From positions 1,550,001 to 1,614,000 of the forward strand of contig NZ_CP073096.1 of assembly GCF_030503735.1 (NCBI RefSeq): 64,000 bases of DNA, in the 5' to 3' direction. Below the pieces are notes generated by a model that saw only the letters and a list, made by a program, of their open reading frames with translations, had not been told where the DNA came from and searched no databases. This document shows positions 1 to 64,000 of the stretch, in pieces. The position numbers and the translations under genes were made by a program. The DNA is from Corynebacterium tuberculostearicum. Its GTDB lineage: Bacteria > Actinomycetota > Actinomycetes > Mycobacteriales > Mycobacteriaceae. Every line of letters starts with the position of its first letter. Within the stretch, counting starts at the first letter, position 1.

Positions 1-775
1 CTACCTGTGCGGTGCTGGGTGATCCGCCCAAGGCGAGGGAGGACTCCTCCCCCATGGCCAAAAGGTCAAGGGGTCTAGCCGCCATCGCCGCACACGTCAC
101 GCCGATAGCGAGCCCTATGCCCGCGATCGCGACATCTTCTGGGCCGCGGCCAAAGGTCGAGCCGATAGTCCACCGTCGCATGCTATCGAGGACGTCCGTG
201 GAATATAGACCGATGATCATCGCGCCCGATCCCAGGGCTGCGGAGACGCCGGCGCCCACCAGAATGAGCGTCAGGGGATCCTCAAACCGCCGCGAGACGG
301 CTAAGACCAGCAACGTAGTGATACCCGCACCAGCGAGCGCGAGGGTAGTCCGCATGGTGGTGGAGGTAGCAATTCCAATGACCGTGCCTAAGGCAACGAA
401 GAAGGACGCGCCTGCGGTAACGCCAATAAATCCTGGATCCGCTAGCGGGTTTCTGGTCCACGATTGCGCCAGCACACCGGCCACAGCAAGGGCCGCGCCG
501 GCGAAATAAGCCAAGAAGGTGCGCGGCAGGCGCAGGTTCCACACGATATCGCGGATATCCTGCTCCCCTGCCCCGTGCAGGGCAGCGATAACCTCCCCGG
601 GCGGAATCGAGCGGGATCCCACCGCCAAAGACGCCACCGCCAACACCAGGCTGGCGAGGATGAAGGCGACAAGGAGCATCTTATGACTCTGTGCCCGGGC
701 CACTACCGGTGTGGGGGTGCCGGTGATCGTAGGACTATCTGCTGCGGAATCCGACTGGATTTGTTGGCCGTCCAT
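1..775 (-). CDS. FecCD-family iron-siderophore ABC transporter permease (partial, 3' end outside window)
   Basis: The protein reads off the left window edge, so its C-terminus is missing. Seen: a hydrophilic N-terminal stretch of about 30 residues, then repeated hydrophobic segments, with the pairs RLPRTFLA and NPLADPGFIGV, which are hallmarks of the FecCD/BtuC permease family. The family forms the inner-membrane channel that moves ferric siderophore, haem or cobalamin. The start was set at ATG 775. An in-frame TTG at 790, directly after the stop of the binding-protein gene and behind a purine-rich stretch, is an equally good candidate. It follows the substrate-binding lipoprotein gene by 15 bases, so the two are almost certainly one operon. 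The ATPase is expected beyond the window. The substrate is inferred as iron-siderophore from the neighbours. Confidence 0.85.
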   Translation of the reverse strand, partial: MDGQQIQSDSAADSPTITGTPTPVVARAQSHKMLLVAFILASLVLAVASLAVGSRSIPPGEVIAALHGAGEQDIRDIVWNLRLPRTFLAYFAGAALAVAGVLAQSWTRNPLADPGFIGVTAGASFFVALGTVIGIATSTTMRTTLALAGAGITTLLVLAVSRRFEDPLTLILVGAGVSAALGSGAMIIGLYSTDVLDSMRRWTIGSTFGRGPEDVAIAGIGLAIGVTCAAMAARPLDLLAMGEESSLALGGSPSTAQV

Positions 776-790
776 CGTGGTTGCTGACAA

Positions 791-1738
791 TTACAGCTTC
801 TCTTCAAATTTATCTACTGCCCAGGGGATGGTCACCGGGTTCGGCATACTCATGGCATTGCCGGTATCCGTATCCAAGTAGCGCACGCGACCATCCTTGA
901 CAATGTCGAGGCCTTGGAAGGTCTTATCCTTCTTCAAGACTGCGGAGGAGCCATCGTAGTCTAGGACAAAAAGGTAATCAACCTGGTTAAGCTTCGCGTA
1001 GTTTTCTGGGGCAATGTCGACGAAGAAGCTGCCGCCATCACCCTGCAATGCATCGGGGATCTCCATGCCAAGGTCCTCGATAAATTGTCCACGCCCATCC
1101 TCCTCGGTGTATAGGCCAATTTTGCCGTCATAAGGCATGACGATAGCCGCAGACTTATCCTGCAATTCCGCGTGCTCGTGGCAGAAGTCCTCGAAGGCCT
1201 TTTCGGTGTCATCGATAAGCTTATCGCCTTCGTCTTCTTTGCCCACCGCATCCGCGATGGTCTCTACTTGCTTTTCCCAGGGCACCTGCCAGTCTTCATA
1301 GCCGTTCGGCTTGACGGTAGTAGGCGCGATTTCTTCCAGGGATTCCTTCGTGCGTGCATCCACCGCCTGGTTCACCGCAATGATCTGGGTGGGGTCAGCC
1401 GCGGTGACCTGCTCAAAGGTATCCGCCGTAAATCCAGTTGCGGTATTATAAATCACCTCAGGCTTTGCCTCGCCCAAAAGTTCCTCTGCCCAGGGGCCGA
1501 CGCCAGAAGGGTCGCTATCGCCCTCAGCACCCCACGGCGCCACCGTTACGGGAGTGATCCCCAGGGCAAGCAGCGTGTCGGCATCACCTAGACCCAGGCT
1601 AGCCACGCGCTGCTCGCTGTCAGCGTCGGTCGCCTGAGCTGTTTCATCGCCCTCACCGCGCGAGCAACCGCCTAAAGCTACGGCTCCGGCGGAAAGCATT
1701 GCTACTGCGCCCATGGTGCGACGGCCGAAAATCTTCAT
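791..1738 (-). CDS. Iron-siderophore ABC transporter substrate-binding lipoprotein
   Basis: 315 aa. Residues 1-25 form a lipoprotein signal with positive N-terminus, hydrophobic core and lipobox LGGC (Cys25). The mature part matches the FecB/FepB/TroA-like Fe-siderophore binding fold: an early segment RVASLGLGDADTLLALGITPVTV, shown here only as the family hallmark of 'level of G(L/I)xPVxV', then TQIIAVNQ and a late YLFVLDYDGSSAV. It would be anchored outside the membrane and deliver ferric siderophore to the FecCD permease encoded just downstream. A good ribosome binding site (AAAGGAGG region) precedes ATG 1738. A DtxR-like box lies about 65-80 bases upstream, so iron-dependent repression is likely. 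The exact siderophore is not readable from sequence. Confidence 0.88.
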   Translation of the reverse strand: MKIFGRRTMGAVAMLSAGAVALGGCSRGEGDETAQATDADSEQRVASLGLGDADTLLALGITPVTVAPWGAEGDSDPSGVGPWAEELLGEAKPEVIYNTATGFTADTFEQVTAADPTQIIAVNQAVDARTKESLEEIAPTTVKPNGYEDWQVPWEKQVETIADAVGKEDEGDKLIDDTEKAFEDFCHEHAELQDKSAAIVMPYDGKIGLYTEEDGRGQFIEDLGMEIPDALQGDGGSFFVDIAPENYAKLNQVDYLFVLDYDGSSAVLKKDKTFQGLDIVKDGRVRYLDTDTGNAMSMPNPVTIPWAVDKFEEKL

Positions 1739-1801
1739 GAGGTTAAGCCTTTCAATAAAGGAGGAAAATAGCCTTGCTTACCCTATAACGCATAGGGACG
1801 A

Positions 1802-1820
1802 TTAGGCAAGGCTAAACTAA
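1802..1820. promoter_or_regulatory. DtxR-type iron box between divergent iron genes
   Basis: The 19-mer TTAGGCAAGGCTAAACTAA agrees with the known corynebacterial DtxR consensus (TWAGGTTAGSCTAACCTWA) at 16 of 19 positions by eye. It lies between the binding-lipoprotein gene (minus strand) and the siderophore-interacting protein gene (plus strand), where one dimer-pair site could repress both. AT-rich sequence next to it (AAAATAGTAATTTATTAG) would supply promoter elements. Binding is inferred, not shown. Confidence 0.75.
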
Positions 1821-1866
1821 AATAGTAATTTATTAGACACATGAACCCTTCTCTACAATCGGCCCC

Positions 1867-2661
1867 ATGTCTGCGCACGAACTCATCCCCGTTACTTTGA
1901 CCGCCAATAGACGAATCCGTCCGCGCTTGCACCGGCTCACGTTCTATGCCGAGGCGTTCCGGACATACACCCTCTGCGGCCCCGATGAATTCTTTGGACT
2001 CGTCATGCCCCAAACTGGACAGGAATTTACGCCCTTTCCCGTCGACGGCATAAACCTCCGCTCGGCTGTGAGCGCGATCGACGAGGAGAGGCGGCCGGAC
2101 CTGCGCTGGTACACCATCCGCGCGCTCCACTCGGAGGCGGCCACAGTCGATGTCGACGTGGTGACACACGGTGATTCAGGACCTGGCTCGCGGTGGATTC
2201 GCCGCGCACAAGCCGGGGATACAGCGGGATTCTTCACCTGCAACGACCTGTGGCGGCCAACCGAGAAGCCACAACTTCTAGTCGCCGACGCATCCGCCCT
2301 GCCCGCGCTGCGGCACATTTTGGCCTACCAAGAAGACCATAACCCGGAAGTGCTTCGGGCCACCGACGTTATGGCCGTGGTTACCAGCAACGACGAGGTA
2401 GAACCAGGCCTCGCAGCTCGCTGGGAGGCGCGCGTACGCAGCCTGCGGATTATTCATACCCAACCCCACGAGGAGGCGGAGGCTGTCGTTGCCGCCCTGA
2501 GAGCGGACTATGCCGGTGCGCCGGGGCCAAGGTACGTATGGGCTTCCGGCGAGGGGAGGCTAGCAAAAAGCGTGCGAGGCCTCGCGGTGAATGAATGGGG
2601 CCTAGATACCGCCGACGTCACGTGGGTACCCTACTGGTTTTATGGCAGGGCCCGGCCGTAA
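1867..2661 (+). CDS. Siderophore-interacting protein (FAD-dependent ferric-siderophore reductase family)
   Basis: 264 aa, usual length for the SIP/ViuB family. Seen: N-terminal FAD-binding barrel with RWYTIRAL (the family's R-x-Y-T-x-R FAD motif), followed by VDVDVVTHGD and GPGSRWIRRAQAGD, and a C-terminal NAD(P)H-type domain with LLVADASALPALRHIL and RYVWASGEG. These cytosolic flavoproteins reduce imported ferric siderophore to release Fe(II). It is divergent from the iron ABC transporter and shares the DtxR-like box, which fits uptake followed by reductive release. The start ATG 1867 is the first in frame and begins with typical SIP sequence. Confidence 0.9.
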   Translation: MSAHELIPVTLTANRRIRPRLHRLTFYAEAFRTYTLCGPDEFFGLVMPQTGQEFTPFPVDGINLRSAVSAIDEERRPDLRWYTIRALHSEAATVDVDVVTHGDSGPGSRWIRRAQAGDTAGFFTCNDLWRPTEKPQLLVADASALPALRHILAYQEDHNPEVLRATDVMAVVTSNDEVEPGLAARWEARVRSLRIIHTQPHEEAEAVVAALRADYAGAPGPRYVWASGEGRLAKSVRGLAVNEWGLDTADVTWVPYWFYGRARP

Positions 2662-2682
2662 AGAAGTCCTAAAACGGCGAAG

Positions 2683-2717
2683 GCCCCCGCCCCGAACCCT
2701 AAGATTCGGAGCAGGGG
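2683..2717 (-). terminator. Terminator-like hairpin between SIP gene and S10 operon end
   Basis: The inverted repeat GCCCCCGCCCCGAA ... TTCGGAGCAGGGGC sits in the 72-base gap between two convergent genes. On the minus strand it is followed after a few bases by TTTT, so it most likely ends the ribosomal operon and may also act on the plus strand. Confidence 0.55.
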
Positions 2718-2733
2718 CTGCGCTGGCTAATTT

Positions 2734-3042
2734 TTACTTAGCCTTCTCGATAATCTCAACGAGACGGAAGTGCTTGTCCTTTGACAGCGGGCGGGTCTCA
2801 GCGATGCGTACGAGATCGCCGATGCCTGCGGTTTCTTCCTCATCATGCACCTTAACCTTCTTGTTAGAGCGCATGATCTTGCCGTACAGGGCGTGCTGCT
2901 TGCGGTCTTCCAGCTCGACAACGATGGTCTTGCTCATCTTGTCGGATACTACGTAGCCGGTGCGAACCTTAGGAGCGCCCTTGACCTTCTCCTTCTTCGG
3001 AGTAGGTGCCTTCTTGGAATCAGTCACGTTAGCCTCACTCAT
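2734..3042 (-). CDS. rpsQ: 30S ribosomal protein S17
   Basis: 102 aa. After a Lys-rich N-terminal extension of about 25 residues (common in actinobacteria) comes the OB-fold core with [26 protein letters not shown] and [14 protein letters not shown], diagnostic for S17. S17 binds 16S rRNA helices early in 30S assembly. It is the last gene of the S10 cluster here, two bases downstream of rpmC, and a terminator-like hairpin follows. Confidence 0.97.
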
Positions 3043-3044
3043 GA

Positions 3045-3275
3045 TTAAGCCTCAGCTCCCGGAGCAACGGACAGGCCCAGCTCGCGCTCGCGCAGAACGG
3101 TGTAGATGCGGGCAATGTCGCGCTTAACCGTGCCGATGCGGCGGTTGTTGGTCAGCTGGCCAGTGGCCTTCTGGAAACGAAGGTTGAACAGTTCTTCCTT
3201 CGCCTCCTTCAGACGGGACTGCAGCTCAGCGTTGTCGAGCTCACGGAACTCGTGGGCGGGGGTACCGGTTGCCAT
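3045..3275 (-). CDS. rpmC: 50S ribosomal protein L29
   Basis: 76 aa from ATG 3275. The core motif [18 protein letters not shown] followed by [11 protein letters not shown] is characteristic of L29, a two-helix protein at the polypeptide exit tunnel. The reading frame is open further upstream, but ATG 3275 overlaps the rplP stop by one base (TAATG), which indicates translational coupling and decides the start. A GGAGGA ribosome binding site lies inside the rplP end. Confidence 0.96.
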
Positions 3276-3691
3276 TAGAACTGGTCCTCCTTCTTGATGA
3301 TACGGACCTTGCAAGGAAGCTTCTGGCCAGCGCGGCGCAGAGCCTCAATTGCAACGGCATCGTTTGGATAGCTCATCTCGAAAAGCACGCGGCCCGGCTT
3401 AACGTTAGCCACCCACTTCTCAACCGGGCCCTTACCGGAACCCATACGAACGCCGAGCGGCTTCTGGGTCAACGGACGGTCCGGGAAGATGTTGATCCAC
3501 ACCTTGCCACCACGCTTGACGTGGCGGTTGATGGCAATACGTGCGGCCTCAATCTGACGGTTGGTGATGTACGCCGGCTCAAGAGCCTGGATAGCGTAAT
3601 CGCCGAAGTTGATGCGGTTACCGCCCTTGGACACGCCGCGACGGTTCGGGCGGTGCTGACGGCGGTACTTAACACGCTTAGGAATCAGCAT
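3275..3691 (-). CDS. rplP: 50S ribosomal protein L16
   Basis: 138 aa, standard length. [10 protein letters not shown] at the start, [22 protein letters not shown] and [14 protein letters not shown] are L16 signatures. L16 lies near the A-site tRNA elbow and is essential for peptidyl-transferase activity. The gene is three bases downstream of rpsC and overlaps rpmC by one base. Confidence 0.98.
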
Positions 3692-3694
3692 GGA

Positions 3695-4438
3695 TTAGCC
3701 CTCCTGCTTCTGCTGTGCACGCTGGCGACGCTGGCCACCGCGGCGGGAGCGACCATTGCGGTCACGGCCACGGCCCTGTGCCGGAGCGTTCAGTTCGGAC
3801 TCGCGTACGCCACCGACGACGTCACCCTTGTAGATCCACACCTTGATACCAATGCGGCCGAAGGTGGTGTGGGCCTCTGCGGTGCCGTAATCGATTTCGG
3901 CGCGAAGAGTGTGCAGCGGAACGCGACCCTCGTGGTAGCGCTCAACGCGGGACATTTCTGCACCGCCCAGGCGGCCGGACAGCAGGATCTTGATGCCCTT
4001 AACCTGTGGCTGGCGCATGGCGGACTGGATAGCCTTGCGCATTGCACGACGGAATGCGACACGGTTGACCAGCTGCTCCGCGATGGAGTGAGCAACCAGG
4101 GTTGCGTTTGCGTCTACCTGCTTGACCTCGAGGATGTTGAGGGCAACCATCTTGCCGGTCAGCTTTTCCAGCGAGCGGCGGATGCGGTCAGCCTCAGCAC
4201 CGCGGCGGCCAATCACGATGCCCGGGCGGGCGGTGTGAATGTCCACGCGGACGCGGTCGCGGGTGCGCTCGATAACGACGTCGGCAATGCCGGCGCGCTC
4301 GAGGCCCTTGTTGAGGTAGTTACGAATCTTGATGTCTTCGGCTACGTAGTTCGCGTAGTCCTTATCGGCGAACCAGTGGGTCTTCCAGTCGGAAGTGATG
4401 CCCAAACGTAGGCCGTGAGGATGGATCTTCTGGCCCAT
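3695..4438 (-). CDS. rpsC: 30S ribosomal protein S3
   Basis: 247 aa. [14 protein letters not shown] start, KH domain with the [15 protein letters not shown] loop, then the C-terminal domain with [22 protein letters not shown]. The tail is rich in Arg, Gly and Gln, as in other actinobacterial S3 proteins. S3 forms part of the mRNA entry tunnel. ATG 4438 overlaps the last base of the rplV stop, indicating coupling. Confidence 0.98.
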
Positions 4439-4800
4439 TACTTGGCCCCTTCCTGCTGGCTTTCGACAACCACGGTGATGTGGCTGGTGCGCTTACGAAT
4501 CATGAATGCACGACCCTGTGCACGCGGCTGGAAACGACGCATAGTCGGGCCCTCGTTGGCATAAGCCTCGGAGATGACCAAGGTGCGCGGGTCGAGGCCG
4601 AAGTTGTTCTCAGCGTTAGCGGCTGCAGAAGCAACGACCTTGGCAACTGGCTTGGAAGCACCCTGCGGTGCGTACTTCAGGATAGCCAGGGCTTCGCTTA
4701 CGGACTTGCCGCGGACCAGATCGAGCACGCGACGTGCCTTCATCGGGGTGACGCGGACGTAGCGGGCCGTGGCGGATGCGGAGGTGATGGTCTCACTCAT
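4438..4800 (-). CDS. rplV: 50S ribosomal protein L22
   Basis: 120 aa. Seen: [20 protein letters not shown] near the N-terminus and the extended hairpin with [15 protein letters not shown] near the C-terminus, both diagnostic for L22. The hairpin lines the exit tunnel, where macrolide-resistance changes occur in other bacteria. No insertion or deletion is evident here. Standard position between rpsS and rpsC. Confidence 0.98.
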
Positions 4801-4803
4801 CGC

Positions 4804-5082
4804 TTATCGACGTCCCTTCTTGTCATCCTTGACGTGACCCTTAAAGGTCTTGGTTGGTGCAAACTCGCCCAGCTTGTGGCCGACCATGGAGTCCTCGATG
4901 AAAACCGGCACGTGCTTACGGCCGTCATGGACGGCGAAAGTGTGACCGATGAAATCGGGGAGAATGGTCGAGCGGCGAGACCAGGTCTTGATGACCTGCT
5001 TGGTGCCTGCATCGTTCTGAGCATCCACCTTGTTGAGGAGGTGCTCATCGACGAACGGGCCCTTCTTAAGGCTGCGTGGCAT
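4804..5082 (-). CDS. rpsS: 30S ribosomal protein S19
   Basis: 92 aa. [40 protein letters not shown] (family core) and [12 protein letters not shown] identify S19, which with S13 contacts the tRNAs and the 30S head. Canonical length, start and position in the S10 operon, with an AGGAGG ribosome binding site before ATG 5082. Confidence 0.98.
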
Positions 5083-5095
5083 TGTTTACCTCCTC

Positions 5096-5932
5096 TTAGC
5101 GCTTCTTGTTCGGGCGACGACGGCGCACGATCATGTTGTTGGAGTAACGGTTCGGGTTGCGGGTGCGACCCTCCTTGTGGCCCCATGGGGACACAGGGTG
5201 GCGACCACCCGAGGTCTTACCCTCACCACCACCGTGTGGGTGGTCAACCGGGTTCATAACGACACCGCGGACGGTCGGGCGTACGCCCTTCCAGCGCATG
5301 CGGCCGGCCTTACCCCAGCGGATGTTCATCTGCTCAGCGTTGCCAACCTCACCGACGGTGGCACGGCAACGGATGTCCACACGGCGGATTTCAGAAGACG
5401 GCATACGCAGAACTGCGTACTTGCCTTCCTTACCCAGCAGCTGGATGGAAGCACCAGCGGAGCGAGCCAGCTTAGCGCCGGCGCCCGGCTTGAGCTCAAC
5501 AGCGTGGATGATGGAACCGGTCGGGATATTGCGCAGCGGCAGGTTGTTGCCAACCTTGATATCTGCGTTTGGACCGGACTCGACGATAGTGCCCTGCTTC
5601 AGGCCCTTCGGGGCGATGATGTAGCGCTTCTCGCCATCAACGTAATGAAGCAGTGCGATGTTAGCGGTGCGGTTCGGGTCGTACTCGATGTGAGCGACCT
5701 TTGCCGGAATGCCGTCCTTGTCGTTACGACGGAAGTCGATCAGACGGTAACGGCGCTTGTGGCCACCGCCGATGTGGCGGGTGGTGATGCGGCCGTAGTT
5801 GTTACGGCCGCCAGTCTTGCTCAGCGGGCGCAGCAGGGACTTCTCCGGAGTAGAACGAGTGATCTCGTCAAACTCAGAAACGGAGGATGCGCGGCGACCC
5901 GGAGTTGTCGGCTTGTACTTGCGAATAGCCAT
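5096..5932 (-). CDS. rplB: 50S ribosomal protein L2
   Basis: 278 aa. [14 protein letters not shown] start, central [20 protein letters not shown] segment and the C-terminal [16 protein letters not shown] loop are L2 hallmarks. The conserved histidine of the HPHGGG loop, important for peptidyl-transferase function and subunit joining, is present. Located between rplW and rpsS as usual. Confidence 0.98.
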
Positions 5933-5967
5933 AATTCTTCCTTTTCCTTTCGGCTCTCCGGTGGCGC

Positions 5968-6270
5968 TTAAGCGCCGCCGCCGAAGACGTCGATGGAGTC
6001 GCTGCCTTCACGGAGCGTCACGTATGCACGCTTGGTGGACTTACGCTGGCCGTAACCGGTGCGGGTGCGCTTGCGCTTACCTGCACGGTTCACGGTGTTC
6101 ACGGAGTCAACCTTAACGTCAAAGATCTGCTCTACGGCATCTTTAATCTGGGACTTGTTGGAGTCCGTGGAGACGTAGAACGTGTATACGTTCTGCTCCA
6201 TCAGACCGTAGGACTTCTCGGATACAACCGGGGCGATGATGATATCGCGTGGGTTAGAAATCTTAGCCAT
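5968..6270 (-). CDS. rplW: 50S ribosomal protein L23
   Basis: 100 aa. [21 protein letters not shown] (N-terminal signature) and [15 protein letters not shown] are characteristic. L23 sits at the tunnel exit and docks trigger factor and SRP. ATG 6270 overlaps the rplD stop by one base, so translation is probably coupled. Confidence 0.97.
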
Positions 6271-6923
6271 TAGTTCTCCTCCTTATCCGCGCCGGTTGCG
6301 CGGTTGATGAAGGTGTGTAGCGCCTCAACGGAGAACACAACGTCATCGGAGTAGAGAACGTCGTAGGTGTTGAGCTGGCCAGCGTCCAGGATCTGGACGT
6401 TAGGCAGGTTATTAGCGCTACGACGAGCATTGATGTCCTCGCGGCCGATGACCAGCAGCACGTTCTTGCGCTCGGTCAGGGACTCGAGGAAGGCCTTGGC
6501 CGACTTGGTGGACGGCTTCTGGCCCGGTACGAGCTCTTCGATGACGTGGATGCGCTCGTTGCGAGCACGGTCAGACAGTGCACCGAAGAGAGCAGCCTTG
6601 ATCATCTTCTTAGGGGTGCGCTGTGCGTAGTCGCGTGGCTGTGGGCCATGGACGGTGCCGCCACCGGTGTAGTGCGGTGCGCGGATGGAGCCCTGGCGTG
6701 CACGGCCGGTACCCTTCTGGCGGAACGGCTTGCGACCACCACCGCGGACATCGCCGCGGGTCTTGGTTGCATGGGTGCCCTGGCGTGCAGCAGCAAGCTG
6801 AGCGTTAACAACCTGGTGCATCAAAGCAATGGATGCCTCGGTGTCAAAGATTTCAGCTGGCAGGTCTACAGAGCCGTTGGTCTTACCCTCGGAAGTGTGG
6901 ACGTCTAGCTTGAGGTTGCTCAT
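6270..6923 (-). CDS. rplD: 50S ribosomal protein L4
   Basis: 217 aa. Contains the L4 signature around the extended loop, [19 protein letters not shown], which reaches into the exit tunnel, and [20 protein letters not shown] in the globular domain. In Escherichia coli L4 also represses its own operon. Whether that happens here cannot be read from the sequence. It overlaps rplC by four bases (ATGA) and rplW by one. Confidence 0.98.
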
Positions 6924-7576
6924 GCGTGTGCACCGCCCTTCACTGCGGTCTTAACGGTGACGAGGCCGCCGCGCGCACCAGGGATAGCACCCTTGATGAG
7001 CAGCAGGTTGGACTCGGCATCGATCTTCTGAATCTTCAGGTTCTGGGTGGTCACGCGGTCGTGGCCCATACGGCCAGCCATGCGCTTGCCCTTGAAGACG
7101 CGGCCCGGAGTAGCAGCGCCGCCGATGCCGCCAACGCGGCGGTGAGCGGCCTGGTTACCGTGAGCTGCGCCCTGGCCTGCAAAGCCGTGGCGCTTCATGC
7201 CGCCGGCGTAGCCGTGGCCCTTGGTCTTACCGGTGACATCAACGAAGGAGATACCCTCGAAGATGTCCACCTTGACCTCTTGGCCAACCTCGTATGCAGA
7301 GGTGTCGTCCATGCGGATTTCCGCAACGTGACGGCGCGGGGTGACGCCAGCCTTCTTGAAGTGTCCACCAACCGGCTTATTTGCCTTGCGTGGGTCGATT
7401 TCGCCAAAGGCGATCTGGATGGCGCTGTAGCCATCGGTTTCGGGGGTGCGAATCTGGGTGACAACGCATGGCCCTGCCTCGACGACGGTAACCGGTACAA
7501 CGCGGTTGTCCTCGTCGAAGACCTGGGTCATGCCGAGCTTCTTGCCCAGAATGCCCTTGATCTCGTTTTCACTCAT
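6920..7576 (-). CDS. rplC: 50S ribosomal protein L3
   Basis: 218 aa. [22 protein letters not shown] at the N-terminus and [27 protein letters not shown] central loop with [12 protein letters not shown] are L3 features. The loop reaches the peptidyl-transferase centre. The stop overlaps the rplD start by four bases. It lies 23 bases downstream of rpsJ. Confidence 0.98.
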
Positions 7577-7599
7577 TATTTGTTCTCCACCAAAGTCGC

Positions 7600-7905
7600 T
7601 TACTGGATGTTCACGTCGACGCTTGCCGGAAGATCGATGCGCATAAGAGCATCAACAGTCTTCGGGGTTGGGTCGAGAATGTCGATCAGGCGCTTGTGAG
7701 TGCGCATCTCGAAGTGCTCGCGAGAGTCCTTGTACTTGTGCGGAGAACGAATAACTGCGTATACGTTCTTCTCGGTTGGGAGCGGCACTGGGCCAACTAC
7801 ACGAGCGCCGGTACGGGTAACGGTCTCGACGATCTTCTTTGCAGAAGCGTCGATAGCCTCGTGGTCATAGGCCTTCAGCCGAATGCGGATTTTTTGTCCC
7901 GCCAC
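7600..7905 (-). CDS. rpsJ: 30S ribosomal protein S10 (NusE)
   Basis: 101 aa. [19 protein letters not shown] start, [32 protein letters not shown] core and the [20 protein letters not shown] tail are diagnostic. S10 is a 30S head protein and, as NusE, a partner of NusB and NusG in antitermination. First gene of the operon. About 0.7 kb without a gene lies upstream. Confidence 0.98.
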
Positions 7906-8550
7906 GCTTATCCTCTTCCTCGCTTCCCCACTTTCACATTCCCGGCGTTTCCGGGGCGTGAAGCGGTGGGAAATTGCTTCTCGATTTCTCTATAACGTTG
8001 TCCGGGCTTGGGGCCTGACACAACGCCAGTGGTCTGACTGTCATGACGACCAAGAGGTGCGGTACATGGCAAGTGCCAGAACGCAGTGCTCTCGACGGGG
8101 TACAAGACCCGAAGTCAAAGTATTGTGAAGAGGACGGTTTTCACGCATTACACGTGGAGAGTGTCCCATTCGTCTACTGCCGCTGTTTATTTGCCATGCC
8201 CCTTCTCCGGTCCATCTTCTCGGGGTGTCACTGCTCTAACGCGGACCTAGCCCGATCGGATGACCTTCCAGTCAATGCTTCAGGTTTCCCTAAAGCATGG
8301 CGACAACGAAGGTGTCATGTTCGCTTTACCAGCTCAGCGTCTCCCCGAGGGTGTGCTTGGCGACGTCCGCCGTTAGCACGGAATCTCGGTTCTCGCTGCC
8401 CTGTTAAAGCAACCTATATATTTAAGCACGTTGGGCTGCAGTTTTTCAAACCGCACACGAAACCGTGCCAAAAATCACGTTTTGGAAAATTTTGTTGTCT
8501 CGCACCCCACGATTGCCGGAGAAGTATCTAAGCTCGGAGGCAATGGCCTC
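7906..8550. other. Gene-free region between divergent S10 and Asp23 operons
   Basis: About 645 bases with no supported gene. The open frames crossing it have no recognisable protein and poor composition. It must contain the S10 operon promoter and leader on the minus strand. A TTATAG box (minus strand, near 7990) is a weak -10 candidate, but no convincing -35 pairs with it. I see no clear riboswitch or terminator. Confidence 0.5.
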
Positions 8551-8577
8551 GGACAATTTGTCCTGCCTAGATATCTA
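8551..8577. promoter_or_regulatory. Two adjacent palindromes upstream of the Asp23 operon
   Basis: GGACAATTTGTCC (8551-8563) is a perfect inverted repeat around one central base. Five bases on, TAGATATCTA (8568-8577) is also a perfect palindrome and overlaps an AT-rich -10-like stretch. They lie about 50-70 bases before the first gene of the plus-strand envelope operon, a typical operator position. The binding factor is unknown. Confidence 0.45.
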
Positions 8578-8623
8578 AATATCGCGTTCATGCACCATCC
8601 TACAAAGAAAGGCGCAATCGCCC

Positions 8624-9103
8624 ATGTCTGAGAACAAGACTCCTGCACAAAGCACCGAAAATCAGGTTCCTGCCTCCGAGGAGCGCGAGGTCAATAACAA
8701 CCTGGAGACCCAGTACGGCACCACCACCATCGATGACGTCGTTGTCTCCAAGATTGCCGGCATCGCTGCCCGCGAGGTTTCCGGCGTGGATTCCTTGGGC
8801 GGTGGCGGCGCCCGCATGATCGGCAATATCCGCGAGTCCTTTGGTGCCTCCGAAGATGTTCGCCAGGGTGTGGACGTAGAGGTAACTGAAGGCACCGCTC
8901 GCATCGAGATCGCCATCAGCGCTGAGTACGGCGTAGCCATCCACGAGCTCGCTGAGGCTATCCGCCGCAACATCATGAATGCGGTAGAGCGCATGACCGG
9001 TTTGAGCGTTGAGCGCGTTGACGTTGTTGTCCACGACGTCAAGCTGCCGAAGGAAGAGGCCGAGGCTGAGGATCAGGCCGCTTTGAACCAGGGTCAGGCT
9101 TAA
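8624..9103 (+). CDS. Asp23/Gls24 family envelope stress response protein
   Basis: 159 aa. After a disordered polar N-terminus of about 35 residues comes the Asp23 domain: TTTIDDVVVSKIAGIAAREVSGVDSL (family start), VDVEVTEGTARIEIAISAEYG and NAVERMTGLSVERVDVVVHDVKLP. Asp23 of Staphylococcus is a membrane-associated cell-wall stress protein held by AmaP. Here it opens a six-gene same-strand cluster containing a DUF2273 small membrane protein and an AmaP-like protein, the expected partners. Start ATG 8624 follows an AAAGAAAGG ribosome binding site. Function in Corynebacterium is inferred from family and context. Confidence 0.9.
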   Translation: MSENKTPAQSTENQVPASEEREVNNNLETQYGTTTIDDVVVSKIAGIAAREVSGVDSLGGGGARMIGNIRESFGASEDVRQGVDVEVTEGTARIEIAISAEYGVAIHELAEAIRRNIMNAVERMTGLSVERVDVVVHDVKLPKEEAEAEDQAALNQGQA

Positions 9104-9108
9104 GCCCA

Positions 9109-9456
9109 ATGTCTGAACCCCGAGCACGTTTTGAGCTCGAGGTAGGCCACGCCCGTGCTATTGCGGAGGCAGTCCAGCAGGTCCGCGGTGTCGCCGCGCT
9201 CGACGGCGGTTCGTTTGGTTCGGTGAGCTTGTACTTTCCAGGCGAGCGCATCACCGGCATGCGGCGGCCTAATCCACGCGATGACCGCCACCTGCAGATC
9301 AATATCCGCGTTGATATCAGCGCCGCGCCGGACCTGTATGCCTTGGCAGAAGATATTCGGTCCGCCGCCCGTGGGACCTGTCCCGAACTGCAGCGCATTG
9401 ACGTTGAGTTTTCTGACGCCGTAGATGGCTTATCCGCTGCTCCATCGAAGGAATAG
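9109..9456 (+). CDS. Asp23-like small protein in envelope operon
   Basis: 115 aa, soluble, no membrane segment. The pattern VGHARAIAEAVQQVRGVAALDGG ... LQINIRVDISAAPDLYALAEDIRSA resembles the alpha/beta arrangement of the Asp23 fold (helix, strand pair, helix), but the sequence has diverged and I call the family only tentatively. It begins five bases after the previous gene and ends three bases before the next, so it is co-transcribed. Probably a second Asp23-type module of the same envelope complex. Confidence 0.7.
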   Translation: MSEPRARFELEVGHARAIAEAVQQVRGVAALDGGSFGSVSLYFPGERITGMRRPNPRDDRHLQINIRVDISAAPDLYALAEDIRSAARGTCPELQRIDVEFSDAVDGLSAAPSKE

Positions 9457-9459
9457 ATA

Positions 9460-9654
9460 ATGAAGAATTACACCACTTTGGGCATCATTTCCGGCCTCAT
9501 TCTTGCCTTCTTTTTATACCTAGGCTGGGGTCCTACTTTGCTCGCCATACTCCTTGCTGCCATTGGCGGCATTGTGGGAGCACACTTTGATGGCCGTATC
9601 GATCTCACCTCTGTGTGGAATGGCCTCATTGGTAAGGAGAAAGGCCAAGGTTAA
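9460..9654 (+). CDS. Small integral membrane protein (DUF2273-like)
   Basis: 64 aa with two hydrophobic segments (about residues 6-22 and 24-42) separated by a short Gly/Pro turn, then a polar tail DGRIDLTSVWNGLIG. DUF2273 proteins are regularly encoded next to Asp23 and AmaP genes, which supports the call. Its stop overlaps the next start by one base (TAATG). The role is unknown. It is likely a membrane component of the Asp23 assembly. Confidence 0.75.
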   Translation: MKNYTTLGIISGLILAFFLYLGWGPTLLAILLAAIGGIVGAHFDGRIDLTSVWNGLIGKEKGQG

Positions 9655-10586
9655 TGACAGATAGTTCCACTCAGGGCCACACGCGTATCTCGCTGCGGAC
9701 CATGGAACACATCGTTACCGCCGCGATTGCTAGCGTGCCCGGCACCAAGGCTATAGAAGCCAAGCTAGCGGGCATCGGCGGCCGCGGTTTTCCACGGGTC
9801 TCGGTCCAAATGGACCCCGAGCGCGAGGTAGCTGCCGTCAACGCCACCATCGGCGTGGTCTGGCCCTCCCCAGTAACCACGGTGGCAGAGCACACACGCG
9901 CCGCCATCTCAGAGGCCATAGCCGCGCACACCGGATATTCCACCACGCGCGTCAACGTCACCGTGGGCGGTTCCGTTCTCGGTACCCGCGTCACGGCGGC
10001 ACAGGTAAAAAAGCGCCAAGTTGCTGCTACCGTAGCGCCCCATATCAAGCCTTCGCCCGTGTGGCAGCCGGTCACTGCAGACTCGGTAGACGTGCGCAGC
10101 ATTGCCACCCCACGTGAGTCACCGGTGCATCATATTGCTACCCCGAGCGATGATATCGCCGTGCGCTCTATTGCCACCCCGCGCGAAGCTAAGGTTCGTA
10201 GCGTTTCTGCCAATCTTCCCGACCATCAGCTGCGCGAGATCTCTTCCCCGCAGCCGGTGCGTGTGCGCAGCGTCGAGGCTCCGCGCCCGGCCAAACTGCT
10301 GCCTAGTGGTGAGGTTCGCCCGTTGGCAAAGAAAACCAAGGTATCTACCCCGCGACCACTACCGCTGCGAGAGGTCGAGATTCGACATGAATGGACCCCT
10401 CGCCGCGTGCAGGCGCCCAAAGCCGTGTCTCCACGCGAGGTAAATGTGCCGCAGCTGCAACCGCTCAAGCCCATCGAGATTACCCCGGCCAATCCTCGCT
10501 CGCTACATGTAAATGCGCCACGGCCTGAACCGTTGCGCGCCATTTCCATTAACCCGTACCGCCCACAAGGAGGCAATAATGGCTGA
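9654..10586 (+). CDS. Asp23-like protein with long proline-rich repetitive tail
   Basis: 310 aa. Residues about 10-115 look like another Asp23-type domain (ISLRTMEHIVTAAIASVPG, then VAAVNATIGVVWPSP and TGYSTTRVNVTVGG). From about residue 140 to the end the chain consists of short degenerate units built on V/L-R-x-I/V-x-x-P-R, for example VRSIATPRE (twice, near 147 and 170), VHHIATPSD, VRSVEAPRP, PLREVEI and PLRAISI, spaced about 10-14 residues. No membrane segment is visible. The tail is basic and proline-rich, and probably extended rather than globular. Overlaps its neighbours at both ends, so it is translated with the operon. I do not know a characterised homologue of the tail. Confidence 0.75.
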   Translation: MTDSSTQGHTRISLRTMEHIVTAAIASVPGTKAIEAKLAGIGGRGFPRVSVQMDPEREVAAVNATIGVVWPSPVTTVAEHTRAAISEAIAAHTGYSTTRVNVTVGGSVLGTRVTAAQVKKRQVAATVAPHIKPSPVWQPVTADSVDVRSIATPRESPVHHIATPSDDIAVRSIATPREAKVRSVSANLPDHQLREISSPQPVRVRSVEAPRPAKLLPSGEVRPLAKKTKVSTPRPLPLREVEIRHEWTPRRVQAPKAVSPREVNVPQLQPLKPIEITPANPRSLHVNAPRPEPLRAISINPYRPQGGNNG

Positions 10587-11145
10587 TCAGCATGCGCCAA
10601 CGCACTTTGGGCAACAACCCAAGGCTTCCCCGGCGGTGCGCACCTGGGCTGTAATCTTAGGGCTGCTATTGATTGCCGCGGGCATCGTCGGCGTGCGCGA
10701 GACCTGGCTGGTGGGTTCCGGTTCCGATGCACAGTCTTGGGTAAAGCCGGTGCTAGACCTCATTGCGACCAAAGACCTCCAAACCTGGATGATTTGGGCC
10801 GGCGTTGGTTCGATCGTCGTAGGCCTCATCTTCGTCATCGCCGCACTCAAGACGCGGCGGACAACGCACCTCCAGTTGGCTTCGGATACCGCCTCGATGT
10901 GGATGCGACCGGTGGATATTGCCCGCGTGTCCTCCGCCACCGCTCGCCGCGTACCCGGCGTTGCCTCCGCGCAAACCTCGGCAGATAGCAAAACTGCAAA
11001 GGTCACCGTCCACGGCGATACCGAAGACACCGAGCTGCAAGACCGGGTGGAGACCGCTGTGACGCAGTGCTTGGCCCCCTTACAGAACCCGCCGCAGGTC
11101 ATCGTCACCGTAGAGAAGATTCCGGAGTTGGATAATAATGTCTAG
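10579..11145 (+). CDS. DUF6286-type membrane protein of the Asp23 operon
   Basis: 188 aa. Two transmembrane segments (about residues 23-43 and 70-91) are followed by a soluble Asp23-like domain of about 95 residues (WMRPVDIARVSSATARRVPGV, AKVTVHGDTED, PPQVIVTVEKIP). Corynebacterial proteins of this layout carry the DUF6286 label. The start ATG 10579 was chosen because AAGGAGG lies nine bases before it. A longer open frame upstream lacks a ribosome binding site. It overlaps the preceding stop by eight bases and the next gene by eight. Confidence 0.75.
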   Translation: MADQHAPTHFGQQPKASPAVRTWAVILGLLLIAAGIVGVRETWLVGSGSDAQSWVKPVLDLIATKDLQTWMIWAGVGSIVVGLIFVIAALKTRRTTHLQLASDTASMWMRPVDIARVSSATARRVPGVASAQTSADSKTAKVTVHGDTEDTELQDRVETAVTQCLAPLQNPPQVIVTVEKIPELDNNV

Positions 11146-11713
11146 AAAGCTTGCGACCTTTGACCGCATCCTGCTCGGTCTACTCGGAATCATCCTGATT
11201 GCCTTGGGCGTATGGCCCCTTCTCATCCATTTTGACGTGGAATTTGCCAAGTATTTGGCCCTGTGGGTGGATCACGATACGTGGAAGAGCTTGGCGGACA
11301 ATGATTGGTGGGTCTGGGCGCTAGCCGGCGGCTCAGCTCTGCTCCTCATCGTGGGGCTGTGGATCGTCGTGGCTAATCTGCGCCACCGCCGCTTCAATCA
11401 TGTGGAGTCTGCGGCGTCAGATGATAAGGGTTCCATTACCACCTCCATGAATGCTATCGCCGGTGCGGTAGCCCAGGACCTAGACGCCGTGAAGGGCGTA
11501 GAGCGTGTAGAACGCCTCGTGGCCTATGACCGCGCACGCCCCACGCTGCAATTCACGGTGACAGCGAATCCGGACGCCCCCGTGGAGCGGCTTACCGGCG
11601 CGGTGGAAACCAATGAGCACGATTTCCGCGCAGCATTTCCCGACGCCGATTTGGACACTATCTACAAGCTGCAGTTCAGCAAGGTAGGCCCAATGAAGGA
11701 CCTATCCGAATAG
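11138..11713 (+). CDS. AmaP-like membrane anchor protein
   Basis: 191 aa. N-terminal membrane segment at about residues 11-31, second at about 63-86, then a soluble Asp23-like domain (SMNAIAGAVAQDLDAVKGVERVE, PTLQFTVTANPDAPVERL). The two-helix plus Asp23-like domain layout matches AmaP, which anchors Asp23 at the Staphylococcus membrane. Last gene of the plus-strand operon. Its 3' end overlaps the convergent next gene by 12 bases. Anchor function is inferred by analogy. Confidence 0.75.
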   Translation: MSRKLATFDRILLGLLGIILIALGVWPLLIHFDVEFAKYLALWVDHDTWKSLADNDWWVWALAGGSALLLIVGLWIVVANLRHRRFNHVESAASDDKGSITTSMNAIAGAVAQDLDAVKGVERVERLVAYDRARPTLQFTVTANPDAPVERLTGAVETNEHDFRAAFPDADLDTIYKLQFSKVGPMKDLSE

Positions 11714-12400
11714 CGGATTCGGAGTTTCTGCCACCAAGACATCCTTGACGGCCCCAAGGCGGGCCGACTTGCCGCCCCCGAGGATAATTTCCAGTTCCTC
11801 GCCGGGGCGGCATTGTTCTATGCATTGCCAAGGATATTCTTGGCGGGACACGTGTCGCCTCTCCTTGGCAAATAGGTGCAGGCCGTGGTCGAGAACCCCG
11901 ATAGCTTCGGAAAAGCGAAGAACAAAGACATAATCACCGAGCTCTTGCCGCTTGAGGCCTTCAAGGGCTGGGCGCTCGGTATTGAGCCGCATGAGGCTGG
12001 AGACTACTCCGAATCGGTGCTCAAACCCCTCCGTATCACGAATGGTGAAGGGGCGGCCGGGGCCGGTAGGGCGAATGGAATCATAGGCCCACACCACGGG
12101 CTGGGTATCGGGTCGTCGCACAATGATGTGGGTGGAAGTAGCGGTGATGCGGTAAGCAGGGGCGTCGGCAAGCACGAGCCACTCCCCCGCCGCAACGCGG
12201 CCGCCTTCTAAAGGTAGCAGGGGCGGGTGGACGGCCGCTTGGCGCTCCAATTCTGCTACCAGCTCCGTATCGCTAGCACCCCAACCGATTCCTCGATTAG
12301 CCAGCATGGCAAAGAAGGTGGGAAGGCTCAGATCGGGTTGGCCCTCCCAAGCGCGGCGGAGGGACTCGAGGGTGGGGTCGATGCGGGTGGGATCATCCAT
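11702..12400 (-). CDS. Conserved hypothetical protein near tuf
   Basis: 232 aa from ATG 12400, where the sequence turns from low-complexity Cys/Arg-rich to protein-like (MDDPTRIDPTLESLRRAWEGQ). No signal peptide or membrane segment. An N-terminal helical part with FFAMLANRGIGWGASDTELVAELER is followed by a mainly beta C-terminal half with two PH/GRAM-like stretches (ITATSTHIIVRRPDTQPVVWAYDSI and YVFVLRFSEAIGVLDHGLHLFA). I do not recognise a named family. Convergent with the Asp23 operon (12-base overlap) and upstream-adjacent to the tuf terminator. Confidence 0.7.
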   Translation of the reverse strand: MDDPTRIDPTLESLRRAWEGQPDLSLPTFFAMLANRGIGWGASDTELVAELERQAAVHPPLLPLEGGRVAAGEWLVLADAPAYRITATSTHIIVRRPDTQPVVWAYDSIRPTGPGRPFTIRDTEGFEHRFGVVSSLMRLNTERPALEGLKRQELGDYVFVLRFSEAIGVLDHGLHLFAKERRHVSRQEYPWQCIEQCRPGEELEIILGGGKSARLGAVKDVLVAETPNPLFG

Positions 12401-12504
12401 ATCCCTACAGACTATACCGGCCCAAGGATCCCGGGCCCATCGCAGCCCAGAAGAATCGTACGAACGGCAGGAACAACACATGGGGCGGTCATGAAAGAAG
12501 GATC

Positions 12505-12540
12505 AAAAAATCCGCCCCACCAGCGGTGAAGCGGATTCTT
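12505..12540 (-). terminator. Intrinsic terminator of tuf
   Basis: On the minus strand the stem AAGAATCCGC ... GCGGATT encloses a loop with an inner CACC/GGTG pairing and runs directly into TTTTTTG. It lies 34 bases after the tuf stop. Classical Rho-independent terminator. Confidence 0.8.
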
Positions 12541-12573
12541 CTAAAGCTCGACTGAGCGGTTACGGGGTATCGA

Positions 12574-13764
12574 TTACTCGATAACCTTGGTAACGCGGCC
12601 AGCGCCGACGGTGCGGGAGCCCTCGCGGATAGCGAAGCGCAGGCCCTCGTCCATAGCGACCGGCTGGATGAGCTCAACGGACATCTCAACGTTGTCGCCA
12701 GGCATAACCATTTCGGTGCCCTCTGGCAGGTGAACAACACCGGTAACGTCCGTGGTACGGAAGTAGAACTGCGGACGGTAGTTGTTCATGAACGGGGTGT
12801 GGCGACCGCCCTCGTCCTTCTTCAGGACGTAGACGGAACCCTCGAACTTGGTGTGCGGGGTGTAAGCGCCCGGCTTGATAACAACCTGGCCGCGCTCAAC
12901 GTCCTCACGCTTGGTACCACGCAGAAGCAGACCACAGTTGTCGCCAGCCTCGGTGTAGTCCATCATCTTACGGAACATCTCGATACCGGTAACGGTGGTG
13001 TTCTGGGACTTGTCCTGGATACCGATGATCTCAACGTCCTCGTTGACGTTCAGACGGCCACGCTCAACACGGCCGGTAACAACGGTACCGCGGCCGGTAA
13101 TGGTGAAGATGTCCTCGATAGGCATCAGGAACGGCTGGTCGGTAGCACGCTGCGGATCCGGGATGGAGTTGTCGCAGGCTTCCATCAGGTCAACGACGGA
13201 CTGTACCCACTTGTCATCGCCCTCAAGAGCCTTCAGAGCGGAAATGTGAGTGATAGGAGCTTCCTCATCGTAGTCCTGCTCTGCGAGCAGCTCACGGATC
13301 TCCATCTCAACGAGCTCGATGATTTCCTCATCATCAACCATGTCGCACTTGTTCAGTGCAACGAGGATGTAAGGAACGCCAACCTGGCGAGCAAGCAGAA
13401 CGTGCTCGCGGGTCTGTGGCATCGGGCCATCGGTTGCAGCAACAACTAGGATAGCGCCGTCCATCTGAGCAGCGCCGGTAATCATGTTCTTGATGTAGTC
13501 GGCGTGGCCCGGAGCGTCAACGTGTGCGTAGTGGCGCTTCGGGGTGGAGTACTCAACGTGGGAGATGTTGATGGTAATACCGCGCTCCTTCTCCTCAGGA
13601 GCCTTGTCGATCATGTCGAACGCGAACGCTTCGTTCTCCTCAGGGTACTGGTCAGCCAGAACCTTGGTGATCGCTGCGGTGGTGGTGGTCTTGCCGTGGT
13701 CGACGTGTCCGATGGTGCCGATGTTCACATGCGGCTTCGTACGCTCGAACTTCTCCTTTGCCAC
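12574..13764 (-). CDS. tuf: Elongation factor Tu
   Basis: 396 aa, normal length. GTPase G1 GHVDHGKT, G2 region RGITI, G3 DAPGH, G4 NKCD and G5 SALK are all present, followed by the two beta-barrel domains. EF-Tu brings aminoacyl-tRNA to the ribosome as a GTP ternary complex. A strong -35/-10 promoter about 130 bases upstream and a terminator after the stop indicate that it can be expressed on its own, apart from the rpsL-rpsG-fusA unit 388 bases upstream. Confidence 0.99.
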
Positions 13765-13894
13765 TGTATGTCCTCCTGGACTATATGGTGGCTACGACCT
13801 TCGCAGCCACGTGGTTGACAGTTGTCATTGGCACCCGACCCACAGTCAGTGGGACAAAGCGCTAATGACGCTTTCTTTACGTGCCAGTTACACG

Positions 13895-13923
13895 ATCCTA
13901 GATTTATGTCGCAGTTTTTTCAA
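13895..13923 (-). promoter_or_regulatory. tuf promoter
   Basis: Minus-strand TTGAAA (13923-13918), a 17-base spacer, then TAGGAT (13900-13895). Both hexamers are close to the vegetative sigma consensus with optimal spacing. Expected start near 13888, giving a leader of about 125 bases before tuf. Confidence 0.7.
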
Positions 13924-14152
13924 ACCGCCATTATAGGAGGTAACCCCGCGAAAAATCGCGGCCATTTCCCTCGACAAGAATCTTTTAATGGATCCTGGGA
14001 GGGTAACGGCCGGCTCAATTCACAACCTAAAAACTAAGCTGCAAACTCAGCCCGCCGCTACCCTGGTCCAGTTTCCCGCCCCGCGGCGGGTCTGGCATCT
14101 ACTGGCGAAGATTACCAGCCCGAACAAACCGCGGAAGAGACGGGGCTAACTC
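13924..14152. other. fusA-tuf intergenic region
   Basis: With the promoter and leader of tuf this makes a 388-base gap without a gene. The only structure seen is a compact GC-rich inverted repeat CCCGCC-CCGC-GGCGGG (14075-14090) lacking a T-run, which could be a weak fusA terminator or an RNA-processing site. Confidence 0.45.
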
Positions 14153-16282
14153 TTAGTTAGCAGCGCCGGTGCGCTCTTCAATGATCTCCTGCGCCACGGA
14201 GGAAGGAACCTCAGCGTAGGAATCGAAGACCATGGTGAAGTTTGCGCGGCCTGCGGTGGAAGAACGCAGGTCACCGATGTAACCGAACATCTCGGACAGC
14301 GGCACCTTAGCCTTAACAACCTTCGCACCGGAGCGGTCTTCCATAGCGAAGACCTGGCCACGGCGGGAGGAGATGTCACCGTTCACGGTACCCATGTACT
14401 CCTCAGGGGTGACAACCTCAACGGCCATCATCGGCTCCAGCAGAACCGGCTTAGCCTTGGCCATAGCTTCCTTGAATACCTGGGAGCCGGCCAGCTTGAA
14501 GGCCATCTCGGAGGAGTCGACGTCGTGGTACTGACCGTCTTCCAGGGTGGCCTTAATATTGACCATCGGGAAGCCTGCCAGGTAGCCGTACTGCATGGCG
14601 TCCTGGATACCCGCGTCAACGGAAGGAATATATTCCTTCGGCACGCGGCCACCGGTAACGGCATTCTCGAAGACGTAGGTTGCGGACTCGCCCTCTTCCA
14701 GGGTCTCCGGGTCCGGGTTGTACGGCTCGATGGTGCAGATAACCTTTGCGAACTGGCCGGAACCACCGGTCTGCTTCTTGTGGGTGTATTCCATGGACTC
14801 AACCTTCTTGCGGATGGTCTCACGGTAGGCAACCTGTGGGTTACCGATGTTTGCCTCGACCTTGAACTCGCGCTTCATGCGGTCAACCAGCACGTCAAGG
14901 TGTAGCTCGCCCATGCCGCCGATAACGGTCTGGCCGGTCTCTTCATCCAGCTCAACGGTGAAGGTCGGGTCCTCACCGGCAAGCTTCTGAATGGCGTTAC
15001 CCAGCTTCTCCTGGTCAGCCTTGGTCTTCGGCTCGATGGACACCTTGATAACCGGATCCGGGAAGTCCATAGACTCGAGGATGATCTGGTCATCCTTGTC
15101 ACACAGGGTGTCACCGGTGGTGGTCTCCTTCAGGCCAACAACTGCGTAGATGTTGCCGGCATCTGCCTGGTCAACAGGATTCTCCTTGTTGGCGTGCATC
15201 TGGAAGAGCTTACCAATGCGCTCCTTCTTACCCTTGGTGGAGTTCATAACCTCGGTGCCCGGGGTTACCTGGCCGGAGTACACGCGGATGAAGTTCAGCT
15301 GGCCGAAGAACGGGTGAGCTGCAATCTTGAAGGACAGTGCGGAGAAGGAAGACTCCACGGAAGGCTTACGGGTAAGCTGGCTATCCTCATTGCCCACCTC
15401 GTGGCCGATAACCTCGCCGACGTCCAGCGGGTTAGGCAGGAAGTCAACAACAGCGTCCAGCAGTGGCTGCACACCCTTGTTGCGGTATGCGGTACCGCAG
15501 TAAACCGGGTAAACCTCAGAGTTGATGGTTAGCTTACGGATGCCGGCCTTGAGCTCATCAATGGTGAGCTCTTCGCCGCCGAAGTACTTTTCCATGAGCT
15601 CTTCATCGGACTCAGCAACGGTCTCAACCAGCTTCTCGCGGTACTCCGCAGCCTTCTCCTTGAGGTCCTCAGGGATATCTTCTACAACAGGCTCTGCGCC
15701 GGTCTCGACCTTGCCGCGCCAGGTCAGTGCCTGCATGTTCAGCAGATCAACGATGCCGTCGAAGTCATCTTCAGCACCAATAGGCAGCTGCATTACCAGC
15801 GGCTTAGCGCCCAGGCGGTCCTCAATGGTGGATACAGTGTAGTAGAAGTCTGCGCCCAGCTTGTCCATCTTGTTGACGAAGCAGATACGCGGAACGTCGT
15901 ACTTAGCAGCCTGACGCCACACCTGCTCGGACTGCGGCTCAACGCCTTCCTTACCGTCGAAGACTGCAACGGCACCATCGAGAACACGGAGGGAACGCTC
16001 AACCTCAACGGTGAAGTCAACGTGACCCGGGGTGTCAATGATGTTGATCTGGTTATTGTTCCAGAAGCAGGTCACGGCAGCGGAGGTAATGGTGATGCCG
16101 CGTTCCTTCTCCTGTGCCATCCAGTCAGTAGTGGAAGCACCGTCGTGGGTCTCGCCCACCTTACGGTTGATACCGGTGTAGAAGAGAATACGCTCGGTGG
16201 TCGTCGTCTTACCAGCATCGATGTGGGCCATGATGCCGATGTTGCGGACCTTGTTCAGATCCTTAAGCACTTCTTGTGCCAC
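14153..16282 (-). CDS. fusA: Elongation factor G
   Basis: 709 aa, full length. N-terminal GTPase with [15 protein letters not shown] (G1), DTPGH (G3) and NKMD (G4), then domains II-V ending [24 protein letters not shown] drives translocation and, with RRF, ribosome recycling. It is separated from rpsG by an unusual 323-base gap. No second EF-G-like copy is in the window. Confidence 0.99.
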
Positions 16283-16605
16283 GTTTATACCCCAACTTAA
16301 TAGTCGTCGACGCCGTGACCAGGTTTCTGGCTATGACGCCTGCATGGATAAGGTCATGTATATTTTTGCCACTATTTGGCCGTCCTCGGAGCATCCTGCC
16401 CCTAGACTTCCATCGCTTCAGTGTACTGGACAGTCCACGATGTCGCTGGACTGGGCGGGCATACCGCTCAGAATTCACACCCATTAGGGCAAAAAATAAC
16501 CCAAGCAAGAGATATGGAGTTTTGTGTTGCCGCGGCAGCATTTCTGCCGACGGCCAGCGCGAAACTTGTTTCTCGTTGCTTGGGCCATTGGTGTGGGTGC
16601 TGAAA
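16283..16605. other. rpsG-fusA intergenic region
   Basis: 323 bases without a supported gene, long for a str operon in which rpsG and fusA usually lie closer together. It probably holds a separate fusA promoter on the minus strand, but I could not identify a convincing -35/-10 pair. Open frames in it are shadows. Confidence 0.4.
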
Positions 16606-17073
16606 TTACCAGCGGTAGTGGGCGAAGGCGCGGTTGGCCTCTGCCATCTTGTGAGTATCCTCACGACGCTTTACGGAAGCGCCGAGGCCGTTGGAGGCAT
16701 CCAGGATCTCGTTTGCGAGACGCTCGATCATGGAGTTCTCACGGCGCTGACGGGTGAAGGTCACCATCCAGCGCAGTGCCAGGGTGTTAGCACGGTCAGG
16801 GCGAACCTCAACCGGCACCTGGTAGGTAGCGCCACCGACGCGGCGGGAGCGAACCTCGAGGTCTGGGCGAATATTGCCCAGTGCCTTTTCCAGGGTGCCA
16901 ACCGGATCGGTACCGGTCTTTTCACGGCAAGCCTCGAGAGCGCCGTAGACGATGCGTTCTGCGGTGGACTTCTTGCCGTCCTGGAGGATCTTGTTGACGA
17001 GCATGGTTACCTGCTCGGAGTTGTATACCGGGTCCTTGACTACAGGACGCTTCGGAGCAGCATTCTTACGCAT
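16606..17073 (-). CDS. rpsG: 30S ribosomal protein S7
   Basis: 155 aa. [20 protein letters not shown] start, [14 protein letters not shown] and [15 protein letters not shown] are S7 signatures. S7 nucleates assembly of the 16S 3' domain and lines the mRNA exit channel. Six bases downstream of rpsL. Confidence 0.98.
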
Positions 17074-17079
17074 TGTTTA

Positions 17080-17451
17080 TTACTGTCCCTTCTTTGCGCC
17101 GTAACGGGAACGTGCCTGCTTACGGTCCTTGACACCCTGTGTATCCAGAGCGCCGCGGACGATCTTGTAACGAACACCTGGAAGGTCCTTCACACGGCCG
17201 CCGCGAACGAGGACCATGGAGTGCTCCTGCAGGTTGTGGCCCTCACCCGGAATGTAGGCGGAAACCTCAATACCGGTGGTCAGGCGAACACGAGCAACCT
17301 TACGCAGTGCGGAGTTCGGCTTCTTAGGAGTGGTGGTGTACACGCGGGTGCATACACCGCGACGCTGCGGGGAACCCTTCAGCGCAGCAGTAGACACCTC
17401 AGAACGCTTGCTGTGGCGGCCCTTACGGACCAGCTGCTGAATTGTTGGCAT
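17080..17451 (-). CDS. rpsL: 30S ribosomal protein S12
   Basis: 123 aa. [19 protein letters not shown] start, [19 protein letters not shown] and [26 protein letters not shown]. The lysines at the two classical streptomycin-resistance positions (PKKPNS and RVKDLPG) are wild type. S12 monitors decoding in the A site. First gene of the str group, with its own promoter about 180 bases upstream. Confidence 0.99.
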
Positions 17452-17629
17452 TTAACAGTCTTTCTGTCGAATCGCACCGAAACCAAAAGAAAGGAACCAA
17501 ACATGCAAAAATGGGCGCTCTTTCCCGGGGCGCTGCCGCATGTCCAGAACTCTTTCCAAGGCCGGTGCCTTGTAAAGGATCAGACTCTTCACCGCGCGCC
17601 AAGATGGCACGCATAGTGAACTGACGTTT

Positions 17630-17659
17630 AGAGTAGCAAACCGATCGCGCTTGATACAA
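17630..17659 (-). promoter_or_regulatory. rpsL operon promoter candidate
   Basis: Minus-strand TTGTAT (17659-17654), an 18-base spacer, then TACTCT (17635-17630) preceded by TGC, giving an extended -10. The leader to rpsL would be about 175 bases. It lies in the 232-base gap between rpsL and the P-loop kinase gene. Confidence 0.55.
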
Positions 17660-17683
17660 AACGCAACCGGCTCCTTCCTCCTG

Positions 17684-18235
17684 CTAGGACCATTCCCATA
17701 CTAAATCCGCCTCAGCAGCCTTGGTAGCAAAGTAGTCCTTTTCCTGTGCTTCCCAGGTTTCAAACCACTGCTCATAGTCGGGCTCGCGGGCGATGGCGCG
17801 TTCGCGGCGCTGGTCACGGGGGCCGTCGATAAGCACGCTAATTACCGCCCCCCTCTCCTTTGCTGCTGCGATATTGGCCGGGGTTACCGAGCCCACGCCT
17901 TCGACAATAAGGTCATCGCGGACGTCCAGACTAGCCCAGTCTCCAGGGGCGTCTGCCTCCCAATCCCAGCGCCAATAGCCGGGGTTCATGGTGCGCAGGA
18001 CCTGTTCATGCACCATTTCTGAGCCCTTCTCCAGCCCATGCCAGCCCGGGTAGAACTCATCGAGGTGTACTACCCGCCAGTCGGTGCGCTCTGCCAGTGC
18101 CGCAGAGGTCCAGGTCTTGCCTGCACCGGAAGGTCCATCAATGAGCACGGTCACGGGCTTAAATGCCCGCTTGCGCGATGCTGCCAGCTTGATGACGTCC
18201 TCTAAGAGGCGTTCTTGCTCGCTATCAAAGTCCAT
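17684..18235 (-). CDS. P-loop NTPase, uridine kinase-like
   Basis: 183 aa. Walker A VLIDGPSGAGKTWTSAALA at about residues 29-47 and an acceptor-type strand VVHLDEFYPGWHGLE resemble the uridine/pantothenate/AAA-kinase group. DDLIVEGVGSVTP is the usual second motif, and RDQRRERAIAREPDYEQWFE looks like the lid. Substrate unknown. It lies 27 bases downstream of the ECF transporter genes on the same strand, so it may be co-transcribed with them. A kinase for an imported thiamine precursor is conceivable but unproven. Confidence 0.8.
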   Translation of the reverse strand: MDFDSEQERLLEDVIKLAASRKRAFKPVTVLIDGPSGAGKTWTSAALAERTDWRVVHLDEFYPGWHGLEKGSEMVHEQVLRTMNPGYWRWDWEADAPGDWASLDVRDDLIVEGVGSVTPANIAAAKERGAVISVLIDGPRDQRRERAIAREPDYEQWFETWEAQEKDYFATKAAEADLVWEWS

Positions 18236-18262
18236 AATGTGTGCATCACTGCTTTCGCGGTT

Positions 18263-19033
18263 TTATAGGCCGAAGAATCTCCAGGCCCCAGTCCCTACCG
18301 AAACTACCACCGGTAGGAATGCTAGGAGGAGACCTAGAGCCATTATCCACATGTCACGAGCATGCAGCCGCGATTCGCGTGCCCAGGTGCGCTGCCCACC
18401 GCCGGGTGGAGTGCGGCCAAATCCTCGAGCCTCCATGGCCGTCGCCAGCTTGCCACCGCGGCGCAGCGCAATCACCAAAAGCCCGAAGGACATGGTCGCA
18501 AGATGCTGCAGCTTTCCGACGTCCGTCAGCCCCCTAGCCCTGCGTGCCATGGCCAACGAGTGCCAGTCGGATTGAAAGAGCGTCATCATACGCACACCGG
18601 CTACAGCACCGATGACAAAGCGCGAGGGCAGCTTCATAATCTGCGAAAGCGCATCCCCCAACTCCGTGGGATCAATATCGCGGGCGAGAACCACCATGGG
18701 AAGAGCCACGGCAAAAACGCGCAGCGTAATGGCGATCGCCAGAGTAAGGGAATTCTCGGTAACCTGCACCAGCCACCAACTGAAATACTCTTTGCCACCT
18801 GGCTCGCCGTATAACAGCATGGAAATGCCGGAAATCGGCGCAATAAGAAACAAGAACCACCCGGATTTAAAGAGCCGCACCCACGACACTCCGCAGAGCG
18901 GGGCGATTGTTAGCGTCAACGCCAGCGACACCGCGGCCGAAACCCAGTCGATGGAGGCCAATAGTGGGGTGACCCAAATGAACATCAAAAAGATGCGGCT
19001 TAATGGATTGGCTCCGCGCAAAAGATTAGGCAC
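18263..19033 (-). CDS. ECF transporter transmembrane protein EcfT (YkoC-like)
   Basis: 256 aa from GTG 19033. Five to six hydrophobic segments and the EcfT coupling-helix motif region with LARDIDPTELGDAL and MARRARGLTDVG (the Ala-Arg-Gly signatures that dock the ATPases). The GTG start overlaps the stop of the ATPase gene by eight bases. The open frame upstream lies within the ATPase gene and is not used. It couples ATP hydrolysis to substrate release by the S component. Confidence 0.85.
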   Translation of the reverse strand: MPNLLRGANPLSRIFLMFIWVTPLLASIDWVSAAVSLALTLTIAPLCGVSWVRLFKSGWFLFLIAPISGISMLLYGEPGGKEYFSWWLVQVTENSLTLAIAITLRVFAVALPMVVLARDIDPTELGDALSQIMKLPSRFVIGAVAGVRMMTLFQSDWHSLAMARRARGLTDVGKLQHLATMSFGLLVIALRRGGKLATAMEARGFGRTPPGGGQRTWARESRLHARDMWIMALGLLLAFLPVVVSVGTGAWRFFGL

Positions 19034-20453
19034 CGCGCACCTCCACTCGGTGGTCCCCCAGGGCTTGAATAAATAGCGGGTCGTGCGTAATAGAAGCAAT
19101 AGTGGTGCCATCATCGGCCAACTGCCGCAACAGGCGCACTAACTCCACAAAGGTCTGCGGATCCTGCCCAAAGGTGGGCTCATCCAAAAGCAGCACCTCC
19201 GGCGCGGTCACCAGCGCAGTCGCCACCGACAAACGGCGCTTCTCCCCACCAGAGAGCGTAAACGGGTTAGCTTCCAGTAAATGCTCCAGTCGCAGCGATT
19301 CCACCAGCTGCGCAATCCTCTCCTCCGGCGGGTCTACCCGCATCACCTTGGGTGCCACGCGCAACTCCTCCGCCACCGTGCGGGCGACGAATTGGTGCTC
19401 CGGATTTTGAAAGACAAATCCAATGCGGTCCGCCAGCTCCCGCGATTTCCACCGCAGCGGCGGCCCTATGACCCCACGACGAACGAACTCGGCGACACCA
19501 ATCTCGCCCGATTTCGCCGGCAATAACCCGGCCATAGTCATCAGCCACGTGGATTTACCTGCGCCGTTCGGCCCAGTGATGACGGTCGACGATCCCGCCG
19601 GCAGCGAAATCGTGCGCGGCGGCCCATACCGCGTCACTAGGTCCGTACTCCACAGCGCGGCTCGGCGCCCCGCCAGTTCGGCCTCGCCCAAACGGCGTGC
19701 CTGCGGTAATCCTTCAACCTGGCGTCGCTGGGCCACCTCCGCGAAGGGACCATCGGAGACTATGCGCCCGTGGTCCAACTCCACCGCGCGCTCGAGCACG
19801 CCTTTCCATGCCGCGTGCTGGTGTTCTACCACCACTAGCGTCGCACCGGTTTGCTCCACCAACGCGGACACGGCGCGCACCACATCTCGCGCGCCATCGG
19901 GGTCTAAGTTGGCCGTGGGCTCATCCAGCAGCACGACACCCGCGCCCATCGCAATGACACCAGCCAACGCCAGACGCTGTTTTTGTCCACCAGAAAGCCT
20001 CTCGGTAGGGAAATCCAGCGGTACAAAAGGACCCACCAAATCCTTGGCAGCCGCTACCCGACGCCAAATTTCCTCACGCGGGTAGGCCAGGTTCTCGCAG
20101 CCAAAAGCAATATCATCCCCTACACGCGCGGAGATCACCTGCGAGTCTGGGTCCTGGAGCACCAGCCCTACCGGGATGGAGCGCCCCGGTTCCTCCACCA
20201 TGCCGGTGGAGTCTTCAAGAAGAATCTCGCCCGTGCGAGTTCCCTCCTCATCGGAACCGAGCACTCCAGCTATCGCGGCCAGCAAAGTAGACTTACCCGA
20301 TCCCGAGTCACCACACAGCAGCACCCGCTCGCCTGGCTCAATGACCAAATCAAGATCGGCCAAGGCCGGCTGCTTTCGCCCTGCATGGGTCCACCCAAAG
20401 CCACGGGCGGTTATCTTGGTGGCGTTTCCCGCCAGCGTCGAAAAATCAGACAC
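19026..20453 (-). CDS. ECF transporter ATPase with two fused ABC domains (YkoD-like)
   Basis: 475 aa. The first ABC domain has Walker A GDSGSGKST (about residue 50), signature LSGGQKQRLALAG and Walker B VVLLDEPTANLD. The second has GPNGAGKST, LSGGEKRRLSVAT and VLLLDEPTFGQD. ECF transporters usually have separate EcfA1 and EcfA2. Fusion of both in one chain is typical of YkoD. It lies between the S component and EcfT, forming a complete YkoE-D-C thiamine-precursor (HMP) uptake unit under a TPP riboswitch. Confidence 0.9.
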   Translation of the reverse strand: MSDFSTLAGNATKITARGFGWTHAGRKQPALADLDLVIEPGERVLLCGDSGSGKSTLLAAIAGVLGSDEEGTRTGEILLEDSTGMVEEPGRSIPVGLVLQDPDSQVISARVGDDIAFGCENLAYPREEIWRRVAAAKDLVGPFVPLDFPTERLSGGQKQRLALAGVIAMGAGVVLLDEPTANLDPDGARDVVRAVSALVEQTGATLVVVEHQHAAWKGVLERAVELDHGRIVSDGPFAEVAQRRQVEGLPQARRLGEAELAGRRAALWSTDLVTRYGPPRTISLPAGSSTVITGPNGAGKSTWLMTMAGLLPAKSGEIGVAEFVRRGVIGPPLRWKSRELADRIGFVFQNPEHQFVARTVAEELRVAPKVMRVDPPEERIAQLVESLRLEHLLEANPFTLSGGEKRRLSVATALVTAPEVLLLDEPTFGQDPQTFVELVRLLRQLADDGTTIASITHDPLFIQALGDHRVEVRGA

Positions 20454-20467
20454 CGAAACAACACGCC

Positions 20468-21082
20468 CTAAGCGCGCTGTTCACGGCCTGCGGCAAAGCG
20501 ATCCAAGGCACCGGTCTTCGCCAACGCCTTGACCACAAAGTAGCCCAACGCACCGGCCAAAATAGCACCAGAGACGCTCAGTGTAGACAGGTAAATAATC
20601 TTGAACTCAAAGCTTCGCGCTAGGTTGCCGGAGAGAAATAGCTCCAGAACAAATGCACCCCAACCGGCAGCCATGCCGGCCAAGATAGAAACCCCCAGAC
20701 CAAACTTACGGTAGAGGAAAATTGCCAAGATAATCTCCACACCAATGCCTTGTGCGAGGCCGGAGTACAGGGTGCTAATGCCCCACTGGGAGCCCAGCAC
20801 CGCAGAGACGGTTGCGGCGAGAACCTCCACATAGACAGCCGCACCTGGCTTGCGAATAATCAGGCCACCAAGCACACCGCCGATAAGCCAAATACCCGTA
20901 GCAATACCACCCAGACCCGGTGTTACGGCATCCATGGCCTCAAACCAGGCATAGCCCACCGCATTCCACCCTAGGAACACAAAGCCACTGGCCACTCCCA
21001 ACACGGATGCCACCACAATATCGACCACGCGCCAATTCAGGCTGCGCTTCGGGGCAGCGGACACACGTGTATTAGTAGTCAT
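20468..21082 (-). CDS. ECF transporter substrate-binding (S) component, YkoE family
   Basis: 204 aa from ATG 21082. Five to six membrane helices, with GFVFLGWNAVGYAWFEA and GLGGIATGIWLIGGVLGGLIIRKPGAA characteristic of the YkoE family, which binds thiamine or its hydroxymethylpyrimidine precursor. The open frame extends upstream into the TPP riboswitch, but GAGGGAGGAAATT immediately before ATG 21082 is the ribosome binding site and decides the start. First gene of the three-gene transporter operon. Confidence 0.9.
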   Translation of the reverse strand: MTTNTRVSAAPKRSLNWRVVDIVVASVLGVASGFVFLGWNAVGYAWFEAMDAVTPGLGGIATGIWLIGGVLGGLIIRKPGAAVYVEVLAATVSAVLGSQWGISTLYSGLAQGIGVEIILAIFLYRKFGLGVSILAGMAAGWGAFVLELFLSGNLARSFEFKIIYLSTLSVSGAILAGALGYFVVKALAKTGALDRFAAGREQRA

Positions 21083-21087
21083 AATTT

Positions 21088-21196
21088 CCTCCCTCTCGCC
21101 GGCATTATCCGGATCAGGTTCAACGGTTCGCCACAACATCTGTGGCATCTCAGCCTGACACAGCTGCAAAACAGAGCAGCGCGCAAGCACCCGTGA
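21088..21196 (-). promoter_or_regulatory. TPP riboswitch (THI element)
   Basis: On the minus strand the leader shows the two conserved halves of the TPP aptamer: GGCTGAGATGCC for the pyrimidine-binding helix, and ACCTGATCCGGATAATGCCG followed by GCGAGAGGGA for the pyrophosphate side. GGGTGC near 21195 opens P1. The aptamer ends directly at the ribosome binding site of the YkoE-like gene with no separate terminator hairpin, suggesting control of translation initiation by sequestering GGAGG. Confidence 0.93.
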
Positions 21197-21304
21197 ATTG
21201 TGCAATTTTCAATTACTTCGACCGCACTCCTTTAAAGGTGGCTGGCCAAAAGCTGCATTCATACTAGCAAAGTAGTTTAGCGGTGCGCCCTAGACATCGA
21301 AACA

Positions 21305-21336
21305 GCCCCGCCTTCCTACGTTCAGGAAGGCGGGGC
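21305..21336 (-). terminator. Terminator after rpoC
   Basis: Perfect 12-base stem CCCCGCCTTCCT ... AGGAAGGCGGGG with an 8-base loop, 38 bases after the rpoC stop. It is followed by TGTTTC on the minus strand and CCATTTATTT on the plus strand, so it may work in both directions, shielding the riboswitch operon from rpoC readthrough. Confidence 0.75.
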
Positions 21337-21373
21337 CATTTATTTCCCGCGTTAACGCAAATTGAACTGCACG

Positions 21374-25387
<4,014 letters not shown>

Positions 25388-25439
25388 CCTCGTTGTCGAG
25401 GAATTGATGGCTTTCTATGAATTAAACGTTTATGCCCAG

Positions 25440-25460
25440 CCGCGGGGATTTTCCCCGCGG
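25440..25460. repeat. Perfect hairpin in the rpoB-rpoC spacer
   Basis: CCGCGGGGA-TTT-TCCCCGCGG is a nine-base perfect inverted repeat placed 17 bases after the rpoB stop. No T-run follows on the minus strand, so it is not a simple terminator. An RNase-processing or mRNA-stability element, or partial attenuator between rpoB and rpoC, is possible. Confidence 0.6.
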
Positions 25461-25476
25461 TGGACCAAGAAACTAA

Positions 25477-28400
25477 TTAGACGATGTCAGCGGAGGAACC
25501 CTCATCGCGGGACAGGTTAATGCCAAGCGATGGGCTATCCATGTCATCGTCATCAGAGCCAGACAGCTCCATCGGCGTGCCATCGGTGGAGAGAACCTCC
25601 ACGTTCAGGCACAGGGACTGCAGCTCCTTGAGCAACACCTTGAAAGACTCAGGGATGCCCGGATCTGGAATATTGTCGCCCTTAACAATGGCCTCGTAGA
25701 CCTTCACGCGGCCAACGACGTCATCGGACTTGATGGTCAGCAGCTCCTGCAGGGTGTAGGCAGCGCCGTAAGCCTGCATTGCCCATACCTCCATCTCGCC
25801 GAAGCGCTGGCCACCGAACTGGGCCTTACCACCCAGCGGCTGCTGGGTAATCATGGAGTAAGGACCGGTGGAACGGGCGTGAATCTTCTCATCGACCAAG
25901 TGGTGCAGCTTGAGCATGTACATGTAACCGACCGAAATCGGGTACTTGTACGGTTCGCCCGAGCGGCCGTCGAAAAGCGTAGCCTTGCCGTGCTCATTCA
26001 CCAGCACATCGCCGTCGCGGTTAGGTCGGGAAGAAGCCAGCAGGCGCTCGATCTCGTGGTTGGTAGCGCCGTCGAACACCGGGGTGGCGGTCAAGGAATT
26101 CGCAGGAACGTCGTACAGCTCTTCCGGCAGGGTCTTGAGTAGCTCAGCGTTCTTTGGATCCTCGGTGTCGACCTTCCAACCGGCGTGTGCCAGCCAGCCC
26201 AAGTGCACCTCGAGGACCTGGCCGATGTTCATACGACGCGGCACACCGTGGGTGTTGAGCAGAATGTCCACCGGAGTGCCGTCTTCCATGAACGGCATAT
26301 CCTCTGGCGGCAGAATCTTGCCCACCACACCCTTGTTGCCGTGGCGGCCGGCCATCTTATCGCCGTCCTGGATCTTGCGCTTCTGGGCAACGTAGACACG
26401 AATCATCTCGTTGACGCCAGGGGCCAGATCGTCATCATCGTCGCGGGAGAAACGTGCAACGCCAATGACCTTGCCCACCTCACCGTGCGGCACCTTCATG
26501 GAGGTATCGCGAACCTCCCGGGCCTTCTCGCCGAAGATGGCGCGCAGCAGGCGCTCCTCCGGGGTCAGCTCGGTCTCGCCCTTCGGGGTAACCTTACCCA
26601 CCAGGATGTCGCCGGCGCGAACGTCCGCACCGATGCGGATGATGCCGCGTTCGTCCAAGTCGCTCAAGACGTCCTCAGAGACGTTCGGGATCTCGCGGGT
26701 GATTTCCTCAGCGCCCAGCTTGGTATCGCGAGCATCGATCTCATGCTCCTCGATGTGGACGGAGGTCAGGATGTCCTCTTCCACGATGCGCTGGTTGAGG
26801 ACGATGGCGTCCTCGTAGTTGTGGCCTTCCCACGGCATAAAGGCAACCAGCAGGTTACGGCCGAGGGACATCTCGCCATTGTGGGTACCAGGGCCATCGG
26901 CCAGAACCTGGCCGGCCTCAACGCGCTCGCCCATGGACACCAGCGGGGTCTGGTTGTAGTTGGTGCCCTGGTTAGTGCGCTCGAACTTGCGCAGGATGTA
27001 GGTATCACGCTGGCCCTCATCATCCATGATGGTGATGACATCAGCGGTGACGTTTTCTACCACACCGGCCTTCGGGGTGATGACAACGTCGCCAGCGTCG
27101 TACGCCGCCCGCTGCTCCATACCGGTACCCACCAGTGGGGCCTCGGAGCGAACCAGCGGCACAGCCTGCTTCTGCATGTTCGCACCCATGAGGGCACGGT
27201 TAGCATCGTCGTGCTCCAAGAACGGAATCATGGCGGTACCCACGGAAACCATCTGGCGCGGGGAGACGTCAACGTAGTCGACACCGGAGGCATCGGTAAG
27301 CCCGATATCGCCGTCCTTCAAGCGGACCTCAATGCGCTCACCGGTGAGGTTGCCTTCCGCATCCTGCTCGACCTCGGCCTGAGCAATAGCGAAGCGGTCC
27401 TCTTCATCGGCGGTGAGGTACTCCACCTGGTCGGTAATCTTGCCGTCTACAACCTTACGGTACGGCGTTTCAATGAAGCCGAAGGCGTTTACGCGGGCGT
27501 AGGACGCCAGCGCACCAATCAAGCCAATGTTCGGGCCCTCAGGAGTCTCAATCGGGCACATGCGGCCGTAGTGAGAAGCGTGAACGTCTCGCACCTCAAT
27601 GCCGGCGCGCTCACGGGACAGACCGCCCGGGCCCAGCGCAGACAGGCGGCGCTTGTGGGTCAGGCCGGACAACGAGTTGTTGTGGTCCATGAACTGGGAC
27701 AGCTGCGAGGTACCGAAGAACTCGCGGATAGCAGCAGAGACCGGGCGCACGTTAATCAGGGAGGTCGGAGTGATGGACTCCGCATCCTGGGTGGTCATGC
27801 GCTCGCGCACAACGCGCTCCATGCGGGACAGGCCCACACGGACCTGGTTCTGGATGAGCTCACCTACGGTGCGCAGGCGGCGGTTACCAAAGTGGTCGAT
27901 GTCATCCGTGTGCAGGGCGATCATCTCACCGTTTGGTGCCTTCATCTCGCGCTCGCCTACGTGCAGGCGGACCAGGTACTCGAGGGTGACGGCAATGTCT
28001 TCCTCGGTCAGGGTCATCAGACCATCGTGGTCGCCGCCGAGACCCAGCTTGCGGTTGATTTTGTAGCGGCCGACCTTTGCCAGGTCGTAACGCTTTGCAC
28101 GGAAGAAGGAGTTATCCAGCAGGGACTGTGCCAGCTCGCGGGTAGGCTGCTCGCCTGGGCGCTGCTTGCGGTAGATCTCCAGCAGTGCCTCATCGGTGTT
28201 GGACACACCATCAGACTCCAGGGTGGACATCATGAGCTCAGAGAAACCAAAGCGATCCTTGATCTGCTCTTCGCTCCAGCCCAGGGCCTTCAGCAGCACG
28301 GTCACCGGCTGGCGGCGCTTGCGGTCAATGCGCACGCCCACGGTATCGCGCTTGTCGACGTCGAACTCCAACCATGCACCGCGAGAAGGAATAACCTTCA

Positions 28401-28971
28401 CGGAGTGCAGCGGACGCTCGGTGGACTTATCGATCGAACGATCGAAGTACACACCCGGGGAGCGCACCAGCTGGGAGACGACGACGCGCTCGGTACCGTT
28501 CACGATGAACGTACCCATATCCGTCATAATCGGGAAATCACCGATAAAGACGGTCTGCGACTTAATCTCCTGGGTGTCGTTATTAATAAACTCTGCGGTC
28601 ACGTACAGCGGCGCGGAGTAATTGATGTCCTTTTCCTTGCACTCATCAACGGTGTTCTTCACCGGCTCAAAGCGCGGCTCCGAAAGGGACAGGGACATAT
28701 TGCCCGAGTAGTCCTCAATCGGCGAGAGCTCTTCAAGGATATCCTCGAGACCACTCGTCACGCGGGCGTCATCGCCGCGCTCAGCCTGCTCGCGCTCGCG
28801 CCACTCCGGCGCGCCGACGAGCCAATCAAAGGAATCAAGTTGTACGTCAAGGAGACCCGGCAGGGCGATAGGCTCGCTAATTTTTGCAAACGAGTATCGC
28901 TTCGGGGCTCCGGGGATATTGGCCACTGACTTGGTCTGGCGGGAGACTGCCAAGATGGGTCCTTCCAGCAC
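25477..28971 (-). CDS. rpoB: DNA-directed RNA polymerase subunit beta
   Basis: 1164 aa. Starts [14 protein letters not shown] like mycobacterial RpoB. Contains the rifampicin region [20 protein letters not shown] followed by [11 protein letters not shown], with the resistance-associated Asp, His and Ser all wild type, and the C-terminal [19 protein letters not shown] clamp segment. Catalytic core subunit with RpoC. An extended -10 promoter lies about 45-55 bases upstream. Confidence 0.99.
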
Positions 28972-29023
28972 CTCACGCGGATTGCCTGCTCGCCCTGGCC
29001 GACGAGCCGCAAAACCGCTGGTA

Positions 29024-29032
29024 ATTCTAGCA
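29024..29032 (-). promoter_or_regulatory. rpoB promoter candidate (extended -10)
   Basis: Minus-strand TGCTAGAAT is a TGN extended -10 with a good hexamer (TAGAAT). The expected start is near 29017, giving a leader of about 45 bases. A consensus TTGACA occurs further upstream (29085-29080) but is too distant to pair with it and may mark a second promoter. Confidence 0.5.
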
Positions 29033-29355
29033 TTCGGTCTGCTGTGGAGTGTCTGGGTTCAGAATGCACAAAATCACCTTGTCAAGTCGGTTTTGCCATC
29101 ACCGGCCTGAAAGGCTAAATGTGCACCGAAGATCCAGATTCCAGCGCAACGAAACAGCTTATAGGAAAAGACCTGCCATGTAAAGACATACCACTACTGG
29201 GGAGTGTCGCTACCACGCTAGGGGGCAAGCTCGTGCTCGCCGCGACGCTAACGCGATCATGCCGCAGCACCGAGCGCGGCAGCCACCGAGCACCCTACCA
29301 TTAAAATCTCAATACACCGCAACCCCGGCGGCGATTTTGTTTTCCATCTACGCTT
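29033..29355. other. Region upstream of rpoB
   Basis: About 320 bases without a gene between rpoB and the DUF3068 gene, both on the minus strand. Apart from the TTGACA at 29085-29080 I see no clear terminator or regulatory RNA. Confidence 0.4.
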
Positions 29356-30372
29356 TTACCTGCTCGCCGGCACCGCGCTTCCACCGATGCGCCCTTGGTT
29401 GTGACGTGAGCGGACGTGCTTATTCTTTCCGCTCAATAGCCCCAGCGCACCAATGATTCCCAGCAACGTCAGAAGCGCACCCACACCGATGACTACCCAG
29501 CGGATGATTTCCGCCACGCGGTCGCGCGGGAACTCCTTCGCCTCCTTCAGCAGCTCCTTTTGATCTTCTTCGGAGGTGGAACCATTAAAGACGAAGGCAC
29601 GCTCGCGGCCCACGCCCTCGCGGTCCGCGTAGTAGTCATCGATGTCCATATCCATGCCCACCACCAGGCCAGTCTCCTGATCCACGTAGAAGTCGCGGCT
29701 GCCGGAGTGGGTCAGGTATCCCTGCTCTTCCCCGCCGCCTTCCTTGGGCAGGCTCGTGGTATTGCCATCTGCCGCATAGAGCTGCGCTACGTTGGTCGGT
29801 TCGATTTCCTGGTGATAGCGGTAGACCGTGCGGTCATCCATCGTGGTCTCTTCCTCAAAGACGGCATCAACGGCCTTGCGCAGGGTCGGGTCAAAGACCG
29901 GATAGTTGGTCTTTTCCGCATCAGACGGGAACTTAAGCCAGTAGCCATCCACCGTTACTTTGTCCGAAGGCGTAGCAAGCGTATGGCTAAGCGACGCCTC
30001 CCCCAGAGCCTCACCACTCAAGCGGTCCACCGGGTAGCTCCACACCTGGGCCTGACTTAGGTCATTGAGACCCTCACCGTCGCCACGCATGCGGGTTTCG
30101 CCAATGCGCAAGGTGGCCTTCTCCTCGTCCGAAGGTTCTTGGATATCCATGTTGATCTGGTAGGTCATGGGGCCCGAATACGGCTGTGTGCCGTCCTTGG
30201 ACAGCTGCTGCGAATCCGCGGAGTCATCGTGCAGGGTCCACGTGCTGTTGTTCAGGTTGAGAGGCAGTCGCGGGGAGAAATCCAAAAACGCCGGCGCCAC
30301 AATGCCGGCGGCGATAAGCGCGACGCCGAGGCCTAAAAGCAGTACGGAAAAAATGCGGGATTTGGGCAGCAT
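29356..30372 (-). CDS. DUF3068 membrane-anchored protein
   Basis: 338 aa. Hydrophobic helix at residues 9-29, a large polar extracytoplasmic domain (about 30-290), a second helix at about 296-317, then a short basic cytoplasmic tail. Internal family signatures are PVDRLSGEA, GYWLKFPSDAEKTNYPVFDPT and YRYHQEIEPTNVAQ. This matches the actinobacterial DUF3068 (PorA-like) family, of unknown biochemical role and probably envelope-related. Located between rpoB and rplL with a decayed toxin-antitoxin module upstream. Confidence 0.85.
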   Translation of the reverse strand: MLPKSRIFSVLLLGLGVALIAAGIVAPAFLDFSPRLPLNLNNSTWTLHDDSADSQQLSKDGTQPYSGPMTYQINMDIQEPSDEEKATLRIGETRMRGDGEGLNDLSQAQVWSYPVDRLSGEALGEASLSHTLATPSDKVTVDGYWLKFPSDAEKTNYPVFDPTLRKAVDAVFEEETTMDDRTVYRYHQEIEPTNVAQLYAADGNTTSLPKEGGGEEQGYLTHSGSRDFYVDQETGLVVGMDMDIDDYYADREGVGRERAFVFNGSTSEEDQKELLKEAKEFPRDRVAEIIRWVVIGVGALLTLLGIIGALGLLSGKNKHVRSRHNQGRIGGSAVPASR

Positions 30373-30441
30373 GGGGGCTAATTCTACAGCCCTTGGCAGA
30401 AATTCCTTGTTTCTACAGGCCCCGCTACGCCGGATTGATTT

Positions 30442-30740
30442 TTAAGCTGTGTGCTTATTCCAAGCAACGATGCTGCTCGTATCCGTGGTTTGGCGCGCGC
30501 ACCAAAGATCAAACTCTTCCTGCAGTCCCAGCCAGAACTCTGCCGAATTGCCAAAATAGGCAGAAAGACGAAGCGCCATTTCCGCACTAATCCCAATGCG
30601 CCCACGGACCAGCTTTGAAATTTGGGATTTGGAGCTAACAATATCCCTTGCTAAGCGGTATTGACTAAATCCGAGCGGTGCCAGAAACTCCTCGCGCAGG
30701 ACCTCCCCAGGGTGTGGAACGGAAATGATATCCGAGTCTT
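30442..30740 (-). pseudogene. HigA-family antitoxin remnant without start codon
   Basis: Reading the minus strand from about 30740 gives a nearly complete HigA/VapI-type helix-turn-helix protein: SVPHPGEVLREEFLAPLGFS, then QYRLARDIV, QISKLVRGRIGISAEMALRL and FGNSAEFWLGLQEEFDL, ending TAA at 30442. No ATG, GTG or TTG exists in this frame before the upstream stop at 30796-30798. It looks cut off from its own start by a deletion that joined it to the higB remnant. Initiation at ATT or ATC behind GGAGAGG cannot be fully excluded. Confidence 0.7.
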
Positions 30741-30744
30741 CCTC

Positions 30745-30905
30745 TCCAAGCGATTTGCGGGTGGAATCCTTAAATCGGTTAAGGAAACGGACCGGTCAAT
30801 CATGATGAGTTTGCGGCGCAGGATCTTCCGCAGTTCAGGGGGTACGTACTTTAGCGCCTTACCATCTGTGTGAAAGCGCTCTAAGCTATCCCTCCTAAAC
30901 TCCAC
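30745..30905 (-). pseudogene. HigB-family toxin remnant (truncated)
   Basis: From GTG 30905 the minus strand encodes the N-terminal half of a HigB/RelE-type toxin: EFRRDSLERFHTDG, PPELRKILRRKL and DLRIPPANRLE. The usual second half with the WRI(C/T)F core and DYH end is absent. After NRLE the frame runs through higA sequence in the wrong frame and stops at 30651. The toxin fold and active residues are therefore lost. Confidence 0.65.
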
Positions 30906-30914
30906 AACGCCATG

Positions 30915-30931
30915 GTGTCATACTTTGACAC
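30915..30931. promoter_or_regulatory. Palindrome at the higBA promoter
   Basis: GTGTCA-TACTT-TGACAC, a perfect six-base inverted repeat with a five-base spacer, ten bases upstream of the higB start. HigA-type antitoxins bind such palindromes to repress their own operon, so this is probably the former autoregulatory operator. Confidence 0.5.
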
Positions 30932-30982
30932 TATTGGTCATTGCTGCACTCCACGCACTGCGCTCGCAAACACAAAACGAGG

Positions 30983-31026
30983 AAACCCCCAGCTTCCACC
31001 GCGTAGAGCGGCAAAAGTGGGGGTTT
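30983..31026 (-). terminator. Terminator after rplL
   Basis: Stem AAACCCCCA/TGGGGGTTT (30983-30991 with 31018-31026) with an inner CCGC/GCGG pairing, 23 bases after the rplL stop. On the minus strand it is followed by CCTCGTTTT. Ends the rplJ-rplL unit. Confidence 0.75.
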
Positions 31027-31048
31027 GAAAGCGTAAAGCTCAGTGAAA

Positions 31049-31438
31049 TTACTTGAGCTCGACGGAAGCGCCAGCCTCTTCCAGCTTGGTCTTAGCAGCC
31101 TCAGCGTCGTCCTTGGAAGCGCCCTCGAGGATAGCCTTAGGAGCACCCTCGACCATTTCCTTAGCTTCCTTCAGGCCCAGGCCGGAGACGATCTCGCGGA
31201 CAGCCTTAATAACGCCAATCTTCTTAGCGCCAGCGTCGGTCAGAACGACGTCGAACTCGGTCTTCTCCTCAGCGGCAGCAGCGCCGCCCTCAGCCGGAGC
31301 GCCAGCTGCAACAGCAGCAACCGGAGCAGCAGCCTCAACGTCGAATACCTCTTCAAATTCCTTAACGAACTCGGACAGTTCGATGAGGGTCATTTCCTTG
31401 AAAGCTTCAATGAGCTCGTCCTTGGTGAGCTTAGCCAT
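31049..31438 (-). CDS. rplL: 50S ribosomal protein L7/L12
   Basis: 129 aa. [21 protein letters not shown] dimerisation domain, Ala/Pro-rich hinge ([17 protein letters not shown]) and C-terminal domain [19 protein letters not shown] with the [13 protein letters not shown] helix. L7/L12 forms the stalk that recruits translation GTPases. 88 bases downstream of rplJ. Confidence 0.98.
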
Positions 31439-31526
31439 GATGGCAAGTCCTTTCTGTGTTGTGTGTGCGCTGCGCGTAAGTTAAGCAGCGCACACGGTGT
31501 TGTAATTGTGCGTCTTTTGTGACGAC

Positions 31527-32048
31527 TTAAGCTTCTGCTTCCTTCTTGTCCTGCAGGGCTGCGACGGTGCGTACAGCCTTGGTTGCAGGAGCGTTGAAGA
31601 GAGCAGCTGCCTTCGCCATAGAACCCTTCATAGCGCCAGCCAGCTTTGCGAGGGTGGTCTCGCGGTTGTCCAGCTTGGCGATGGCCTCAACCTGGTCGGC
31701 AGACAGTGCGTCGCCGTCCATGTAGCCACCCTTGATGACGAGTGCCTTGTTGTCATCAGCAAACTTGGTGATGGCCTTCGCAGCATCCACTGCCTCGCCC
31801 TTGATGAACGCAATTGCGGTCGGGCCAGTCAGCAAATCATCAAGACCTTCGATGCCAGCTTCCTTGGCAGCGATCTTGAAAAGGGTGTTCTTGGCGACGG
31901 AGTAGTCAACGTCAAAGCCCAGATCGTTACGCAGTTCCTGCAGCTGGGAAACAGTCAGGCCGCGGTACTCGGTCAGCACGACAGAGTTAGCGTCAGCCAG
32001 CTTCTCCTTCAGCTCTGCTAGGTCTGCAGTGTTCTTTGGGTTTGCCAT
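31527..32048 (-). CDS. rplJ: 50S ribosomal protein L10
   Basis: 173 aa. [40 protein letters not shown] and NTLFKIAA mark the rRNA-binding domain. The C-terminal helices carry the L7/L12 dimers. In many bacteria L10 with L12 represses this operon through its leader. A long leader is present here. Confidence 0.97.
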
Positions 32049-32361
32049 TGTCTCTCGCCTCCTTCCAAAACATCTCTTTTATTATTCCGCCGGGACCTTC
32101 CTTGTTCCGGTCTCCCGAAACAACAAAAGCCCCGTGCAAGAGCACAGGGCGCGCGACATAAGAGAATGCCGCGAATAATCGCAAAGTGTCTCCTGCGTGG
32201 GCCGTCTCCTAGGATGGAGAACCTTCGATCCAGATGGATGACCAACGGTCTTCGGTGAACTTTGACTCGGCCATAGCTGGCCGTTCAAACTTCGTGGAAA
32301 ACCATACCTCCCCATCCGCGGTTTCTCCAAATCACCGTTTTCGCCGCGTAGGATAGCCGCC
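32049..32361. other. rplJ leader and photolyase upstream region
   Basis: 313 bases between divergent rplJ (minus) and the photolyase gene (plus). The part next to rplJ corresponds in position to the L10 leader known to bind L10(L12)4. A hairpin CGGCCA-GCTA-TGGCCG occurs near 32268-32284. I could not fold the leader reliably by eye, so a true L10-leader motif is suggested, not shown. Confidence 0.4.
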
Positions 32362-33666
32362 ATGACCTGCCTCATGTGGTTCCGCGATGACCTGCGCCTG
32401 CACGATAACCAGGCACTTTGCCGCGCGGCCGAAGCCGCCTCGCTTGGCGACGCCCCCTTGGTCGCCGTCGTCCTCGACGAGCCCGCCTATCCCGGCACCC
32501 GCCCGCTGGGCGGCGCGACCACGTGGTGGCGCGAGCGCTCCCTTTATTCCCTCGCCCGCGACCTCGCTGACCACGGCGTAGAGCTCATTCGCGCCGCCGG
32601 CGATGCCCGCGCAGAAATCCCACGCCTAGCCGCGGAGCTCGGCGCCACCACCGTAACCTGGACGCGCCGTTACCACGGTCCGCTGCGGGAGGTTGACTCC
32701 GCAGTCAAGGAAATCCTGACCTCTCGGGGGATTACTGCAACCTCTTCGCTCGGCTTTACCCTGGTCGAGCCATGGGAGGTCACCAATGGAAAGGGTCAGC
32801 CCTATAAAGTCTTTACTCCCTTTTCCAAGGCCGCAGCTTCTCAAGTAGCGGGCGATGAGCCTGTGGGAGTGCCGGAGATGGGGGCGTCGGCAAGCATTGC
32901 GTGCACCTGGCCCCGCCCCACCGAACCAGCGTGGGCCGCATCCCTAGCCGAGCACTGGACGCCCGGCGAGTCCGGCGCTCGGGAGCGACTAGCGCAGCTA
33001 GACCTAACTAACTACGCCCAGGAGCGCGATATCCCCGCCCTCAATGCCACCTCCCTGCTCTCGCCTCACCTGCGCTTTGGTGAGGTGTCCCCGCGTGAGG
33101 TCTGGTTCGCCGCGGCCGAGGAGCCCAAAGCCGCAAAGTTCCACTCCGAACTGCTGTGGCGGGATTTTGCCTGGCACCGCCTCTACCACCTGCCGAACCT
33201 CGCTACCGAGAACGTGAGGGAGAACTTCGACCGCTTCGATTGGTCCTGGGATGATCCCCGTCTCAAGGACTGGCAGGCCGGGAATACAGGAATTCCGCTC
33301 GTCGATGCTGGAATGCGCGAACTATGGGCCACCGGCTATATGCACAACCGCGTGCGCATGGTGGTGGGCTCCTTCCTCACCAAGAACCTAGGCATCCACT
33401 GGCGCCTGGGTGAGGAATGGTTCTGGGACACGCTGGTAGATGCCGATGCCGCCTCCAACCCGTTCAACTGGCAGTGGGTGGCAGGCTGCGGCGATGATGC
33501 CGCACCCTTCTTCCGCATCTTTAATCCAGAAACCCAAGCCAAACGCTTCGACCCCGATGGTGCCTACGTGCGCCGCTGGGCGCCGGCCCTTTCTGCCCCA
33601 CCCATTGTTGATCTGAAGGAGTCCCGCCAAGCCGCCCTCGATGCCTACGCGGAGATCAAGGACTAA
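32362..33666 (+). CDS. Cryptochrome/photolyase family protein (deoxyribodipyrimidine photolyase)
   Basis: 434 aa. N-terminal Rossmann domain MTCLMWFRDDLRLHDNQAL (antenna binding), then the FAD domain with LSPHLRFGEVSPREVWF, FHSELLWRDFAWHRLYH, WQAGNTGIPLVDAGMREL, GYMHNRVRMVVGSFLTKN and the Trp-rich WQWVAGCGDDAAPFFRIFNP. These match class I CPD photolyases, which split UV-induced pyrimidine dimers with blue light. Start ATG 32362 is the first codon of the typical N-terminus. Divergent from rplJ and 32 bases upstream of the SbnA-like gene, so possibly co-transcribed with it. Confidence 0.9.
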   Translation: MTCLMWFRDDLRLHDNQALCRAAEAASLGDAPLVAVVLDEPAYPGTRPLGGATTWWRERSLYSLARDLADHGVELIRAAGDARAEIPRLAAELGATTVTWTRRYHGPLREVDSAVKEILTSRGITATSSLGFTLVEPWEVTNGKGQPYKVFTPFSKAAASQVAGDEPVGVPEMGASASIACTWPRPTEPAWAASLAEHWTPGESGARERLAQLDLTNYAQERDIPALNATSLLSPHLRFGEVSPREVWFAAAEEPKAAKFHSELLWRDFAWHRLYHLPNLATENVRENFDRFDWSWDDPRLKDWQAGNTGIPLVDAGMRELWATGYMHNRVRMVVGSFLTKNLGIHWRLGEEWFWDTLVDADAASNPFNWQWVAGCGDDAAPFFRIFNPETQAKRFDPDGAYVRRWAPALSAPPIVDLKESRQAALDAYAEIKD

Positions 33667-33698
33667 GCCTGCAGAAAAGGCGGAAGTTAAGGTCTACC

Positions 33699-34715
33699 AT
33701 GGGGCCAATGATGAGCCCACGGATTCATTCTCAACAACACCCGCCTATTGGCAATACCCCACTCATGCGAGTGGAGGCCATCAATCCCCGGCCGGATGTC
33801 CACCTCTATCTCAAACTCGAACAATTCAACCTCGGTGGTTCTGCCAAGGACCGCACCGCCCGGGCGCTAATCCATGTGGCCCTTGCAGCCGGCGATATCC
33901 ACCCAGGGTCGACGTTGGTGGAATCTTCCTCCGGCAACCTCGGCATGGCTCTAGCTCGCCAGGCCCCACTGCAGGGGATGAAGTTCCACTGCGTGGTGGA
34001 TCCGCGCGTCAACGCTTCTACGGTAGCGACCATGCGGGCCTACGGCGCGCACGTGGAGTTGCTCGACCACCCGGATCCCGAAACGGGCGATTGGCTCACC
34101 GCCCGTCGCACGCGCGTAGCCGAACTTTTGGAAGAGATTCCCGATTCTTTCAACCTCAACCAATATTCCAATGAAGCCGCCTTCCACGCCCACGCGGAGG
34201 GCACCATGGCCGAGATCCTGGATCAGCTCGGCCAGGCACCTACCCATCTGCTGGTGGCCATGAGCACTACAGGAACGCTTGGCGGATGCGTGCGCAAGCT
34301 CACTGAACTAGGCGCCGATACCCAAACCATTGGGGTGGATGCGGAAGGCTCCGTCCTCTTTGGAGGCGAACGCGGCACCCGCATGCTGCCCGGCTATGGC
34401 GCCGGAATAGTAACGGACCTCTCCACCAAGTTTTCTCCCTCTTCCGTCGAGCGCGTGCCCGATCTTGATGCCATCATTGCCGCCCGCAGGCTCGCCCATA
34501 CCGAAGGCTTGCTTCCCGGCGCTTCCGGCGGTGCCGTCATCGCCGCCTTCCAGCGCCTCGCGCCCACCCTGCCGGAGGGGGCCGAGGTGGTTGCCGTGCT
34601 ACACGACACCGGCCAGCCCTACCTCGACACCATCTACAACGATTCCTGGGTATGCGAGAACTTTGATATCTCTCCTGCGGAACTTGCCGCGCGCATCGAA
34701 GGGGCACCGCAGTGA
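33699..34715 (+). CDS. PLP-dependent cysteine synthase-like enzyme (SbnA-like)
   Basis: 338 aa, fold-type II PLP enzyme of the cysteine synthase / cystathionine beta-synthase family. LEQFNLGGSAKDRTARALI holds the Schiff-base lysine, SSSGNLGMALARQAP the substrate loop, STTGTLGG the phosphate-binding glycine loop, and LPGASGGAVIAAF the C-terminal motif. SbnA, the relative that makes a 2,3-diaminopropionate precursor from O-phosphoserine and glutamate, is the nearest functional model I can name, but plain cysteine synthase activity is not excluded. Its stop overlaps the next start (GTGA). First gene of a three-gene cassette. Confidence 0.8.
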   Translation: MGPMMSPRIHSQQHPPIGNTPLMRVEAINPRPDVHLYLKLEQFNLGGSAKDRTARALIHVALAAGDIHPGSTLVESSSGNLGMALARQAPLQGMKFHCVVDPRVNASTVATMRAYGAHVELLDHPDPETGDWLTARRTRVAELLEEIPDSFNLNQYSNEAAFHAHAEGTMAEILDQLGQAPTHLLVAMSTTGTLGGCVRKLTELGADTQTIGVDAEGSVLFGGERGTRMLPGYGAGIVTDLSTKFSPSSVERVPDLDAIIAARRLAHTEGLLPGASGGAVIAAFQRLAPTLPEGAEVVAVLHDTGQPYLDTIYNDSWVCENFDISPAELAARIEGAPQ

Positions 34716-36013
34716 CCTCCCTTAGCCATCCCCGCCGCGTAGCGATTATCGGCGGTGGCCCGCGCGGGCTATGGGCCGTAGAAGAGCTCATCGAGCGTGC
34801 CCGCATCCCACTCGATGTCACCGTCTTTGACCCATACCCCGCCGGTGCGGGGGCGGTCTATCGCCCGCAGCAACCGCCGCAGTGGCGCCTCAACGTCAAC
34901 TGCGACATCGTCACCACCGCGCACGATAGCTTCGACTCATGGCGCGCCCGCCGCGGGGAAGACGCCGCAGATGCCTTCCCTCCGCGCGCACAAGTGGGCC
35001 AGTTTCTTTCCGATACCTGGTCCGCTGCCCTGCACCGCGCCCCGGCACACGTACTCATCCGCCACCTGCCGCACCGCGTGAGCGAGGTAAACGCGGACGG
35101 AGACGGGTTTATGGTCGACGGCGCCCCCTTCGACGTAGTCCTCGTCTGCACCGGCCACGACCACCTCCACTCTGGAGCGTTGGTCCACAAACCCTCGCGA
35201 GTTCCAGTCACCGGTCTCTATTTCGGCGCCGATCTCCCTAGCGCCCCACGGCGCATTGGCGTGCGCGGTGCGGCCTTGAGCTTCATCGATGTCTGCATGC
35301 TGTATGGCGATACCGCAGCAACCATTTACCCGGTCAGCCGCAGTGGCCGCTTTATGGAGGTAAAACCCGCCCCAGATACACCGCTGCCGGAGGTTCCGGA
35401 ACGCTGGCGGCAGGCTTGTGCCCGTGTTTCCACCGCCGCAGATCTGCGCGAGATACTCATCGCGGCCGCGGGCGAGTTCGGCGAGTTTTCCACTGCGGAC
35501 CTGGCCGCCGTTATCGACGGCCAGGATTTCACTGGTGATGCCATCGCTGAGCTCGAGGCTTCCCTGCGCGCGGCCGAAGGTACCGGCCCGCTTACTCCAG
35601 CCGCGGCCGTGGGGGCGGCGTTTCGTGGGGTCTTCCAAGAATGCGTCGATTGGCACGGGGCGCATGGCCCCATGCCCGGATTCCGCGAGCTCTCCCGCAC
35701 CCTTGAGCGCGTGGCTTTTGGTCCGCCGCCGGTCACCGCTCGGCGCCTGCTCGAGCTCATCCACGTCGGCGTGGTAGATACACAGTTTTTGCGCGCGCCT
35801 GAACAGATTGATACCTGGCGGGAAGAAGGCGGAGTGGATGTGCTTATCGATGCCACCGTGGCTCCCCAAGCTATACCCTCTCCCTTCCACGATGTTCCTG
35901 GCGTGGTAGAAATTGGCCGAATGAACGAGCTTTCCTTACCCGGCCATGACTCTTTAAACCGTTCCGTGCACGATGACATTCCCCGCTGGGCTGAGAAAGT
36001 AGGAAACCCATGA
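34712..36013 (+). CDS. FAD/NAD(P)-binding protein (NAD_binding_9-type)
   Basis: 433 aa from GTG 34712. Residues 8-20 hold a dinucleotide fold VAIIGGGPRGLWAVEEL. VFDPYPAGAGAVYRPQQPPQWRLNVN is the characteristic segment of the PF13454-type family, and VVLVCTGHDH is the second glycine-rich turn. The C-terminal half (from about 230) is helical with GFRELSRTLERVAFGPPPVTARRLLE. Likely cytosolic oxidoreductase or monooxygenase-like enzyme. The substrate is unknown. It overlaps both neighbours by four bases, indicating that all three act in one pathway. Confidence 0.8.
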   Translation: MTSLSHPRRVAIIGGGPRGLWAVEELIERARIPLDVTVFDPYPAGAGAVYRPQQPPQWRLNVNCDIVTTAHDSFDSWRARRGEDAADAFPPRAQVGQFLSDTWSAALHRAPAHVLIRHLPHRVSEVNADGDGFMVDGAPFDVVLVCTGHDHLHSGALVHKPSRVPVTGLYFGADLPSAPRRIGVRGAALSFIDVCMLYGDTAATIYPVSRSGRFMEVKPAPDTPLPEVPERWRQACARVSTAADLREILIAAAGEFGEFSTADLAAVIDGQDFTGDAIAELEASLRAAEGTGPLTPAAAVGAAFRGVFQECVDWHGAHGPMPGFRELSRTLERVAFGPPPVTARRLLELIHVGVVDTQFLRAPEQIDTWREEGGVDVLIDATVAPQAIPSPFHDVPGVVEIGRMNELSLPGHDSLNRSVHDDIPRWAEKVGNP

Positions 36014-37398
36014 CCACCCATTCCACCCCTCCGCTGCCCGTCCATGGCACCGTCCCACTGCGCGCGCGGTGGGAGTCCTGGATGCGCGAGTTGATAGAGA
36101 GCCCGCAACAGGTCACGGGGCTAACCTCGCGCTACGGCTCACCGGTCAATGCGCTCAATCCCGCACCGCTGCGCCACAATGCCCAAGAGCTACTGGATGC
36201 TGGTGCTTCCCACGGCGTGGAGACCCAGGTATTTTTCGCACGCAAAGCCAATAAGGCGCTGTGCTTTGTCGATGCCGCCCGCGAGGCCGGGCTCGGCGTG
36301 GATGTAGCCAGTGAAAACGAGCTGCGCCAGGTCCTTAGCCGCGAAGTAGCGCCGGAACGCATTATCCTCAGCGCGGCTATCAAAACCGAAAGCCTTCTCC
36401 GCCTGGCCGTCTCGCAGGGCGTGACTATTTCTTGTGATTCGCGCGCAGAGTCCGCCCGCATCGCCGCCATTGCGCAGGATTTAAGAACCACCGCGCGGGT
36501 AGCACCTCGCCTTGCCCCCGATCCAGCTCACCTACCGCCCACACGCTTCGGGGAAAAGCTCAGGGCGTGGCGGCAGGTCGAGTGGCCGGAAAGCCTCCTT
36601 GTTGCCGGCGTCCACGTCCACCTACACGGCTATAGCGAGGCAGACAGGCGCACCGCCCTTGCAGAGGCAATCTCGTTAGTCGAGCACCTGCGCGCAGTAG
36701 GCCAGCCGGCGGGATTCATTGATATCGGTGGCGGGGTGCCCATGAGCTACCTCGAATCCCGCGAACAGTGGGAAAATTACCTCGAGTGCATCGCCTCTCA
36801 ACGCGCTGGTACCGGTGAACCGTTCACGTGGAAATCGGATCCGCTCTCCAATACCTATCCCTTCTGGCAGGAGCCTACGCGCGGCGAGTGGCTAGACCTG
36901 CTGCTATCGGGCAAGGTAACCGGCTACGGGCAAGCCGGCAAAGCCTTGCGCGAGCGCGATATCGCCCTGCATCTGGAGCCCGGCCGCAGCCTCCTCGATG
37001 GCTGCGGTGTCATCCTTAGCGAGGTGAGCTTCTTGAAGGAGCGCTCCGATGGCCTGCCGCTAATTGGTGCCGCGATAAACCGCACCCAGTGCCGCACGGC
37101 CGCCGATGACATCCTTCTGGATCCTCTCCTTGTCCCCACTGCTGGACCAGAAGGGGAAGTAGACCGCGTGCCACGCACCGGCTTTGTGGTCGGCGCCTAC
37201 TGCATTGAAGATGAGGTCATCTTGCGCCGCGAACTAGACTTCCCAGCCGGCATCGCCGTGGGAGATACCCTGGCCATTCCCAATACGGCGGGATACTTTA
37301 TGCACATCCTAGAGTCTGCCTCCCACCAGATCCCTTTGGCACGAAATGTCTACTTTGATGGCTCCGAATGGGTAGCAGATGATATTGACGCCGCGTAG
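36010..37398 (+). CDS. Y4yA-like PLP-dependent decarboxylase family enzyme (fold type III)
   Basis: 462 aa. Barrel domain begins near residue 40 (YGSPVNALNPAPLRHNAQELL). FFARKANKALCFVDAAREAG contains the PLP lysine, GLGVDVASENEL follows, VHVHLHGYSE and FIDIGGGVPMSY are phosphate- and ring-binding motifs, and EPGRSLLDGCGVIL is the ALR/ODC signature of the second domain. The family covers diaminopimelate, ornithine and arginine decarboxylases. The length and the insert around 265-310 point to the Y4yA subgroup. SbnH, which decarboxylates a citryl-diaminopropionate intermediate, is a functional analogue. A strong terminator follows. Confidence 0.8.
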   Translation: MTTHSTPPLPVHGTVPLRARWESWMRELIESPQQVTGLTSRYGSPVNALNPAPLRHNAQELLDAGASHGVETQVFFARKANKALCFVDAAREAGLGVDVASENELRQVLSREVAPERIILSAAIKTESLLRLAVSQGVTISCDSRAESARIAAIAQDLRTTARVAPRLAPDPAHLPPTRFGEKLRAWRQVEWPESLLVAGVHVHLHGYSEADRRTALAEAISLVEHLRAVGQPAGFIDIGGGVPMSYLESREQWENYLECIASQRAGTGEPFTWKSDPLSNTYPFWQEPTRGEWLDLLLSGKVTGYGQAGKALRERDIALHLEPGRSLLDGCGVILSEVSFLKERSDGLPLIGAAINRTQCRTAADDILLDPLLVPTAGPEGEVDRVPRTGFVVGAYCIEDEVILRRELDFPAGIAVGDTLAIPNTAGYFMHILESASHQIPLARNVYFDGSEWVADDIDAA

Positions 37399-37423
37399 CT
37401 GCAGGCGGGCTAAGGCATAGAAA

Positions 37424-37455
37424 AAAGGGCTTCGAGGCAATCCTCGAAGCCCTTT
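37424..37455. terminator. Bidirectional terminator between the cassette and rplA
   Basis: AAAGGGCTTCGAGG-CAAT-CCTCGAAGCCCTTT, a 14-base perfect stem flanked by AAAA on the left and TTT on the right, between two convergent operons. Strong candidate for termination in both directions. Confidence 0.9.
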
Positions 37456-37483
37456 CACTTTGAACGCAGTGCGTTAGAACTGT

Positions 37484-38188
37484 TTACGCGGTGTAATCCT
37501 TGACCACGGAGCCGTCAACCGGGATGCCCGGGCCGGAGGTGGTGGAGATAGTAGCGCGCTTGATGTAGATGCCCTTTGCAGAAGATGGCTTCAGGCGCTG
37601 GATCTCATCCATGAGTGCGCCGTAGTTCTCAGCCAGCTTCTCCGCGTCAAAGGAAGCCTTACCGATGATGGCGTGCAGGTTAGCAGCCTTATCAACGCGG
37701 AAGGAGATCTTGCCGCCCTTAACCTCAGAGATTGCCTTAGCAACGTCTGCGGTAACGGTGCCGGTCTTCGGGTTCGGCATCAGACCACGCGGGCCCAAGA
37801 CGCGGGCAACGCGGCCAACCTTGGCCATCTGATCCGGGGTAGCGATAGCAACGTCGAAGTCGATGTTGCCCTCGTTGATCTGCTCGATCAGTTCAGCGGT
37901 GCCAACGATGTCAGCGCCAGCTTCCTGAGCGGCGGTAGCCTTCTCGCCCTCAGCGAAGACAGCAACGCGGACGTCCTTACCGGTGCCATTAGGCAGGGAA
38001 ACGGTGCCGCGAACCAGCTGATCAGCCTTGCGCGGGTCAACGCCCAAGCGGAAGACAACGTCAACGGTGGCGTCGAAGTTCTTGGAGGAAGTCTCCTTGG
38101 CCAGCTTGGTGGCCTCGATTGGACGGTACAGGCGGGACTTATCTACCAGTTCCGCAGCGGCCTTATAAGCCTTAGACTTGGTGCTCAT
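37484..38188 (-). CDS. rplA: 50S ribosomal protein L1
   Basis: 234 aa. [39 protein letters not shown] and [15 protein letters not shown] are L1 signatures. L1 forms the mobile E-site stalk and represses the L11 operon in several bacteria. 68 bases downstream of rplK. Confidence 0.98.
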
Positions 38189-38256
38189 TTAACAATTCCT
38201 TTTCTGGATTGGTGTGGTGTTTGGCGGGCCGCAGCTGGCCCTACCACATAAAGTTT

Positions 38257-38700
38257 TTACTTCTCCGGTGCGCCATCAACGGTGATGCCCATGGAGCGGG
38301 CGGTACCGGCGATGATGCGGGCGCCGTTCTCGATGTCACGTGCGTTCAGGTCCGCAAACTTGGTTTCTGCGATTTCCTTGCACTGATCCCAGGACACAGA
38401 GCCGACCTTGTCGGTGTGTGGGACGCCGGAGCCCTTGTTGATGCCAGCGGCCTTGAGCAGCAGCTTAGCTGCCGGCGGGGTCTTCAGCTTGAAGTCGAAA
38501 GAACGGTCCTCGTAGACGGTGATCTCAACCGGAACCACGTTGCCACGCTGGTTCTCGGTAGCGGCGTTATAAGCCTTGCAGAACTCCATGATGTTGACGC
38601 CATGGGCACCCAGTGCCGGGCCAACTGGCGGTGCCGGGTTAGCGGCGCCTGCCTCGATCTGCAGCTTGATGAAGCCGGATACCTTCTTCTTAGGAGCCAT
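38257..38700 (-). CDS. rplK: 50S ribosomal protein L11
   Basis: 147 aa from ATG 38700. The conserved start [18 protein letters not shown] marks the true N-terminus, although the frame is open for 38 further codons upstream. [19 protein letters not shown] and the C-terminal [12 protein letters not shown] are diagnostic. L11 forms the GTPase-associated centre targeted by thiostrepton. AGAGGTAATTCG precedes the start. Confidence 0.97.
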
Positions 38701-38820
38701 CGAATTACCTCTTTCCTGTGTTACCGGGATATCCGCCACGATGAATAACGGGATCCCGTCCGGATGCTCACCTTCAGTGGGCCACCGGAGGATGAAACGT
38801 TTTCTTCTACGCACGCCAAA

Positions 38821-38855
38821 GGCGCACGGCGTTCCAGTTTAGAACACCGTGCGCC
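38821..38855 (-). terminator. Hairpin after nusG
   Basis: GGCGCACGG-C-GTTC pairs with GAAC-A-CCGTGCGCC across a seven-base loop, 18 bases after the nusG stop. On the minus strand TTTGG follows, so termination is probable but the T-run is short. Partial readthrough into rplK is possible. Confidence 0.55.
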
Positions 38856-38872
38856 CTGCACAAAATCACTTT

Positions 38873-39802
38873 TTAGGAGATGCGCTCGATCTCGGTCGGC
38901 GACAACTCCACTGGGGTCTCGCGGCCGAAGATGGATACCAAGCCCTGCATCTTGCCGGTCTCTGGGTCGATCTCGGAAATGGTGGCGGATACGGCGGCCA
39001 GCGGACCAGAAAGGATGGTTACGGCCTCGCCCACCTCGAAGTCATGCGCGTACTTCTTGGCTACTTCCTTCTCCGGCATATCCACAACCTGCTCGCCTTC
39101 TGCCTGGTTCGGGGCGGCATCGCCCTTGGTGGATGGCGCCTCGTTCGGCATCAGGAACTTGGCCACGTCGCGGGTCTTTACCGGAGTGGCGTTGCCCTCG
39201 TTGCCCACGAAGGAGGTCACACCAGGGGTCTCGCGGATGACGGACCATGCGGCGTCGTTAAGCTCGGCGCGGACTAGGACGTAGCCCGGCAGCAGCTTGC
39301 GCTTTACAATCTTCTTCTTGCCGTCCTTGTTCTCCAGTACCTGCTCGATGGGAACCACGACCTCGAAGATGGAATCCTCCACCTCGAGGGTCTGGGCGCG
39401 CATGTCTAGGTTGGTCTTCACCTTATTCTCGTAGCCGGAGTAGCACTGGATGATGTACCACTGGCCTGGCTGCTTCTTCAGCTCGCGGGTAAAGGCGCGC
39501 AGGCGCTTGCGGTAAGCGGCGTCTTCAGACTCCTCTTCCTCGCCGGACTCTGCGGCTGCACCCTCGGTTTCAGCTGCATTGCCCGCCGCCGGAGCCTCGG
39601 CCGTCTCTGCGGACTCAGACTCAGCGTCAGCGTTGGTGGAGCCTGCGGCGTCTTCCTCTGCTGCTGGAGCGGCTGGGCCAGCATCCTCCTGCTGCGCTTC
39701 CTCTACGGAGTTTGCGTGCTCTGCCGCCTGCTCCTGAACATTGGACTGCATAGCCTCTTCGAGGGAGGTGCCTACGGTTTCGACGTTGTTCTCGTCGCTC
39801 AT
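38873..39802 (-). CDS. nusG: Transcription termination/antitermination protein NusG with long acidic N-terminal extension
   Basis: 309 aa against about 180 for E. coli NusG. Residues 1 to about 112 are Glu/Ala-rich and probably disordered. The NGN domain starts at PGQWYIIQCYSGYENKVKTNL and the KOW domain lies at FEVGEAVTILSGPLAAVSATI. Acidic N-terminal extensions are usual in actinobacterial NusG, though this one is long. NusG binds RNA polymerase and links to Rho or to S10. Between secE and rplK as normal. Confidence 0.97.
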   Translation of the reverse strand: MSDENNVETVGTSLEEAMQSNVQEQAAEHANSVEEAQQEDAGPAAPAAEEDAAGSTNADAESESAETAEAPAAGNAAETEGAAAESGEEEESEDAAYRKRLRAFTRELKKQPGQWYIIQCYSGYENKVKTNLDMRAQTLEVEDSIFEVVVPIEQVLENKDGKKKIVKRKLLPGYVLVRAELNDAAWSVIRETPGVTSFVGNEGNATPVKTRDVAKFLMPNEAPSTKGDAAPNQAEGEQVVDMPEKEVAKKYAHDFEVGEAVTILSGPLAAVSATISEIDPETGKMQGLVSIFGRETPVELSPTEIERIS

Positions 39803-39873
39803 GATTCTTACTCCAAAAAATTCATCGGCGCGTTGTGTAGGACCAGCCTACCCGCCCGCGTATGGGCAAAAAG

Positions 39874-39909
39874 TATCCCGCCGTTCCTTGAAGCGGAAAC
39901 AGCGGGATA
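39874..39909 (-). terminator. Terminator between secE and nusG
   Basis: Stem TATCCCGC/GCGGGATA with a 20-base partly paired loop, 19 bases after the secE stop. On the minus strand it is followed by CTTTTTG, so it is a plausible intrinsic terminator that would make nusG partly independent of secE. Confidence 0.65.
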
Positions 39910-39927
39910 AAAGGTTATGCAGCTATC

Positions 39928-40263
39928 TTACTTATCAGAGAGAACCTGCTCAACTCCGAGGCCAGCCAGCGTGTCCACGCCCCAGACCAAAGCAGTCAAG
40001 ACGATGAGGAACGCGAAGGTAATGAGGGTGTACTGCACCATCTCTTTAGCGGTAGGCCAGACCACCTTCTTCATCTCGGTTGCAACCTCGCCAGGAAAAG
40101 CAGCTACGCCGCCGCCTGGGGAGTCATTGTGGTTCTTATCCTCTACGCGGACGACGTGCTTATCGGCGTAGTCAGCGGAGGACGTGGTAGCCGCACCAGA
40201 GAGCTGACGCTTACCGGTCGGGCGCGGTGCACCCGAATTCTTCGGCTGCTGCTCATCGCTCAC
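39928..40263 (-). CDS. secE: Preprotein translocase subunit SecE
   Basis: 111 aa from GTG 40263. A ribosome binding site AAGGAGGGTTAGC precedes it and decides the start over a longer frame. About 60 polar residues come first, then the conserved amphipathic EVATEMKKVVWPTAKEMVQYT and one membrane helix (about residues 78-100). SecE clamps SecY in the SecYEG channel. Downstream of tRNA-Trp and upstream of nusG. Confidence 0.95.
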   Translation of the reverse strand: MSDEQQPKNSGAPRPTGKRQLSGAATTSSADYADKHVVRVEDKNHNDSPGGGVAAFPGEVATEMKKVVWPTAKEMVQYTLITFAFLIVLTALVWGVDTLAGLGVEQVLSDK

Positions 40264-40436
40264 AGCTAACCCTCCTTGGGAACTAAAACTAATCGGGCGC
40301 TTAACGCGCACCTCCATAACTTTGTCAACCCTAGCAAAACTTGCACAGCATGAAAAGCTGACCACGGCATTTGCGCGGCGTGGCTTTGGCTACATTCAGG
40401 CGCGCTTAATCCAAAGAAATTTATGGCATACAGAAA

Positions 40437-40467
40437 CCCCGCCACCTGAAAGCTCAAGTGACGGGGT
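40437..40467 (-). terminator. Terminator after tRNA-Trp
   Basis: Minus-strand stem CCCCGTCACTTGA / TCAGGTGGCGGGG (one mismatch and G-U pairs) followed by TTTCTG, nine bases after the tRNA-Trp 3' end. Confidence 0.7.
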
Positions 40468-40475
40468 CCACTATG

Positions 40476-40548
40476 CAGGGGCGACAGGACTCGAACCTGC
40501 AACCTACGGTTTTGGAGACCGTTGCGCTACCAATTGCGCCACGCCCCT
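40476..40548 (-). tRNA. tRNA-Trp (anticodon CCA)
   Basis: Minus strand 73 bases. Acceptor AGGGGCG/CGCCCCT, D-arm GCGCAATTGGTAGCGC, anticodon loop CTCCAAA with CCA, and T-arm GCAGGTTCGAGTCCTGT with a seven-base T-loop. CCA is not encoded. Upstream of secE, as in many actinobacteria. Confidence 0.97.
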
Positions 40549-40658
40549 ATTCTTTTATTCCTCAATGCCTAAGCATCAAGCGTTGAAGACCTTACCAGAG
40601 CCGTAGTTCGAAACCGAAACTAGGCGGGGCAAGCAAAGCCCTCAGCGCGGTAATAAAA

Positions 40659-40678
40659 AAGCGCCCTACGGGCGCCTT
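40659..40678 (-). terminator. Terminator after tRNA-Met
   Basis: Minus-strand hairpin GGCGCCC-GTA-GGGCGC running into TTTTTT, about 11 bases after the tRNA-Met 3' end. Confidence 0.8.
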
Positions 40679-40688
40679 TCTTTCCCGG

Positions 40689-40760
40689 TAGCGATGGCGA
40701 GAATTGAACTCGCGACACAGCGATTATGAGTCGCTTGCTCTACCACTGAGCTACACCGCC
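40689..40760 (-). tRNA. tRNA-Met (anticodon CAT)
   Basis: Minus strand, about 72 bases. Acceptor GGCGGTG paired with CATCGCT, D-arm GCTCAGTGGTAGAGC, anticodon loop CTCATAA, T-loop TTCAATT within CGCGAGTTCAATTCTCGC. The first base pair is G-U, not the unpaired C1 of initiator tRNA, so this is probably the elongator, although a CAT tRNA for Ile cannot be excluded by sequence inspection. Confidence 0.9.
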
Positions 40761-40800
40761 ATATTCACCCTGGAGAATATCTTCCTCCAAACATGAATGG

Positions 40801-40873
40801 AGCCCCCTGACAGAATCGAACTGTCGACCTTTTCCTTACCATGGAAACGCTCTGCCGACTGAGCTAAGGGGGC
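40801..40873 (-). tRNA. tRNA-Thr (anticodon GGT)
   Basis: Minus strand 73 bases. Acceptor GCCCCCT/AGGGGGC, D-arm GCTCAGTCGGCAGAGC, anticodon loop ATGGTAA between TTTCC and GGAAA, T-arm GACAGTTCGATTCTGTC. First of the Thr-Met-Trp tRNA series before secE. Confidence 0.96.
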
Positions 40874-41083
40874 ACATCCTAGCGTTGAACACATCGCTAT
40901 TTCGTTGTGCTCTCCGTTGCGGACTCCAATAATCTAACCCGCTTTAAACGTATTACACAAATCGCCACGTCAGAGCCCATAAATATACAGCTCAAGTAGC
41001 TTCTTTTTACGCGATGTAAACGTGCTTGAATGAAGGGCGTGTTGGATGACGAGGATCGCCAATCCAGCGATGCCACAAAGCTG

Positions 41084-41500
41084 TATTACAACTCCGGCTT
41101 CGCCACCATCAGCATTACTGATCCGCGCGAGCAGTCCGATAAAGGGATAAGCCAGCTGTGTAAGCGCTTTGCGTTTGCGGACGCTCGCGTGACCGCCACC
41201 CCGCCCCTAGGTTCCACCCTGGCGGATCTTGGCAGTGCCGGCTCCTCCCACCTGCGGCGGCGACCCCCAAAGGCGCAGAGATCGTGCAGGACAAAGGGCG
41301 GCCACTCACATACAGAGCGTTCCACCAAAGACCTCTACCCCGCGTGCGTTTCCCGGCCCACGCGATGCTACCCCCGGTAAGGTGTCAAGATCATCATCGA
41401 GCCCGCCGCTCTTTCCGGCGCCCCATTGTCCTCGCCTGGCAAGCCGCCGCAGCCGACCAGGCGGACTTCGTGAAGACCTCTGATGGCAGCCCGTGAGGGA
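41084..41500 (+). pseudogene. Decayed coding remnant, possibly an AMP-dependent acyl ligase
   Basis: No intact gene is present between tRNA-Thr and 41590. On the plus strand, protein-like pieces follow one another in different frames: TATPPLGSTLADLGSAG, then KGAEIVQDKGRPLTYRAFHQR, ATPGKV, IIIEPAALSG and PIVLAWQAAAADQADFVKTSDG. PLTYRAFHQR followed by a GD/GKV-V-I-I-I-E-P order resembles the N-terminal part of acyl-CoA synthetases/AMP-ligases with several frameshifts. The identification is tentative. The rest of 40874-41083 shows nothing recognisable. Confidence 0.35.
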
Positions 41501-41589
41501 TGATAAGACAGGAGAGCAAACCTGTTAGTACAAAGCGCCTTAGAAAGGCGTACTTTGCTGGTCCTTTAAGCCGCGATGAGAGGAGTTAG

Positions 41590-41877
41590 ATGAGAACAAT
41601 GTCCCACCATTCATCCTTAGCAGTTTTCCTAATGATTACGACCGTTATTTTATTTTTGTTCTGCCTCGGCTACTTCATCGGCGGTTTGAATGCGATGTAC
41701 GTTGCCAAGGCCCTAGCTGAATCGGATTCCACCTCCTTGCCAGACCTTTCTCGCAGGCTCGGAAATGGCTTTTTCTACTTCAAGATCGCTGGGGTTTTCT
41801 TAGTTGTTTTCCTCGCCAGTGCCTATGCGGTGTGGCACAAGGCTAAAAGCTCCCACGCCCAGGAACCCAGCCAGTAG
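41590..41877 (+). CDS. Small two-helix membrane protein
   Basis: 95 aa. Hydrophobic segments at about residues 10-32 and 62-82, with a polar loop between (ALAESDSTSLPDLSRRLGNG) and a short polar tail. GAGGAGTT lies just before ATG 41590. No family recognised. It lies 18 bases from the left end of the insertion sequence, so its original 3' context has been disturbed, but the gene itself appears intact. Confidence 0.65.
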   Translation: MRTMSHHSSLAVFLMITTVILFLFCLGYFIGGLNAMYVAKALAESDSTSLPDLSRRLGNGFFYFKIAGVFLVVFLASAYAVWHKAKSSHAQEPSQ

Positions 41878-41887
41878 ATCCCGCCTC

Positions 41888-41895
41888 ACAGCTGC
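41888..41895. repeat. Target site duplication, left copy
   Basis: ACAGCTGC immediately outside the left inverted repeat, repeated exactly at 43323-43330 outside the right one. Eight bases fits the IS256-group transposition pattern. Confidence 0.85.
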
Positions 41896-42056
41896 GGCCT
41901 AAACGACAGGATGTGTTGGTGAGGTTGTACGGCTAGCCGGTCTGGCGTGCTGATATTACGACTATTTCACTTATCCAAAGGGATATTCCAGCTTCAACCA
42001 TGAAATACCGCCAAAGACATGCCGGTGTGCTAGGCACCTAGGTTCACGATGAGGGG

Positions 42057-43256
42057 ATGAGTAAAAATCATCCTCGATGCCCCGTCTGCGGCGGGACATG
42101 CACGAAACACGGAACAACGAGTGCTGGGCGCCAACGATGGCGATGCCGCACCTGCAAGGCCACCTTCACCCGCGTGAATAACGATGCTGTGCAAGCCAAA
42201 TGGTTCCGCCTTTTCATTTTCTGGCTCACCTCCAGCAACAGCCTGGAAGAAACAGCTAAAACCTGCGGTGTTTCACCGCGAACTTTGCAACGACGCTTTA
42301 AACCGTTCTGGCTTATCCAACCTCCCCGAAGCGTTGATAAGCAGCGAATCTACGATCAAGTCTTCATCGACGGCACCTACTTCAACACCAAGTGCCTTGT
42401 TGTAGCTGCCGACTCCAGCCATGTCATCAATTGGTTCTGGTGCACGAAAGAATCCTCGTGGTCCTACACGCGCCTGCTCGACCCACTAGCCCCACCACAA
42501 TTGGTGACCTGCGATGGGGATGCCGGAGGCCTTAAAGCACTGCACCACTTGTGGCCTAATACCCCGGTTCAACGCTGCATTGTCCACGTCAAACGCAATA
42601 TCCAACGCGCCACCGGCCTTCATCCCACTTCCGCTATGGGCAAAGCATTACAACGACTTTCCTTTGAACTACTCGCCGTCGACAACCTGGATAAAGCAGC
42701 CGAATGGACCGTAAAACTACAACAGTTCGGCACCGTATTTAGCACCCAGCTCAAAGCCAAAACCTACGTCAAAGACGTTCCTTTCGACCAGATTCCAAAG
42801 TCCAAGCGCCGGAACAAAAAGTGGTGGTACACCCACTACACTCACCGCGGAATCTACCTGCAGCTAAAGAAAATGAGCCAACAAGGACACCTCTTTGCCT
42901 ACCTCACCGAAGCCGAAGAAGGCCAACGGTTTGAACGCACGACCAACAAGCTAGAAGGCGGGGTGAACTCACAAATTAAGCAACTTATGCACACCCACCG
43001 CGGACTGCGCGACGAACAACAGCGCATCGCCTGCGACTGGTGGTTATACCTCCACACGCAACTGCCTGACGACCCTGTAGAGATCGCCAGGCAGCAAAAC
43101 TGGGGCCAGGACGCACTCGCCAAAGCACAAACCCTAGCCAACCAGGAAAAACAAGCCACCAGTGGCCACGAAGACGGCCGACCAGCAACCTACGACAGTG
43201 CCATCGACACTGCCTACAACCACTCTATGGGAATACGCAAAGGCCACATACGCTAA
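42057..43256 (+). CDS. IS1249-like transposase (IS256 group, DDE)
   Basis: 399 aa, intact. N-terminal zinc-ribbon CPVCGGTCTKHG ... RCRTCKATF, helix-turn-helix region SLEETAKTCGVSPRTLQRRF, then the MULE-type catalytic core with FIDGTYF (first Asp), VTCDGDAGGLKAL (second Asp), RCIVHVKRNIQ and TTNKLEGGVNSQIK (Glu). It inserts the element by cut-and-paste or copy-paste. Start ATG 42057 follows GAGGGG. The closest named element I recall is corynebacterial IS1249. Confidence 0.93.
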   Translation: MSKNHPRCPVCGGTCTKHGTTSAGRQRWRCRTCKATFTRVNNDAVQAKWFRLFIFWLTSSNSLEETAKTCGVSPRTLQRRFKPFWLIQPPRSVDKQRIYDQVFIDGTYFNTKCLVVAADSSHVINWFWCTKESSWSYTRLLDPLAPPQLVTCDGDAGGLKALHHLWPNTPVQRCIVHVKRNIQRATGLHPTSAMGKALQRLSFELLAVDNLDKAAEWTVKLQQFGTVFSTQLKAKTYVKDVPFDQIPKSKRRNKKWWYTHYTHRGIYLQLKKMSQQGHLFAYLTEAEEGQRFERTTNKLEGGVNSQIKQLMHTHRGLRDEQQRIACDWWLYLHTQLPDDPVEIARQQNWGQDALAKAQTLANQEKQATSGHEDGRPATYDSAIDTAYNHSMGIRKGHIR

Positions 43257-43262
43257 CCCCAC

Positions 43263-43284
43263 CAACACAAAATGTCGTTTAGCC
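43263..43284. repeat. Inner duplicate of the right inverted repeat
   Basis: CAACACAAAATGTCGTTTAGCC resembles the outer right end CAACACATTCTGTCGTTTAGGCC. Towards the element's interior it matches the left terminus (GTGTTGGTG-GGTT) better than the outer copy does. Only the outer end is flanked by the target duplication. Confidence 0.65.
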
Positions 43285-43322
43285 TGACACGCCGCAAAAC
43301 AACACATTCTGTCGTTTAGGCC

Positions 43323-43330
43323 ACAGCTGC
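43323..43330. repeat. Target site duplication, right copy
   Basis: ACAGCTGC, identical to 41888-41895, directly after the outer right inverted repeat. Confidence 0.85.
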
Positions 43331-43340
43331 AGGTACGCTT

Positions 43341-43372
43341 GAACCCCCGCAAGCTTTTGTTTGCGGGGGTTC
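43341..43372 (-). terminator. Terminator after tRNA-Tyr
   Basis: GAACCCCCGCAA ... TTGCGGGGGTTC with an eight-base loop, seven bases from the tRNA-Tyr 3' end. Strong GC-rich stem, with no long T-run on the minus strand. Confidence 0.65.
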
Positions 43373-43378
43373 ATTCTG

Positions 43379-43460
43379 TGCCAGGTAGAAGATTCGAACT
43401 TCTGAAGGCAATGCCGGCGGATTTACAGTCCGCTCCCTTTGGCCGCTCGGGCAACCTGGC
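43379..43460 (-). tRNA. tRNA-Tyr (anticodon GTA)
   Basis: Minus strand, about 82 bases, class II tRNA with long variable arm. Acceptor GCCAGGT/ACCTGGC, anticodon loop CTGTAAA, variable arm CGGCATTGCCTTC, T-arm AGAAGTTCGAATCTTCT. Confidence 0.96.
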
Positions 43461-43568
43461 ATGCACTGTGTGGTGCGAGTAAGTACTTTACTACGAACCA
43501 CCCTCCCACCTACAAATCGCCAGCGCATGGGGGAAGAATGGGCGGGAAAGGAGGGCGTCGCCAAGCAG

Positions 43569-44573
43569 CTAGCCCACGCGGCGCACCGTGTAATCCGCCA
43601 GTTGGCACAGGGCCTGGCTGACCGCATTCTCTGGGAGCACGGCAAGCTGTTCTTCTACCGTGCGCAGGTAGGCATTGATGTCTTTTAACGCCTTGTCGCG
43701 GCCGCCAGACTGGCGCAGAAGCTCGATGGCACGCTCCACCTCGGCATCAGAATGCAGCGGACCGGTAAGGAGCTCACGCAGCTTATCGCCCACTTCGCCC
43801 TCTTCCTCCAAGGCATAGAGCACCGGGAGGGTAAATACGCCCTCGCGCAGGTCCGTGCCTGGGGTCTTGCCGGAGTCCTTCGGGTCGGAGAAGATGTCGA
43901 TGACATCATCAACGATCTGGAAAATCATGCCGATGGCGCCACCGATGCGGTACAAGGCCGCAGCGTGCTCGGCCGGGGCGCCGGAATGGTAGGCGCCCAG
44001 GTAGCCCGCAGAAGCGATAAGCACGGCGGTCTTTTCACGGATGACTGCCGTGTAATGCTCCACCGCATTGGCTTCACCCGCGCCAATGGTCTCGCGCATC
44101 TGGCCGGTGACGAGCTCCTCAAAGGTATCGGCAAAGTGGCCCACAGTGTGGGTATCCAGCTCGCTCATCAGGCGGGACGCGTGCGCCAAGAGCGCATCGC
44201 CGGCGAGGATGGCCACGGAGTTATTCCACCGAGAATTGGCAGACTCCACGCCACGGCGGCGGTCCGCCTCATCCATGACATCGTCATGATAAAGGGTGGC
44301 CACGTGCACCATTTCTACAACGGTGGCGGCCATAATAACCTCTTCGCAGCCCGGCCGCGGACCATACTCGGAGGCCAGCAGCGCCATCATCGGGCGAAAG
44401 CGCTTGCCACCGGCCTTAGACAGGTGGCTGACCTTATCCTTTAAGAAGTCCTGGCCGCGGTCGATTTCACTGCGCAGCTTGTCTTCTACTGCTTTCATGC
44501 CCGCACCAATGCGCTCATTGAGCTGCGGATCACCAAGATCCACGTGCGTGGCATGCGATTGACCGTGAGTCAT
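43569..44573 (-). CDS. Polyprenyl diphosphate synthase (menaquinone side chain)
   Basis: 334 aa from ATG 44573 (MTHGQSHATHVDLGD). First aspartate-rich motif DDVMDEADRRRG (about residue 92), GGKRFRPMMALLASEYG upstream of it, second motif FQIVDDVIDIFSD, then GKTPGTDLREG. Trans-prenyltransferase that condenses isopentenyl units on an allylic primer. Placed beside menJ- and menG-like genes, it most likely makes the octa- or nonaprenyl tail of menaquinone. Chain length cannot be read with certainty. Confidence 0.92.
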   Translation of the reverse strand: MTHGQSHATHVDLGDPQLNERIGAGMKAVEDKLRSEIDRGQDFLKDKVSHLSKAGGKRFRPMMALLASEYGPRPGCEEVIMAATVVEMVHVATLYHDDVMDEADRRRGVESANSRWNNSVAILAGDALLAHASRLMSELDTHTVGHFADTFEELVTGQMRETIGAGEANAVEHYTAVIREKTAVLIASAGYLGAYHSGAPAEHAAALYRIGGAIGMIFQIVDDVIDIFSDPKDSGKTPGTDLREGVFTLPVLYALEEEGEVGDKLRELLTGPLHSDAEVERAIELLRQSGGRDKALKDINAYLRTVEEQLAVLPENAVSQALCQLADYTVRRVG

Positions 44574-44683
44574 TAAATAGTGTTCCTTGCAACTAAAAGC
44601 CAGAGATAATCGATTACCTACCGTAGTCCAAACTGCGCCCCTAAACACACTCGAGGGGTCGAACTCATGCGATGATAGTCCTC

Positions 44684-45937
44684 ATGTCGGAGCAGATCGA
44701 TTCCCAAACCTATGTCGAGGTCGCCATCATTGGCGCTGGGCCGTCCGGAGCCGCCGCCGCGATTCATGCCGCACGCGCCGGTTATGACACCCTCCTTATT
44801 GATTCCGCGACATTTCCCCGCGATAAAACCTGCGGCGACGGGCTCACCCCGCGCGCGATGCACCAGCTCGATGAGCTGGGTCTTGCGGTCAACGCCTCCT
44901 ACCGCAATCGCGGCTTAAAGCTGCACGGCTACGGCGGTTCCATTACCGCGCCCTGGCCAGAGACCTACCCTTCCCAGGTCGGAACGGCCCTGCCGCGCTT
45001 TCGCTTCGATGCCCTGCTTGCCGAAGCCGCCCGCAAAGCCGGCGCCACCCTCCTCACCGGCACCCCCGCCACCGCTCCGGTAATGGAGGGAAACCGCGTG
45101 ACTTCCTTCCGCGTGGGCGAGGCCACTGTACATGCCAAGTGGGTCATCGTGGCCGATGGCGTGCGCTCTACCTTTGGCAAGAAGCTCGGCCGCACCTGGC
45201 ACCGCGAGGAGGTCTATGGCATCGCCGCACGCTCCTATGCTTCCTCTACGCACGCCGATGAGGCCTGGATGCACTCCCACGTTGAGCTCAAGGACGAAGA
45301 AGGCGAGGTACAGCCCGGCTACGGTTGGATCTTCCCGCTCGGCCCCGAGCTAGGCCAGGTCAACATCGGCCTCGGTGCTCTCTCAACAGCGCAACGCCCC
45401 GCCAAGATCAACACCAAGAAGCTGCTCGAATTTTACGCCGCCCAACAGCGCCCCGAGTGGGGCCTCGGGGACATCGAGCACGTTACCTCTGCCCTGCTGC
45501 CCATGGGCGGCGCGGTGTCCAACGTGGCTGGTGCCAATTGGATGATCATTGGCGATGCCGCCGCCTGCATCAACCCCCTCAACGGCGAGGGTATCGATTA
45601 TGGCTTGGAAACGGCCGCACTGGCCGTAGATCTGCTCAGCCCGAAGGATTTCACCCTGGCCTGGCCGGCCGTCCTGCGCGAGCACTACGGCGAATCCTTC
45701 CTCCTAGCCCGCACGGCCGCACGCCTTTTGACCTACCCGCAGTTCCTACCGCTGGCCGGACCACTCGCCCTGCGCGGGCCTATCGGCCGCATGCTGATGC
45801 CCGCCGCCGCGCGTCTGATGGGCAATCTCATTACTGATGATGACCACGACCTCATCGCGCGCACCTGGCGCGCCGCCGGCCGCACCGTCTCCTCCCTCCG
45901 CCGCGATACTCCCCTCTGGGATTCGACCGCAGCTTAG
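44684..45937 (+). CDS. Geranylgeranyl reductase family flavoprotein (MenJ-like)
   Basis: 417 aa from ATG 44684. An ATG four codons earlier is possible, and neither has a clear ribosome binding site. FAD fold [20 protein letters not shown], then [34 protein letters not shown] and the second FAD motif [22 protein letters not shown]. MenJ of Mycobacterium reduces the beta-isoprene unit of menaquinone. Context (prenyl synthase divergent, menG convergent) supports that role. Its 3' end overlaps menG by four bases. Confidence 0.87.
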
Positions 45938-46623
45938 GCCGGTTTCACCGCTGAATGCAGCGCCACAATGCCAAAGGTGAGGTTCTGCCAGCCGGCCTCG
46001 GCCCAACCATTGCGATTGATTACCGCCGCGAGCTCTTCCTGGCCGGGCCACGCGCGGATGGACTCCGCGAGGTAGATATAAGCATCTGGATTAGAGGAGA
46101 CCACGCGCGCTACCGGCGGGAGCAGGCGCATCAAGTATTCCTTGTACACGGTGCCAAAAATCGGGATCACCGGGGTGGAAAATTCCGCCACCGCAAGGCG
46201 CCCACCCGGCTTGGTGACACGCGCCATCTCGCGCAGACCGAGCTCATAATCGTGGATATTGCGCAGGCCATAAGAGATGGTCACCGCATCAAAAGTATTA
46301 TCCGCAAAAGGCAACTTCATGCCATCGCCAGCCACCTTAGGCACGTCGCGCTCACTGCCGGCGGCCAGCATGCCGCGGGAGAAATCACACGCCACACACC
46401 ACGCACCGGACTTGGATAGTTCCACGGTGGACACGGCGGTACCGGCAGCGAGATCGAGAACCTTCTCCCCCGGCTGTAGGTTTAGCCGCTCGCGTGTGCG
46501 CTTGCGCCAATGCGCGTCCTGCCCGAAGGACAGCACGGTATTGGTGAGGTCATACTTCTCGCCCACGGCGTCAAACATGCGCGCCACATCGAAGGGCTTT
46601 TTATCCAGATCTGCCTTAGACAC
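45934..46623 (-). CDS. menG: Demethylmenaquinone methyltransferase
   Basis: 229 aa. [29 protein letters not shown] is the UbiE/MenG N-terminal signature. [17 protein letters not shown] is the SAM-binding motif I, and [28 protein letters not shown] is the second signature. Catalyses the last methylation to menaquinone. 11 bases downstream of the glycosyltransferase gene, on the same strand. Confidence 0.95.
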
Positions 46624-46634
46624 AAATGATCAGT

Positions 46635-47834
46635 CTAGGCCACGCGGGCGCCAAGGGCACGAGCCGCCCACCGCGGCAGCTCGGGACGCTGGCCCAGAAT
46701 GGTCAGCGGCACCCGGCGGATATCCTCCAATACCTCTTCGTAATAGCCCATAAGCTGCTCGCACAGCGCCTTCCACGTCTTGGAAGAAATGGACTCGCGG
46801 GCATTGTCCCGCATCTCTTGGTGAATCTCCGGATTAAGCAGAGCATCCACCGCGTTGGGAAGGTCTTCCACAAAGGTCTTCACGTCCAAAAGCAGCCCGT
46901 TGTAGCCTTCCTCGATGAGGTCTACTGGGCCACCGGCACGCGGCCCAATGGTTGGCACGCCGGAGGCCTGCGCCTCTTGAATGGACTGGCAGAAGGTCTC
47001 GAACTCGCCGGCGTGGACGAAGGCATCCAAAGATGCATAGGCCGCTGCGAGTTCCTCGCCGGAAAGGGCGCCGGTAAAGACGGCGCCGGGAAGCTGGGCC
47101 TCCAATAGCGGCCGCTCCGGCCCATCACCCACGATGACCAGCTGGATATCCTCGCGGCCGTTGAGTGCCGATAGCCGGTGCACGCCCTTTTCCGCGGCGA
47201 GGCGGCCGACGAATCCAACCACATTCTTGGTGCCGCTCGGATCCCAGCTGCGGCGCAGCTCGTCAGAGCGCTTAGACGGGTGGAAAAGTTCCGCGTTCAC
47301 GCCGCGGCCCCAATGGCGCACATTCTTAATGTGGTGCTTTTCTAGATCCCGAATGGTCAGCGAGGACGGCGCCAGGGTCATCTGGCAAGAGTTATGAATC
47401 GTGCGCAACCACTCCCACACGCCATAGGCCAGCGCGGAAGCATGGTACTTGGTGGCAAAGCCGGCAACATCGGTCTGGTACAACGCCACAGCCGGCACAC
47501 GTTGCTGACGGGCGGAGAAGGCGCCTGCCGCGCCAAGTACGAAGGGGCTGGCTAGATGGATGATATCCGGCTTGAAATCGCGCAGAGCCTCATCCACCGC
47601 CGTGGTGGGAACGCCCACCGGCAGCGAATCCACCAGCGGCACGCGCACCGTGGGCACACGGTAGATGGGGAACCCTAGGTAGTCCGGGATTTCTTCTTGT
47701 CCCTCACGGGCACCCGGCGCGATGACGATCGCCTCTTGGCCGGTCTCGTACAGGTGCTCTAAAACGCGCAGCACGGAGTTAGTCACACCATTGACATTGG
47801 GGAGGAAGGATTCAGCCACGATCGCAACACGCAT
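46635..47834 (-). CDS. mgtA: GT4 glycosyltransferase, MgtA-like alpha-mannosyltransferase
   Basis: 399 aa from ATG 47834 (MRVAIVAESFLPNVNGVTNSV). GT-B fold: N-terminal acceptor domain with HLASPFVLGAAG, donor domain with VGFVGRLAAEKGVHRL, LVIVGDGPER and the EX7E-type segment GEFETFCQSIQEAQASG. MgtA uses GDP-mannose to build mannosylated glycolipids of the corynebacterial envelope. The same gene neighbourhood (next to menG) is known in Corynebacterium glutamicum, which supports the symbol. Acceptor specificity is inferred. Confidence 0.85.
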   Translation of the reverse strand: MRVAIVAESFLPNVNGVTNSVLRVLEHLYETGQEAIVIAPGAREGQEEIPDYLGFPIYRVPTVRVPLVDSLPVGVPTTAVDEALRDFKPDIIHLASPFVLGAAGAFSARQQRVPAVALYQTDVAGFATKYHASALAYGVWEWLRTIHNSCQMTLAPSSLTIRDLEKHHIKNVRHWGRGVNAELFHPSKRSDELRRSWDPSGTKNVVGFVGRLAAEKGVHRLSALNGREDIQLVIVGDGPERPLLEAQLPGAVFTGALSGEELAAAYASLDAFVHAGEFETFCQSIQEAQASGVPTIGPRAGGPVDLIEEGYNGLLLDVKTFVEDLPNAVDALLNPEIHQEMRDNARESISSKTWKALCEQLMGYYEEVLEDIRRVPLTILGQRPELPRWAARALGARVA

Positions 47835-47894
47835 GCCACCATCATGGCCCATTTTCTTAAGTTTATGGTGAAGCCAGCGGAAAATCTTGGTTAA

Positions 47895-48365
47895 TTATTT
47901 CTCCGCGCGGCGGGTAAAGAAGCTAATCAGCTTCCACATCAACCCCGCGATGAGCGTGGCAACCACCCCTACCGAGAGCGCCGGGATGATGGCCAGCGTC
48001 CATTCGCGGCCCTCCACTTTTACTAGGTCGGGGTTGTCCTGGGCGTATTGCACCCACACCTGCTGGCCCTCGCCCAGCCCACTGGGATAGAGCAGCCCGT
48101 GCTGTGGAGTGTGGTAAATCCCTTCACTGTCTTGGAAATCCACCGTAGTGCGCAGCATGCCCACATCCTTGACCGTGGCCAAAGCGCGCGCGGGGTGGCT
48201 GGCGATGGCGTGGTCATTCAGCGCCGGCCCGATGACCATGCCCACCACACCCACCAGCGCGGCCAGATACAGCGCCAGCGTCAGCTGGTGCAGGCGGCGG
48301 CGATAGACCGTGGGCGTATAGCGCGGCACCACGGCCGCGTGCGGCTTATGCTGCGGCGGAGCCAC
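47895..48365 (-). CDS. Membrane protein, DUF3592-like
   Basis: 156 aa from GTG 48365, starting one base after the menD stop. Two membrane helices (about 29-49 and 126-147) enclose an extracytoplasmic beta domain with ALATVKDVGMLRTTVDFQDSEGIYHTPQ and QQVWVQYAQDNPDLVKVEG, the pattern of DUF3592 proteins. Function unknown. Co-transcribed with menD. Confidence 0.7.
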   Translation of the reverse strand: MAPPQHKPHAAVVPRYTPTVYRRRLHQLTLALYLAALVGVVGMVIGPALNDHAIASHPARALATVKDVGMLRTTVDFQDSEGIYHTPQHGLLYPSGLGEGQQVWVQYAQDNPDLVKVEGREWTLAIIPALSVGVVATLIAGLMWKLISFFTRRAEK

Positions 48366-49988
48366 TTACTGGCCCACCTTTGCGGTGAGCTTTTCATTGA
48401 GCGCCCGGCGCGTAGCACGGGTGGTTTTTGCCTCCACGACGGAAATACCGGTGGAGTATTCCTTCAGCTCCGCCAACGTATCCAGGAGCTCCTGCGGGGT
48501 GGTAACTTCGCGGTAGTCTGCCTCATAGGCTTCTGCCAGCTTGCCGACGTCCACCCCATGCGGCGTTCCAAACGCCGGCTCGAAGGACTCGCGCAGCGCA
48601 TCGGCACCCTGCTCGAGGGTCTCGAAGATACCGCCGCCGTTGTCATTGGCCACCACGATGGTGAGGTTTTCCGGCCGCGGTTGGTCTTCTGGGATGAGCA
48701 GGCTATTAGCATCGTGCAAAAAGGTGACATCTCCCATGAGCGCCATAACTCGTGGGGCGCGCCAGTTGGTGGGATCCAGCGATTGCGTGGCCAGGGAAAT
48801 GCCGATGGCCTGGGCGATGGTTCCGTCAATGCCAGCTGCCCCGCGCGGCGAGTACGTATCGACACCGTCGAAGGGCAGGCCTACCAAGGCTGCATCGCGC
48901 ACTGGGTTCGAGGCTCCCAGCACCAGGGTGTCGTTGACGGCGAGCGTATCGCCCACCGCGGCCGCGACATGCAGCCCGGTAAATCCCAGTTCCTCATCCT
49001 CGAGGGTCTCGCGCACAGCTTGCCCGGCCATATCGGTTGCGCCCTCGCAGATCTTCATCCACTCGCGGCTCGGCTCGCCGGTGACCTTGACGGTAGTGCC
49101 GAGCCGGGCGTCTTCGCCGCGCTGGTTGGTGAAGTCCTTGGTGCGAGAGAGCACCACCAGCTCAATATCCGGATCATTCATCAGCGCTAGCACGCCACGG
49201 TGCAGCGTTGGGTGCCCCACGACGATGACCTGCTCGACCTTGGTATTGACCACATAGTCATTCGCGGAGACCTGCGCTTTGCGGAAGATATGCGCCGCCG
49301 CTGGATGCACCGGATGGTACGGGCCCGGCGCGCTCGGCTCCGCGATGGTCGGCACATCCTGCAGGCCTTCTACCTCCCAGGCCTCATCGCCGGCGATAAC
49401 CAAAGTATTCTTGCTCAAGTCCACGGCCACCTCGCCGTGGTCGACAAATTTCGGTGCTGACTCGCGCGCGCCGTCGCCGGAGGTGTGGGCGGGCAAAGTG
49501 GCATCGACAAGCGGGGCATCAAAAGCCACGTTGATGTGTACCTGCAGCTCCTCGCGGAAGCGCTGAGCCATCGCCGCGATATCGTCCACACCGGTGACCT
49601 GGGTGGTCTCCGCATAGACGCCAAAGATGCCTTGCTGCTCGATGGTCTGGGAAGCCCCCGTACCCACCAAACGTTCCGGCCGATCCGCGCTGATAATGGC
49701 CAGCGGCGTATGGGAATAATGCGCCTCCACCACGGCCGGCAAGGTATTGGCCACCGCAGTTCCCGAGGTCATCACCACGCCCACGTGGCGGCGCTGCACC
49801 CGCGCCATGCCCAAGGCGGTAAACGCTCCCCCGCGCTCGTCGAGGCGGGTGTGTACGCGGATATCATCGCGGGCCAACAGGGCCAGCGAAAGTGGTGCGT
49901 TGCGCGAGCCGGGGCACAGGACCACATCCGTAAGGTGCCGGGCCAGCTGGGCGGCTACCTTCTCAGCCAACTGCATCGATTCATTCAT
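48366..49988 (-). CDS. menD: 2-succinyl-5-enolpyruvyl-6-hydroxy-3-cyclohexene-1-carboxylate synthase
   Basis: 540 aa from ATG 49988 (MNESMQLAEKVAAQL). Thiamine-diphosphate enzyme: VVLCPGSRNAPLSLAL, THTRLDERGGAFTALG-like segment with the catalytic Glu, VMTSGTAVANTLPAV, and the ThDP motif GDVTFLHDANSLL ... VVANDNGGGIFETLEQG. Adds a succinyl-semialdehyde unit from 2-oxoglutarate to isochorismate. Downstream order menD-DUF3592-mgtA-menG on one strand. Confidence 0.95.
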   Translation of the reverse strand: MNESMQLAEKVAAQLARHLTDVVLCPGSRNAPLSLALLARDDIRVHTRLDERGGAFTALGMARVQRRHVGVVMTSGTAVANTLPAVVEAHYSHTPLAIISADRPERLVGTGASQTIEQQGIFGVYAETTQVTGVDDIAAMAQRFREELQVHINVAFDAPLVDATLPAHTSGDGARESAPKFVDHGEVAVDLSKNTLVIAGDEAWEVEGLQDVPTIAEPSAPGPYHPVHPAAAHIFRKAQVSANDYVVNTKVEQVIVVGHPTLHRGVLALMNDPDIELVVLSRTKDFTNQRGEDARLGTTVKVTGEPSREWMKICEGATDMAGQAVRETLEDEELGFTGLHVAAAVGDTLAVNDTLVLGASNPVRDAALVGLPFDGVDTYSPRGAAGIDGTIAQAIGISLATQSLDPTNWRAPRVMALMGDVTFLHDANSLLIPEDQPRPENLTIVVANDNGGGIFETLEQGADALRESFEPAFGTPHGVDVGKLAEAYEADYREVTTPQELLDTLAELKEYSTGISVVEAKTTRATRRALNEKLTAKVGQ

Positions 49989-50051
49989 GCCGCCCGATTT
50001 TACCTCCCCGCGCACCATTTCCCTTACCGGGCAGGTGCTTGGTGCCTAGTT

Positions 50052-50810
50052 CTAAGCGCCCTGCTGGTCGGCCGGCTGCTCGCCGCCGCCCAAGAGATCG
50101 TTGAGGAGGTCCTCTATGTTCACGTCGCTGCCACTATCCAGCTGGTCTTGCACCTCGGGTGGCAGCTCGGTCGGGATATCGGAAGGCAGGTCATTCTGGA
50201 AGTCCGGCAGCTTTGGCAGCATATTGGAATTCTCATCCTGCGTATCCGGTTCATCGGTCTGTGTCACGGTGGTGGGCACTTCCGTTGTCAGCGTCTCCGT
50301 CACCGGCTCTGGATCCGGCTTATCTGCCTCGTCCGCGGCGTTGCGCCACAGGAAAAACAGCACGGCCGCAGCCAAGACAGCAAGCACAGCGATGGCTGCA
50401 AAGACGCCAGCAATGGCGCCGCCTCCGCTTCCCTTCTTCTTGCGCTTCTCCGGCTGGTCTGGGTCATAGTCCGACGGGACCGGCTCGTATTCTGGCTGCT
50501 GCGCGTACTGCTGGTTATATTGCTGACCGTAGGCCTGCCCCTGCCTCTGACCGCCCTGTGGCTGGTAGCTCTGGCCGTAGCCTTGCTGGTAGTCACCGGC
50601 AGCATCGAATTGACGAGTCTCATTCTGCGGCTGCTGCTCGCCCGGGAAGTACTGCTTGGGGTGCTCGCGGCGCTGCTGGTTACGGCTGGGACCAGCGGCT
50701 TTATCGGGCACGCGGCCTATCTGGCGCGTGGCATCATCCGCCGGGCTGGACCAGCTGCGGGTTTCATTATTATCGCCATGGTTTCCGCCTTGAGGGCCTT
50801 TAGTAGTCAT
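50052..50810 (-). CDS. Single-pass membrane protein with Gln/Tyr-rich N-terminus
   Basis: 252 aa. The N-terminal 120 residues are disordered and Gln-rich (YQQGYGQSYQPQGGQRQGQ). A Lys-rich stop (KRKKKGSGGG) precedes one membrane helix at about 130-153, then an acidic Pro/Thr-rich external part (TETLTTEVPTTVTQTDEPD) ending in short leucine-rich pieces (INIEDLL-like, DLLNDLLGGG). No catalytic domain. Type II membrane topology is expected. I do not recognise the family. Confidence 0.7.
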   Translation of the reverse strand: MTTKGPQGGNHGDNNETRSWSSPADDATRQIGRVPDKAAGPSRNQQRREHPKQYFPGEQQPQNETRQFDAAGDYQQGYGQSYQPQGGQRQGQAYGQQYNQQYAQQPEYEPVPSDYDPDQPEKRKKKGSGGGAIAGVFAAIAVLAVLAAAVLFFLWRNAADEADKPDPEPVTETLTTEVPTTVTQTDEPDTQDENSNMLPKLPDFQNDLPSDIPTELPPEVQDQLDSGSDVNIEDLLNDLLGGGEQPADQQGA

Positions 50811-50864
50811 ACATTCTACCTCTACCCCATTTAGCTGTGAGATCCCAGAGAGTTCTCCGATAGC

Positions 50865-53291
50865 TTACGGGCAGATGATGCTGGCCGCTTTGTTCTCCTG
50901 CCGCGCGCGCAAGGCGCGGCCGGTGGCGGTATTTTCCTTGGCTAGCTGCGCCGGGGTGGCATCCGCGATGACCTGACCGCCGTCTTCACCGGCGCCTGGG
51001 CCCATCTCAATGATGCGGTCCGCATTCGCCATCACCGAAAGATCATGCTCGACGACGACCACCGTATGCCCCGCATCCGCCAGCTTGTGCAGCTCAGCAT
51101 TAAGCAGGTCGATATCAGCCGGGTGCAAGCCCGTGGTGGGCTCATCGAGCAAGTAGACCGTGTGGCCGCGGCGAGAGTTGCGCGAGCGCTGCAGCTCGGT
51201 GGCCAGCTTAATGCGCTGGGCTTCGCCGCCGGAGAGCTCAGGCGCGCCTTGGCCGAGGCGGAGATAGCCCAAACCAACGGCCTGCAGGGTGGCGATGGCG
51301 CGGTAAATCTTGTCCTCTTCGGCGAAGACCTCTGCTGCTTCGTCGACGGTGAGCTCCAAAATATCCGCGATGGTGCGACCCTGCCAGGCCACCTCGAGGG
51401 TCTCGTCGTTGAAGCGGGCGCCGCCGCACTCTGGGCAGGTGGTGTACGAGCCCGGCAAGAAGACCAGCTCCACCTCGATCTTGCCCGCGCCGCCGCAGGT
51501 GGGGCACTGGCCTTGCTTCACGTTGTAAGAAAAGCGCGAGACCGTCCACTTGCGCTGCTTGGCCTCGTCGGTGGAAGCGAAGAGCTTGCGGACATTATCG
51601 AAAAGCCCGGTATAGGTTGCCAGCGTGGAACGCGGGGTGCGGCCAATGGGCTTCTGGGTAATCTGCACGACGCGCTTGACTCGTTCAAAGCCCTCCGTGC
51701 TCTCCACGGACCAGCCCTTATCCTCGGTCTCTTCCTCATCGGAAACGGCCGTAGCGGACTGTCGCAACAGCCCAGCCAGCACCGTGCTGACCAGGGTGGA
51801 TTTACCCGAGCCGGAGACACCGGCGACCGCCGTGAATTGGCCCAGGCCAAAGTCCGCATCCAAGTTGTCGATGCTGCGTGCGTTGATGCCGTGGAGGGCG
51901 AGGTGGGAGGAGGGGGTGCGGGGGTCGTCGGCAAGCACGAGCGTGCGGTTAGACAAGGCGCGGGCGGTGGGGGTATCCGCGTCGTAATCTGAGACCGGGC
52001 CCGAATAAACGACGTTGCCGCCGCGCTCGCCGGCCAGCGGGCCGACGTCAACGAGCCAATCCGCCTGCGCGACCAAATCCATGTCATGTTCCACCAAGAG
52101 CACGGAGTTGCCGGCCGCGATGAAGCGGCGGCACATCTCCATGACCGCGTCGCGCTCATCTGGGTGCAGTCCGGCAGAGGGTTCGTCGAGCACGTACGCC
52201 ACGCCGAAGAGACCGGAGCGCAGCTGCGCGGCCAAACGGATGCGCTGCATCTCGCCGCCGGACAGGCTCTGCGTCGGCCGATCCAAACTCAGGTGGGCCA
52301 AGCCGAGCTCAAGCGCCGAGGTCAAGGCGGGAAGAATCTGTTTGAGCAGCAAATCCTCGGCCGAGTTCTCCTCCGGGTTTTGCTTGCTGAGCACCGCGTG
52401 AACCCTATCCAGCGGCAGCGCGCCCAGCTCATCGATGGGCATGCCCGCATAGGTCACCTTTAGTGCGGCCGGGTTGAGGCGGCGGCCGCCACAGGTCTCG
52501 CACTCACGGGATTCCATATAGGACAGAGTGCGCTTGCGCAGCGTATCCGATTGGGTCTCCGCCAGCGTCTTATTCAAGTAGCTAGCCACCGAGCGCCACG
52601 TGCCCTCGTAATTGCGCTGAATCTGGTCCTTGCCGCGCAGAGGTTTGACCGTGACAACGGGGCGCTCTTCCGTGAAGAGGATCCAGTCGCGGTCTTCTTG
52701 CGGCAGGTCCTGCCATGGCGAATCCAGGTCATAGCCTAGGTTCATCAAAATGTCGTGGAAGTTCTTGCCGGCCCAGGCACCAGGCCATGCTTGGATGGCG
52801 CCTTCCTCGATGGAGAGGGTGGGATCTGGGACCATGGACTCCTCGGTGGGCTCATGCACCACGCCCGTGCCGTGGCACTGCGGGCACATGCCCTCCGGGG
52901 TATTGGGTGAGAAAGAATCCGAGTACAGGCCCTCCGGGTTATCACCGGCGCGCGAATAGAGCAGGCGCACGCTATTCGAAAGCGCGGAGACCGTGCCGAC
53001 CGTGGAGCGCGCACCGCCGCCGGAGGTAGATTGCTGCAGCGCGACCGTCGGTGGCAGGCCCTCCACCTGGCTGACCTGCGGGTCGACGGCCGAGCTAATG
53101 AGGCGGCGGGCGAAGGGTGCTACTGATTCGAGGTAGCGACGCTGGCCCTCGCCGTGAATCGTGCCGAATGCCAGCGAAGACTTGCCCGAACCAGACACTC
53201 CCGTGACCGCGACGAGCTTACCGCGGGGCATATCGACGTCGACGTTGCGCAGATTGTGCAGGTGGGCATCGCGGACCTTGATAGTAGACAT
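50865..53291 (-). CDS. UvrA-like excinuclease ATPase subunit (short, class II type)
   Basis: 808 aa from ATG 53291 (MSTIKVRDAHLHNLRNVDVD), where the upstream frame is low complexity. Two ABC domains: GVSGSGKSSLAFGTIHGEG and GVSGSGKSTLVSTVLAG, signatures LSGGEMQRIRLAAQL and LSGGEAQRIKLATEL. Zinc-finger pairs CPQCHGTG, CETCGGRR, CPTCGGAG and CPECGGAR. It is about 140 residues shorter than housekeeping UvrA. Short paralogues of this kind lack the UvrB-interaction domain and are linked to drug or DNA-damage tolerance. The main uvrA is probably elsewhere. Confidence 0.88.
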   Translation of the reverse strand: MSTIKVRDAHLHNLRNVDVDMPRGKLVAVTGVSGSGKSSLAFGTIHGEGQRRYLESVAPFARRLISSAVDPQVSQVEGLPPTVALQQSTSGGGARSTVGTVSALSNSVRLLYSRAGDNPEGLYSDSFSPNTPEGMCPQCHGTGVVHEPTEESMVPDPTLSIEEGAIQAWPGAWAGKNFHDILMNLGYDLDSPWQDLPQEDRDWILFTEERPVVTVKPLRGKDQIQRNYEGTWRSVASYLNKTLAETQSDTLRKRTLSYMESRECETCGGRRLNPAALKVTYAGMPIDELGALPLDRVHAVLSKQNPEENSAEDLLLKQILPALTSALELGLAHLSLDRPTQSLSGGEMQRIRLAAQLRSGLFGVAYVLDEPSAGLHPDERDAVMEMCRRFIAAGNSVLLVEHDMDLVAQADWLVDVGPLAGERGGNVVYSGPVSDYDADTPTARALSNRTLVLADDPRTPSSHLALHGINARSIDNLDADFGLGQFTAVAGVSGSGKSTLVSTVLAGLLRQSATAVSDEEETEDKGWSVESTEGFERVKRVVQITQKPIGRTPRSTLATYTGLFDNVRKLFASTDEAKQRKWTVSRFSYNVKQGQCPTCGGAGKIEVELVFLPGSYTTCPECGGARFNDETLEVAWQGRTIADILELTVDEAAEVFAEEDKIYRAIATLQAVGLGYLRLGQGAPELSGGEAQRIKLATELQRSRNSRRGHTVYLLDEPTTGLHPADIDLLNAELHKLADAGHTVVVVEHDLSVMANADRIIEMGPGAGEDGGQVIADATPAQLAKENTATGRALRARQENKAASIICP

Positions 53292-53378
53292 GTCCTCTAG
53301 CGTACGCACAGGTGGCGGGCTGGACAGCGAGCATTGACTGCTCCAGTGTGGAGGTTTCACCAAAGCTTGCTTTAGACC

Positions 53379-54404
53379 CTATTTAGCAAGGTGCTGCCAG
53401 CAGGCGCGAAGGCGGTCGAACCACCAGTCGCGGCGGTCGGCGGGCGCGGCGAGCGCAGCGAGACGGTCTGGGTCGGGGGCGAGGATATCGGCGGAAAGAT
53501 GGCCGTCGATAAGCGGGCGCGGGGCGGTGACGTCTTCTTCGAAAAGGGAGCCGGTGGCAAGACCGGCGGCGGCCGGGGTGACGTCGATGTCCTCGTCGTC
53601 GTAGATGCGCGGGAGTGCGGCGACGGCCGCAAGGCCCATATTGATGCCTATGGAGGTATCGAGCGCGGAGGCTACCGTGATATCCATATGACGCTGGCGC
53701 AGGTGCTGAGCCACCTCGAGGACGCGGCGCACGCCGCCTAGCGGGGCGGGCTTGACCACGGCGACGTCCGCGGCCTGCAACTCGGCCACGCGATAAGGGT
53801 CCGCGACCTTGCGGATGGATTCATCGGCGGCAACGCGCACAAAAAGGCCGGCACGCATAAGTCGGCCACGGACCTGGGCGAGCTCTTCGGTGGTGGCACA
53901 CGGCTGTTCCATATAATCCAGCGGCATCATCATCTGCGCGGCCTCGACCGCCTCATCGACGCTCCAGCCGCCGTTGGCGTCCACGCGCAGGATAGGGATT
54001 TCGCCGCGTTGGGTGACGGCGTCGCGGACGGCGCGGACGCGAGCGGCGTCGTCGGCAAGCGTGTGACCCTTTTCCGCCACCTTGATTTTGAAGGTGCGGC
54101 AGCCGGGATAGCGCTCCACCACGGCCGGGACCTCGCTGGCGGGCACGGCCGGGATGGTGGCGTTGACCTCGATGGAATCGCGCACCGGCTCCGGGAAGCC
54201 CTCGTATGCGGCCTCGAGCCCGGCGCGTAGCCAAGCGGCGGACTCGGCCGGTCCGTACTCCAGGAAGGGCGCGAATTCGCCCCAGCCGGCCGGGCCATCG
54301 ATAAGCAGGGCCTCCCTGGTGGTGATGCCGCGGAAACGCACGGCGAGTGGGAGGGAGACTACGTGAGCGCGGTCGAGGACGTCATCGATATGCATGGCTT
54401 TCAT
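53379..54404 (-). CDS. menC: o-Succinylbenzoate synthase
   Basis: 341 aa from ATG 54404. A second ATG three codons on is possible. Enolase-superfamily barrel: TFKIKVAEKGHTLADDAARVRAVRD holds the KxK acid-base lysine, LRVDANGGWSVDEA the first metal Asp, DYMEQPC the Glu, VAADESIRK the Asp, and VVKPAPLGGVRR the second lysine. Dehydrates the MenD/MenH product to o-succinylbenzoate. It borders the CRISPR locus, whose far side carries menB and menE. Confidence 0.92.
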   Translation of the reverse strand: MKAMHIDDVLDRAHVVSLPLAVRFRGITTREALLIDGPAGWGEFAPFLEYGPAESAAWLRAGLEAAYEGFPEPVRDSIEVNATIPAVPASEVPAVVERYPGCRTFKIKVAEKGHTLADDAARVRAVRDAVTQRGEIPILRVDANGGWSVDEAVEAAQMMMPLDYMEQPCATTEELAQVRGRLMRAGLFVRVAADESIRKVADPYRVAELQAADVAVVKPAPLGGVRRVLEVAQHLRQRHMDITVASALDTSIGINMGLAAVAALPRIYDDEDIDVTPAAAGLATGSLFEEDVTAPRPLIDGHLSADILAPDPDRLAALAAPADRRDWWFDRLRACWQHLAK

Positions 54405-54575
54405 GGTAGCGCCCCTGTCGCAAGAAACTATTGACGCCATTTCGGCAACGATATCCATCGATCCCTCACCGTATCGTCGCAAGGGCCATAAATAGTTACG
54501 GTATCAACTACCTGAATACCTAAAGACGTCCCCCTTATGGGTGAAAATCTATTTTTTATTGGAGACATTGGTTCT

Positions 54576-54677
54576 TGGAAGGGCTAAAGTATGACCTGAG
54601 AATTGAACCTCAGTAAGCGTCGGCTCGTTTCCGGCGTTGAATGCTCCAGCCGAACCTCCGGGTTCGGCTTTCTTTTT
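54576..54677 (+). ncRNA. tracrRNA of the type II-C system
   Basis: The segment GAGAATTGAACCTCAGT (54598-54614) pairs with the reverse complement of the CRISPR repeat (its GCTGGGGTTCAGTTCTC half) with only G-U wobbles. Downstream come the usual tracr elements: AAGCGTCGGCTCG, a hairpin CGTCGGCTCGTTTCCGGCG, and a final stem AGCCGAACC-TCCG-GGTTCGGCT ending in TTCTTTTT. The layout and wording closely resemble the C. diphtheriae Cas9 tracrRNA. The 5' end is uncertain, and no convincing promoter was found. It stops 20 bases before cas9. Confidence 0.88.
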
Positions 54678-54697
54678 ACCCGAAAGGAACTATTCCT

Positions 54698-57600
54698 GTG
54701 TCCGTCCCCTATCGCGTAGGAATCGATGTCGGAACCTTTTCTCTTGGGTGCTCCGCAATTGAAATTGATGAAAACGATCAACCGGTAAGAATCCTTAGCG
54801 CAGTATCACTTATCCACGATTCCGGCCTAGATCCGGATCAGCAAAAGCGGGCAGTAACTAGACTCGCCTCATCCGGCGTTGCGCGGCGTACCCGACGCCT
54901 TTACCGACGCCGCCGCCACCGCATAATTAAGCTGGAAAAGTTCCTCAAGGAACAAGGGTGGGAAACTCTTCCCTTCGAACGCTACTCCGACCCATATTTT
55001 CCTTGGAAAGCCCGCGTCGCTTTGGTCAACGGCTATGTCGAGGATCCGGCCCAGCGAGACCGGTATTTATCAGTTGCACTGCGCCACATTGCCAACCACC
55101 GCGGGTGGCGGAACCCTTATTGGAAAGTCTCAAGCCTCTATTCACCAGGTGGCCCAAGCGAAGCATTCGAACAGGTTCGGGCTGAATTAGAGTCGGCTAC
55201 AGGACATGAGATTCCAACTGACAGCACTGTCGGCCAGCTCATTTCTTTCGCACAGTTTGGCAAGGATCGACTTCGGGGAGGCGGGAAACAAAAAGATAAA
55301 AACAAGCCACAAAGCGAGGTAAAGCAGGCCGTCATCTCCGCACGCCTGCATCAAATCGACCATGCACGTGAAATTAACGAAATCTGTCGCGTCCAAAGGA
55401 TTGACGATTCGCTGCGGAAACGCATCCTTGATTTAGTGTTCGCTGCGGAGTCTCCGAAAGGCGCACAGTTGGGCCGAGTGGGTAAAGATCCACTGCAACC
55501 GCGCCTCGACCGGGCGCTCAAGGCAACGGATGCTTTTCAGCGTTATCGCATTGCAGCACTAACCGGAAACCTTCGGATCCACCGTGACGGTCACAATGAA
55601 CGGCTAACCCACGAAGAGCGCCTCATTGTCTTCAACTATTTGGTCAACCTTGATCATAAAACCGAAGCGTCATGGTTGGGTATAGCGGATATCTTGCACA
55701 TTGACCGCGGACAACTACGCGGTACGGCAACAATGACAGATGACGGTGAGCGTGCCGGAGCTAAGCCTCCAGTCCACGACACCAACCGGACTATTTTTGG
55801 CTGCAAAGTGAAACCTCTGTCCCAATGGTGGGAAGGCGCATCCGATGATGAGCGTGCAGCAATGTTGAAGTCGCTTTCTAATGCAGACGTCGAAGATCCA
55901 GACTCTCCAGCTGGTGCACAAGTACATGCATTCTTCGCCGAGTTAGATGAAACCGAACACGAAAAGCTCGACGCCCTGCACCTTCCGATAGGACGTGCCG
56001 CTTACAGCGAGAACACTCTCACACGACTCACTACCCGTATGTTGGATGACAACGTAGACCTTTACGAAGCTCGTCTCGCAGAATTCAACATAGACAAAGA
56101 CTGGGTACCTCCCGCACCGAGAATTGGCGAGCCTGTAGGCAACCCCGCCGTGGATCGTGTTCTCAAGGGCGTTGCTCGCTGGCTAGAGGCGGCTGCTGAT
56201 GAATGGGGTGCCCCGAAGTCTGTGGTAATTGAGCATGTACGTGATGGTTTTGTAAGCAAGGCTAAAGCAAACGAAATCGACCGTGAAAACAATGCTCGAC
56301 ACCGACGAAACCGTAAGCTTTTCCAAGAAATGCAAGAGAAGCTCGGTATCGACGGCCCAGTCCGCAGCTCGGAGCTATGGCGATTCCAATCAGTGCAGCG
56401 CCAAAACTGCCAATGTGCCTACTGTGGTTCCCCAATTACCTACTCCACATGCGAGATGGACCATATCGTTCCTAGGGCAGGTGAAGGTTCCACAAACACA
56501 CGAGACAACCTCGTTGCTGTATGTCATCGCTGTAACTTGTCTAAGAAAAACATTCCGTTTGCAGCATGGGCTTCGAAAACCAACATTCCCGGGGTCAGCG
56601 TAAAAGAAGCCTTAGAACGCACGCGTCATTGGTCCGAAGATGCGGGCATGTCTGCCAAAGACTTTAAAAAGTTCCGCAAAAGTGTGTCCGACCGTCTCAA
56701 GCGCACTACCGTAGACGAACCAATTGATGCACGTTCAATGGAGTCTGTGGCATGGATGGCCAACGAACTACGCGGACGGGTCGCGCAGCGTTTCTCCGGT
56801 CAAGATACAAAAGTAAACGTCTATCGCGGCGCTCTGACTGCTGAAGCTCGCCGTGCCGCCGGGATCTCCAACAAACTTCGATTCATCGACGGTCCTGGAA
56901 AGTCACGGCTTGACCGTCGCCACCACGCCGTCGACGCTGCAGTAGTCGCTTTTACACAAAACTACGTGGCGGAGACGCTTGCCATTCGCAGCAATAAGAA
57001 GCGAGAAGCACAACTGCTGCAGGCCGCCCCGCAATGGAAAGAGTTCACAGGGGCTGACGAAGCACACCGTTCTGCTTGGAATGCATGGCTTCCTAAAATG
57101 CAGAAGCTCGCTGTACTTCTCCAAGCTGCATTGGATGAGGACAGAATTGTCGTTACCTCCAATATCCGCCTTCGCCTTGGCAACGGCCGCGCGCACGAAG
57201 ACACCATCGGCGAACTAAAAAAGCTCCGAGTGGGCGAAGCAATTTCCGCAACGGACATTGACCGTGCTGCTACGGAAGCACTCTGGTGTGCGCTCACCCG
57301 AGAAGAAGACTTTGACGAGAAAAAGGGGCTGCCGGCAAACCCTCAGCGCAGAATTCGGGTTAACGGAACCTGGTTTGAAGCAGAGGATGAGATAGAAATA
57401 TTCCCTGTAGGTGCCGGCGCAATCAAGCTAAGAGGAGGCTACGCAAAGCTAAGTCGTTTCCATCACGCGCGCATTTTTAAGATCCCTGGCAAGAAGAAGC
57501 CTACCTATTGCATGCTGCGCGTTTACACCACTGATCTGAACAAGCACCGTCACGAGGATCTCTTCGCAGTTGATTTAAAGCCGCAGACAATGTCTGTCCG

Positions 57601-57997
57601 GCAGGCTGAGCCCAAGCTGCGCAAAGCCTTAGCAGCCGGAACCGCCGAGTATTTGGGTTGGATCGTTGTAGATGACGAGCTAATCGTGGATACGTCACAG
57701 TTTGCCACAGGCCAGATCTCCGAGATGCAAAGTGAGTTTGGCCAGGTTAAGCGCTGGAGAGTTGATGGCTTCGATTCAAATTCAAAACTCCGGTTGCGTC
57801 CTTTGCAATTTAGTGCGGAAGGCCTCAGCGAATCGGTTTCCGAGGGTTCTAGGAAAATCATCGACATGCCAGGCTGGCGTTCGGCAATCAATAAGCTCTT
57901 TAGCGAAGGAAAAGTCACGGTGATAAGACGCGATTCACTTGGAAGAGTTCGGCTCAACAGTGCTGCACACCTGCCTATTACTTGGAAGGCTGAGTAG
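54698..57997 (+). CDS. cas9: CRISPR-associated endonuclease Cas9, type II-C
   Basis: 1099 aa from GTG 54698, compact as in type II-C. RuvC-I VGIDVGTFSLGCSAIEI (Asp10), Arg-rich bridge helix VARRTRRLYRRRRHRIIKLE, RuvC-II VVIEHVRDGF (Glu512), HNH domain with CxxC pairs CAYCGS ... CHRCNLS around CEMDHIVPRAGEG (Asp588-His589), RuvC-III RRHHAVDAAVVAF (His743, Asp746). All catalytic residues are intact, so it should cut both DNA strands using crRNA and tracrRNA. The open frame extends upstream into the tracrRNA terminator, so GTG 54698 behind GAAAGGA was chosen. The reading is less GC-rich than neighbouring men genes, hinting at transfer. Confidence 0.96.
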   Translation: MSVPYRVGIDVGTFSLGCSAIEIDENDQPVRILSAVSLIHDSGLDPDQQKRAVTRLASSGVARRTRRLYRRRRHRIIKLEKFLKEQGWETLPFERYSDPYFPWKARVALVNGYVEDPAQRDRYLSVALRHIANHRGWRNPYWKVSSLYSPGGPSEAFEQVRAELESATGHEIPTDSTVGQLISFAQFGKDRLRGGGKQKDKNKPQSEVKQAVISARLHQIDHAREINEICRVQRIDDSLRKRILDLVFAAESPKGAQLGRVGKDPLQPRLDRALKATDAFQRYRIAALTGNLRIHRDGHNERLTHEERLIVFNYLVNLDHKTEASWLGIADILHIDRGQLRGTATMTDDGERAGAKPPVHDTNRTIFGCKVKPLSQWWEGASDDERAAMLKSLSNADVEDPDSPAGAQVHAFFAELDETEHEKLDALHLPIGRAAYSENTLTRLTTRMLDDNVDLYEARLAEFNIDKDWVPPAPRIGEPVGNPAVDRVLKGVARWLEAAADEWGAPKSVVIEHVRDGFVSKAKANEIDRENNARHRRNRKLFQEMQEKLGIDGPVRSSELWRFQSVQRQNCQCAYCGSPITYSTCEMDHIVPRAGEGSTNTRDNLVAVCHRCNLSKKNIPFAAWASKTNIPGVSVKEALERTRHWSEDAGMSAKDFKKFRKSVSDRLKRTTVDEPIDARSMESVAWMANELRGRVAQRFSGQDTKVNVYRGALTAEARRAAGISNKLRFIDGPGKSRLDRRHHAVDAAVVAFTQNYVAETLAIRSNKKREAQLLQAAPQWKEFTGADEAHRSAWNAWLPKMQKLAVLLQAALDEDRIVVTSNIRLRLGNGRAHEDTIGELKKLRVGEAISATDIDRAATEALWCALTREEDFDEKKGLPANPQRRIRVNGTWFEAEDEIEIFPVGAGAIKLRGGYAKLSRFHHARIFKIPGKKKPTYCMLRVYTTDLNKHRHEDLFAVDLKPQTMSVRQAEPKLRKALAAGTAEYLGWIVVDDELIVDTSQFATGQISEMQSEFGQVKRWRVDGFDSNSKLRLRPLQFSAEGLSESVSEGSRKIIDMPGWRSAINKLFSEGKVTVIRRDSLGRVRLNSAAHLPITWKAE

Positions 57998-58000
57998 TTG

Positions 58001-58915
58001 ATGAACGCTGGATGGCGGGTTGTTGATTGCCTCAATCTCAATGGATCCCTGAAGTATTCGAGAGGGCAGTTAGTCATCCAGCGTGACGACTCGCCCGATG
58101 TCGCTTTACCTCTCTCACAGATAGCAGTCGTACTGATTGGAGTTAAGAGCTCAGTTAGCGGCGCCATCCTCCAAAAATTTAGCGAATACGATATCTCTCT
58201 TCTTGTATGCGATTGGCGCAATGTCCCAGTATCGGGAGCCTACCCTTGGAATCAGCATTCACGAACTGGTGCACGCAAACAAGCGCAAGCTCAACTTCCA
58301 ATCCCAAAAAAGAAGCAAGCTTGGACGCGGATCGTAGCATCAAAAATCCACGGTCAAGCTGCGGTCCTACGTGCTTTAGAAAAGCCTGGCGCCGATGAAC
58401 TGATGAGAATGTCGCGGTCTATTAAATCGGGAGATCCGGAGAATAAGGAAGCGCAGGCAGCCCGAAAGTACTGGTCATTTATTTCTCACAATGAGAGCTT
58501 CTCTCGTCTTCCCGGAGCAGGCGACCCCGGTTGGAACTCAGCTCTTGATTACGGCTATACCCTTTTGAGAGGCTATGGAATTCGCGCTATTTCAGGTGCT
58601 GGTTTAACAGGTGCACTTGGGGTCTTCCATCACGGCCGTGGCAATAACTGGGCACTTGTGGATGATCTTATGGAGCCGTTCCGACCGATGGTGGACCAGA
58701 TCGTGTTTACACATATTACTTATGGTGAGCCCCTCGAAGCTTCCCAAAAAGCAGCGATCTCTTCAAGAATGAATAGCGCTTTCGACGAAACAGGAAGGTC
58801 CCTGACGACAGCGTTTAATGAATTCGGACAGCAATACGGATTATATGTTGAAGGGAAGGTTCGCGACCTTAGCGTCCCCAGATGGGAAGGAATCCTCGAT
58901 GCCAGCAAAGGATAG
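58001..58915 (+). CDS. cas1: CRISPR-associated Cas1 integrase, type II
   Basis: 304 aa from ATG 58001. TTG 57998, directly after the cas9 stop, is an alternative. The N-terminal beta domain contains LPLSQIAVVLIGVKSSVSGAIL. The helical catalytic domain has GDPENKEAQAARKYW (Glu150), GVFHHGRGN (His210-211) and LVDDLMEPFRPMVD (Asp221-222), the metal-binding residues. With Cas2 it inserts new spacers. Three bases downstream of cas9 and overlapping cas2 by 17 bases. Confidence 0.95.
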   Translation: MNAGWRVVDCLNLNGSLKYSRGQLVIQRDDSPDVALPLSQIAVVLIGVKSSVSGAILQKFSEYDISLLVCDWRNVPVSGAYPWNQHSRTGARKQAQAQLPIPKKKQAWTRIVASKIHGQAAVLRALEKPGADELMRMSRSIKSGDPENKEAQAARKYWSFISHNESFSRLPGAGDPGWNSALDYGYTLLRGYGIRAISGAGLTGALGVFHHGRGNNWALVDDLMEPFRPMVDQIVFTHITYGEPLEASQKAAISSRMNSAFDETGRSLTTAFNEFGQQYGLYVEGKVRDLSVPRWEGILDASKG

Positions 58916-59228
58916 TGAGCCCATGTGGTGCGTTGTGATGTTTGATCTCCCGGTAAAGTCCAAGAAGCAGTCAAGAGAAGCTAACAGATTTCGTAATCAC
59001 TTACTTGACCTCGGTTTCTGCCGCTCTCAATTAAGCGTTTACGTTCAATACTTTCCGTTGGCCTCTCGCATCGCAGCAACCGTAAAACAAATTAAAACGG
59101 ATCTACCGGACGGTGGCGACGTCAGGATCATCTCAATCACTGACAATCAATGGGCAAAAGCCATCAGATTTTCCAAGTCTGAGCCTGCACCCGTGGAAGA
59201 AATGCCCTCTCAACTCGTAATTTTTTAG
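58899..59228 (+). CDS. cas2: CRISPR-associated Cas2, type II
   Basis: 109 aa from ATG 58899, inside the end of cas1. ATG 58923 (MWCVVMFDLPV) is a shorter alternative. Ferredoxin-like fold: WCVVMFDLPVKSKKQ (first strand with the conserved Asp), FRNHLLDLGFCRSQLSVYVQYF and VRIISITDNQW. Structural partner of Cas1 in the integrase. The 3' end lies 50 bases from the first repeat. No csn2 or cas4 is present, which supports subtype II-C. Confidence 0.94.
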   Translation: MPAKDSEPMWCVVMFDLPVKSKKQSREANRFRNHLLDLGFCRSQLSVYVQYFPLASRIAATVKQIKTDLPDGGDVRIISITDNQWAKAIRFSKSEPAPVEEMPSQLVIF

Positions 59229-59239
59229 GCGAGATCACC

Positions 59240-59278
59240 GAATAAACCCCAGCTAAACGGCCATATTTTGGCCGCACT
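59240..59278. repeat. Partial CRISPR-like repeat end and hairpin at the cas2 side of the array
   Basis: AATAAACCCCAGC (59241-59253) resembles the last bases of the repeat (AACTGAACCCCAGC). 25 bases later the first full repeat begins. The interval carries the inverted repeat CGGCCA-TATTT-TGGCCG (59258-59274). On the minus strand, the direction of functional crRNA, the hairpin is followed by TTTAG, so it could end array transcription. It may also serve in spacer integration. Confidence 0.5.
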
Positions 59279-60529
59279 GAAGTCTATCAGGGGTAATGAG
59301 AACTGAACCCCAGCTTATCCTCCGGCCAGAGGAACACCAGAGAAGTCTATCAGGGGTAATGAGAACTGAACCCCAGCTAGGCCGGGACATTAACAACGGA
59401 AACAAGAAGTCTATCAGGGGTAATGAGAACTGAACCCCAGCTGCTGTGGCTATGCGGCGTCGGTGGACAGAAGTCTATCAGGGGTAATGAGAACTGAACC
59501 CCAGCAACTCGGGGTACAAGTCTGTGCCCGCGTGAAGTCTATCAGGGGTAATGAGAACTGAACCCCAGCCAATTGGCTTACGGCGGTCGCCCGCGGTGAA
59601 GTCTATCAGGGGTAATGAGAACTGAACCCCAGCTTTTCCAGCCACGCCTGAACAACACCAGGAAGTCTATCAGGGGTAATGAGAACTGAACCCCAGCCAT
59701 AAGCTGCAACCCAAAAGGCCCCAAGAAGTCTATCAGGGGTAATGAGAACTGAACCCCAGCGGCAGTGATAACTCCACAGGCGATAAGTGAAGTCTATCAG
59801 GGGTAATGAGAACTGAACCCCAGCTGTTGTTGATGCAACTAGCTCTTTGATGAGAAGTCTATCAGGGGTAATGAGAACTGAACCCCAGCGCACTTTTGCC
59901 GCCCCGGCGACGATTCCGAAGTCTATCAGGGGTAATGAGAACTGAACCCCAGCGGTTGAGTTTGAGGATGTGTCGGAACATGAAGTCTATCAGGGGTAAT
60001 GAGAACTGAACCCCAGCCAGCGCGTTCGGCCGGCGAATTGGCGTCGAAGTCTATCAGGGGTAATGAGAACTGAACCCCAGCAGTAGTAACGGGAACATAC
60101 CGGCCGGTTGAAGTCTATCAGGGGTAATGAGAACTGAACCCCAGCGTTAACGCCGGTAAGAACATCATTAGTGGAAGTCTATCAGGGGTAATGAGAACTG
60201 AACCCCAGCTGCGGGTGAGCTCGTCGGTGTTGTAGGTGAAGTCTATCAGGGGTAATGAGAACTGAACCCCAGCAATCCCACCAACGGCAGGTGCCAAGCA
60301 AGAAGTCTATCAGGGGTAATGAGAACTGAACCCCAGCCGGGATAATGCTGTTGTTCAGGTGGCGAGAAGTCTATCAGGGGTAATGAGAACTGAACCCCAG
60401 CTCGTTGGAAGATGATCCAATTCGCGCGGGAAGTCTATCAGGGGTAATGAGAACTGAACCCCAGCTCTTTTCGTCGTTTTAGGGGGCTACCTCGAAGTCT
60501 AGCAGGGGGAATGAGAACTGAACCTTAGC
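59279..60529 (-). CRISPR. Type II-C CRISPR array, 20 repeats and 19 spacers
   Basis: 36-base repeats at a period of 63-65. On the plus strand each begins GAAGTCTATCAGGGG and ends AACTGAACCCCAGC. Repeats 1-19 read identical by eye. The last (60494-60529) has four changes. The 19 spacers are 27-29 nt, mostly 28. Complementarity to the tracrRNA fixes the functional strand as minus, so crRNAs run towards cas2. On that strand the end of each repeat is TGATAGACT, an extended -10-like box. Spacer targets were not searched. The cas genes end 50 bases before the array. Confidence 0.98.
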
Positions 60530-60539
60530 CCGGAAACCA

Positions 60540-60568
60540 TTGACCCCTCCCCCACTCTGCGCTATTTT
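60540..60568 (+). promoter_or_regulatory. Promoter of the DIP1984-family gene
   Basis: TTGACC (60540-60545), a 17-base spacer, then TATTTT (60563-60568). Near-consensus -35 and fair -10, about 30 bases before the start codon, and only 11 bases past the last CRISPR repeat. Confidence 0.6.
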
Positions 60569-60596
60569 GAGAGCCTATACCGATAAAGGAGGAATT

Positions 60597-61058
60597 ATGC
60601 TGCTAGCTGAGGCATTGGCGGAGCGCGCCCAGGCGCAGGAGCGTCTCAATAGCCTGCATGAGCGGCTGCTCACCGTGGTTCGCGTGCAGGAGGGTGATAC
60701 CCCGGAGGAGGATCCGCAGGAGCTGCTGCGCGAGCTCGATGGCGTGGCCGGGCGCATCGATGAGCTGGTCCAGGCCATCAATGCGACGAATATTGCCACC
60801 GCCTTTGATGAGAAGAGGAACTTGATGGAGGCCCTCGCGCTTCGCGACGGCCTCTTGCGCAAGCGCCGCATCTACCACGACCTAGCGCAGCGGGCGGGCA
60901 CGCGTTCGGATCGTTATTCCCGCAACGAGATTAAGTTTGTCTCCACCATCCCGGTGGCGGATATGCGCAAGCGTGTCGACGATCTATCTAAGCAGTACCG
61001 CGAGCTGGATACCCGCATTCAGCAGCTGAACTGGAATACCGAACTGAAAAACGGATAG
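60597..61058 (+). CDS. DIP1984 family protein
   Basis: 153 aa from ATG 60597 behind an excellent AAAGGAGG ribosome binding site. The frame upstream has none. Almost entirely helical and charged: LLAEALAERAQAQERLNSLHERLL, then GRIDELVQAINATNIATAFDE and DLSKQYRELDTRIQQLNWNTEL, suggesting a coiled coil or helical bundle. The family is named after a C. diphtheriae protein and has been labelled septicolysin-like in databases. Actual activity is unknown. Confidence 0.85.
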   Translation: MLLAEALAERAQAQERLNSLHERLLTVVRVQEGDTPEEDPQELLRELDGVAGRIDELVQAINATNIATAFDEKRNLMEALALRDGLLRKRRIYHDLAQRAGTRSDRYSRNEIKFVSTIPVADMRKRVDDLSKQYRELDTRIQQLNWNTELKNG

Positions 61059-61351
61059 TCATATCGCGCGCGGCATAAAGCGCGCGATGGTAGCCCACAC
61101 ACCTGCAGCGAGCAGGCCCCCACCCTGGAGGGGAAAATCCTGGGACACAGGCCCCCTTTAGCGCTTTAAGGGGCGGGGAGTTCGAGTCTCCCCATGGCAT
61201 GGAGTACCGCGCTGGTATGGCGTACACGGGTATTTTGCGGGGTAATAACCTCGCAGTATCGCGCATTGATTATTACCAGCCTGCTGGGCAGTGTGTGTGG
61301 GTGAGGGTTGGGAATGGGGACTATTCTTCTTTTGCCACTAAGCTGGCCTTT
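61059..61351. other. Region before menB with a tRNA T-arm-like hairpin
   Basis: Gene-free stretch of 293 bases. It holds a hairpin CCCCTT ... AAGGGG (near 61152-61172) followed by GGGGAG-TTCGAGT-CTCCCC (61175-61193), which looks exactly like a tRNA T-arm. No matching acceptor, D-arm or anticodon arm could be built, so it is not called a tRNA. It must also contain the menB promoter, not identified. Confidence 0.4.
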
Positions 61352-62320
61352 ATGAGCGAGCAGAGAAAATATAGCACCGATAATCCGTTCCAGCCGGAGT
61401 TGTGGCATTCCGTAGAAGGTTTTGAGGACCTTACGGATATCACCTATCACCGGCTCAACGGCGAGGGCCGCAAGAACGGCATCGTGCGCATCGCCTTCGA
61501 CCGCCCGGAGGTACGAAATGCGTTTCGCCCGCATACCGTAGATGAGCTCTACCGCACCTTGGATCACGCCCGCCGCACGCCGGATGTGGGCACGATCTTG
61601 CTCACCGGCAATGGCCCGTCCGAAAAGGATGGCGGCTGGGCGTTTTGTTCCGGCGGCGACCAGCGCATTCGCGGCCGCTCCGGATACCGCTACGCCACTG
61701 AGCACGCCCATGATGACGCCACCGCGGATGAATCCACGGTCGACACCGCCCGCGAGAAGGTGGAGGGCGGTCGCTTGCATATCCTCGAGGTCCAGCGCCT
61801 TATCCGCACCATGCCCAAGGTAGTTATCGCCGTGGTCAATGGTTGGGCCGCCGGCGGCGGACACTCGCTGCACGTGGTCTGCGATATGACGGTCGCCTCC
61901 CGCCAAGAGGCGCGCTTCAAGCAGACGGACGCGGACGTGGGATCTTTTGATGCGGGCTATGGCTCGGCGTATCTGGCCAAGATGGTGGGCCAGAAATTCG
62001 CCCGCGAGATCTTCTTCTTGGGCCGCACCTACGATGCCCAACGCATGTACGAGATGGGCGCGGTCAATGAGGTCGCGGACCACGGCGAGCTCGAAGATGC
62101 CGCGATCCGCATGGGTCAAGAGATCAACATGAAGTCCCCCACTGCCCAGCGCATGCTGAAGTTCGCCTTCAACCTCACCGATGATGGGCTTATGGGCCAG
62201 CAGGTCTTCGCCGGCGAGGCCACCCGCTTGGCGTATATGACCGACGAGGCCGTCGAGGGCAAGGAGTCCTTCCTAGAAAAGCGCGAGCCCAACTGGGATA
62301 GCTTCCCGTACTACTACTAA
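61352..62320 (+). CDS. menB: 1,4-Dihydroxy-2-naphthoyl-CoA synthase
   Basis: 322 aa from ATG 61352 (MSEQRKYSTDNPFQ). Crotonase fold: VRIAFDRPEVRNAFRPHTVDEL, GWAFCSGGDQRIRGRSGYRYA (oxyanion hole and MenB signature), VVIAVVNGWAAGGGHSLHVVCD, and the catalytic TDADVGSFDAGYGSAYLAK with the active Asp/Tyr. The end WDSFPYYY is the MenB C-terminal hallmark. Ring-closes o-succinylbenzoyl-CoA. The stop overlaps a 41-residue frame. Confidence 0.96.
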   Translation: MSEQRKYSTDNPFQPELWHSVEGFEDLTDITYHRLNGEGRKNGIVRIAFDRPEVRNAFRPHTVDELYRTLDHARRTPDVGTILLTGNGPSEKDGGWAFCSGGDQRIRGRSGYRYATEHAHDDATADESTVDTAREKVEGGRLHILEVQRLIRTMPKVVIAVVNGWAAGGGHSLHVVCDMTVASRQEARFKQTDADVGSFDAGYGSAYLAKMVGQKFAREIFFLGRTYDAQRMYEMGAVNEVADHGELEDAAIRMGQEINMKSPTAQRMLKFAFNLTDDGLMGQQVFAGEATRLAYMTDEAVEGKESFLEKREPNWDSFPYYY

Positions 62321-62445
62321 TGCTTATCGCTTTTTGTATCGGCATTGCCGTCGTTGCCACGGGTGCGCTCGTGGCCGGGCGCATTGTGTTGCTGCGCGGC
62401 ATACGCAAGGCGGAAAAAGACGAAACCCGCCCCTTCGACGGTTAA
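62320..62445 (+). CDS. 41-residue single-pass membrane microprotein between menB and menE
   Basis: ATG 62320 overlaps the menB stop (TAATG). The frame encodes MLIAFCIGIAVVATGALVAG, a hydrophobic helix, then RIVLLRGIRKAEKDETRPFDG, a basic then acidic tail, ending TAA 62445, ten bases before menE. Close packing between two men genes and the clean membrane-helix-plus-tail layout support a real gene. Function unknown. Confidence 0.6.
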   Translation: MLIAFCIGIAVVATGALVAGRIVLLRGIRKAEKDETRPFDG

Positions 62446-62455
62446 AATCGCCTCC

Positions 62456-63592
62456 GTGACTATCCTCTCCCCGCTTCCGGTTGATCCGCACGCCCCGGCC
62501 GCTATCCTCCCGGATTTGGAGGCCGCCATTGCTGGCCAAGGCTGCTTTTTGCCGCTCCCGCTTGCCGACGCCACCCGCGCCACCCTCCTGCGCAATACCC
62601 AACGCGCCGGCGAGCCCATCGATCCCAGCATCGCCCTGGTGATGTCCACCTCTGGCTCCACCGGCACGCCGAAAGGCGCGCAGCTTACCCCGGCAAACCT
62701 CGTAGCTAGCGCGGATGCCACCCACCAGGTGCTCGGCGGCACCGGCCAGTGGCTGCTGGCCATGCCGGCCCACCACATCGCCGGCATCCAGGTATTGGTG
62801 CGCTCGCTGGTGGCGGGCGTCGATCCGCTATGCATGGATCTCAGCGAGGGCTTCGATATCCCTACCTTTGCCCGCGCGGCCGCAGAGCTCGACCGCACCG
62901 GGGACCGCACCTATACCGCGCTGACCCCGCTGCAACTGGCCAAGGCCATGGATTCGGTCGAAGGCATTGACGCCCTGCGCACTTTCGATGCCATCCTGGT
63001 CGGCGGCGCGGCCATCAACCCGCGCCTGCGCACAGCGGCCGAGGAGCTGGGCATTGCAGTAGTGGCGACGTATGGATCCTCCGAAACCGCCGGTGGCTGC
63101 GTCTACGATGGTAGGCCGATTCCCGGAGCCCAGGTGCGCGTCCAGGACGGCCGCATCCTCTTAGGCGGGCCCACCATCGCCCAGGGATACCGCAATGCGC
63201 CCGAGCACGAGGCATTCCGCCAACCGGGTTGGTTTGCCACGTCCGACGGCGGCTTTATCGACGCCGGCACCCTCACCGTCACCGGCCGGCTGGATAACGT
63301 CATCGACTCCGGCGGTCTCAAGCTTCACCCCGAGGCGCTAGAAACCGAAATCCTCAAGGTCAAGGGCGTGGACCATGCCTGCGTGGTCGGCGTCCCACAC
63401 CCACGCCTCGGCCAGGCGATTATGGCGGCGTATACCGGCTGGGCCGATATCGGCGATATCCTCGAAGCCCTCGAAGACGCCGAGCTTCCCCGCTGGCAGA
63501 TTCCCAAAGACATCAAGCGCCTCGCGGAATTTCCCACGGCCGGGCCAGGCAAAATAGACCGCCGGGCGGTGGCGCGCATCTTCGGCGCTTAG
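62456..63592 (+). CDS. menE: o-Succinylbenzoate-CoA ligase
   Basis: 378 aa from GTG 62456 (VTILSPLPVDPHAP). Adenylate-forming enzyme: ALVMSTSGSTGTPKGAQLT (P-loop), AILVGGAAINPRL, VATYGSSETAGGCVYDG, TVTGRLDNVIDSGGLKLHPEALE and the catalytic lysine segment AGPGKIDRRAVARI. Shorter than typical MenE, with a reduced N-terminal part, as in other corynebacteria. Activates o-succinylbenzoate with CoA for MenB. Overlaps the convergent regulator by four bases. Confidence 0.92.
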   Translation: MTILSPLPVDPHAPAAILPDLEAAIAGQGCFLPLPLADATRATLLRNTQRAGEPIDPSIALVMSTSGSTGTPKGAQLTPANLVASADATHQVLGGTGQWLLAMPAHHIAGIQVLVRSLVAGVDPLCMDLSEGFDIPTFARAAAELDRTGDRTYTALTPLQLAKAMDSVEGIDALRTFDAILVGGAAINPRLRTAAEELGIAVVATYGSSETAGGCVYDGRPIPGAQVRVQDGRILLGGPTIAQGYRNAPEHEAFRQPGWFATSDGGFIDAGTLTVTGRLDNVIDSGGLKLHPEALETEILKVKGVDHACVVGVPHPRLGQAIMAAYTGWADIGDILEALEDAELPRWQIPKDIKRLAEFPTAGPGKIDRRAVARIFGA

Positions 63593-64000
63593 CCACCTTC
63601 CACGTCGCGCACCGCGATATCGCGCGCCGCGGATTCACCGAGGGAAAAACTGGCTCCATTATCCACGCTGACCTCTAGGAGGCCGGCTACCGGCGGGGCA
63701 ACGACGGTCAGCCGCACGCCCGGCCGAACCCCGTGTTTGTCCAAGTAGCGCAGGAATTCGCCATCGGCGTCATTGACCTGTTCCATAGTGACGGGAGAGT
63801 TGGGTGGGACGTCGGCAAGCGTAATGCGCGAGAGCGGCTCAGCCGTGCCATCGGCCGCCGGAATGGGATCGCCGTGGGGATCGCGCGCAGGGGCGCCGAG
63901 GAAAGCATCGATGCGCTCGACAAACCTATCGGAGGTCGCATGCTCTAGCATTTCGGCTTCCTCATGCACCTCGTCCCAGGTATAGCCCAAGATGCGTACC
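63589..64000 (-). CDS. DtxR/MntR-family metal-dependent regulator (C-terminal part, gene continues past window)
   Basis: The frame is open to the right edge, so the helix-turn-helix is outside. Visible: LGYTWDEVHEEAEMLEHATSDRFVERID (metal-binding dimerisation helix with E-E-A-E-x-L-E-H), HGDPIPAADG and a C-terminal SH3-like domain (DKHGVRPGVRLTVV, LGESAARDIAVRD). This matches metal-dependent repressors of the DtxR/IdeR/MntR family. Iron or manganese specificity cannot be read here. Convergent with menE, four-base overlap. Confidence 0.88.
   Translation of the reverse strand, partial: VRILGYTWDEVHEEAEMLEHATSDRFVERIDAFLGAPARDPHGDPIPAADGTAEPLSRITLADVPPNSPVTMEQVNDADGEFLRYLDKHGVRPGVRLTVVAPPVAGLLEVSVDNGASFSLGESAARDIAVRDVEGG

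Follow-up and report, generated by a model that had tools for sequence, protein, structure and literature searches.

Three overlapping genes of Corynebacterium tuberculostearicum, coding for two PLP enzymes with a flavoprotein between them, raise the question of what such a trio could make. The genes lie in a window of 64,000 nucleotides (the whole stretch of DNA that was analysed), and the features concerned are the following:

32362-33666, + strand: DNA photolyase gene (Pfam PF03441/PF00875)
33699-34715, + strand: gene 1, SbnA-like PLP synthase gene (338 aa, ATG start; ORF list, Pfam PF00291)
34712-36013, + strand: gene 2, FAD/NAD(P)-dependent amine N-hydroxylase homologue (PF13454, FzmM/CreE-like; 433 aa, GTG start)
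36010-37398, + strand: gene 3, Y4yA-like fold-type III PLP decarboxylase gene (462 aa; PF02784)

An earlier note on this DNA had reported four-base overlaps, and these were confirmed as GTGA between genes 1 and 2 (34712-34715) and ATGA between genes 2 and 3 (36010-36013). All three reading frames (33699-37398) are intact, and the dN/dS values against three relatives (0.04-0.06, 0.13-0.14 and 0.08-0.10 for genes 1, 2 and 3, respectively) show purifying selection on each of them. The photolyase stop precedes the ATG of gene 1 by 32 nt, and the photolyase gene is possibly co-transcribed with the trio. It is outside the conserved module. The window and five of nine related loci of the same site have a photolyase gene upstream of the trio; it is fragmented in L133, present as a 107-aa piece in L136, and without a match in L030 and L137. 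A scan for promoters and terminators gave counts at chance level.

To place the trio in a wider context, the best 80 loci from a genome scan with two peptide patterns were compared. The SbnA-like enzyme, the FAD enzyme and the Y4yA decarboxylase were found in that order in 74 of them, which excludes a chance arrangement, and natural fusions link neighbouring trio genes, including an SbnA-flavoenzyme fusion. The kept order and the fusions bear out the proposal that the three products act together. The earlier note had also named, as evidence against itself, a trio that never co-occurs outside this lineage. On examination, trio loci were found far beyond it, in at least six phyla by record titles, including Corynebacterium-like actinomycetes, planctomycetes and Bacteroidota. 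Catalase genes flank 11 of the 80 loci compared with about 0.16 expected, in a post hoc test made after the pattern had been noticed. A SerK/SbnI-like gene adjoins three trio loci; in L052 and L055 the genes that resemble serine kinases matched no Pfam family at 0.001. In the titles, abstract starts and passages that represent the open-licence literature here, nothing was found that describes the trio, nor was PF13454 found by name in open-licence full texts.

The first enzyme (PF00291, 202.8 bits) is SbnA-like, as had been claimed. Its best NCBIfam match is the SbnA equivalog TIGR03945 (337.6 bits, slightly below the cut-off of 349.95), and its best PDB match is SbnA itself (5d84, E 5.6e-67). 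The substrate triad of SbnA, Arg132, Tyr152 and Ser185, corresponds to Arg136, Tyr156 and Ser189 of gene 1 and is kept in all 93 trio SbnA-like proteins, the window copy counted; the roles of these residues are described in PMC12414870. A Sulfitobacter trio member is annotated as SbnA in its record. Gene 1 would thus code for an enzyme of β-substitution between O-phosphoserine and an amino acid.

The third enzyme matches PF02784 (93 bits). Arg326 (the EPGR arginine), Cys398 and Tyr429 were each found in all 95 trio Y4yA proteins. The PLP lysine, Lys79, was found in 93 of the 95, with gaps in the other two, but it lies, like His432, inside the two peptide patterns of the scan, so that the conservation of both in those 80 loci partly reflects how the loci were selected; Asn357 and Gln360 are outside both patterns. 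The trio Y4yA proteins cluster separately from five metallophore-type Y4yA proteins, and diaminopimelate decarboxylases outscore 6knh, which we take to be SbnH, as matches of the decarboxylase. R358 and R362 were considered as binders of a distal carboxylate and dropped, arginine being present in only 76 and 66 of the 95 proteins.

The middle enzyme was rightly placed in a family other than that of SbnB; gene 2 matches PF13454 with 104.7 bits. The trio flavoproteins match FzmM/CreE by profile over the full length and by fold, with the FAD domain, NADP domain and helical substrate domain of that type all found. The catalytic Asn over flavin C4a (FzmM Asn62) is present in all 55 trio flavoproteins; PMC10404684 describes its catalytic role and the N-hydroxylation of a free amino acid, aspartate, by FzmM. 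When the FzmM positions were mapped manually from the alignment, basic residues were found at Arg13 and Arg266, and Arg412, Asn413 and Arg416 were substituted in at least 52, at least 51 and at least 51 of the 55 proteins, respectively (of the five aspartate contacts of FzmM, the tally covered those other than Arg276 and Arg577). The aspartate-contacting pair Asn413 and Arg416, taken as the mark of an L-aspartate N-hydroxylase, was not retained in most of these proteins. At the level of the alignment, part of the FzmM substrate site is shown to be replaced, and the flavoprotein is homologous to amino-acid N-hydroxylases of the FzmM/CreE type, with a putative N-hydroxylation activity. Because of this homology N-oxygenation is the expected chemistry, instead of the opine-like product or plain diamino acid release suggested before; a polyamine-like product, also suggested, survives only as a possible ethylenediamine unit.

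The window copy has features of its own. With 433 residues it is the shortest of the 55 alignment rows (the next has 510), and the TEGRGG-type segment beside the second dinucleotide site is missing; this motif was likewise not found in 13 of 17 same-genus loci. Cofactor use or activity of the window flavoprotein may differ on account of its shortness and the missing segment. A single-sequence search against 8cp2 gave no match. The PRK09897 model is matched by 49 of the 55 trio flavoproteins (best E 4.5e-15), and the window copy reaches 23.3 bits, far below the 783-bit cut-off. E. coli YdhS also belongs to PF13454; we know of no function for it.

Taken together, we consider it an evenly balanced proposition that the trio is a self-contained biosynthetic module, in which a phosphoserine-glutamate adduct is decarboxylated and N-oxygenated. 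The SbnA-like enzyme would join O-phosphoserine and glutamate to the adduct (ACEGA), from which the Y4yA-like enzyme would strip the carboxyl beside the primary amine to yield an N-(2-aminoethyl)-amino acid with an ethylenediamine unit. The FzmM-like flavoenzyme would then, with NAD(P)H and O2, N-oxygenate an amine, probably the primary one left by the decarboxylase, to a hydroxylamine and possibly further to an oxime, nitroso or nitro compound. What was observed in support are the genes, their kept order, the fusions between them, the families and fold of the products, the conserved catalytic residues and the changed FzmM substrate site; we infer the substrates and the order of the last two steps. 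Gene order and fusions fit oxidation as the second step equally well, but decarboxylation before oxidation of the α-amine is favoured since PLP decarboxylation requires a free α-amine.

It is also conceivable, though unlikely, that the flavoenzyme replaces SbnB. It would then oxidise ACEGA at its secondary amine, directly or via N-hydroxylation to a hydrolysing nitrone, to give 2-oxoglutarate and either L-Dap or 3-(hydroxyamino)alanine; from these amino acids Y4yA would make ethylenediamine or its N-hydroxy form by decarboxylation. These steps agree with the gene order SbnA, flavoenzyme, decarboxylase, and non-homologous replacement is plausible given that proteins of the opine dehydrogenase and ornithine cyclodeaminase families fill the same oxidoreductase slot in other Y4yA loci. 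However, the nearest characterised homologues are N-hydroxylases of primary amines. The aspartate reaction of FzmM (PMC10404684) is of this kind. As to the partners of metallophore-type Y4yA loci, no ornithine cyclodeaminase or opine dehydrogenase was found beside the trio in 99 loci (three comparators, blastp E 1e-6), with the exception of one OCD-like ORF about 6 kb from the trio in L043. The ornithine cyclodeaminase of the same genome (G000:C1:794606-795517), which adjoins an ORF read as an amino-acid permease, is unlinked to the trio and was set aside as an SbnB partner on genomic position only; a biochemical partnership is possible.

Distinctly unlikely is a secreted aminopolycarboxylate of the ethylenediamine-disuccinate or rhizobactin type, made by the trio for zinc or iron uptake. 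Y4yA and SbnA-like partners do occur in exporter/importer loci: that of NGR234 has an opine dehydrogenase family protein, IucA/IucC and MFS, that of a Mycobacterium avium plasmid carries MATE, and the same-genus L143 has MATE, a periplasmic binding protein and FecCD, partners that are absent beside the window trio. Rhizobactin contains an ethylenediamine group (PMC7676072). Among 115 flanking proteins, three (each beside a different trio locus) are AI-2E-family permeases and two have ABC permease domains, so that the product may be exported. On the other hand, comparators for IucA/IucC (one protein), MFS, MATE and opine dehydrogenase had no match in the ORFs of 99 scanned loci, and no siderophore transporter or synthetase was found among the 25 commonest families listed (out of 122 and 141) when 216 flanking proteins were assigned. 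The entire genome has no match to PF04183 (IucA/IucC), which upholds the earlier statement that an NIS synthetase is lacking and led us to reject an NIS siderophore cluster. DtxR control near the trio was likewise rejected, since the sole DtxR-box-like site in the window, at 1802, has three mismatches; Zur sites lay outside this search. The SbnA and Y4yA residues of the trio are also unlike those of their metallophore-type counterparts.

A very unlikely order would have the flavoenzyme act first on a free amino acid (e.g. glutamate), before SbnA adds the phosphoserine-derived aminoacrylate and decarboxylation follows. O-ureido-L-serine synthase (3x43), which has the same fold and presumably uses an N-O nucleophile, is among the PDB matches of gene 1, and FzmM acts on a free amino acid (PMC10404684). 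However, the SbnA triad gives no sign of an altered nucleophile, and the SbnA-flavoenzyme fusion is compatible with both directions. That gene 1 is a cysteine synthase of ordinary sulfur/amino-acid metabolism with incidental neighbours is scarcely credible and was rejected, for despite the PALP fold and a cysKM match of 197.7 bits, the SbnA model scores higher, the triad is invariant, the genome has three further PALP proteins and the trio is conserved.

Returning to the decarboxylated and N-oxygenated adduct, its product is probably used intracellularly and, judging from the neighbourhood, may serve in stress. An undescribed, phylum-crossing pathway to an intracellular N-oxygenated ethylenediamine-type metabolite that protects against oxidative or related stress is a tentative extension of this proposal; if true, it would give an intracellular role to N-O chemistry otherwise mainly known from siderophores and antibiotics. 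A compact trio in the same order across phyla, lacking evident siderophore-type transport genes, suggests a metabolite of fairly general use, overlooked because the names of its genes are empty or derive from siderophores. With the assignment as an N-hydroxylase, a vaguely named "FAD protein" gains a testable reaction.

Among known systems, staphyloferrin B synthesis by SbnA/SbnB/SbnH in Staphylococcus aureus shares with the trio an SbnA-like first enzyme with the identical substrate triad, a fold-type III PLP decarboxylase and, in the three loci mentioned, a SerK/SbnI-like neighbour. In contrast, the trio has an N-hydroxylase-like flavoprotein and neither an SbnB-family gene nor an NIS synthetase, and its decarboxylase is closer in score to diaminopimelate decarboxylases than to 6knh. 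The Y4yA metallophore-type loci (NGR234 y4yABCDE; OCD-Y4yA-PALP-MATE), to which the ethylenediamine-disuccinate genes of Amycolatopsis japonicum presumably belong, also combine Y4yA with an SbnA-like enzyme and an oxidoreductase. Their oxidoreductase, however, belongs to another family (ornithine cyclodeaminase or opine dehydrogenase), exporters occur in four of five annotated loci, their SbnA homologues have Gly at Ser185, and their Y4yA proteins lack Asn357, Gln360 and His432. The ethylenediamine-disuccinate gene names were not found in the available portions of PMC9252823 and PMC6103462.

FzmM/CreE of the nitrosuccinate pathway resemble the trio flavoproteins in the full-length profile match, fold, catalytic Asn and basic residues at Arg13/Arg266. 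They differ in that Arg412, Asn413 and Arg416 are replaced in most trio flavoproteins, which have SbnA and Y4yA as partners, and the window copy lacks the segment near the second dinucleotide site. The L-alanosine pathway likewise brings diaminopropionate chemistry together with N-hydroxylation, but with no Y4yA-type decarboxylase in the available portions of PMC11705231 and PMC7347517, which attribute diaminopropionate hydroxylation to an acyl-CoA dehydrogenase-like enzyme and assign nitrite supply to the CreE homologue.

The three genes and their four-base overlaps, put forward in the earlier note as an uncharacterised cassette, were found in place, with all three reading frames intact:

33699-34715, + strand, SbnA-like PLP synthase
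34712-36013, + strand, FAD/NAD(P) flavoenzyme (PF13454), homologous to FzmM/CreE-type N-hydroxylases
36010-37398, + strand, Y4yA-like enzyme, diaminopimelate-decarboxylase-like

The trio, preceded at a distance of 32 nt by a photolyase gene, sits between rplJ/rplL and rplA/rplK, and these ribosomal protein genes are encoded on the strand opposite to all four. Comparison with three relatives indicated purifying selection on all three genes (dN/dS 0.04-0.14). The window also holds a TPP riboswitch (21072-21204, - strand, 60.2 bits).

Of 121 genomes of the genus, the present one counted, 54 gave a Y4yA match (E 1e-40 or better); the copy in G149 has one internal stop, and that of G133, also among the 54, is of the metallophore type, i.e. 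beside an ornithine cyclodeaminase or opine dehydrogenase family partner. The trio was present in 16 of the 17 first-fetched loci (L028-L044), with flavoenzyme and Y4yA fused in 12 of those 16. L036 (G002) carries the flavoenzyme only (8589-10040, open frame, gltX side), and neither SbnA nor Y4yA gave a match in the stretch around this lone N-hydroxylase-like gene. All ten unfused, window-type trios encountered adjoin rplA/rplK, and eight have rplJ/rplL at their other end (for L136 and L137 this lies outside the fetched stretch); 8 of the 12 fused loci are close to gltX, IclR or leuC. In L141 (14161-16397, G016) and L142 (14295-15567, G113) a second, partly decayed trio copy adjoins IclR/leuC, some 10-11 kb further downstream than the first. 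The photolyase gene lies upstream of the trio in the window and in five of nine related loci at that site; in the other four it is fragmented (one), a short piece (one) or without a match (two). Since it is lost or broken in relatives that keep the trio, it does not belong to the module.

A survey of gene neighbourhoods around Y4yA homologues, suggested in the earlier note, revealed the partners in several phyla. Contigs were scanned with a Y4yA profile and two peptide patterns from trio-type Y4yA, and in the best 80 of 287 relatives, a sample thus biased toward the trio type, the trio was complete in 74 loci, on a single strand and in the order SbnA, FAD, Y4yA. Two loci begin at contig ends (L114, L129), and four loci, planctomycete by title (L065, L066, L068, L091), have Y4yA without SbnA or flavoprotein; these solitary proteins group in the trio clade, with the Tyr of HLxGY replaced by Ser in two. 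Judged by record titles, with phylum names of our own assignment, the trio hosts fall into Pseudomonadota (alpha and gamma), Planctomycetota, Actinomycetota, Bacteroidota, Verrucomicrobiota (Pelagicoccus), Acidobacteriota (a MAG) and Balneolota-type genera. The trio is plasmid-borne in Sulfitobacter and Tsukamurella, and fusions occur in Gracilimonas (SbnA-FAD) and Phycicoccus (FAD-Y4yA). On the Tsukamurella plasmid (L025:12001-13434) the flavoprotein gene is annotated just as "hypothetical protein" from 12715; the match begins at 12001 and the frame is open.

The closest solved structure to the first enzyme by sequence is SbnA, whose Arg132, Tyr152 and Ser185 are reported in PMC12414870 to be key residues for phosphoserine binding. 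These align with Arg136, Tyr156 and Ser189 of the window enzyme and are kept in 93/93 trio proteins (92 loci plus the window). A free serine kinase-like gene lies directly upstream of the trio in three loci; the L055 protein matches 5x0b (E 5.4e-8) and SbnI (0.009), and neither it nor that of L052 had a Pfam match at 0.001. Both the kept residues and these neighbours support O-phosphoserine as the probable substrate, and by analogy with SbnA glutamate may be the co-substrate. In the window (34712-36013) and in L028-L038, L040 and L041 the flavoenzyme has no TEGRGG-type motif next to its second dinucleotide site. The conservation of basic residues close to the flavin suggests a substrate with a carboxylate group.

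PLP decarboxylation needs a free alpha-amine. If the alpha-amine is what becomes oxidised, the flavoenzyme would therefore have to act after the decarboxylase; phosphoserine and glutamate would be joined, the product decarboxylated, and N-oxygenation would come last. Other orders are possible if the flavoenzyme targets a secondary amine or the incoming amino acid. For the favoured scheme, we give the three reaction types (joining, decarboxylation, N-oxygenation) an even chance, and their exact order a distinctly smaller one.

Catalase genes, first spotted by eye and subjected to statistics afterwards, occur in the flanks of 11 of the 80 loci (ten of the long type; one, in L073, of ordinary length). 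Given 49 catalase matches above cut-off in about 202 Mb, from 40 genomes picked to contain all 11 loci, the 0.68 Mb of flank should hold about 0.16; with some six separate lineages counted (our own grouping), the Poisson chance is 2e-8. Raw counts of other recurrent neighbours were DUF421 in 10 loci, DUF3891 in 6 and topoisomerase IB in 4. Before a family survey, loci that were solitary (4), cut or repeated (3) or near-duplicates (11) were removed. The survey covered 216 of 239 listed flanking proteins; the other 23, mostly from high-GC loci whose genes were poorly predicted, were dropped at alignment. The commonest families were short-chain dehydrogenases (10) and catalase (6), and DUF421, response regulator, PAS and histidine kinase domains were frequent too; no siderophore transporter or synthetase was among the 25 commonest of the 122 and 141 flanking families of these 216 proteins. 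An AI-2E-family permease appeared three times and ABC permease domains twice, and on the Sulfitobacter plasmid TRAP and BCCT transporter genes lie a few kb downstream of the trio. The link between the trio and stress is a correlation.

The trio is a real, widely conserved module that combines known enzyme families in a new way; no description of it was found in the open-licence full-text literature searched. A FastTree tree separated 95 trio and 4 solitary Y4yA proteins from five of the metallophore type (support 0.83). Asn357 (94/95), Gln360 (94/95) and His432 (95/95, inside one of the scan's peptide patterns) mark the trio proteins, whereas the five have Ser/Lys, Ala/Glu/Asp and Asp at these positions, and L143 has Ser, Leu and Asp. 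In the SbnA-like enzymes, the Ser position linked to phosphoserine binding holds Gly in five proteins from four non-trio Y4yA loci and in that of L143. The latter locus (5490-16276, G133) combines ornithine cyclodeaminase, Y4yA, PALP, MATE, periplasmic binding protein, FecCD and ABC genes, a metallophore gene layout that makes it a candidate aminopolycarboxylate metallophore locus. The pNGR234a locus (L045:6468-13513) carries ParB-like, y4yA, cysteine synthase-like, opine dehydrogenase, IucA/IucC and MFS genes, a set that would be consistent with assembly of a rhizobactin-type compound from ethylenediamine, alanine, lysine and malate.
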